Shown: in pieces, positions 1 to 33,449 of the stretch
How the letters are laid out: the number at the start of each line of letters is the position of its first letter
How positions within the stretch are numbered: position 1 is the first letter of the stretch
The notes under the pieces: model-generated
The model's input: only the letters and a program-made list of their open reading frames with translations
The model's database searches: none
Told to the model about the DNA's origin: nothing
Position numbers and translations under genes: made by a program
Assembly (NCBI GenBank): GCA_019247455.1
Contig: JAFAOW010000059.1
Span: forward strand, 1-33,449
Source of the DNA: Acidobacteriota bacterium
GTDB taxonomy: Bacteria > Acidobacteriota > Blastocatellia > Pyrinomonadales > Pyrinomonadaceae
DNA: 33,449 nt
Direction of reading: 5' to 3'

Positions 1-1733
1 ACGAATTCATCCACAACGTGCTTGAATTCACCACGAAACCATCGGCCAACCGGCACTGGGAATCCCATCTTCGGACGGTCAAGTATCTCAGCGGGCAGAA
101 TTCCCTTCATCGCTTCACGAAGTATCCATTTCGTCGTGCCGCCGCGCAGCTTCATTTCTCGCGGCATACGAGCTGTAAATTCAACCAGCTTGTGATCGAG
201 GAATGGCACGCGGCTTTCGATCGACGCGGCCATGGACATCTGGTCCTGCTTCATCAGCAGCTCGTGGAGGTAGGTCTTTGTGTCGGCGTAGAGGAGCTTG
301 TCGAGGACGTCTTCAGCATCCGAATGCGCAAGGATGCGGCCTATCGGGGAATATGGATTCTGATCGTCAAACCTGTCGCGTGTGTCGCGGGCAAAAAGGT
401 TTTTCTGCATCGCGCGCGGAAAAACCGCGAAATTGTCGAAGAAGAGATTCTCAATATCCGCTTCGCGCGTCAGGAAAGTCCTGCTCAGCTTGCGGTTCAT
501 CACGCCCGGCAGCGTCGCAACGCCGCCGCGGACTGCGTCTCGAAGGAAGGTGGGGGTCAAAGATTCGTATCGCTCGCCCATCTCGAGCAGCTTGAGTGCC
601 TTAACATAACGGCCGTAACCTGCAAGCGTCTCGTCACTTCCCTCACCCGTAAGAACGACCTTTACATGCTCCTGCGCGAGTTTGGAGACGAAATACAACG
701 GCACGCTCGCGATGAACCCGATCGGTTCGTCTTCGTGCCAGACCAGGTTCGGCAGAGCGTCGAAGAACTGCTCCGGGGTAATAGTGATCTCGTGATGATC
801 CGTCCCAAACTTTTCCGCAACGAGCCGCGCGAATTCAAATTCATTCGCTTCCCGCTCCTTGAATCCAACCGAGAATGTCTTGATCGGCTCATCGACCATC
901 TTCGACATCATCGCGGCGATCGCCGACGAGTCGATCCCGCCTGATAGGAACATACCGAGCGGTACGTCCGCCATCAGCCGCAGCTCGACGGCGCGTCTAA
1001 ACATTTCGCGCCAATCGTCGATGTATTCAGCGTCACCGCGAGCGTCGTGTTTGGGTTCGAACCCGAGGTCCCAGTACTCCCGGATGTCAACTTTGCCATC
1101 GCGCCAGACCATCGTGTGTCCCGGCCGCAGGCGTTTGATACCCTTATAAAGCGTCTCGTCGCCGCTCGTCCCGTGATTCGCAAACTGGTCGGGAAGCGCG
1201 TTGAAATTGATCTCGGGCCTTATCGCGCCAGCCTCAAGCAACGCTTTGATCTCAGAGGCAAAGAACAGCGAGCCGTCGGCATCATGAACGTAGTACAACG
1301 GCTTTACGCCAAATCGGTCGCGTGCAATGAGCAACTCCCGCTTTCCCGAGTCCCAGATCGCAAAGGCGAACATTCCACGCAAATGCTCAACACAACCCCT
1401 TCCGTATTCGGCGTAAAGATGAAGGATCGTCTCGGTGTCGCTGTGCGTTTCAAACTTATGCCCTCGCTCGATGAGGTCAGGCCGGCATTCGGCGTGGTTG
1501 TAGACCTCGCCGTTGTAGATCAGAGTGAAGGCGCCGAATTTCATCGGCTGGGCACCATGAGCGACGTCGACTATGCTCAGACGCCGATGGCCAAGCCCGA
1601 TCTTACCTGAGACGAACATGCCGGCGTCATCCGGCCCGCGATGGTGCAGGATGTCGCGCATCGCGATGAGCTGACTTTCGCTTACCTGTCTTTTTGATCT
1701 TTGGGAAAAGGCTATCCCGTTAATGCCGCACAT
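1..1733 (-). CDS. asnB: Asparagine synthase (glutamine-hydrolysing), AsnB-like, partial at C-terminus
   Basis: Class II glutamine amidotransferase fused to an ATP-dependent asparagine synthetase domain. Glutamine is hydrolysed in the N-terminal domain and the ammonia is transferred to an adenylated carboxylate. The 577 visible residues begin MCGINGIAF, so Cys2 is the N-terminal nucleophile. HHRGPDD lies at about 30-36, YNGEVYNH at 73-80 and the PP-loop SGGIDSS at 264-270. TGEGSDE and IESRVPFLDH follow. The reading frame is open to the window edge, so the C-terminus is missing. Family members are about 550-650 residues. The ATG at 1731-1733 is fixed because Cys2 must follow the initiator Met. 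AsnB homologues in polysaccharide loci are thought to amidate sugar acids or precursors rather than supply bulk asparagine. Here it is divergent from a beta-helix protein and next to glycosyltransferases, which favours that role. Family assignment is firm; substrate is inferred. Confidence 0.93.
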   Translation of the reverse strand, partial: MCGINGIAFSQRSKRQVSESQLIAMRDILHHRGPDDAGMFVSGKIGLGHRRLSIVDVAHGAQPMKFGAFTLIYNGEVYNHAECRPDLIERGHKFETHSDTETILHLYAEYGRGCVEHLRGMFAFAIWDSGKRELLIARDRFGVKPLYYVHDADGSLFFASEIKALLEAGAIRPEINFNALPDQFANHGTSGDETLYKGIKRLRPGHTMVWRDGKVDIREYWDLGFEPKHDARGDAEYIDDWREMFRRAVELRLMADVPLGMFLSGGIDSSAIAAMMSKMVDEPIKTFSVGFKEREANEFEFARLVAEKFGTDHHEITITPEQFFDALPNLVWHEDEPIGFIASVPLYFVSKLAQEHVKVVLTGEGSDETLAGYGRYVKALKLLEMGERYESLTPTFLRDAVRGGVATLPGVMNRKLSRTFLTREADIENLFFDNFAVFPRAMQKNLFARDTRDRFDDQNPYSPIGRILAHSDAEDVLDKLLYADTKTYLHELLMKQDQMSMAASIESRVPFLDHKLVEFTARMPREMKLRGGTTKWILREAMKGILPAEILDRPKMGFPVPVGRWFRGEFKHVVDEF

Positions 1734-1742
1734 TTGAAGGTT

Positions 1743-1767
1743 GCTGCCGGCGGGGCACGCAGGCAGC
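1743..1767 (-). promoter_or_regulatory. Hairpin in the asnB leader, just upstream of the start codon
   Basis: Read on the minus strand, GCTGCC and GGCAGC form a 6-bp stem. After one mismatch an inner GCG/CGC stem closes a short loop. The structure ends about 9 nt before the asnB ATG, where a ribosome binding site would lie, and no strong Shine-Dalgarno sequence is visible there. It could limit translation initiation or be incidental in GC-rich DNA. Seen directly; function is inferred. Confidence 0.35.
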
Positions 1768-1927
1768 TAAGTTAATAAACGCTGAAACGGCTCGTATTTA
1801 CAGATATTTATGCCGATTCCATCGACTTTCCGCCTACGTATCCCTGATGGGAGGTCCGAGGGTCTAACGCATTACAAAGTTTGGATTTAGGCGGGTTTTC
1901 GGCATTTATTTGCATGTGTCTTACGCC

Positions 1928-3505
1928 ATGGCCGTAAACCAGATCAGAGTCTCAAGCCGGACGCTCCCTAAACGGGCGCGAATTGCGCCCCGCCTGCGAT
2001 ACGCTGTCATGGCGCTGCTCGTTTCTTCCCCGGTCCTCGGGATACTAGGTTTTGACTACTATTCGGGCCGGCTGGGAGTGATCTGGCCTAAGAATGACGT
2101 GGTCGACCAAAAGGGTGGGCGGGTCATCAAGGTTCCCCCCGGTGGGAATCTACAAGGGGCGATAGATTCGGCGCAAAGCGGCGACGTAGTTGAATTGCAG
2201 GCCGGCGCCGTTTACTCAGGCCAGATCAACCTATCGAACAAACCACTGACCGACTACGTGACGATCCGATCGTCCGGCATTGATGATCTTCCAGCAAACA
2301 AGCGCGTAACACCCGGTCAACGCGGCTCTATGGCGACCATCCAGTCCGGCATGATGGGCCGAGCGGCGGTGATGGCGGCGAACGGCGCTCATCACTACCG
2401 ATTTATCGGGATCGAATTCACGCCTTCAAGTTCGATGTACAACTACGGACTCGTTCAGCTTGGCCATGGCGAATTCAAGCCAGCGAATGTGCCGCACGAC
2501 ATCGAAATAGACCGCTCGTACATTCACCCATTCAGATCAGGTGTCACCCGACGCGGAATCGCACTCAACAGCGCAAATACTACGATAAAGAACAGTTACA
2601 TAGAGGGCATCGCATTCCCGGGCGAAGAAACCCAAGGCATTTGCGGCTGGTCCGGCACGAGAAATGTGAAGATACTCAACAATTACATTGAGGCTGGTGC
2701 CGAGAACATCATGTTCGGCGGCTCGGACCCCGACAATGCCGACCTGATCCCATCGGATATAGAGGTCCGCGGCAACACGCTTAACAAGCCCGCGGAATGG
2801 AAGGGCAAAGCAACCGTCAAAGCACTCTTCGAAATAAAGAACGCGAAACGCCTGATGTTTGCAGGAAACCTCTTGACCAACAACTGGGAAGGTTCGGCCT
2901 TTCGCGTTACCGTTCGCGATCAGGACGGCGGGGCACCGTTCTCCACGATCGAAGACGTGACGATACGTGACAACGTGATAAAAGGTGCAGGCGAAGGCAT
3001 CAATATACTTGGTCGCGACGACACCTATCCGAGCCAAACGCTGCAGCGCCTGGTTATCGCGAACAACCTGTTTCTCGACATCGGTGGGAAAGAATTCGAA
3101 GGCTCAGGGTATTTCATCCAGATAGCTGCCGGCAACGACATAACCATAGCCAACAACACAGTATTCAACCTGGGGAACATCACCACTTTCTATGGTGACA
3201 TGCCAACCGGGTTCGTTTTTCGCAATAACGTTACGAGCCACGGCAACTATGGCGTTCACGGCCTCGACGTTCGATCGGAGCAGGCCCGGGCGATGTATTT
3301 GAATAACGTCTTTATGAACCTCGCTCACGTGGGCGATGGCGACACGGCCTATCCCCAAGGGAATGCCTTCGTGAGGAATGCCAATGATGTTGGCTTCGTA
3401 AATATTTCCGACGGAGATTATCGGATCGATCCCCGGAGTAAATACAGCGCAAAGGGCTGTGATCTAAGCCGCTTTACTCCGGATCTCCTTTCGGCCATCC
3501 ATTAG
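1928..3505 (+). CDS. Membrane-anchored right-handed parallel beta-helix protein (putative polysaccharide lyase/epimerase-like)
   Basis: A protein of about 525 residues with a basic N-terminus (RTLPKRARIAPRLR) and one hydrophobic segment (YAVMALLVSSPVLGILGF). This suggests a signal anchor or uncleaved signal peptide that exports the rest. The exported part starts with GGNLQGAIDSAQSGDVVELQ, the usual opening of pectate-lyase-like beta-helices. It continues with many Asn-rich turns spaced about 20-25 residues apart (NTTIKNSYIEG, NVKILNNYIE, DIEVRGNTLN, RLVIANNLFLD, DITIANNTVFN), which are PbH1-type coils. Such proteins bind, cleave or epimerise acidic polysaccharides. No specific catalytic motif is recognised, so enzymatic activity is not claimed. 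An in-frame TTG at 1910 is an alternative start; ATG 1928 is preferred, but neither has a clear ribosome binding site. It shares its strand with the following glycosyltransferase (40-bp gap). Confidence 0.8.
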   Translation: MAVNQIRVSSRTLPKRARIAPRLRYAVMALLVSSPVLGILGFDYYSGRLGVIWPKNDVVDQKGGRVIKVPPGGNLQGAIDSAQSGDVVELQAGAVYSGQINLSNKPLTDYVTIRSSGIDDLPANKRVTPGQRGSMATIQSGMMGRAAVMAANGAHHYRFIGIEFTPSSSMYNYGLVQLGHGEFKPANVPHDIEIDRSYIHPFRSGVTRRGIALNSANTTIKNSYIEGIAFPGEETQGICGWSGTRNVKILNNYIEAGAENIMFGGSDPDNADLIPSDIEVRGNTLNKPAEWKGKATVKALFEIKNAKRLMFAGNLLTNNWEGSAFRVTVRDQDGGAPFSTIEDVTIRDNVIKGAGEGINILGRDDTYPSQTLQRLVIANNLFLDIGGKEFEGSGYFIQIAAGNDITIANNTVFNLGNITTFYGDMPTGFVFRNNVTSHGNYGVHGLDVRSEQARAMYLNNVFMNLAHVGDGDTAYPQGNAFVRNANDVGFVNISDGDYRIDPRSKYSAKGCDLSRFTPDLLSAIH

Positions 3506-3545
3506 CCGATCAAATACCGCATAATATTCTCATTCCCACTCCGAG

Positions 3546-4496
3546 ATGCCGCTTTTCAGTCTAAGCTCACTGCGCCAAAGGGCCATCAAGACTTATTTGG
3601 ACCAATTCGCGCCCGATCCGGCCGAGTTGAATCCTGACTGGTCGATAAGCGCGGAGGAACTGACGAACGTGCGCATTCGCTGGCCCCAGGAATATCAGTG
3701 GGCCGAATCGACTGATTGGGTCGATATACTGAAATTCGGGTTTGAGCGACACGTGAACGTCGAGTTCGTTCGCGATATCGGACAGGAGATCAACGGCACT
3801 GTTACGTTTGAGTTCATTCGAAATGGAAAAGCCTCGCGTGTCGCGATCAATTTTTCGGACTATCTGGAAGTTGACGAACGGCTTCTCGCAGAAAGCGATC
3901 TTATCTTTAAGATGCAGTACGCTTCAGACGGTTATGGTTCGGACAAGGTAGTTCCCGGAGGATATGTTCCCGATGGCAAACGCATTTATCGATACTTGAA
4001 CGAACTCCGACGACGCAGAGACCATCGTGAATTTAGACACGATGTCTTCGGCCGCTTTGGGACTGCTTATGCTCGTGAGATCCGTGAAAAGGCGACGAAG
4101 ATCCTTTCTGAGCAGGATGAATTTGGTTTTGCGGGCGGTATGACGAAGGTCGATCACAAGACCTTTCTTAAAGAGGCGGCCGATTCACGCGTCTGCATCG
4201 ATATGCCGGGGCTGGGACCATTTTGCTTCCGTCTCGTCAATTATCTTGCGGTCGGAACGTTCGTCATCGCCTATCCGCACGCCGCACGGATGCATGTGCC
4301 TCTCATAGACCGCAAACACATTGTGTATTGCAAGGAAGACATGTCAGACTTGACCGAACTGTGCAGATATTATGTCGAGCACGATGCCGAACGTGAAGAG
4401 ATCGCCGCTAACGCTCGGGCATACTTCGATCGCTTCCTGCACAAGGACAATCTGACCAACTACTACTTGCGGTCGTGCCTCGACAAGCTGTCGTAG
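3546..4496 (+). CDS. Glycosyltransferase family 1-like, CgeB/YkvP-type C-terminal domain
   Basis: A cytoplasmic protein of 316 residues with no membrane segment. The C-terminal third looks like the CgeB-type glycosyltransferase domain (Glyco_trans_1_2). It has KVDHKTFLKEAADSRVCIDM, then PGLGPFCFRLVNYLAVGTFV, a stretch corresponding to nucleotide-sugar-binding segments of GT-B enzymes, then a helical tail (EEIAANARAYFDRFLHKDNL). The N-terminal half is less recognisable. It probably transfers a sugar to the growing repeat unit. Start ATG 3546 lies 40 bp after the beta-helix gene and has only weak ribosome-binding signal. The last 34 bp overlap tail-to-tail with the convergent GT4 gene, with no terminator between them. 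Sugar specificity cannot be read from sequence; an exostosin-like enzyme is an alternative description. Confidence 0.62.
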   Translation: MPLFSLSSLRQRAIKTYLDQFAPDPAELNPDWSISAEELTNVRIRWPQEYQWAESTDWVDILKFGFERHVNVEFVRDIGQEINGTVTFEFIRNGKASRVAINFSDYLEVDERLLAESDLIFKMQYASDGYGSDKVVPGGYVPDGKRIYRYLNELRRRRDHREFRHDVFGRFGTAYAREIREKATKILSEQDEFGFAGGMTKVDHKTFLKEAADSRVCIDMPGLGPFCFRLVNYLAVGTFVIAYPHAARMHVPLIDRKHIVYCKEDMSDLTELCRYYVEHDAEREEIAANARAYFDRFLHKDNLTNYYLRSCLDKLS

Positions 4497-5521
4497 ATGG
4501 CAAGAACTGATCGGATACTTGTCGTATCGACTGCCGGCTGAGGAGGCGTGGGCTTTCCTTCGTCTATCACCGACATGATCTTAGAAGATAGGCCCTCCGG
4601 ATCACCGATCTTGAACAAGCGGCATCCCCGGGGCCGATTCCCGGTGTCTGATGCAACAACGGGCGTGCCGAGGAACAGGCCTTCGCGAACAGATATCGCG
4701 TCACCGTCAAAGAGAGTCGTGCGTAAGATGACCTCAGCGTCCTGCATCAACCGAAGCGTTACGGCGTGCTCAACGTTCCCGGCAAGAAGGATATGTTCCA
4801 CGTTGTCCGCCTCTGCGACAGCTGCCCGAACGTCAGCAGACATTGAGCCACCGCCGACCATGATCATCCCCGCTGTCGGGTGAGCCCGTCGAACGAGAGC
4901 AAATGCTGATATCGCCGTGATCGGGTCATAATCTCGCTCCATTCCGCCGACCCACAACACTACCTCGCTATGCCGCTCAGCGAACTCGACCAATTCGTTG
5001 GGGATCACCACCTTTGGATCCGGCGTCTCAGGCGCGAAAGGTGTGATGACCTGGATACGATCGGTAGGAACGCCAAAGCGTTGATAAATATTCGCGAGTT
5101 GTTCATTGACCGCGATCAAGCGAGAAAACCCGCGAAAGACTTGTCCTTTAAGGGATCCTTCCTTGGCTCCTTCGGCGGCCCCGATCCCCGCGAATTCACC
5201 TGAATGGACGGTCAGGACCGATCTTCCTCTCGCCGAGATCGCGCAGGCTGCCGCCAGCATCATTACCCTGCGGTTCAGATGGCCACCGATATGCAGATGG
5301 AGCACGTCAAAATCAAGAGCCGTAAGTATCTTCAAGAGCCTTGCCGGTGTCCCCGGATAATAAAGATCGGGATCATCGATCGTTGCCGTGCTTCTCGACG
5401 TTGCGATGATCGAGCAGCGGTCACCGCGCTTCAAGAGTTCATTGCGGATGGCGAGAATGTTCCTGCTTATGCCGCCCTCTGGCGGCGGAATGGGCCCGAG
5501 TTGTACAACGTGAAGCCCCAT
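4463..5521 (-). CDS. Glycosyltransferase family 4 (GT-B fold)
   Basis: A retaining nucleotide-sugar-dependent transferase of 352 residues, presumed cytoplasmic or peripheral. The N-terminal subdomain opens with GPIPPPEGGISRNI, the usual GT4 glycine-rich acceptor-side loop. LHLHIGGHLNRR and LTVHSGEF follow. The C-terminal subdomain has VVLWVGGMERDYDP, MIMVGGGSMSADV and AISVREGLFLGTPVVASDTG. The usual EX7E motif appears as Asp272-X7-Glu280, so the first acidic residue is Asp. The ATG at 5519-5521 overlaps the stop of the upstream GT4 gene by one base (TAATG), indicating translational coupling. It is the last gene of the minus-strand operon and runs 34 bp into the convergent CgeB-like gene. Family assignment is strong; donor and acceptor are unknown. 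Confidence 0.85.
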   Translation of the reverse strand: MGLHVVQLGPIPPPEGGISRNILAIRNELLKRGDRCSIIATSRSTATIDDPDLYYPGTPARLLKILTALDFDVLHLHIGGHLNRRVMMLAAACAISARGRSVLTVHSGEFAGIGAAEGAKEGSLKGQVFRGFSRLIAVNEQLANIYQRFGVPTDRIQVITPFAPETPDPKVVIPNELVEFAERHSEVVLWVGGMERDYDPITAISAFALVRRAHPTAGMIMVGGGSMSADVRAAVAEADNVEHILLAGNVEHAVTLRLMQDAEVILRTTLFDGDAISVREGLFLGTPVVASDTGNRPRGCRLFKIGDPEGLSSKIMSVIDEGKPTPPQPAVDTTSIRSVLAIYDSLSRHDRK

Positions 5522-6684
5522 TACGGTAGCAGCCTGGAATAGAGCTCAATGGTTTTCGCCAACTGAGTCTCGCGTGAAAAGCGCTCAGCCACCAGGTGCC
5601 GCCCCGCGGCTCCCATTTGCTTTGCTCTGCCTTCGTCGGCGAGCAACTCGAGAAGCCTGTTTGCCATGCCGGAATGATCGTCCGATGCAACGATATAACC
5701 GTTGACCCCGTCATCAACCGCCTCGCGCGCACCTCCGACGTCGGTCACTACGACTGGTTTGCCGGCTGCCATGTACTCGAGGATCGAGTTTGAGAAGCCC
5801 TCAGCGGTCGATGTCAGCACGCAAATATCTGAAGCCGCCAGCAACTCGGGCGTGTCGTCGCAGCGGCCGATAAAGTGTACATTGGCCGCAACGCCTCGCC
5901 GGACTGCCAGGCCCTCGAGTTCAGTGCGCAAACCGCCTTCACCGGCGACGATGAAATGCGCGTCATCAGCCTGTTCCAAAACGATCTTGGCGGCTTTCAA
6001 AAGCATTGGGATGTTCTTTACTTCGTGCCGAAGGTTCGCAACCAATGTTACCCACGAACCTCCGTCTGGAATGCCGAATTTTGCCCGGACTGCATCTCGA
6101 TCGCGTTTTATCTGACCCCCCGTGTGATCGATACCGTTATAGATAAGAGCGATCTTTTCGTCGGGCACACCGCGGGATATCAGGGCCTTCCGTACAGCAT
6201 CAGAATTAGCAACGATCGCATGGGCCCTGCCGAATGCGATCCTCTCGATCACATTCTGCGCGCGCGTCCGCATCCCGGCTGTTTCACGCTTTGAAGCGAT
6301 TCGTGCGGGCACTCGCGCCAAACTTGCCGCAGCAATGCCAAACACATTCGTGTAGAAATCGTGCGTATGTACCAGATCGATCTTGTTGATGCGCAGGAAA
6401 TTTGCACACGCCCGGACCTGGCCAACAAAATTCGCATTGTAAAAGGATGTCAGTGGAAATTCGGGGATATCTCCAAGTCCTATGGAATCCACATCGCGCT
6501 TTAGGACACCGTCATTCGATAAGGTTGCGGCAAACACCTCGTAAGTACCATCTTCGTGGAGGGATCGCGTGAGCGCGGCAGCCTGACGTTCTGAGCCGCC
6601 CTGATTAAAGCTGCCGAAAAATTGTAGGACGCGCTTTCGCAATTTGAGGTCAGTCGATGGGGCGCGATGAGCGGCTTCCTTCAC
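5521..6684 (-). CDS. Glycosyltransferase family 4 (GT-B fold)
   Basis: A 387-residue GT4 enzyme expected to add a sugar to the lipid-linked repeat unit. Features are the N-terminal FFGSFNQGGSERQ loop, LVHTHDFYTNVFG, the linker region VPDEKIALIYNGID, VTLVANLRHEVKNIPML, HFIVAGEGGLRTELE and a complete EX7E motif (Glu295 and Glu303 in STAEGFSNSILEYMAAGKP). The start is not certain. The longest form begins at GTG 6684, inside the 3' end of the heparinase-like gene (35-bp overlap). A TTG at 6642 would start just past that gene's stop. GAAGGA lies at the GTG itself and no clear ribosome binding site decides the matter. The gene ends in a 1-bp overlap with the downstream GT4. Confidence 0.87.
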   Translation of the reverse strand: MKEAAHRAPSTDLKLRKRVLQFFGSFNQGGSERQAAALTRSLHEDGTYEVFAATLSNDGVLKRDVDSIGLGDIPEFPLTSFYNANFVGQVRACANFLRINKIDLVHTHDFYTNVFGIAAASLARVPARIASKRETAGMRTRAQNVIERIAFGRAHAIVANSDAVRKALISRGVPDEKIALIYNGIDHTGGQIKRDRDAVRAKFGIPDGGSWVTLVANLRHEVKNIPMLLKAAKIVLEQADDAHFIVAGEGGLRTELEGLAVRRGVAANVHFIGRCDDTPELLAASDICVLTSTAEGFSNSILEYMAAGKPVVVTDVGGAREAVDDGVNGYIVASDDHSGMANRLLELLADEGRAKQMGAAGRHLVAERFSRETQLAKTIELYSRLLP

Positions 6685-9028
6685 GGTTGATCATTAGATC
6701 TCGCCCGAGTCTGCGTATTGATGCATAAGCAACTTTGCCGGGACCGAAAACCGAGGTGTTTTGCAGCTTGAGTCTCATGCCATGAACACACACTATCTCA
6801 TCGGGCAGGGCCTCGCCCGGACTCATCCGAGCCCAAGTATACTTGAAATCAGTCGTAAAGATACCTGTATCGATGAGCTTTCCCGGCTCGTCATTAAGTG
6901 CGAAGAGATCCGTGTATCCATTGTAGTTAATGATAAACGCACGCCCTCCCGCCATCGATACTTCTTCAACCCTGGTCTCGCCGGATGCCGCCGGCAGTAG
7001 GAAGGTGAAAAATTCCTGTGTGCCGGTTCCCTCAGTGACGTATCGCATCAAAGGCGCGTTGACCTTATTGGCGTGGTTTGTTGAGATCCAGCTTTCTCGC
7101 TCCTCCCAATGCCCATCGTTATCGAAAGTAACTATCGTGTGTCCGTCGGCGATCACCTGACGGTTATCGATCCGCGTCTCAACGTTGGCGGCGAAATGAA
7201 AGTTGAGAACGAATCTGTGCCTTTCTTTCGCCTCGGCAAGGTCACGAAGAATCCAGTAGTCGCCCTTAAGGCCTAATATACTTCGATGATGTATGACCGG
7301 ATCTTCAAGCCTGCGGTAACCATTATGGTGGCCTTCGAAAAGGTCAAAGCGATCGCTTGCGACCCAATTGTTCAGAAAGGCCTCGGCTTTTGAGTGCCAA
7401 GAAAAAGGTCCGGCCGGCTCCGATGATGGCCGCCCGTCGACCTCCAGGGTGTTGTGCGCGGAGGTGGACCGAAAGTAATCGCGCAGCTCCTTGGACTCGT
7501 GATAAGTATAAGTTCCGCTGTCGACCAGCAAAGGCCTACCGTGAACGGCCGCTACGAAAGAGAGCGCGTCGGCGTGTCCATGACCCGCCGAAAGCGCCCC
7601 GAGATCGCCGCAATCGACGACGAGGCAGCTGTCTAACTCGCCCCACCCGTCCCGCATAGCAAAATAGCCGCCGTTTCGGAAACCCGTCGATGTCCCTTTC
7701 GGTTCTGAAGACTCTTTTGTTTTGAATGAATCGAGGCCTGCCGTCCCGAGCAGCCAAAACAGCTCTTCCGAAGAACGGCCCGCGAGCGCCTTATGATCAG
7801 GGCGGTCAAAGAGTATCGCGGTTACGGCCAACGAGCCGCGAAAGTCGTCCGACGCCGAGCTAGTGATAGGCAGCATCCTGCCTCCGTCATCATCGCCTAT
7901 GAGGGGTGTACTTCCGTCCGGCATCGTCAGATGCATTAGAAGATCTGACGCAGCCTCGAACCTGTCGGCGAGGTCAGGAGTGCGCGGATCGGCCGGCGCG
8001 TCGGGTATCAAAGCGCGAAGTATAGAAAAGTGGGTATAAATATCGACCGTATAGCGCTGGTACCATGTACTCTGTTCGAAATAGACACCGTCCTGATGGA
8101 CCTGTCTGGTTATCTCATCAAAAAGAATGTCCTCTCCCAACTGCTGCCATTTAGGAGATCGCTCAAAGAACGGAAATTGCGTCCCGACATAATAGAGGCC
8201 AAGAGCCTCGCCCGTCAGATGAGTGTTCGGCGAGTAATACTTAGAGAGATATCTCTCTATGTGACGGCCATGGACATGAATGAACTTGAGGGCCCGCCTA
8301 AACAGCTCGGGTGTAAAGCTGTCGGAGTTTCGGAACATGTGAAACGCCCAAACCCACGACATCGCGCGCATTGCCACCTCAAGACTGCTTGACCAGTTGA
8401 TCCCCATTCCAGGCGGATTTTGATCCATCCAGGATGAGAGTTGATCACAGAATGTTCTCGCATAACGCTCGTCACGCGTCAGAAGATATGCCGCACCCAG
8501 TATAAAAAAATGCTGATGCCGATTTATCTCCCAGACGATCTTCTTGTTGCCCGTTTCGGTCGTATCAAGCTCGTCAAATTCTTTCCAGTGTTTCAGCGGC
8601 GACCGCTTCGATGTAAGGGGCTCGCAATGCCAATCGATCTCCGTGCCCAGGTAGAGGTTCCTTAGGCCGAGGATTTCGTATCGGCCCGCGACGATGGTCT
8701 CAGCGCGAGCGATAATGTCCGCCACGCGTTTCTCACCGAATTCAGTTCTGAACCTTTGAATCGCGGCACCGGATTCGCGAAAGACCGGGAAAAATCTCTT
8801 TACACCGGAGGTATAAAACTTTTGCCAAAGGCCTTCCGCTATTACTGGGCCGTCGCCGAACTTTTCCTTGTCGATCAGAGCGATGAGGTCCTCATCGGTC
8901 GGCTCGACACCCGCCTTTTTCTGCTCTCGGTATACGGACAATGCCTGGCCTCCGCGAGTTATGACCTCGTCGAGACTGCGAAGCTTTTTAAGCTTGCTGA
9001 GGGGATTTGCCACGGCTTCGACTGCCAT
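6650..9028 (-). CDS. Heparinase II/III family protein (alginate/heparin-lyase-like)
   Basis: A 792-residue protein with the two-part architecture of heparinase II/III proteins. The N-terminal alpha/alpha toroid (about 80-430) includes WEINRHQHFFILGAAYLLT, NWSSSLEVAMRAMSW and the conserved SPNTHLTGEALGLYYVG (His270). The C-terminal beta-sheet domain (about 450-780) includes AGHGHADALSF (481-491), GRPLLVDSGTYTY and DYFRSTSAHNT (His525, Asn526). These are the signature segments of the Heparinase II/III-like domain. Family enzymes cleave uronic-acid polysaccharides by beta-elimination, while many homologues in capsule and exopolysaccharide loci are uncharacterised. No signal peptide is evident: the N-terminus MAVEAVANPLSKLKKLRS is not hydrophobic. 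Its location is therefore unclear, and a cytoplasmic protein would not meet exported polymer. It lies 11 bp after the deacetylase-like gene, in the same operon. Start ATG 9028. Confidence 0.88.
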   Translation of the reverse strand: MAVEAVANPLSKLKKLRSLDEVITRGGQALSVYREQKKAGVEPTDEDLIALIDKEKFGDGPVIAEGLWQKFYTSGVKRFFPVFRESGAAIQRFRTEFGEKRVADIIARAETIVAGRYEILGLRNLYLGTEIDWHCEPLTSKRSPLKHWKEFDELDTTETGNKKIVWEINRHQHFFILGAAYLLTRDERYARTFCDQLSSWMDQNPPGMGINWSSSLEVAMRAMSWVWAFHMFRNSDSFTPELFRRALKFIHVHGRHIERYLSKYYSPNTHLTGEALGLYYVGTQFPFFERSPKWQQLGEDILFDEITRQVHQDGVYFEQSTWYQRYTVDIYTHFSILRALIPDAPADPRTPDLADRFEAASDLLMHLTMPDGSTPLIGDDDGGRMLPITSSASDDFRGSLAVTAILFDRPDHKALAGRSSEELFWLLGTAGLDSFKTKESSEPKGTSTGFRNGGYFAMRDGWGELDSCLVVDCGDLGALSAGHGHADALSFVAAVHGRPLLVDSGTYTYHESKELRDYFRSTSAHNTLEVDGRPSSEPAGPFSWHSKAEAFLNNWVASDRFDLFEGHHNGYRRLEDPVIHHRSILGLKGDYWILRDLAEAKERHRFVLNFHFAANVETRIDNRQVIADGHTIVTFDNDGHWEERESWISTNHANKVNAPLMRYVTEGTGTQEFFTFLLPAASGETRVEEVSMAGGRAFIINYNGYTDLFALNDEPGKLIDTGIFTTDFKYTWARMSPGEALPDEIVCVHGMRLKLQNTSVFGPGKVAYASIRRLGRDLMINREGSRSSRPID

Positions 9029-9039
9029 TATTTTAGCAA

Positions 9040-10188
9040 TTAAGTATCCATGATCGGCGTTAGCAGATGGTTTCGGTAAATGTTAGGGTTCCCTTTCCTG
9101 CCCTCCATCGCAGCCGACGCGATATTGAACGCCTCCCTGGCGCTCGCAAAGTGCACCGAATAATCGCCTGATCTCTGTCCTCTTTCAACAATTTCGGCAA
9201 AGTAACGCTTTGCATCCTCACCGATGCATGTGCTCTGGTCTTGGTCGAAGAAACCGTGACAGTACAGCTTCACGAATATCCAATCGGGCCGGTGTGCGAC
9301 CGTCACATTCGCGGATCTCCACCGTCGAAAGCGTGCCTCCGACAATCCCTGACTAGCTGTCAGTGCTCCATCGTCGATCCGAGGCACCGGAATGCCTTTG
9401 ATCGTTCTGGTCCAGTTAAAAACCAGTGGACCCGTAAATATAAGTGGCAATTGAGGCTGCTTTCCATTTGTGCCGGTTCTAACCCCTCGCCGATGAGGCG
9501 CCGCCTCGTCCATCGGTAGCGCACATTCGTAGATCTGATTTGTGACGGCCACCTGAGACTGGTCCGGTGCGGACGGAAGCGTCATGTCGGCGTAGCAGCC
9601 TGTCTCGCGAAGGATCTCCATTTCGTTATCGACGCCGCAGAAACGCCCTCCGCACGAGTTAGCCAGAGCCAGGTTCCCGTGTACGAACGCGTATCGGGGA
9701 ATGGGGTCTTTCTCCATGCGTGAAAGGCACCTGTGCCTTTCTGCGATCGTATCTCGAAATCCGAGCAGCGCATTTCGAAGGCCATCTGCCGTATCGGGCC
9801 TATCCACACCGTGATGAAGATGGATCTCAACTTCGCCAAGGCCCTCCGACTGCATTTCGGCGAGGATCTCGAGGATCCCCGCGTCATACTGTTCGGCGGG
9901 ATAAAAATTGGTATGTCGGAACTTCGTTCCGTCAACGTCTCGAGCAGCGTCGCCGGTGTCTCTTGCCAATTTGTGATATTCCTTGAGACGCCGGATCTGT
10001 GTTTTCCGGTCGAGGTCGCCGCTCGGACTCCACGCGGGCTCAAAATGGTTTGCGACAGTGATGATGATGTGTTTATGCTCAAACGCCGTACGCTCGAGAA
10101 AAGCTCCGGCGCGATTGAACGGATACCGCACCAGCCAAGGCAGATTCCATTGAAGCTTCGTGAGGAATGAAGAGTCGACTTTGGTCAT
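9040..10188 (-). CDS. Putative NodB-like carbohydrate deacetylase-fold protein
   Basis: About 382 residues. The start is taken at ATG 10186-10188 (MTKVDSSFLTK) because it overlaps the flippase stop in an ATGA arrangement, a typical coupled start. A longer frame reaching 10293 reads back into the flippase gene and looks non-native. The N-terminal core KHIIITVANHFEPAWSP (39-55) and a later VEIHLHHGVDRPDTADGL resemble the strand-plus-metal-ligand segments of polysaccharide deacetylase barrels. YAFVHGNLALANS and the C-terminal WIFVKLYCHGFFDQ are also barrel-like. The family is common in bacterial exopolysaccharide clusters but is poorly characterised. A canonical NodB motif 1 (TFDDG) is absent, so deacetylase activity is not assured. 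Operon position between flippase and heparinase-like protein suggests polymer or lipid-linked sugar modification. Confidence 0.55.
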   Translation of the reverse strand: MTKVDSSFLTKLQWNLPWLVRYPFNRAGAFLERTAFEHKHIIITVANHFEPAWSPSGDLDRKTQIRRLKEYHKLARDTGDAARDVDGTKFRHTNFYPAEQYDAGILEILAEMQSEGLGEVEIHLHHGVDRPDTADGLRNALLGFRDTIAERHRCLSRMEKDPIPRYAFVHGNLALANSCGGRFCGVDNEMEILRETGCYADMTLPSAPDQSQVAVTNQIYECALPMDEAAPHRRGVRTGTNGKQPQLPLIFTGPLVFNWTRTIKGIPVPRIDDGALTASQGLSEARFRRWRSANVTVAHRPDWIFVKLYCHGFFDQDQSTCIGEDAKRYFAEIVERGQRSGDYSVHFASAREAFNIASAAMEGRKGNPNIYRNHLLTPIMDT

Positions 10189-11786
10189 GACCGGTTTGGA
10201 ACCTCCGGCAAGAACGGGACGCGGCCTGGCCATAAACGCCTGAGGACATCCGTAACGGCTCGTTTCTCGCCCGCGTCGATCAGCCCGAGACAATTTGCCG
10301 CAAATAGATATATGGTCAGGAAAACCATTCCCGAGACTGCCAAAACGGAGCAGCCGCCAATAAAACTAAGCGTGCTCGCCTTAGTGATCATCAGTTCTGA
10401 CTCCGCGAACCGCTCCCCAAGAGCTATTAGGCCAACCCTGATACTCGAGTAAACGAAAAAGGTAACTACGCCGGCCGCAAGACTCGCGACCGCAGTTTTC
10501 GCCACACCCCCGAGCAGTCGAAGATGTCCAAAGCCTAGTTTCAATTTGCTAACGACCATCGCCTGCGCAACCAGCCGCTCAACGACCAGGGCTGAAACTG
10601 CGATAGCGATCATTCCCATCATTCCAAAATAAGGAAGTCCAAAGTACAGGACCGCAACCAGCGCGATCAAGATGAAGACCCTTGCGATCAGAAAAAGCCT
10701 GCCCATCTCTTTGTATGAGCGAATGACCGGGTCGTTGACGAGTATTCCTAACGGAAGCAGCGTGATGTTCACGAGGAATATAGGGACGCTTGCCTCAAAT
10801 TTTTCCGTGAAAAGAGTGGTTATGAAAGTACTTGCCGTAATGAGCAAAAATACGTAGACGGGAAAATAAAAGAATGCAAGTTTTTGGGTCGCTCGGGCTG
10901 TAAGACGGATCATCTCTTCCGTGTCGCCCGCCATATGCAGTGCATTCATTCGCGGGATAAGTACGGAAGTCACAGACTCCGTCAGCATTGCCATGAGGGG
11001 TATTTCAAAGCACCCGTATGCGTATATCGCAAAGTCAGCTGAAGAGAATTTATAGCCAACGAAATAGTTATGTATATCAGTCTGGGCGATCAACAAAACA
11101 CCTGCCAGGCCGTAGGGCAGAGCATAAGCGAGCTGCTCCCCAAAGAATCTTAGATCAAAGCTTCTCCAGACCCAGGGGAAGCGTGAGCGAACGTATATCA
11201 GCAGGATGAATGTCTGGATGATCCCCTGGATCATCGCGGCGTATATGAAGGCTTCGACCGAGCCGAAGGCGAAAACGGCACCCGCCATCAGCAGCGTTTT
11301 GCTCAATTGAGAGACCACGATGAACAGCGTGGCGAGACGGACCTCTCGATTGGCGACAGCGACCGTATCGATGAAGGTTGAAACCATCCATATCCAGATG
11401 ACGAAGCCGATCTTGGGAGCAAGCCGGGTCAGTTCATCGCTATGAAAAATGTTTCCCAAAAATTGCGGGTAGACATTGAAGAAAAGACATGCCCCCCCGC
11501 CAATAACGAAATTGAAGATCAGGATATTCAGTATCGCGGAAGCACGGCGCTCTTCCTCCCTCGCAAGGTAGTAATAGGAACTCATCCCAACCCCGAGGGA
11601 TAAGATAACTACTGCGTTCGCGATCACCTGAAAGGATTCGCGGTAATGGCCGACAGACTCCTGGGTGAGATATCTGACGATAATGAGCGGCAGCATAAAG
11701 CTCAGCGCAAAGCCAACGATCTTGGCTGCTAGAAGCCAGGCGCTTTGCGTTCTGAGACTCTGAGTTTTATTTCCTGCTTGTACCAC
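10185..11786 (-). CDS. Wzx-type lipid-linked oligosaccharide flippase (polysaccharide biosynthesis protein)
   Basis: A 533-residue polytopic inner-membrane protein of the MOP/PST superfamily. About 12-14 hydrophobic segments are visible, including LLAAKIVGFALSFMLPLIIV, ILIFNFVIGGGACLFF, IFLVNITLLPLGILV and VFILIALVAVLYFG. The early segment RTQSAWLLAAKIVGFALSF is the typical start of Wzx/PST flippases. It would move undecaprenyl-linked repeat units from the cytoplasmic to the periplasmic face. It starts at a GTG (11784-11786) with AAGG about 4 nt upstream. It lies 45 bp after the methyltransferase and overlaps the deacetylase-like gene by 4 bp. MurJ is an alternative in this superfamily, but the glycosyltransferase neighbourhood favours Wzx. 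The matching Wzy polymerase is probably the gene at 23932, more than 12 kb away. Confidence 0.85.
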   Translation of the reverse strand: MVQAGNKTQSLRTQSAWLLAAKIVGFALSFMLPLIIVRYLTQESVGHYRESFQVIANAVVILSLGVGMSSYYYLAREEERRASAILNILIFNFVIGGGACLFFNVYPQFLGNIFHSDELTRLAPKIGFVIWIWMVSTFIDTVAVANREVRLATLFIVVSQLSKTLLMAGAVFAFGSVEAFIYAAMIQGIIQTFILLIYVRSRFPWVWRSFDLRFFGEQLAYALPYGLAGVLLIAQTDIHNYFVGYKFSSADFAIYAYGCFEIPLMAMLTESVTSVLIPRMNALHMAGDTEEMIRLTARATQKLAFFYFPVYVFLLITASTFITTLFTEKFEASVPIFLVNITLLPLGILVNDPVIRSYKEMGRLFLIARVFILIALVAVLYFGLPYFGMMGMIAIAVSALVVERLVAQAMVVSKLKLGFGHLRLLGGVAKTAVASLAAGVVTFFVYSSIRVGLIALGERFAESELMITKASTLSFIGGCSVLAVSGMVFLTIYLFAANCLGLIDAGEKRAVTDVLRRLWPGRVPFLPEVPNRS

Positions 11787-11831
11787 TGACCTTGGGTAGG
11801 GTGTAGAGAAGAGGCAGCCGGACGGCCATTT

Positions 11832-12575
11832 CTATTCTACCGTAATTTTGATAAAAGGTTTTGACTTTCCAATGAACTCGCATGTCGCTGGCATTTCCGT
11901 CTGCCATCGCGCCGCTATCTCCTGCTCCTCGGCACGGCCTGCATCGTCAAGTAATATTTGTGCACCGGACCTCAACTTCTCTCGCATAATTGGCACAAGA
12001 CCGTACCGCCCGCCTTTTGTCGTTCCCGGCGGGCCGTCGCAAATAACCATGGTGTAACCGTGGACGTCGGGGGCGTTGCTCATGTCATACCAGACGAATT
12101 CGCCGTAATCCTTTAGCGGATCACAAACGAGCGTTACTGAATCTATCTTGAATCGAGCTAGCTGCTTGCGAACCCGGTCCGCCCATTCGGCGTTATGTTC
12201 GAGGGCCACGTGTCGAGCCCCACGATATTTTGCTGCAGCGCCGACGAGCAGCGTCGAGAGGCCGGATCCGCACTCAAGAATTTCTCCATCGGTCTGGAGA
12301 GCATGCGAAATGCATGCTGCAAGATACTCATTCAGGGCGCTCCAAGATTCGTTTCCCCAACCGTAGATCAGATCGCTCAGCAGCTGGCTATCCGCTGAAA
12401 GGGCCCGTTCCGGGGCCGACAGGAATTTTCGCATCGAGCGCCTGAATACATGATCTCGATGGACCTGTTTTGTAAGTTGACGCAAACGCCGGGGCACAAG
12501 GGCCTTGGCTAATGCCTTGATCGGTGAACCGGCGGGGGCGTCTACGGCAGAAACTGTGCGTGTTAACTCTTGCAT
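11832..12575 (-). CDS. Class I SAM-dependent methyltransferase
   Basis: A 247-residue protein. ATG 12573-12575 is chosen because GAGG lies about 8 nt upstream. An in-frame extension to 12686 has no ribosome binding site and non-native-looking sequence. A Rossmann methyltransferase core is visible: motif [15 protein letters not shown] (99-112), the acidic end of strand 2 HVALEHN (Glu126) that would bind the SAM ribose, and strand 4 [20 protein letters not shown] basic N-terminal helix region precedes it. It likely O-methylates a sugar of the polysaccharide or its lipid-linked precursor, inferred only from its position as first gene of the flippase-lyase-glycosyltransferase operon. A 213-bp gap separates it from divergent comM and should hold both promoters. 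Confidence 0.75.
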
Positions 12576-12788
12576 GCGGTACCTCGTTTTGAGCAGGTTC
12601 CGCCAGGCGCACCGACGGGGCAGATCGGCGGAATTCCTGTCCCAACATACGGCCAATCGACTCGATATTTCACGAAAATAGAGCATTTACGGGCCCGCGA
12701 GCGGTTGATCCTGGGCCTCTTGGCCGCCCCTTTTTGTTTTCCGGGCAAATCGGGTAAACTCACGCTGTTTCCGATCAAGATCGAGCGT

Positions 12789-14348
12789 ATGCTTTTTCTC
12801 TCACAGTCGGCGACCGTATACGGCATCGACGCACTACTATTAGACATTGAGGTGAACCTCCAGGCCGTCAGTAACCCTGACGAGTCGGCTCCATTTACCA
12901 TCGTCGGTTTGCCGGATACGGCCGTCCGCGAATCGCGCGAGCGCGTGCGGGCCGCGATCTCAAACTGCGGTTACTTCTTCCCGCTGCAAAAAACGACCGT
13001 AAATCTCGCGCCGGCCGACTTGCGAAAAGAGGGAGCGAGCTTTGACCTGCCCATTGCCCTCGCCATTCTCGGCGCAAACGGCGATCTCGGTATCGATCAA
13101 CTGTCCAGCACGTTGAGCGTTGGAGAACTGTCCCTTGACGGACGCGTGCGCCCTGTCCGCGGAGCTCTCTCTATCGCGCTAAAGGCTCGAGATGAGGGCA
13201 TTAAGAACCTTTTTGTCCCTGAAGAAAATGCGCTGGAAGCGGCGGTGGTGTCAGGGGTCAACGTCTACCCGATAAAGGACCTGCGATCGGCGAGTGATCT
13301 TGCCATGGACCTTGAAGGGGGCCGAGGTACTAAGATCCCGCCTCTACGAATCGAACTAAACGAACTGCGAGCGCGAGAAAACCGCTACGCCGCTGATTTT
13401 AATGAGGTTAGGGGGCAGGCCACGGCGAAGCGCGCGTTGGAAGTGGCCAGTGCGGGGGGTCACAACATTCTCTTTATTGGGCCTCCCGGCTCCGGGAAAA
13501 CGATGCTGGCGAAGCGGCTGCCCTCGATACTGCCCCCGCTTGAGTTCGAAGAAGCGATCGAGATCACGAAGATACATTCTGTCGCGGGGCTAACCGGCAG
13601 ATCGGGACTGGTCGCGGAGCGGCCCTTCAAATCGCCCCATCACACCGTGAGCCAAGCAGGCCTGATCGGCGGCGGATCCATCCCGAAGCCGGGTGAAGTG
13701 AGCCTCGCCCATCTTGGGGTGTTGTTTTTGGATGAGCTGCCGGAGTTCGACCGGTCGGTGCTTGAAGTTTTGCGTCAGCCGATGGAGGACAAAAACGTGA
13801 CGATCTCACGTGCCGCGTCGTCGCTGACTTTTCCCGCAAGCTTTACTCTTGTCGCGTCAATGAATCCGTGTCCGTGCGGTTATTTTGGCTCATCAAGAGA
13901 GTGCACGTGTTCCCCGACCCAAATACAGCGATACGTGGGCAAGATCTCGGGCCCGCTCATGGATAGGATCGACATTCACATTGACGTGCCCGCCGTGAAA
14001 TTCAATGAGCTTCGGGGAAAGGGTGTTCCGCAGGGCGACAGCTCTGAGACCATCAGGAAACGCGTGGTCGAAGCCCGCGAAAGGCAGTTGTCGAGATTCA
14101 AGGGGGACGGATATTCGAATTCAATGATGACGACAAAGCAGATCCGAGAGCACTGTGCACTCGATGAAGAAAGCGAACAGCTCCTGGAGAAGGCGATGCT
14201 CCGCCAAGGCCTCTCCGCCCGAGCTCATGACCGAATCCTTAAGGTTTCGAGGACCATCGCTGACCTCGACGCCAGCGAAAACATTCAGCCGACCCACATC
14301 AGCGAAGCCATCAACTACCGTTCACTCGACCGGAATTACTGGACGTAG
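12789..14348 (+). CDS. comM: ComM/YifB family Mg-chelatase-like AAA+ ATPase
   Basis: A 519-residue ComM/YifB protein. Characterised ComM is a hexameric helicase that promotes branch migration of incoming DNA during natural transformation; YifB homologues occur widely in non-competent bacteria too. The N-terminal ChlI-like domain (1-170) includes [20 protein letters not shown] and [20 protein letters not shown], the family signature. The AAA+ domain has Walker A GPPGSGKT (231-238), Walker [12 protein letters not shown] and the Cys-rich segment [19 protein letters not shown]. The C-terminal lid domain contains [19 protein letters not shown]. The start ATG 12789 gives the family N-terminus [15 protein letters not shown]; a longer in-frame extension to 12570 is unsupported. 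Length is normal. It is an isolated housekeeping gene between two polysaccharide loci and ends 16 bp before the convergent cupin gene. Confidence 0.95.
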
Positions 14349-14364
14349 GATCTTACCCGCCCGC

Positions 14365-14838
14365 CTACTCCGCGGACCAGATCGCGGGGTCCCAAAAATC
14401 ATCGCCCCTGCCTGAGTATTCGGCGTCCGTGACAGGTTCTAGCCAAACGACATTACCGCCACCGCGGTCATTGGTGATTGCAAGGTGTGTCATTCGGTTT
14501 GTTGGGGAGGCTCCGTGCCAGTGCTGAATGTCTGGTCGGCAAAGAACGGATTCACCTTTAGCAATGGTCCTAATTGGCTGTCCCTTCTCTTGGTACAGTC
14601 CCTCACCAGCGATGATGATCAGCGTTTGTCCGGCGGGATGGCGATGCCAGTTGGTTCTTGCACCGGGTTCGAAGGTCACGCTCGCTACAGAATAATCGTT
14701 TGACTCCGCCTTTGGCACTAGCATGTTCACGTGCACTGTCCCGGTAAAATACTCCCGCGGAGCTGGGTCGCCGAGCGGAAATAGAGTATCCGGATCGGTG
14801 TCGTCGTTTCTTTCTGCCTTTGCCGCTGCGGTGCTCAT
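14365..14838 (-). CDS. Manganese-cupin protein resembling (R)-hydroxynitrile lyase (GtHNL type)
   Basis: A 157-residue single-domain cupin. ATG 14836-14838 is preferred over an in-frame TTG at 14856. The core follows the Granulicella tundricola hydroxynitrile lyase layout closely: YFTGTVHVNMLV, SVTFEPGARTNWHRHPAGQT, HWHGASPTNRMTHLAI and VTDAEY. Likely metal ligands are His65, His67, Gln71 and His106, and His118 matches the catalytic His of that enzyme. Characterised members cleave or form cyanohydrins in vitro. Natural substrates are unknown, so the physiological reaction is unassigned. It lies 114 bp downstream of the glycogen debranching gene on the same strand and may share its transcript. 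About 25 N-terminal residues before the cupin core are variable. Related cupins annotated as carboxymuconolactone decarboxylase-associated are an alternative. Confidence 0.75.
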   Translation of the reverse strand: MSTAAAKAERNDDTDPDTLFPLGDPAPREYFTGTVHVNMLVPKAESNDYSVASVTFEPGARTNWHRHPAGQTLIIIAGEGLYQEKGQPIRTIAKGESVLCRPDIQHWHGASPTNRMTHLAITNDRGGGNVVWLEPVTDAEYSGRGDDFWDPAIWSAE

Positions 14839-14952
14839 TGGATCGAACGTTTCCAATATTCTCGGCCAAAGATCATTGAGCGAGTGTCCACTGGATTACG
14901 AACATGCGTGGCGACTCGCGCCAACCCGAAAAACCGTCATCGGAAACCTAGA

Positions 14953-16920
14953 TCATTTGCGTCCAGCTGTCGCGGCGCGAAGGACCTCGGCGACGCTCCA
15001 GGCCTGCGCCGGAGCTCCTTTTGGATGATGCGGCGGATCTCCGTCGAATATCTCCGAGACCTGACCAACGCATGCCTGCGCCAAATGCTTACGGAATGGA
15101 GCGAGGGTCTCGGCAATACGGCGCTCGGCCTTCTTATCGTTTGAGTGAGTTTTGCGGTAGGCATCAATGAATGGGCCGATCAGCCACGCCCAGACCGTTC
15201 CCTGATGATAGGCGGAATCGCGTTCGGCAGGACCGCCCTCGTAACGGCCTCGATATGCAGGATCTCGCGGCGACAACGTGCGAAGCCCGAACGGGGTCAG
15301 TAATTCGGCCTCGACCTTCTCTACAACCTTTCTTGCTCGCGCCTGATCAAGCATCGAATGATGCAAACTCACCGCGAAGATCTGATTAGGCCGGATACTT
15401 GCATCGTTTTCGTAGTCATTGACGACGTCATACACGCACTGTTCATCGTCGTTCCAAAACAAGGCATTGAAAGAATCGCGAGCATTGGCGGCCATCAAAC
15501 GGTATGTATCTACGCGATCAGAGAGGGCTTCGCCGTCTTGGCGGACAAGAGAGTCCGCGTTCCATTCCGCCATTATGCAAAGAGCGTTGTACCAAAGGGC
15601 CTGGATCTCGACCGGCTTCCCTATGCGGGACGTGACGACGTGACCATCGATCTTGGCGTCCATCCAGGTCAACTGCTGGCCCTCCTCGCCTGCATAGAGC
15701 AGGCCGTCGGTATCTACGTGAATACCGAACCGACTGCCGCGGACATGCCAATCGATAACGTCCGCGAGTTTTGGATAGAGTTCCTGCAGCAGATCGATGT
15801 CGTTTGTCGTCTCGAGATACGCGCGTATGGCCTCGAAATACCAAAGCGTGGCATCGACCGTGTTGTAGTCAGGCGTCTCGTGTTCGTCGGGAAAGCGGTT
15901 AGGCAGCATCCCCTCAGAAATGAATTTCGAGAATTCAAGCAAAATGCTCCTCGCGATGTCGGGTCGTCCGGTGGCGAGAGTCAGTCCGGGCAGCGCTATC
16001 ATCGTGTCGCGGCCCCAATCAGAGAACCACGGATAACCGGCTATGACCGTTTTCCCTCGTCCGCGGCTGACGATGAATTGATCTGCGGCAAGGACCAACT
16101 GCTGATCGAACACGTTGGATGAGTTCGCGGCAGTTATTAGATCGTCTCGCCGTTGACCCTCGCGTCGTCTCGCATCTTCGATATTGGTCAGTTTGATTTT
16201 CGTCGACGCGGCTACATCAGCCGGGCTCGACAGGTCAAACGTAAGCGAGCAAGGCTGATAAAGATTCTCGCGATAGTCGAAACCGCGCTCCTGCTCGATC
16301 GAATATTCGAAATCTCTATACCAGTAGCCTGCCGGCTCGACTCGAGCCGCGTTGTGGTGAAGGTACATCGTCGGCCACGCAGGGTCCGGGTGAAAGGAAA
16401 GGCAATTCACGTCCTCACCGTAGGCCGTCTCGAAACCTTGCTCAACGGTGCGAAGGTGATGGTGGTCCCGGAATGCTAGAAAGGGCTTCAGTTCGAAGGA
16501 GATATCCGATCGTTCGGCTCTCATGATCTGCCACCTGCAAACGGTGGTGTTCTCGCCGTGGATCATGAAGAGCGACTTTTCGACGATCACTCCGTTGACC
16601 TCAAATGTCCAAACCGGCCATGGATCCAAGCGGAAAGCAGTTAGAAACTTGTAGCCCTCCGGCTGGATGGTACCGGGATATCGATTGGCAGAGAGCTCAA
16701 AACGGTCACCGCCGATCACCAAGGCTTCCTCAAATCGTGCGAGGAGTACTGCTCTTCCAAGCGGGGGACGTGTCGCAGCGGCCAGGAGTCCGTGGTATCG
16801 GCGGGTCGCGATCCCTGAAACAGTACCCATGGCGTAGCCGCCGATGCCGTTCGCCTCGAGCCACTCTGCAGAGGCGGACGTTTCAAGGTCAGTACATAAT
16901 TCCCGATCAAGTTCGATCAT
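14953..16920 (-). CDS. Amylo-alpha-1,6-glucosidase / glycogen debranching enzyme (GH133-like)
   Basis: A 655-residue soluble glycoside hydrolase that would remove alpha-1,6-linked glucosyl branches from glycogen or limit dextrin. The N-terminal beta-sandwich region (1-260) includes EWLEANGIGGYAMGTVSG and TRRYHGLLAAATRPPLGR, hallmarks of the archaeal/bacterial debranching enzyme N-domain. The C-terminal (alpha/alpha)6 barrel contains AGYPWFSDWGRDTMIALPGL (294-313), the acidic active-site segment. Later segments are NRFPDEHETPDYNTVDATLW, YAGEEGQQLTWMDAKI, and RDSAYHQGTVWAWLIGPF near the end. Length is usual for bacterial forms. Start ATG 16920 lies 44 bp after the stop of the upstream glucosidase, so the two are probably co-transcribed. 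No signal peptide is seen, which suggests cytoplasmic storage-glucan metabolism. Confidence 0.9.
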   Translation of the reverse strand: MIELDRELCTDLETSASAEWLEANGIGGYAMGTVSGIATRRYHGLLAAATRPPLGRAVLLARFEEALVIGGDRFELSANRYPGTIQPEGYKFLTAFRLDPWPVWTFEVNGVIVEKSLFMIHGENTTVCRWQIMRAERSDISFELKPFLAFRDHHHLRTVEQGFETAYGEDVNCLSFHPDPAWPTMYLHHNAARVEPAGYWYRDFEYSIEQERGFDYRENLYQPCSLTFDLSSPADVAASTKIKLTNIEDARRREGQRRDDLITAANSSNVFDQQLVLAADQFIVSRGRGKTVIAGYPWFSDWGRDTMIALPGLTLATGRPDIARSILLEFSKFISEGMLPNRFPDEHETPDYNTVDATLWYFEAIRAYLETTNDIDLLQELYPKLADVIDWHVRGSRFGIHVDTDGLLYAGEEGQQLTWMDAKIDGHVVTSRIGKPVEIQALWYNALCIMAEWNADSLVRQDGEALSDRVDTYRLMAANARDSFNALFWNDDEQCVYDVVNDYENDASIRPNQIFAVSLHHSMLDQARARKVVEKVEAELLTPFGLRTLSPRDPAYRGRYEGGPAERDSAYHQGTVWAWLIGPFIDAYRKTHSNDKKAERRIAETLAPFRKHLAQACVGQVSEIFDGDPPHHPKGAPAQAWSVAEVLRAATAGRK

Positions 16921-16964
16921 CTAAAGAAGCTTCCGGCGGAGCCACGAAGCGCGCGAAGATGTCC

Positions 16965-19625
16965 TCATTCCCCACTTTGCTCGAGCAGCTTCGCGACCAA
17001 CGCTGTCCAGCCCGTTTGATGGCTGGCGCCCAGGCCGGCGCCATTGTCGCCGTGAAAATACTCATAAAACAAAATGTGGTCGTTGAAGTTTGGGTCCGAT
17101 CGAAACATCTCGTTGTCACCGTAGATGGGTCGTCGGCCCTGTTCATCCTGTAGAAATAAATGTGACATGCGGCGCGAAAGTTCCTGCGAAACTTCCCACA
17201 GGTTCATCATCACACCCGAACCTGTCGGGCACTCGACCTTAAGTTCATCCCCGTAGTAATAATGAAACTTCTGGAGCGATTCGATCATCAGGTAGTTACA
17301 CGGGAACCAGACCGGTCCGCGCCAGTTTGAATTGCCCCCAAAAAGTCCTGTGGTCGATTCGCCCGGCTCGTAATCGACGCGATGCTCCTCACCGTCGACT
17401 TCTAGAACGTAAGGACAGCGCTCGTGAAACTTTGAAAGGGCGCGCAGACCGAAAGGCGACAAAAACTCATGCTCGTCAAGCATGATGCCGAGCACCTGTT
17501 CGAGCCGCTCGCGAAAGGCGATGGCTAGCAGGCGGCGTTCGCCAGCTCCCGCCGTACGGGCACAATTGATCTGAGCGGTCAGATCAGGCCGATTGTCGAT
17601 GAACCACTGCATACGCCGCTTAAAGTCGGGGAGCGCCTCAAGAACCTCAGGTTCGATCGCAGCTACGGCGAACAGCGGGATCAGGCCGACCATCGACCGG
17701 ATCTTGATCGGCGTCGAATACCCCATCTTCTCGATCAAAAGAACATCGTAATAAAAGCCATCCTGCTCATCCCACAATGAGACCTCAGCATCGCCGATGT
17801 TATTCATCGCGTCGGCGATATAAACGAAATGCTCAAAGAACTTACTCGCGACGTCCTCATAGGTATCGTCCTCTATCGATAATTCGAGCGCGATCGCCAG
17901 CATGTTAAGACAGTACATGGCCATCCAGCTCGTACCGTCCGACTGGATCAGTCGGCCGCCTGTCGGCAGCGGCTGCGATCGGTCAAAGATCCCGATGTTG
18001 TCGAGCCCGAGAAAGCCGCCTTCAAACACATTCTTCCCTTCGGCGTCTTTGCGATTGACCCACCATGTGAAATTGAGCAGGAGCTTTTGGAATACGCGCG
18101 CCAGGAACTTGCGATCCCCTTTTCCAGATGCTTTCCTTTCGATCTGGTAGACGCGCAAAGCCGCCCATGCGTGCACCGGCGGATTTACGTCGCCAAATGC
18201 CCACTCATAGGCGGGTATTTGCCCGTTGGGATGCATGTACCATTCCCTGAGCATGAGCAGTAGCTGCTCCTTTGCGAATTTTGGGTCGAGCATCGCAAGT
18301 GGAACAGTATGGAATGCGAGGTCCCACGCTGCGTACCATGGATATTCCCACTTGTCCGGCATTGAAATGACGTCAGAATTGTAGAGGTGTTTCCAGTGGC
18401 TGTTTCGCCCGGTTGATCGGGAAGCCGGCGGCTTCGGCATGGCAGGGTCGCCATCCAGCCATTCCTCGACCACGTAATGGTAGAACTGCTTTGATAAAAG
18501 AAGACCGGCAAAGGCCTGCCTCTGGATCCTTTTTGCGTCGGCCGAAAGTCCATCTGTAAAGCACGCGTAGAATTCATCCGCCTCTGCAATACGCTGTGCG
18601 AAAACATGATCGAGATCAGCAGTGTCAGGAGGATAAGTTTCACGGGAATTAGCAAGACTTAATGAGGGGCCATCGCAGGATGCAAACCTCATTCTGATAA
18701 CCACTTCGGTCCCGGCCGCAATGTCAAGCTTGTAGTTGGCGGCTGCTTTCGTGCCGGACTGCCGCCGGTCGACAGATTTCTTTTCCCCATCGATTAGGTA
18801 ACGATGAAATGCGTCCTTTACGTAGGGCGACTTATTTTCCGCACCGAACAGCCGCTCGTTATTTGTTTCGTTGTTCGTAAAAAGAAGCTCCGGCTGGCCA
18901 TCAAATATCAACCGCCGGTCCCCGATCGCTTCATTTTTGATGAGCATGCCCCCCGGACCACCGGCCCGAATCTCGCCGCCGGACTCGCGCGCGCTCCACA
19001 CCCATGTATTTCGAAACCACACGGTCGGTAGGACGTTGATCGATGCGGTTTCCTTGCCTCGATTCGCAATGGTGATCCTTATGCAAATGTCCTCGGGGTC
19101 GGCCTTGGCATATTCAACGAAAACGTCAAAATACTTGCCGTCGTCAAACACGCCGGTGTCGTAGATCTCGAACTCCGGGTCAGACTTGCTGCGCCGAAGA
19201 TTTTCCTCAACCAGGCCCGTGTACGGAAACTCAGCTTGGGGGTATTTGTACAGGAACTTCATGTACGAGTGCGTCGGCGTGGAGTCGAGGTAATAATAGA
19301 GTTCCTTTACGTCTTCGCTATGATTGCCCTGGTTTCCAGTCAGCCCGAACAGTCGTTCTTTCAGGATGGCATCTCGGCCATTCCATAAGGCGACCGATAA
19401 ACATAAGGTCTGTTCTTTGTCGCAAATGCCGGCGAGGCCGTCCTCATTCCAGCGATATGCACGGGACCGCGCGTGGTCGTGGGGGAAGTATTCCCAAGCC
19501 GAGCCATCAGCTGAATAATCTTCGCGCACCGTTCCCCATGCCCTCTCCGCCAAGTAGGGTCCCCAGCGTTTCCATTGGCGGACGCGTGCGTCGGACTCGG
19601 CGAGGCGCTTTTGCTCTGCGTTCAT
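16965..19625 (-). CDS. GH63-like glucosidase (MGH1-type (alpha/alpha)6 barrel)
   Basis: An 886-residue protein of the bacterial glucosidase family related to GH63 and mannosylglycerate hydrolase. It has no signal peptide. Characteristic segments are [14 protein letters not shown] (25-38), [15 protein letters not shown] (45-59), [51 protein letters not shown] and [18 protein letters not shown] near the C-terminus. The acidic residues in the WDLAFH and FGDVNPP segments are plausible active-site positions but are not assigned here. Related enzymes hydrolyse alpha-linked glucosides such as glucosylglycerate or mannosylglycerate, or oligosaccharides. The long form here lacks a clear biochemical definition. 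It is followed 44 bp later by the debranching enzyme, which suggests joint turnover of glycogen-like or compatible-solute glucosides. ATG 19625 is 28 bp from the divergent MaoC start. Confidence 0.82.
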
Positions 19626-19653
19626 GCGTGTGTTGCAATATTATCCCATAACT

Positions 19654-20064
19654 ATGGACATCAAGATCGGCGATACTTTCTCCACCCAACGTGAGGTTAC
19701 CGATGAGCTGATCCGCCAATTTGCCGAATTGTCCGGCGACCGCAATCCTATACACCTCGATGAGGAGTTTGCGTCCAGGACGCGATTTGGCAGGCGGATA
19801 GCTCATGGAATGCTGAGCGGCGCTTTCATCTCTGCCGTGCTTGGCTATGAATTCAAGGAGCGGAAGATCGTCTATTTGTCGCAGTCGATGCGGTTTACCG
19901 CGCCGGCGTTCATCGGGGACACGATAATTTCAACCGCGACTGTTTCGAAGATCCGCGAGGACAAGGGTATCGTCACCCTCGAAACCACATGTACTAAGCA
20001 AACCGGCGAAACGACGCTGACCGGCGAGGCCGTTGTGATGATCCTCGAAACGCTGCCTTCGTGA
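19654..20064 (+). CDS. MaoC family dehydratase ((R)-specific enoyl-CoA hydratase-like)
   Basis: A 136-residue single hot-dog domain. The conserved hydratase motif is present: ELSGDRNPIHLDEEFA with Asp29 and His34 as catalytic pair, followed by FGRRIAHGMLSGAFISA. These are signatures of (R)-specific enoyl-CoA hydratases and MaoC-like dehydratases. It would hydrate trans-2-enoyl-CoA, linking beta-oxidation or fatty-acid synthesis to (R)-3-hydroxyacyl-CoA. ATG 19654 gives the family N-terminus MDIKIGDTFS. A longer frame from 19624 would overlap the divergent glucosidase start and lacks support. The long-chain acyl-CoA synthetase begins 34 bp after the stop, which supports a role in acyl-CoA metabolism. 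Confidence 0.88.
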   Translation: MDIKIGDTFSTQREVTDELIRQFAELSGDRNPIHLDEEFASRTRFGRRIAHGMLSGAFISAVLGYEFKERKIVYLSQSMRFTAPAFIGDTIISTATVSKIREDKGIVTLETTCTKQTGETTLTGEAVVMILETLPS

Positions 20065-20087
20065 TATCCAAACCTAACTGTTAGAAT
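20058..20087 (+). promoter_or_regulatory. Candidate sigma-70-type promoter in front of the acyl-CoA synthetase
   Basis: A TAGAAT hexamer (20082-20087; five of six matches to TATAAT) is preceded 18 bp upstream by TTCGTG (20058-20063), a weak -35 match. It overlaps a short inverted repeat CTAAC-T-GTTAG (about 20074-20084). Transcription would begin only about 4-6 nt before the ATG at 20099, so the message would be almost leaderless, in line with the lack of a ribosome binding site there. Pattern only; not proven. Confidence 0.35.
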
Positions 20088-20098
20088 CGCCCTTTCAG

Positions 20099-21910
20099 AT
20101 GACGGCAGACAATCTCATCGGCTTTGACGCCATTCCGCAGACAATACCGCACTTTTGCTTTGAGGCGTTTACCCGGCATCAGAAGAACGATGCTCTCGGC
20201 GTAAAAGTCGATGGTACGTGGCAGCACATAAGCGGTAGCGATGCCGTGAAGCAGGTCAAAGAGATCGCGGCAGGCTTGTTATCGCTGGGCGTTAACCCGG
20301 GCGATCGACTAGCTATCATCTCTGAGAATCGCCCTGAATGGTCTCTTGTGGATCTTGCAGTGCTTAGCATTCGCGCCGTTTTGGTTCCGATCTATACCAC
20401 GCAGGCCGTCGAGCAGATAAGGTTTATCCTTGAAAATTCCGGCGCCAGGATGCTTTTCATCTCGGGGAAAAAGCTCTGGCGTCATGCGGAGGAAGCGATC
20501 CGCAGCGTTGAGCAGCTCGAGAAACTGATATTTTTTGACGCTGACGGAGCGCCTTCGGATGGATCCCATGCTATATCGCTGAGCCAGATCGAAAGCTCCG
20601 GCACCGACCTTGCGACAGTAGATGAGTCACTATCAAAGATCGATCCTGGTGATCTCGCGACGATCATTTACACATCCGGGACGACCGGCGAGCCAAAGGG
20701 GGTAATGCTCACCCATCAAAATTTCGTATCGAACATAATATCGATCTCAAAAGGCCTTCCGATTCGATTCACTGACCGAAGTCTCTCCGTGCTGCCGCTA
20801 TCGCATATCTTTGAGCGTACGGTCTTTTTCGTGCTGTGCAGCAATGGGGTATCGGTAAATTATTGCGGCTCGTTCGATCAACTGGCCTCGCAGCTCCTCG
20901 AAGCGAAACCGACCATTATGACCGCCGTTCCGCGCCTTTTCGAACAGGTCTATCACAAGATAGTAAAAAAGGGCCGCTCTGCCGGCGGATGGAAGACCAG
21001 GCTTTTCGACTGGTCGCTCGAGGTTGGTCAGGAATACTGGGACGCGAAGGAAAAACGTCAACCGGTTTCTGCCGTGCTTGCTGCTAAACATGCTTTGGCG
21101 AACAGACTCGTCTTTTCGAAATGGCGTGACGGGGTTGGGGGATGTATCAGGTTCTTCGTATCAGGCGGCGCTCCGCTCTCGCGTAAACTTAGCTACGCCT
21201 ATTGGGCCGCCGGCATCCCCATCCTTCAGGGATATGGGATGACCGAGGCACCGATCGATTGTGCGAACCGGCCGGACGACAATAAGGTCGCGTCGATCGG
21301 CAGGCCCTTTGACGGCATCGAGATGAAGATCGGCGATCAGGACGAGGTACTGATCCGCGGGGGAAACGTCATGCAGGGCTATTACAATAATCCCGAAGCT
21401 ACCGCGGCCGTTCTCGACGCGGAAGGTTACTATCACACGGGGGACGTCGGCTATGTCGACCATGACGGTCATTTTTACATCACCGATCGTCTAAAGGACC
21501 TGTTCAAGCTTTCCAACGGAAAATACGTCGCGCCGCTTCAGGTGGAAAGCCTGTTGAAACAAAGCCCGCTGATCTCACAAGCGGTGGTCGTAGGCTCGGG
21601 GCGAAAGCAGGTCGGCGCTCTCGTCGTTCCCGACTGGGAAGCTCTAAAAGATGCCGCGAAGCGAAACGGTGGTTTTTCAGAAGCTTCGCGAGACGAGCTT
21701 TGTTCGGATCCGATCATCGTCAAGCTGATCCAAAACGATGCCGTCGATCTAACACGTGAGTTGAGTGATTATGAGCGCGTTAAGCGCGTCTACCTTCTGC
21801 CGCGTGAATTCTCGATCGACAAAGGCGAAATGACGCCCACGCTTAAGATCAAGAGAAGCGTCATCGATGAAAAGTACCGTGATGAGATCGACGAGATCTG
21901 CGGCGGTTAG
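20099..21910 (+). CDS. Long-chain fatty acid-CoA ligase (AMP-dependent synthetase)
   Basis: A 603-residue ANL-superfamily adenylating enzyme that activates fatty acids to acyl-CoA through an acyl-adenylate. It has the P-loop motif A3 TIIYTSGTTGEPKGVML (about 188-204), then TAVPRLFEQVYHKI, which is typical of the FAA1/long-chain group. Motif A5 follows in GYGMTEAPIDCANRP. GYYHTGDVGYVDHDGHFYITDRLKDLFKLSNGKYV covers A7, A8 and the hinge in separate conserved blocks. Length is as expected. One variation is APIDCANRP after the YGMTE motif, where many relatives have S/T-P-V residues. That may affect acyl-chain specificity, but this is speculation. ATG 20099 follows the MaoC gene by 34 bp. The stop overlaps the convergent zinc-finger gene by 4 bp. 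Confidence 0.92.
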   Translation: MTADNLIGFDAIPQTIPHFCFEAFTRHQKNDALGVKVDGTWQHISGSDAVKQVKEIAAGLLSLGVNPGDRLAIISENRPEWSLVDLAVLSIRAVLVPIYTTQAVEQIRFILENSGARMLFISGKKLWRHAEEAIRSVEQLEKLIFFDADGAPSDGSHAISLSQIESSGTDLATVDESLSKIDPGDLATIIYTSGTTGEPKGVMLTHQNFVSNIISISKGLPIRFTDRSLSVLPLSHIFERTVFFVLCSNGVSVNYCGSFDQLASQLLEAKPTIMTAVPRLFEQVYHKIVKKGRSAGGWKTRLFDWSLEVGQEYWDAKEKRQPVSAVLAAKHALANRLVFSKWRDGVGGCIRFFVSGGAPLSRKLSYAYWAAGIPILQGYGMTEAPIDCANRPDDNKVASIGRPFDGIEMKIGDQDEVLIRGGNVMQGYYNNPEATAAVLDAEGYYHTGDVGYVDHDGHFYITDRLKDLFKLSNGKYVAPLQVESLLKQSPLISQAVVVGSGRKQVGALVVPDWEALKDAAKRNGGFSEASRDELCSDPIIVKLIQNDAVDLTRELSDYERVKRVYLLPREFSIDKGEMTPTLKIKRSVIDEKYRDEIDEICGG

Positions 21911-22236
21911 GCCGGGTCGGCCAGCATCTTACCCTTTTGTTGCAAAAGGCTGTTCAAGGAATCTGAATCCGTGTGGCGCTTTTTGAGCAAAGCCTCGGCC
22001 AATTCAAATAAAGGAGCCGGGATCATTGACGGCTCACTGACCTCGGCATCCATCTCGTCTTCACCAAAGCAGGAATAGAACTCAGTCTCGGCAGAACAAA
22101 ATTCACACGCCGACAAATGGCGGAGGATACGCCGCTCCTCCGCCGCTGAGAAAGTGCCGTTCTGATATTCCATCAGCTCGTAGGAAGACGGGCAACTCTC
22201 ATTTTTTGAGAAGTCGTTCGTTGTTGAAGAGAACAT
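21907..22236 (-). CDS. Small zf-HC2-type zinc-finger protein (anti-sigma-factor-like, no membrane segment)
   Basis: A 109-residue protein with the N-terminal anti-sigma zinc-finger pattern. Cys15 is followed by a helix-turn segment, and then His40, Cys44 and Cys47 occur in RRILRHLSACEFCSAE. This matches the HX3CX2C core of zinc-binding anti-sigma domains. The C-terminal half is acidic and then helical (APLFELAEALLKKRH). There is no transmembrane helix, so it would act in the cytoplasm. Proteins of this type bind ECF-type sigma factors or act as small regulatory adaptors. It is divergently placed across a 515-bp intergenic region from the sigma-like gene at 22752, which makes a functional pair plausible but unproven. 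Its stop overlaps the acyl-CoA synthetase stop by 4 bp. Start ATG 22236. Confidence 0.68.
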   Translation of the reverse strand: MFSSTTNDFSKNESCPSSYELMEYQNGTFSAAEERRILRHLSACEFCSAETEFYSCFGEDEMDAEVSEPSMIPAPLFELAEALLKKRHTDSDSLNSLLQQKGKMLADPA

Positions 22237-22341
22237 AATCGCGCTGCACGCACTTGGGGCGCGTCAATAGCTTTTGACTAGCTAACATCCTGCGTTTGCT
22301 ACACCAAAAATAAATCTGTAATGCATAATTGGTTCCAAAAC

Positions 22342-22462
22342 TTTACACAAGTAAAATCAAGATACCGCCGTAAAACCACAAATTTGAAACACTCAGTGTG
22401 CATCAGACCATTTGTTTTCAAGGGTTTACGTACACTGTATAAACAGTATACATTTGTGTAAA
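22342..22462. repeat. Spaced 9-bp inverted repeat pair with additional TTTAC/GTAAA half-sites
   Basis: TTTACACAA at 22342-22350 has its exact reverse complement TTGTGTAAA at 22454-22462. The first copy also forms a local dyad TTTAC-N4-GTAAA (22342-22355). Further half-sites are GTAAA at 22370-22374 and TTTAC at 22425-22429. The copies bracket the best promoter candidate, an arrangement suited to a regulator that binds two operators and loops DNA. The sequence is AT-rich, so some recurrence by chance is expected. Confidence 0.4.
22425..22452 (+). promoter_or_regulatory. Candidate promoter overlapped by a palindromic operator
   Basis: TTTACG (22425-22430) and TATACA (22447-22452), separated by 16 bp, form a sigma-70-like promoter pointing at the sigma-like gene. 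The -10 region lies inside a perfect dyad TGTATA-N5-TATACA (22436-22452), a position suited to a repressor site. A second, weaker pair is TTGCTC (22469-22474) and TACTAT (22493-22498) with 18-bp spacing, which would start transcription near 22505. All from pattern matching by eye. Confidence 0.4.
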
Positions 22463-22504
22463 AACTTGTTGCTCAAAGGTGCCGGAACTTGCTACTATTT
22501 AAAT

Positions 22505-22630
22505 GTGGACGGCGAGGCGATAACCTCTCTTCCACGTGATCAGATCGGCCGCGACGCTCAGCTGCCGGATCTTACCAAGCTCGTCTACCAATCAAAACTC
22601 GATCGCAGCCGGAGTTCGATCGCATCCTAG
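22505..22630 (+). CDS. Possible 41-residue small ORF in the leader
   Basis: A GTG-initiated frame of 41 codons with unusually protein-like composition (MDGEAITSLPRDQIGRD, then LPDLTKLVYQSKLDRSR). It begins 6 nt after the TACTAT hexamer at 22493-22498, so it would be leaderless, and there is no ribosome binding site. It could be a leader peptide, the remnant of a gene, or a chance frame. It matches nothing that I recognise. Confidence 0.2.
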   Translation: MDGEAITSLPRDQIGRDAQLPDLTKLVYQSKLDRSRSSIAS

Positions 22631-22751
22631 AGAGACTCCGCACCCACCAACCGAGAAGGCAATCTCGGTCCGGCGAAGCTATCTCTGCAGCGCCAATGCG
22701 TTCCGGCCCTCGGCGATCAGATTAGGACAAACTGACAACGGAAGACCGATT
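22505..22751 (+). ncRNA. Possible structured 5' leader of the sigma-like regulator gene
   Basis: If transcription begins near 22431-22505, the message carries a leader of at least 240 nt. It contains a stem of AGATC-GGC pairing with GCC-G-GATCT (one bulge) near 22538-22570. A perfect 7-bp hairpin ACCGAGA-AGGCAA-TCTCGGT (22650-22669) is flanked by AGAGA (22631-22635) and TCTCT (22682-22686), which could close an outer helix, and by CCG/CGG. It does not match a riboswitch class that I recognise; glycine, cyclic di-GMP-I and SAM-I consensus elements were looked for and not found. The leader is followed by a good ribosome binding site GGAAGA before ATG 22752. Existence as a structured RNA is a hypothesis. 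Confidence 0.3.
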
Positions 22752-23903
22752 ATGAACGAAGTCAAAACCAAAGAAAAACTCCCGCGCTCTATCCAGAATA
22801 AGCAGGTCAAGGTTGGCAAATGGAACGACAGTCTAAAGACCTCCGACGTTAACCAGATCTGGACCGAGCTTCATCGCATCGTTTCCTCCCACCCTTTAGT
22901 TAGAGCATCAAAGCGGGCCGGATTCCTCGTTGAGGAAGGGAAATATAACGCCTATACGGATCTGACGCAGGAGCTTTTCGTTGCACTTCTATCGAAGGAC
23001 CGCTTCCAGCATTACATCGACACCGGGATGTCCGATCCCGAGATCGAGGCGGAGATCAGCCAGATCGAGCTGACGAATATGCTTACCGCCGAGCTGCGGA
23101 AGCGCTATCCCGAGTCGTATCGCCTTGCAAGGCGTGTATCGACGCTCATCCAATCGAGCAGCGCCTTCAAACGTTTTGACAATATCGGTAATCCCGACGC
23201 CCATAGGCGTCTGGCCGACCGGCTGTACGGGCTCAAAGAGTGGAAGGACAACAAGGTCCGACGCGACGTGCAGGAAATGGACGAACGCGTCAAGGTTGTC
23301 GCATTCTACGGCCGCGACACACGGATGGTCGGTTGCACAGGCGATGCACAGATCGTGATCAGTAATCCCGAGCTTGAAAAACTGATCATTAGGGTCTTCA
23401 AGGCGATCGATTCGCCGGTCGACGTGCGAAGCCTGCGTTCATTCGTGATGTCCCGGCTCCCGATCATGGATATTCACCTTGTTCCTGTCGGCAGCGGAAC
23501 GGACAGCGACGATGATGACAGGATGCCATTCGAGTTCACCGACACCCGTGAGACGCCTGAAGAAGACCTTCTTCGCAATGAAGCTGAGGTTGCGGCGGCG
23601 GGCTTCGTCGACAACTTCCTCGTAACGCTGAATCGGTCCGTGCGCGGCAAAGCCAAGCAGTACGACCGGATGATCAACGTCCTGTGGCATTGCTACCTCA
23701 TTTCGGACAGCGGTACGCAGCTTGAAGTTGCGGAAATGCTGGGCGTTTCGGACTCTCTAGTATCTGACTATCGTAAGCGGATCGAGGCCAATCTTCAGCA
23801 GCTCTCCTTCAACGGTGTCAACGAGGCCCGGCAGTTCGAAAAGGCCCTGAAACGAAAGGTCCGCGACATGATCACCATGGAGAAGGAAGGAGTTGCGGCC
23901 TGA
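22752..23903 (+). CDS. Divergent sigma-70-factor-like DNA-binding regulator
   Basis: A 383-residue cytoplasmic protein. The ATG 22752 is chosen because GGAAGA lies about 6-8 nt upstream. The frame stays open further upstream, but the extra 72 residues look non-coding. The N-terminal part includes YTDLTQELFVALLSKDRFQH, which resembles sigma region 2 (DLxQExFxxLL). It runs into basic helices (ELRKRYPESYRLARRVSTLI). A middle portion has charged and Asp-rich stretches (GTDSDDDDRMPFEFTD). The C-terminus has a clear helix-turn-helix TQLEVAEMLGVSDSLVSDYR (322-341), like sigma region 4 or a LuxR-type HTH. Length exceeds typical ECF factors (about 180-200) because of the central insert. It precedes the Wzy gene by 28 bp, so it probably regulates its own polysaccharide operon. 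The exact family is not recognised. Confidence 0.55.
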   Translation: MNEVKTKEKLPRSIQNKQVKVGKWNDSLKTSDVNQIWTELHRIVSSHPLVRASKRAGFLVEEGKYNAYTDLTQELFVALLSKDRFQHYIDTGMSDPEIEAEISQIELTNMLTAELRKRYPESYRLARRVSTLIQSSSAFKRFDNIGNPDAHRRLADRLYGLKEWKDNKVRRDVQEMDERVKVVAFYGRDTRMVGCTGDAQIVISNPELEKLIIRVFKAIDSPVDVRSLRSFVMSRLPIMDIHLVPVGSGTDSDDDDRMPFEFTDTRETPEEDLLRNEAEVAAAGFVDNFLVTLNRSVRGKAKQYDRMINVLWHCYLISDSGTQLEVAEMLGVSDSLVSDYRKRIEANLQQLSFNGVNEARQFEKALKRKVRDMITMEKEGVAA

Positions 23904-23931
23904 TCCAGCGTGACACCAGCATGAAAACCGC

Positions 23932-25527
23932 ATGCCCATCGGGAACGAAAAGCGACGAGACCATCGATCGGTCAACCCTTTTTCCGCGAAGGGCCCGCGG
24001 GCCTCGCGCGACTTTGCGTCGGTAAAAGCTCCCGGCAAATCCGCCCCCAGCGAAGAACCAAAGAATCTCGTAAACGTAAGTTATACGAAAGCTGCGGACC
24101 CCGAGCCATCGGCTGAAACGCGCGTGGTCGAGCCATCGCCCACCCCGTCTTTCAAAAAGGCGCCGCTTTACGACAAGCCCAAATCAGCCTCGGCCGAGCT
24201 CAAGGAGAAGAAGAGGGCCAAACAGACGGAAGCTGATCACGAGATCCTCAAAAAGGACCGCTGGCTCGCGCGCAACGGGCACTTCCTGACCTTCGTCGGT
24301 CTGTATCTTTTCTCGATAATGGTCCTTTTCCGGCCATACGAGTTGATATCGTTCTTGGGTTTCCTGTCCGCGACTGCCTTCTATTTTGCTTTGGCGACGC
24401 TCATCATTTACGTCCCTAGCCAGCTCGCGACGGAAGCAAACCTGACCGTTCTCTCAACAGATGTGAAGGCGATCCTTGCTATGACGCTGATCGCGCTAGT
24501 TACGATCCCGATCGCAAAGGACCCCGCCCTCGCGTGGGAAACATTCAATGAGCCCTTCATAAAGGCGGTCATCATCTTTATTGTCCTCGTAAATGTCGTC
24601 CGCACGCGAAAGCGCCTCATGGCAATGCTTTGGCTCAGTCTCAGCATTGGCGTCTACCTTGGGTACACGGCACTCGATCTTTACATGCAGGGTAAGTTCA
24701 AGGTGGAAGATTACCGCGTCGGTGTCGACGTCGGAGGGATGTTCGGCAATCCCAACGACATGGCACTCCACTTCGTTATGATGACGCCGATCGTAGTCGC
24801 TCTTGGCATCGCGGCAAAGAGTAAATTCTGGCGGGTCATCTACTGGGCGATAGCGGCGCTCTTCGTCGGAGCGAACATGGTCACGTACTCACGTGCGGGC
24901 TTCCTCGGTCTTATCGCGACCGCGGCCGTTCTTGCTTGGAAGCTTGGCCGCAAATATCGCCTTAACGTCAGTATTGCCAGCATCGTCGTCGGAGGCGTCG
25001 CGATCGCCGCGGCACCTGGAAATTACGGTCTGCGAATGCTGTCGATCTTTATCCCCGGCCTCGATGCGGTTGGTTCGGCCGATCAGCGGCAGGAGCTTCT
25101 TAACCGCTCGCTCCTCGTAACGGCGAGGAATCCTTGGGGCATCGGCATTGGCTGCTTCCCTATCGTCGGTATCCATGATCACCAGACGCACAACGCGTTC
25201 ACCCAGGTGTCGAGTGAATTAGGCGTCCTGGGACTCGCTGCGTATCTCATCTTCATGATCAGCCCGTTTCGCAAGCTGCGTGCGATCGAACGCACCCTGT
25301 TCGACGCGGAGAATCACAGCTGGTTCTACTACATGTCGATCGGCCTGCAGGCAAGCATCGTCGGGTATTGGGTCTCGAGCTTCTTCGCATCGGTCGCGTA
25401 TAACTGGTTCATTTATTACCTGATCGCCTACGCGGTCGCGTTCCGCCGGATCTACCGCCTTGAAACAGGAGAACAATCAGCTCAAGCGCCTCGAGTTCCG
25501 AAACCCGAGCCCGCCCTTGCCATATGA
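23932..25527 (+). CDS. O-antigen ligase/Wzy family polymerase with long cytoplasmic N-terminus
   Basis: A 531-residue inner-membrane protein with about ten or more membrane helices starting near residue 116 (HFLTFVGLYLFSIMVLF). The Wzy_C domain is visible as VTYSRAGFLGLIATAAVLAW (about 317-336). The conserved periplasmic loop is NPWGIGIGCFPIVG followed by HDHQTHNAFTQVSSELGVLG (415-434), with the expected His and Glu. This family polymerises or ligates lipid-linked repeat units in the periplasm. The first 113 residues are hydrophilic, rich in Lys, Pro and Ser, and end in a charged helix (SAELKEKKRAKQTEADHEIL). This is unusual for the family, though a wrong start cannot be excluded because no strong ribosome binding site precedes ATG 23932. 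It overlaps the next gene by 4 bp (ATGA). It is the likely partner of the flippase at 10185. Confidence 0.85.
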   Translation: MPIGNEKRRDHRSVNPFSAKGPRASRDFASVKAPGKSAPSEEPKNLVNVSYTKAADPEPSAETRVVEPSPTPSFKKAPLYDKPKSASAELKEKKRAKQTEADHEILKKDRWLARNGHFLTFVGLYLFSIMVLFRPYELISFLGFLSATAFYFALATLIIYVPSQLATEANLTVLSTDVKAILAMTLIALVTIPIAKDPALAWETFNEPFIKAVIIFIVLVNVVRTRKRLMAMLWLSLSIGVYLGYTALDLYMQGKFKVEDYRVGVDVGGMFGNPNDMALHFVMMTPIVVALGIAAKSKFWRVIYWAIAALFVGANMVTYSRAGFLGLIATAAVLAWKLGRKYRLNVSIASIVVGGVAIAAAPGNYGLRMLSIFIPGLDAVGSADQRQELLNRSLLVTARNPWGIGIGCFPIVGIHDHQTHNAFTQVSSELGVLGLAAYLIFMISPFRKLRAIERTLFDAENHSWFYYMSIGLQASIVGYWVSSFFASVAYNWFIYYLIAYAVAFRRIYRLETGEQSAQAPRVPKPEPALAI

Positions 25528-26681
25528 TCGGTACAGCGGAAGAAACAGCCTTTTGGATATGCCTGGTCCTGTTGGGCTATGTCTATGTCGGCTATCCGCT
25601 GATCGTTTTTGTGGTAAGCCTGCTCTTTCCAAAACCGATCCGCAAGGGTGACATCGAGCCAACGGTGACGATCCTCATCACTGCTTATAACGAAGAACTC
25701 GCCATTCGCTCAAAGCTCGAGAATACTCTTGCGATCGAATATCCTTCCGCAAAGCTCGAGATCCTCGTCGCATCCGACGGCTCTAACGACGGCACCGAGG
25801 CGATAGTCCAGGAATTCGCACCCCGGGGCATAAAGCTCTTCCGTCAGGAGGGCCGCGTCGGCAAGACCGTGACGCAGAATAACGCGGTCAAAGAGGCATC
25901 CGGCGAAATAATTCTCTTTTCAGATGCCACGACACATTATGATCGCGACGTCTTCAAATGGATCCTCCCGGCTTTCGCGGACGAAACGGTGGGATGTGTC
26001 GCCGGCCGCCTCGTTTATGTCGACGACGACAGCACGACCGTCGGCCGGGGAGCCCAGAGCTACTGGAGCTATGAGACGTTCCTGAAGCTCGCAGAAAGCC
26101 AGGCGTGTTCGCTGATCGGCGCGTCAGGTTGCCTTTATGCCGTGCGTCGCGAAGCTTACCGGCCGATGTACCCCGAGGCGTGCTCGGATTTCCTCATCTG
26201 CACGATGATCTACCGCCAGGGCATGCGAAGCGTTTTCGCACCCGACGCCGTCTGCTTCGAACACACAAATCGAAGCGCGTCTGACGAGCTTAAAATGCGC
26301 GTCCGCGTCATTTCCCAGACGTTCACCGACCTCTGGCGGAACCGCGACATGCTGAATCCGCTAAAGGCGGGCTTCTTCGCGATCGAACTAGTCTCGCACA
26401 AGCTCCTGAGATACGTCGTCCCGGTGATACTGTTTGCCTTGCTCGTGTCGACGATCTTCCTCGCACGCAACTCGATCTTTTTCACCACCATGGCCGCGGG
26501 GCAAAGCCTCTTTTATCTTTCGGCTTTTGCTGGCTTCCTTATGGAACGCTCGGGAAAGCGCCTAAGCTTGCTGGCGATGCCCCTCTATTTCGTGCTTGCG
26601 AATTTCGCATCGCTTCTCGGTTTTTACAAATTCATCCGCGGCGAACGCTACGCCGCCTGGGAGCCCATTCGCTCGAAGTAA
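25524..26681 (+). CDS. Membrane-associated glycosyltransferase family 2
   Basis: A 385-residue GT-A fold transferase anchored by one N-terminal helix (FWICLVLLGYVYVGYPLIVF, 10-29). A group of three C-terminal hydrophobic segments lies at about 300-375. The catalytic domain has TVTILITAYNEE (48-59), EILVASDGSNDGTE, the aspartate-containing IILFSDATTHYDRD (129-142), GASGCLYAVRREAYRP and YRQGMRSVFAPDAVCFE. The topology resembles processive or polyprenyl-linked GT2 enzymes such as those related to hyaluronan and poly-GlcNAc synthases. It is shorter, and a canonical QXXRW motif is not obvious (RQGMRSV is at the expected place). It starts with an ATGA overlap on the Wzy gene, so it is translationally coupled. 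Substrate is unknown. Confidence 0.85.
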   Translation: MIGTAEETAFWICLVLLGYVYVGYPLIVFVVSLLFPKPIRKGDIEPTVTILITAYNEELAIRSKLENTLAIEYPSAKLEILVASDGSNDGTEAIVQEFAPRGIKLFRQEGRVGKTVTQNNAVKEASGEIILFSDATTHYDRDVFKWILPAFADETVGCVAGRLVYVDDDSTTVGRGAQSYWSYETFLKLAESQACSLIGASGCLYAVRREAYRPMYPEACSDFLICTMIYRQGMRSVFAPDAVCFEHTNRSASDELKMRVRVISQTFTDLWRNRDMLNPLKAGFFAIELVSHKLLRYVVPVILFALLVSTIFLARNSIFFTTMAAGQSLFYLSAFAGFLMERSGKRLSLLAMPLYFVLANFASLLGFYKFIRGERYAAWEPIRSK

Positions 26682-26687
26682 CCAGTG

Positions 26688-27713
26688 ATGAACGACACGA
26701 TTCAAAACCTGGAGAACGTGAACGTGCGTATCGGCCGTAACGTGCTGACGGGCACACCAAGGGTATCGATCGTCATCCCGGCATACAACTCTGCGGAGTT
26801 TATTGCGGAGACGCTCGACTCGGTACTCGCGCAGAAATTTCGCGAGTACGAGATCATAGTCGTGAATGACGGCTCGCCCGATACCGAGAAATTCGAGCGG
26901 GAGATCCGTACTCGTCTCGAAGAGATAATTTATATAAAGCAACGGAATGCCGGCGCCGGGCCGGCCCGCAACCTGGCGATTCGGCACGCACGCGCCGAAC
27001 TCATCGCGTTTCTCGATGCGGACGACATTTGGCTGCCCGAATACCTCGCGAAGCAGTACGTCTATCTAAATCGCAACGAGTTAGACATGGTCTATTGCGA
27101 CGCTACTCTCTTTGGCGACCGTTCAGCCTATCGCCGCACGTTCATGGAGACCGCCCCGTCGGACGGAGTGGCGGATTTTGACGCGATCCTCGACCTGAGA
27201 TGCAACGTCATCACCTCGGGCACCGTCGCCCGCCGGGACCAGCTGATGGAGGCGGGCCTTTTCGAGTCTGAGCGCGTCCGCGCACACGACTTTCACCTTT
27301 GGCTGCGAATGGCGAAGTTGGGCGCGAAGATCGGCTATCAGAGGAATGTGCTCTTAAAGTACCGCGTTCATCCGGCGAGCCTTTCCGGGGACGCGATCAG
27401 CCGTCTCGAACGCGAGATAAGCGCATTTCAGCGCGTGGCCCGCACGATAGACCTTTCCAAAGCCCAGCAAGAACGCGTCGCAAAGCTCATCACGCGTCTC
27501 GAAGCCGATCTGGCCGTCGAGCAGGGTAAGACCCACCTTCTACGCGGCGAATACCCCGAGGCCGTCGTCGCCTTTCGCGTCGCGAACCGCTACCGCCGCT
27601 CTGTAAAGCTCGCGGCCGTCGTCCTCGCCGCACGCTTCGCCCCCGCCTCGCTCGTCAGGTATTTTCGGAAATACCGCTTCGAAGATCTGGCGCTGGTGAG
27701 GCACACGTTCTGA
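26688..27713 (+). CDS. Glycosyltransferase family 2
   Basis: A soluble GT-A transferase of 341 residues. ATG 26688 is used; GTG 26685 is in frame immediately before it. The N-terminal nucleotide-binding strand is TPRVSIVIPAYNSAEFI (about 23-39), then YEIIVVNDGSPDTEKF and QRNAGAGPARNLAIRHA. The metal-binding DXD motif is FLDADDIWLPEYL (Asp110/Asp112). A later HDFHLWLRMAKLGAKIGY is the usual acceptor-side ED-like region. The C-terminal helical tail is rich in Arg and Ala, with SVKLAAVVLAARFAPASLV possibly peripheral to the membrane. The gene follows the membrane GT2 by 6 bp and ends the operon; a stem-loop terminator lies about 105 bp downstream. Confidence 0.88.
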   Translation: MNDTIQNLENVNVRIGRNVLTGTPRVSIVIPAYNSAEFIAETLDSVLAQKFREYEIIVVNDGSPDTEKFEREIRTRLEEIIYIKQRNAGAGPARNLAIRHARAELIAFLDADDIWLPEYLAKQYVYLNRNELDMVYCDATLFGDRSAYRRTFMETAPSDGVADFDAILDLRCNVITSGTVARRDQLMEAGLFESERVRAHDFHLWLRMAKLGAKIGYQRNVLLKYRVHPASLSGDAISRLEREISAFQRVARTIDLSKAQQERVAKLITRLEADLAVEQGKTHLLRGEYPEAVVAFRVANRYRRSVKLAAVVLAARFAPASLVRYFRKYRFEDLALVRHTF

Positions 27714-27817
27714 GTGAATCTGCGAAGGTGTTAAAGCTGCAAATTGAGGAGTTAAGAGTTAGCGTCGAGAATTCGCAGAGGGACATAAGGCCCTTGGACT
27801 GCCTTTGGTGGGCCGTT

Positions 27818-27845
27818 GTGAGTTCAGGACTCACTTTCTTTTTTG
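27818..27845 (+). terminator. Rho-independent terminator of the sigma-like/Wzy/GT2 operon
   Basis: A 6-bp perfect stem GTGAGT/ACTCAC with loop TCAGG (27818-27834) is followed by TTTCTTTTTT (27835-27844). It is oriented for plus-strand transcripts arriving from the GT2 gene and overlaps the stop codon of convergent kdpD (27824-27826). A GGCCC/GGGCC dyad lies just upstream (27789-27814). The stem is short, so efficiency is uncertain. On the minus strand it lacks a T-tract, so kdpD transcripts would not be stopped here. Confidence 0.6.
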
Positions 27846-29014
27846 CCTCGCGTGAGCGGGATCACGTGTACGGCGGCGTCGCTGACCTCGCGGAGGAAGC
27901 GGTTGATGACGGAACCGCGGAGAAGTATCTGCCAGCGGGAACGAGCTGATTGGCCGAAGATGACGTGCGTGATCTCATGGTCGCGTGCGAACTTGAGCAG
28001 TTCGTCGGCGACATTCGTCCCTTTTAGTTCGATCACATTTGCTCCGAGGGTCTTCGCGAGCGTGATGTTCTCAAGGAGCGTGGCATGCGCCTTTGGGTCT
28101 ATGCGGCCCGGTTCCTCCTCGGGTGTGCGGACATAGACCGCGTACCAGTCGCCGTATGCATGCCGGCCGACAATCCGCGCAGCTGTGCGAAGGAGCCTCG
28201 CCGCAGTCCCGCGGCTCGCCATGCAGACCATCACCTTTTCGGGAACGATCGCGGGCTCAAGGCCCTCACGCTCACGATATTCCTCGTCCTGCGTTGCCTG
28301 GTGCTGTGCCGCCTGCCGGAGTGAAAGCTCGCGAAGAGCGGCCAGATTCCCCTTACGAAAGAAATTGTTAAGGGCCTGTTCGATCTTTTCCGGAGCATAG
28401 ATCTTCCCCTGTTTGAGTCGAGTGCGAAGCGTGTCGATGGAGACATCGACGTCGATCACTTCATCGGCGCGTTTAAAAAAACAATCGGGAACTGTTTCGC
28501 GTACATTCACGCCTGTTACCCGCGCCACGACATCGTTCAGCGAATCGATGTGTTGGATGTTTATGGCTGTTACCACCGAGATGCCGTTATCAAGCAGCTC
28601 GAGAACGTCTTGGTAACGCTTTTGATTTTTTGCGCCCTCGATATTGGTGTGCGCAAGCTCATCGACCACCACCACCGCCGGCTGGCGGGCTATGATCGCG
28701 GCCAGATCCATCTCCTCAAATGTATTCCCTTTATACAGGATGGTCGCAGGCGGAATGATCTCGAGATCGCCTATCTGTTCGGCTGTCTCCGCGCGGCCAT
28801 GAGTTTCAACAACCCCAAGAACGACGTCGATTCCCTGCGCCTTCAGCTGGCGGGCGTCTTGCAGCATTCGATACGTTTTACCCACGCCTGCGGCGGCACC
28901 GATATAGATACGGAGTTTTGCACGCTCACTCTCCTCCAACATATGCAGCCAGCGCTCGGCTGTAATGCGGGTGTCGGTGTTGGGAATATCAGTCGCCTCT
29001 GTATCTACGAACAT
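27824..29014 (-). CDS. kdpD: Short KdpD (sensor N-domain plus Usp domain, no histidine kinase)
   Basis: A 396-residue protein equal to only the N-terminal cytoplasmic part of classical KdpD (about 890 residues). It has Walker A GAAAGVGKT (39-47) and the Walker B/signature VVVVDELAHTN (114-124). NIQHIDSLNDVVARVTGVNV and RETVPDCFFKRADEV follow, then a universal-stress-protein domain from about 255 with the nucleotide-binding segment VIFGQSARSRWQILLRGSV. The four membrane helices, GAF and kinase domains are absent, and the frame ends cleanly with a stop after the Usp domain, so it is a natural short form rather than a visible frameshift. Short KdpD proteins are known in some cyanobacteria and Deinococcus. 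It may modulate kdp in response to K+ or c-di-AMP, possibly through another kinase. It lies 21 bp after kdpC. Confidence 0.9.
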   Translation of the reverse strand: MFVDTEATDIPNTDTRITAERWLHMLEESERAKLRIYIGAAAGVGKTYRMLQDARQLKAQGIDVVLGVVETHGRAETAEQIGDLEIIPPATILYKGNTFEEMDLAAIIARQPAVVVVDELAHTNIEGAKNQKRYQDVLELLDNGISVVTAINIQHIDSLNDVVARVTGVNVRETVPDCFFKRADEVIDVDVSIDTLRTRLKQGKIYAPEKIEQALNNFFRKGNLAALRELSLRQAAQHQATQDEEYREREGLEPAIVPEKVMVCMASRGTAARLLRTAARIVGRHAYGDWYAVYVRTPEEEPGRIDPKAHATLLENITLAKTLGANVIELKGTNVADELLKFARDHEITHVIFGQSARSRWQILLRGSVINRFLREVSDAAVHVIPLTRGKKESES

Positions 29015-29035
29015 ATGATCGTGAATCGAGAATAG

Positions 29036-29629
29036 CTAGGGCACGTGGTCTTGGCCGTCCAGTGCCAGGTTGAGCAAGAGTACGTTCACACGCCGCTCAC
29101 CCAAAAAACCGAGTTGCCTCCCTTTGGTGAAGCGACTGACGAGGGCCCGTACGTCCGCCTCCCTCATTCCTCTCGCTTTCGCAACGGCTGCAACCTGAAA
29201 GTCAGCCGCTGCGGGCGATATTTCCGGATCCAGGCCCGAGGCGCTCGTTGTTACAAGGTCTGCCGGAACTGGTTTACCCGGGCTGTAAGCTTGCAGATTT
29301 TCAGCATCGGTCTTTATACGAGTGATCAGCTTATCGCTGGTCGGGCCGAGATTCGAACCGCCCGACGCAGTGGCATCATATCCCGCACCCGCCGCGCTCG
29401 GCCGGCCGTGAAAGTACTTGGGCGATGTGAAATTCTGTCCGATCAGCTCCGACCCGATAACCTTTCCGTCGCGTTTGATCAGTGATCCATTGGCCTGATA
29501 TGAAAAGAACGTTTGCGCAACGCCCCATACAAAAAGCGGGTAAATGCCTCCGGCTAGTATCGTGAGAAGTACGAACATTATTAGTGATGTAATAATCTCT
29601 TTCATCGCGTTTTGAATTTCTTCATGCAT
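29036..29629 (-). CDS. kdpC: Potassium-transporting ATPase KdpC subunit
   Basis: A 197-residue subunit of the KdpFABC K+-ATPase. One N-terminal membrane helix is visible (ITSLIMFVLLTILAGGIYPLFVWG). The conserved periplasmic domain has GSELIGQNFTSPKYFHGRPSA, the GGSNLGPTS segment and DLVTTSASGLDPEISPAAA. The latter is the most conserved KdpC block. KdpC stabilises the complex and raises the apparent nucleotide affinity of KdpB. An internal ATG eight codons in (MKEIITSL, 29605) is an alternative start closer to most family N-termini. The gene is 15 bp from kdpB and 21 bp from kdpD in one minus-strand operon. Confidence 0.95.
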   Translation of the reverse strand: MHEEIQNAMKEIITSLIMFVLLTILAGGIYPLFVWGVAQTFFSYQANGSLIKRDGKVIGSELIGQNFTSPKYFHGRPSAAGAGYDATASGGSNLGPTSDKLITRIKTDAENLQAYSPGKPVPADLVTTSASGLDPEISPAAADFQVAAVAKARGMREADVRALVSRFTKGRQLGFLGERRVNVLLLNLALDGQDHVP

Positions 29630-29644
29630 GCCTGAAATCGTGGA

Positions 29645-31684
29645 TCAGGCGAGCCCCACCGCCGTCACGATCAGGTCAATTATCTTTATTCCGATGAACG
29701 GGGCGATGACCCCGCCGAATCCGTAGATCAATAGATTTCGACGCAGCAGCGACGAGGCGGACATCGGCCTGTACTTGACTCCCCTCAATGCAAGCGGGAT
29801 GAGCGCGATGATCACCAGCGCGTTAAATATCACCGCCGAAAGAATAGCCGACTGAGGTGTTCTCAGTCCCATGATGTTCAGTGAATTCAGTACAGGGAAA
29901 GTCGCCGAAAACATGGCCGGGATGATCGCGAAATATTTTGCGACGTCATTAGCGATAGAGAAAGTCGTCAAGGCCCCGCGGGTCATCAGTAGCTGCTTGC
30001 CGATCTCGACCACCTCTATAAGTTTCGTTGGGTTACTGTCGAGATCGACCATGTTGCCCGCTTCTTTGGCGGCCTGCGTGCCGGTATTCATCGCGACTCC
30101 GACATCAGCTTGGGCGAGAGCAGGCGCGTCATTCGTACCGTCGCCTGTCATCGCAACCAGCTTTCCCTCGGCCTGTTCCCGTTTGATAAGCGCCATTTTA
30201 TCCTCGGGCTTTGCTTCTGCGAGAAAGTCGTCTACACCGGCTTCCCCGGCGATCGATGCGGCGGTCAACGGGTTGTCGCCCGTAATCATGATCGTCTTGA
30301 TCCCCATTTGGCGCAGCTGGCTGAACCTTTCGCGAATGCCCTGCTTGACGATGTCCTTTAGGTAGATAACGCCAAGAGCCTTACTGCGATCGGCGACGAC
30401 GAGCGGCGTACCGCCCGCGCGAGCTATGCTCTCAACGATCTCGATCAGCTCGGCGGGCGTTTGATAGCCGCTGCCAGCAAGATATTTCTCAACCGCATCG
30501 ACCGCGCCTTTGCGGATCTCGCGCCCGTCCAGATCGACGCCCGACATCCTGGTCTGCGCGGTGAAGGGTACAAAGGCTGCGGTCTCAGCAAGATCGGCGA
30601 TCTCCCGGCCGCGCAGACCGTATTTTTCCTTTGCAAGCACGACAATAGACCTCCCCTCGGGCGTTTCATCCGCTAGCGACGAAAGCTGCGCGGCATCGGC
30701 AAGCTGCTCAGACGTGACGCCCGGAAGGGGTATGAACTCCGACGCCTGCCGATTGCCAAGAGTGATAGTTCCCGTTTTATCAAGCAGCAGCGTATTTACG
30801 TCACCTGCCGCCTCAACTGCCCGCCCACTCATCGCGAGCACATTGTGCTGCACAAGCCTGTCCATTCCGGCGATGCCGATCGCCGACAGGAGCGCTCCTA
30901 TCGTGGTGGGTATCAGACACACGAGAAGCGACACCAGCACGAACATCGACTGCGGCGCGCTAGAGTAGATCGCGAAGGGCTGGAGGGTCACGACAGCTAG
31001 TAGAAATACGATCGTTAGCCCTGCTAGTAGAATGTTGAGCGCGATCTCGTTGGGTGTTTTCTGCCGCGACGCACCCTCGACAAGGGCGATCATACGATCG
31101 AGGAAGGTTTCTCCGGGATTGGAAGTGATGCGAACCTTTATCCAATCGGACAGCACGCGGGTCCCTCCCGTCACAGCGGAGCGATCGCCGCCCGATTCGC
31201 GAATGACCGGAGCAGACTCGCCGGTTATGGCTGATTCGTCCACCGACGCGACGCCCTCAACGACTTCCCCGTCGCCGGGAATGAAATCACCGGCTTCAAC
31301 AAGAACGATGTCACCGACGCGCAGCAGCGGCGCCCCGATCTCGGTTACGTCACTGCCGTTCTTTAGGAGCTTGGCGGTGGTTTCGGTTCGCGATCTTCTC
31401 AGGGCGTCGGCCTGCGCCTTACCGCGACCCTCAGCCATGGCTTCGGCAAAATTCGCGAACAGAACTGTGAACCACAACCACAGCGTGATCTGCAGCTCAA
31501 AACCGGTCACGACCGACGGCACAAACATATATGCGAGCATTCGTACGGTCAGAAATGCCGCGCCGATCTCAACGACGAACATCACCGGATTCTTCATCAT
31601 TTTGACCGGACCAAGCTTCCTGAAGGCGTCGGCAGATGCCTGACGGATGATGTTCGGATCCCAAATGGAAATTTCCTTCTTCAT
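29645..31684 (-). CDS. kdpB: Potassium-transporting P-type ATPase KdpB subunit
   Basis: A 679-residue P-type ATPase that energises K+ uptake through KdpA. The actuator loop TGES is at 154-157; its Ser corresponds to the inhibitory phosphorylation site described in E. coli KdpB. The phosphorylated aspartate is in DKTGTIT (Asp302), the nucleotide-binding domain includes [11 protein letters not shown] and [10 protein letters not shown], and the hinge is [21 protein letters not shown] (513-533, quoted in part). Membrane helices flank these domains, including [15 protein letters not shown]. Length is normal (E. coli 682). Start ATG 31684 lies 3 bp after the kdpA stop, suggesting coupled translation. 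Assignment is certain from motifs. Confidence 0.98.
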
Positions 31685-31687
31685 GTC

Positions 31688-33449
31688 TTAAAAGGTTTGT
31701 CCCGCGTACATCTGGAAATGCTCCAATATCGGCGACAGACTGAGCACCGGGAAAAACGTCAGGGCTCCGACGATGAGGACGACGCTGACAAGCAGCGTAC
31801 TGAAAAGCGGCGTGTTTACTGGAAAGGTACCGAGACTTGCGGGTACCACTTTCTTCCGCGCGAGATTACCCGCGATCGCCAGCATCGGGATGATCATCAT
31901 GAATCGGCCGATGTGCATCGCAATGCCCATCGTCGTGTCGTACCAAAGTGTATTCGCATTGATACCGGCAAACGCCGAACCATTGTTACCGGTTGCGGAT
32001 GTAAAGGCATAGAAGATCTCCGACAATCCGTGCGCCCCCTGATTGTTGAGCGACGTCAACCCGAAGTCAGGCGAGATCGACGTCACGGCCGCAAAGCCCA
32101 AAATGATCAGCGGGAAGATCAAAACGTAGAGCATCGCCATTTGCACGTCGTACGCCCCTATCTTTTTTCCAAGGTACTCCGGGGTGCGGCCCACCATCAG
32201 TCCCGCGATGAATACCGTTAGGACGACCATAACGAGCATTCCGTACATTCCGGCACCGACCCCGCCAAAGATGACCTCGCCAAGTGCGATATTCACCATC
32301 GGCACCATTCCCCCGATCGGCGTAAAGCTGTCGTGCATAGCGATGACCGCTCCGCACGAGGCATCCGTCGTGATGGTCGCGAAGAGAGCAGAGTTCGCGA
32401 CGCCGAACCTGGTTTCCTTTCCCTCAAAGTTACCGCCGACCGCCGTTTGATCCACCGACGTGGGATAGAGCGGGTTGCCACGGGCCTCTGCCCAATAGGC
32501 AGTTGCAACACCCGCGATCAAGAGGAACATCATTGAGCCGTATACCGCCCATCCGTGGCCCGGCGATCTCGCCATGCGTCCGAGCATATAAGTAAAGCCC
32601 GCCGGAATGACAAGGATCAGCAGCATCTGCACAAAATTAGTGAGCGGCGTGGGGTTCTCAAAAGGATGCGCAGCATTCGCGTTAAAAAAGCCGCCTCCGT
32701 TAGTACCGAGCATCTTTATCGCGATCTGAGAGGCGACCGGGCCCTGAGCAATAGACTGGGTGTCGATATTTTGGTCTTCCTTTGCGGTACTTCCGTCGGC
32801 CTCTGTGACGACATTTCCGTCCGCATCCTTTTTGTCTACCTGGGTGACAAATGGATCGCTCAGTATCGCGGTGTCATACCCCCTAAAGTTCTGTACCATT
32901 CCCTGTGACACAAGAAAGATCGCGGCGACGAGAGATAGGGGCAAGAGAATGTAAAGGGTTCCGCGGACAAAATCGACCCAGAAGTTGCCAAGCTTGTCGG
33001 TCTCGGACCTGGTGATGCCGCGGATGAAGACCACCGCTAGAGCCATTCCTATTGCCGCCGACTTAAAATTCTGTACGGCGAGGCCGGCCATCTGCGTCAG
33101 ATAGCTCATGGTCGATTCGCCCGCATACGACTGCCAGTTGGTATTTGTGACGAAGGAGATCGCAGTATTGAATGACAAATGCTCGCTTGGGCCGGCAAAC
33201 CCCTGAGGGTTCAATGGCAGGTAAAACTGGAACCGCTGCAGCGCGTAGAGCGCGAGCGTCGACACGAGGCTGAAGACGAGCATCGATGCGCCATACTGCT
33301 TCCAGTTCATCTCCCAGTCAGGATCGATACGGCATACCCAGTAAAAGGCTCTCTCGATCGGCTTCAGGAAGAAGCTAAAAAATGTTTGATCCCCGGTGTA
33401 AACCCGCGTAATGTAAACACCCACTGGTTCTGCCATCAGCGTAAGCAAA
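31688..33449 (-). CDS. kdpA: Potassium-transporting ATPase KdpA subunit, partial at N-terminus
   Basis: The K+-selective channel-like subunit of KdpFABC. 586 or so residues are visible; the true start lies beyond the window edge. By comparison with E. coli KdpA about 15-20 residues are missing. All four pore-loop regions are recognisable: SFVTNTNWQSYAGE, KMLGTNGGGFFNANAAHPFE, TTDASCGAVIAMHDS and SATGNNGSAFAGINAN. About ten membrane helices surround them. Between the first two pore loops the periplasmic segment is about 29 residues longer than in E. coli and contains a DADGNVV...EADGS Asp-rich stretch. The small kdpF, if present, would be upstream, outside the window. The gene leads a compact kdpA-B-C-D operon. 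Confidence 0.97.
   Translation of the reverse strand, partial: LLTLMAEPVGVYITRVYTGDQTFFSFFLKPIERAFYWVCRIDPDWEMNWKQYGASMLVFSLVSTLALYALQRFQFYLPLNPQGFAGPSEHLSFNTAISFVTNTNWQSYAGESTMSYLTQMAGLAVQNFKSAAIGMALAVVFIRGITRSETDKLGNFWVDFVRGTLYILLPLSLVAAIFLVSQGMVQNFRGYDTAILSDPFVTQVDKKDADGNVVTEADGSTAKEDQNIDTQSIAQGPVASQIAIKMLGTNGGGFFNANAAHPFENPTPLTNFVQMLLILVIPAGFTYMLGRMARSPGHGWAVYGSMMFLLIAGVATAYWAEARGNPLYPTSVDQTAVGGNFEGKETRFGVANSALFATITTDASCGAVIAMHDSFTPIGGMVPMVNIALGEVIFGGVGAGMYGMLVMVVLTVFIAGLMVGRTPEYLGKKIGAYDVQMAMLYVLIFPLIILGFAAVTSISPDFGLTSLNNQGAHGLSEIFYAFTSATGNNGSAFAGINANTLWYDTTMGIAMHIGRFMMIIPMLAIAGNLARKKVVPASLGTFPVNTPLFSTLLVSVVLIVGALTFFPVLSLSPILEHFQMYAGQTF

Follow-up and report, generated by a model that had tools for sequence, protein, structure and literature searches.

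A gene in the window, by which we mean the whole 33,449-nucleotide stretch of DNA that was analysed, most likely encodes a sigma70-type factor of a new, lineage-restricted variety, controlled by a soluble zinc anti-sigma factor. In the full form of this reading, the gene, here called SIG (sigma70-like gene), specifies an alternative, lineage-restricted sigma70-like factor arranged as sigma2, insert, acidic linker, sigma4 and C-terminal helix and held by the zinc anti-sigma factor, an arrangement that appears reasonably probable to us. The features on which this reading draws are collected in Table 1.

The open reading frame itself, which an earlier note had described as encoding 383 residues, is confirmed by comparison with relatives: its ATG at 22752 is strongly conserved in their alignment. 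A longer in-frame version with a GTG at 22536 as the SIG start was rejected, as conservation begins at the ATG and the GTG part is unconserved. SIG is single-copy and occurs in 35 of the 37 genomes of the genus at 76–100% protein identity, an occurrence that therefore goes beyond chance. A search with a 14-member profile recovered it from 121 of 162 Blastocatellia genomes, which belong to Pyrinomonadaceae (f1), where SIG is near-universal, and to two other families of Blastocatellia (f2 and f6). Pyrinomonadaceae are a soil- and sludge-dwelling family, mostly known through metagenomes. Among 396 genomes spread over the phylum, 33 were SIG-positive, all of them Blastocatellia, and no homologue was found outside that group. 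SIG is a real conserved gene and forms a lineage-restricted family. No Pfam or NCBIfam model exceeds its curated cut-off on SIG, a PDB sequence search with the protein gave no match, and one with the SIG profile gave only Cro (E 0.19); together with the restricted distribution, this bears out the suggestion that the family is uncharacterised.

Table 1 Features of SIG, its surroundings and related loci. Positions refer to the window unless a locus or contig is named.
Feature	Position	Strand	Basis or remark
SIG, sigma70-like gene, 383 aa	22752..23903	+	ORF, homologues, sigma similarity
Sigma region 2-like domain, residues 24-135	22821..23156	+	hhalign, AF2 helices, sigmaE region 2 match
Family-specific conserved insert, residues 136-240	23157..23471	+	invariants, AF2 model
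Acidic linker, conserved PE(E/D), residues 240-270	23469..23561	+	hhalign to group 1/3 profiles, composition
Sigma region 4-like helix-turn-helix, residues 269-349	23556..23798	+	hhalign, SigE models, four helices in AF2
C-terminal helix, residues 356-382	23817..23897	+	AF2
P1, probable sigmaA-type extended -10 promoter of SIG	22460..22512	+	footprint
P2, bipartite promoter-like element TTTTGGAA-N9-CATTaCaGATTTAtTTT	22307..22343	-	~70 bp before the zinc-finger gene
Soluble zinc-finger protein, 109 aa, candidate class I anti-sigma, divergent	21907..22236	-	locus survey, profile, zf-HC2
Wzy/O-antigen-ligase-like protein	23932..25527	+	Wzy_C E=1.9e-9; closest model TIGR03097, below cut-off
Family 2 glycosyltransferase	25524..26681	+	overlaps wzy by 4 bp
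Second family 2 glycosyltransferase	26685..27713	+	clusters with the first
Second surface-polysaccharide cluster	3-11786	-	
Exosortase genes of the window's genome (G000)	C297:186-998; C50:2-436		on other contigs
Ser/Thr kinase near SIG	L074 5022-7457 and similar loci; L034 9085-10902	-; -	
Sigma2-like modules, family f2	L245 2968-3249; L246 3003-3350; L247 2936-3244; L248 2965-3291	+; -; +; -	

The resemblance of SIG to sigma70 factors is made up of lines that are each weak and that agree with one another. The sigma-70 family model TIGR02937 matches the SIG of the window at 19.1 bits, with a curated cut-off of 42.9, along residues 69–350, a stretch that takes in both conserved sigma regions in order and spans the insert; the same model matches 11 of 14 homologues below cut-off, at best with 7e-5. 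When SIG was aligned by hhalign to an ECF profile built from its own genome, region 4 (score 36.6, P 3e-4) and region 2, in its 2.1/2.2 part (score 31.1, P 0.002), both exceeded the best of 200 column-shuffled controls (28.1), and the two matches are collinear, 2 then 4. Across profile comparisons, region 2.1/2.2 scored 29.9–31.1. Residues 213–337 show a weak alignment to group 1/3 sigma profiles from the phylum, over the section that covers regions 3.1, 3.2 and 4 (score 30.8–31.3; best of 150 shuffles 25.3); P was 0.13 with an initial, heavily gapped profile and 0.002 once this had been rebuilt on reference columns. SigE models match residues 293–349, within region 4. AF2 predicted the full-length protein with modest confidence (pLDDT 69, pTM 0.37), and the first 19 Foldseek matches of that model are sigma factors or sigma–RNAP entries, none under E 0.001. 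A second structure aligner also placed sigma factors in its top rows, including sigmaE and SigW, and paired sigmaE region 2 (5or5) with model residues 17–125 at Z 6.9, where matches of Z under 8 may reflect a common arrangement and such E-values and Z-scores are unconvincing alone. The earlier proposal of a sigma-like protein thus keeps its substance, with sigma factors leading both structure searches and with profile matches for sigma2 and sigma4 above shuffles; nothing passes a curated cut-off. The below-cut-off TIGR02937 matches in 11 of 14 homologues, the sigma-led structure matches, the region 2 and region 4 profile matches and the anti-sigma-like partner described below point weakly but consistently to SIG being sigma70-like.

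All sigma scores lie under curated cut-offs, the C-terminal part resembles HTH_23, HTH_3, Cro and LysR-type DNA-binding domains, the region 4 match by itself could be any helix-turn-helix, and a sensory role is conceivable for the conserved insert; these points would suit a classical activator or repressor, sigma-descended or sigma-resembling, whose C-terminal helix-turn-helix binds DNA, whose N-terminus does not bind RNA polymerase and whose insert senses a ligand. We consider this rather unlikely, however, as few parts of the protein are as well conserved as the DLTQE of region 2.2, a generic helix-turn-helix leaves the region 2 and linker matches unexplained, and the constant partner of SIG is an anti-sigma-like gene.

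The sigma70-like reading is also reflected in the domain layout. The region-2-like N-terminus that the earlier note had recognised by DLTQELFVALL stood up: the motif lies at residues 70–80, and conservation across 58 homologues is complete or almost so at D70, L71, Q73, E74 and L75. Its core, DLTQEL (residues 70–75), presumably corresponds to the region 2.2 position that contacts the clamp helices of RNA polymerase in known sigma factors, and is a putative clamp-helix contact in SIG. The typical aromatic melting residues of region 2.3 are not obvious. Family f2 also contains small ORFs of 93–115 aa that match only region 2.1/2.2 of the SIG family (TQELFLHLLATDRF...; profile E 1e-9 to 2e-12) and stop before region 2.3/2.4, as stand-alone sigma2-like modules.

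What had been described as an atypical central insert with an Asp run separates into two elements, a conserved insert (~136–240) and a distinct acidic linker, and a run of at least four Asp is present in only 10 of the 58 homologues. The insert carries the motifs YGLxxW, RxxR, G, Q, N, DSP and RxxR, with G160, L161, W164, R188, R191, G194, Q200, N205, R226 and R229 invariant across the same homologues. The AF2 model of residues 118–268, the insert and its flanks (pLDDT 75, pTM 0.68), consists of helices and short strands; a search of solved structures with the insert model returned no convincing match, and yeast Vps74 was rejected as its fold (Z 5.2 over 82 residues, too weak). Pfam Sigma70_r3 did not match SIG, sigma3 was absent among the fold matches of the insert model, and the model gives the additional domain that follows region 2 an alpha/beta fold, unlike the three-helix sigma3. 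In some f2 paralogues (L037, L039-L040), the insert domain itself contains a long, charged extra segment with AT-hook-like motifs of the GRP type (RRGRPSKKAK), and the AT_hook model matched two SIG-family members weakly. In the linker it is acidity that is conserved instead of the Asp run (a mean of 10.6 D/E versus 3.1 K/R per ~38 residues in the 58 homologues), and in the hhalign comparison with group 1/3 profiles the Asp-rich stretch aligns with region 3.2, making the linker a candidate sigma finger. The C-terminal helix-turn-helix noted earlier is likewise predicted here.

The most constant neighbour of SIG is a divergent gene, unmentioned in the earlier note, for a small zinc-finger protein; it was found in all 77 Pyrinomonadaceae loci with enough upstream sequence. 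The gene recurs beside SIG in one f6 genome (G156), ~60 bp away (E 3e-15); in the f2 loci and the remaining f6 loci that were examined it does not adjoin SIG. Cys15, His40, Cys44 and Cys47 are invariant, and His40-x3-Cys44-x2-Cys47 forms the Hx3Cx2C pattern, the zinc signature of class I anti-sigma factors (PMC7406223). No transmembrane stretch is evident from the protein sequence. The zf-HC2 model gives the protein 18.4 bits, under the Pfam cut-off of 22.2, and reaches E below 1 in only 1 of 12 members. A profile made solely from SIG neighbours also matches (E 6.8e-6) a zf-HC2 protein of the window's genome (zf-HC2 E 1.3e-10) whose gene comes immediately after a true ECF gene. Judged by these sequence features, the zinc-finger protein is most likely a soluble class I-type anti-sigma factor of SIG.

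Two conserved blocks, P1 and P2, occupy the region between the two genes. P1 reads TTGCTC-17/18-TAnTAT with TG before it and is probably a housekeeping extended -10 promoter of SIG; a simple consensus promoter scan found nothing above chance in the region and did not call P1. P2 is present in 38 of 39 aligned sequences with fixed spacing. Its GGAA block resembles ECF -35 elements, and P2 is the strongest candidate as a target promoter of SIG. In close relatives, the P2 model finds one strong site per genome, at the SIG locus, and a regulon search with it returned nothing else convincing in those genomes; no regulon therefore follows from P2.

An inherited gene order could also account for such a pair, with P2 a housekeeping promoter and the zinc finger serving another system: the AMP-ligase gene beyond the zinc-finger gene is likewise order-conserved in many loci, and P2 permits a loose 4/6 sigmaA -35 reading (TTGGAA). 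This is unlikely, given that the pairing persists at ~30% zinc-finger identity amid changing flanking genes, with a further occurrence in family f6, and that P2, with its invariable spacing, is far more constrained than its surroundings. Under the preferred sigma/anti-sigma reading, SIG would probably be expressed from P1, along with any surface-polysaccharide genes that lie downstream; the divergent zinc-finger protein would most likely bind and silence it; and SIG, once released by zinc loss, by oxidation or by some other signal, would associate with core RNA polymerase and drive P2 before the anti-sigma gene, giving negative feedback.

Downstream, wzy begins 28 bp after SIG, at the ATG at 23932, as had been noted; its product scores 90 bits with TIGR03097 (exosortase A-associated ligase; cut-off 188), and family 2 glycosyltransferase (GT2) genes follow. 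In other families, SIG neighbours include genes for a DUF3473 polysaccharide deacetylase, FemAB-like proteins, an AAA_22 ATPase and GT2 enzymes, which we take to be typical of exosortase loci. Tested genus genomes without an exosortase match have no close wzy orthologue. SIG is often co-located with exosortase-type polysaccharide genes and is not dependent on them; the gene arrangement suggests that it is probably co-transcribed with them where they are present. A sharpened form of the earlier note's view, in which SIG would be a sigma factor devoted to exopolysaccharide operons of the exosortase-linked kind, is improbable, and dedication to exopolysaccharide finds no support: wzy with GT2 genes follows SIG in 52 of the 78 loci with enough sequence, exosortase-type neighbours occur in other families and exosortase is common in the SIG-bearing families (a family-level co-occurrence confounded by ancestry), but 26 loci lack a downstream wzy, six genomes without any wzy match (G009, G035, G028, G119, G036, G090) keep SIG, and no strong P2-like site lies within 10 kb before polysaccharide genes. 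As a neighbour of SIG, wzy is less constant than the zinc-finger gene.

Several further observations concern these neighbourhoods. The exosortase genes of the window's genome lie on other contigs, and the window holds a second surface-polysaccharide cluster with asparagine synthase-like, two GT4, heparinase II/III-like and flippase genes. A Ser/Thr kinase gene, with TPR in Pyrinomonadaceae, recurs convergent to SIG in many wzy-less loci; kinase genes recur near SIG in f2 too, and kinases are common in these genomes generally. Some ECF factors are activated by kinases (PMC13147305).

Current models overlook SIG, although nearly every member of Pyrinomonadaceae carries it, in a single copy. The SIG/zinc-finger pair and its unique promoter element make up a compact, directly testable sigma/anti-sigma system. 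In ECF factors, which lack sigma3, a variable linker joins sigma2 to sigma4 and runs through the RNAP cleft as region 3.2 does (PMC6411747); a conserved domain in such a cleft-passing linker, if true, would probe the limits of what the initiation machinery can accommodate and could point to a new form of initiation gating. It is possible, and we propose it tentatively, that SIG represents a separate sigma70-like class, neither ECF nor group 3, whose insert senses a signal or alters promoter opening and which, under dual control by insert and zinc anti-sigma factor, would serve as a core Pyrinomonadaceae regulator. In the ECF review that was searched, we found no account of a domain lying between sigma2 and sigma4, and one may still be described elsewhere; our literature search found no paper joining exosortase, PEP-CTERM and Acidobacteria, and none on such a sigma factor in Pyrinomonas.

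Among known systems, control of PEP-CTERM genes by RpoN and PrsK-PrsR (PMC9850573) resembles the SIG locus in linking regulation to exosortase/PEP-CTERM polysaccharide loci, but relies on sigma54 and a two-component system, proteins unrelated to SIG. Group 3 factors (SigE, SigB/F/G, FliA type) are nearer to SIG in length, the alignment of residues 213–337 covers their region 3.1-3.2-4, and SigE models touch region 4; SIG differs in lacking a Sigma70_r3 match and in the fold predicted for its extra domain. The non-canonical ECFs ECF41, ECF42, ECF56 and CorE/ECF238 likewise add a conserved domain to the sigma2–sigma4 core, but the additions reviewed are N- or C-terminal (PMC8999054), whereas that of SIG lies between sigma2 and sigma4 and is accompanied by a separate anti-sigma-like gene. 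Closest in overall organisation are ECF factors with soluble zinc class I anti-sigma factors (SigR-RsrA, RpoE-ChrR type), which share with SIG the sigma2/sigma4-like ends, the acidic linker, an adjacent soluble Hx3Cx2C protein and a conserved promoter element containing GGAA. Against these, SIG departs from the ECF layout, with 383 aa rather than ~200 and a conserved domain of ~100 aa between sigma2 and sigma4; its partner is divergent rather than within the sigma operon, and it scores far below ECF models. Since this conserved domain places SIG outside the ECF class and the sigma3 of group 3 is likewise undetected, SIG appears, from its sequence and models, to belong neither to the standard ECF factors nor to group 3, set apart by its domain layout.
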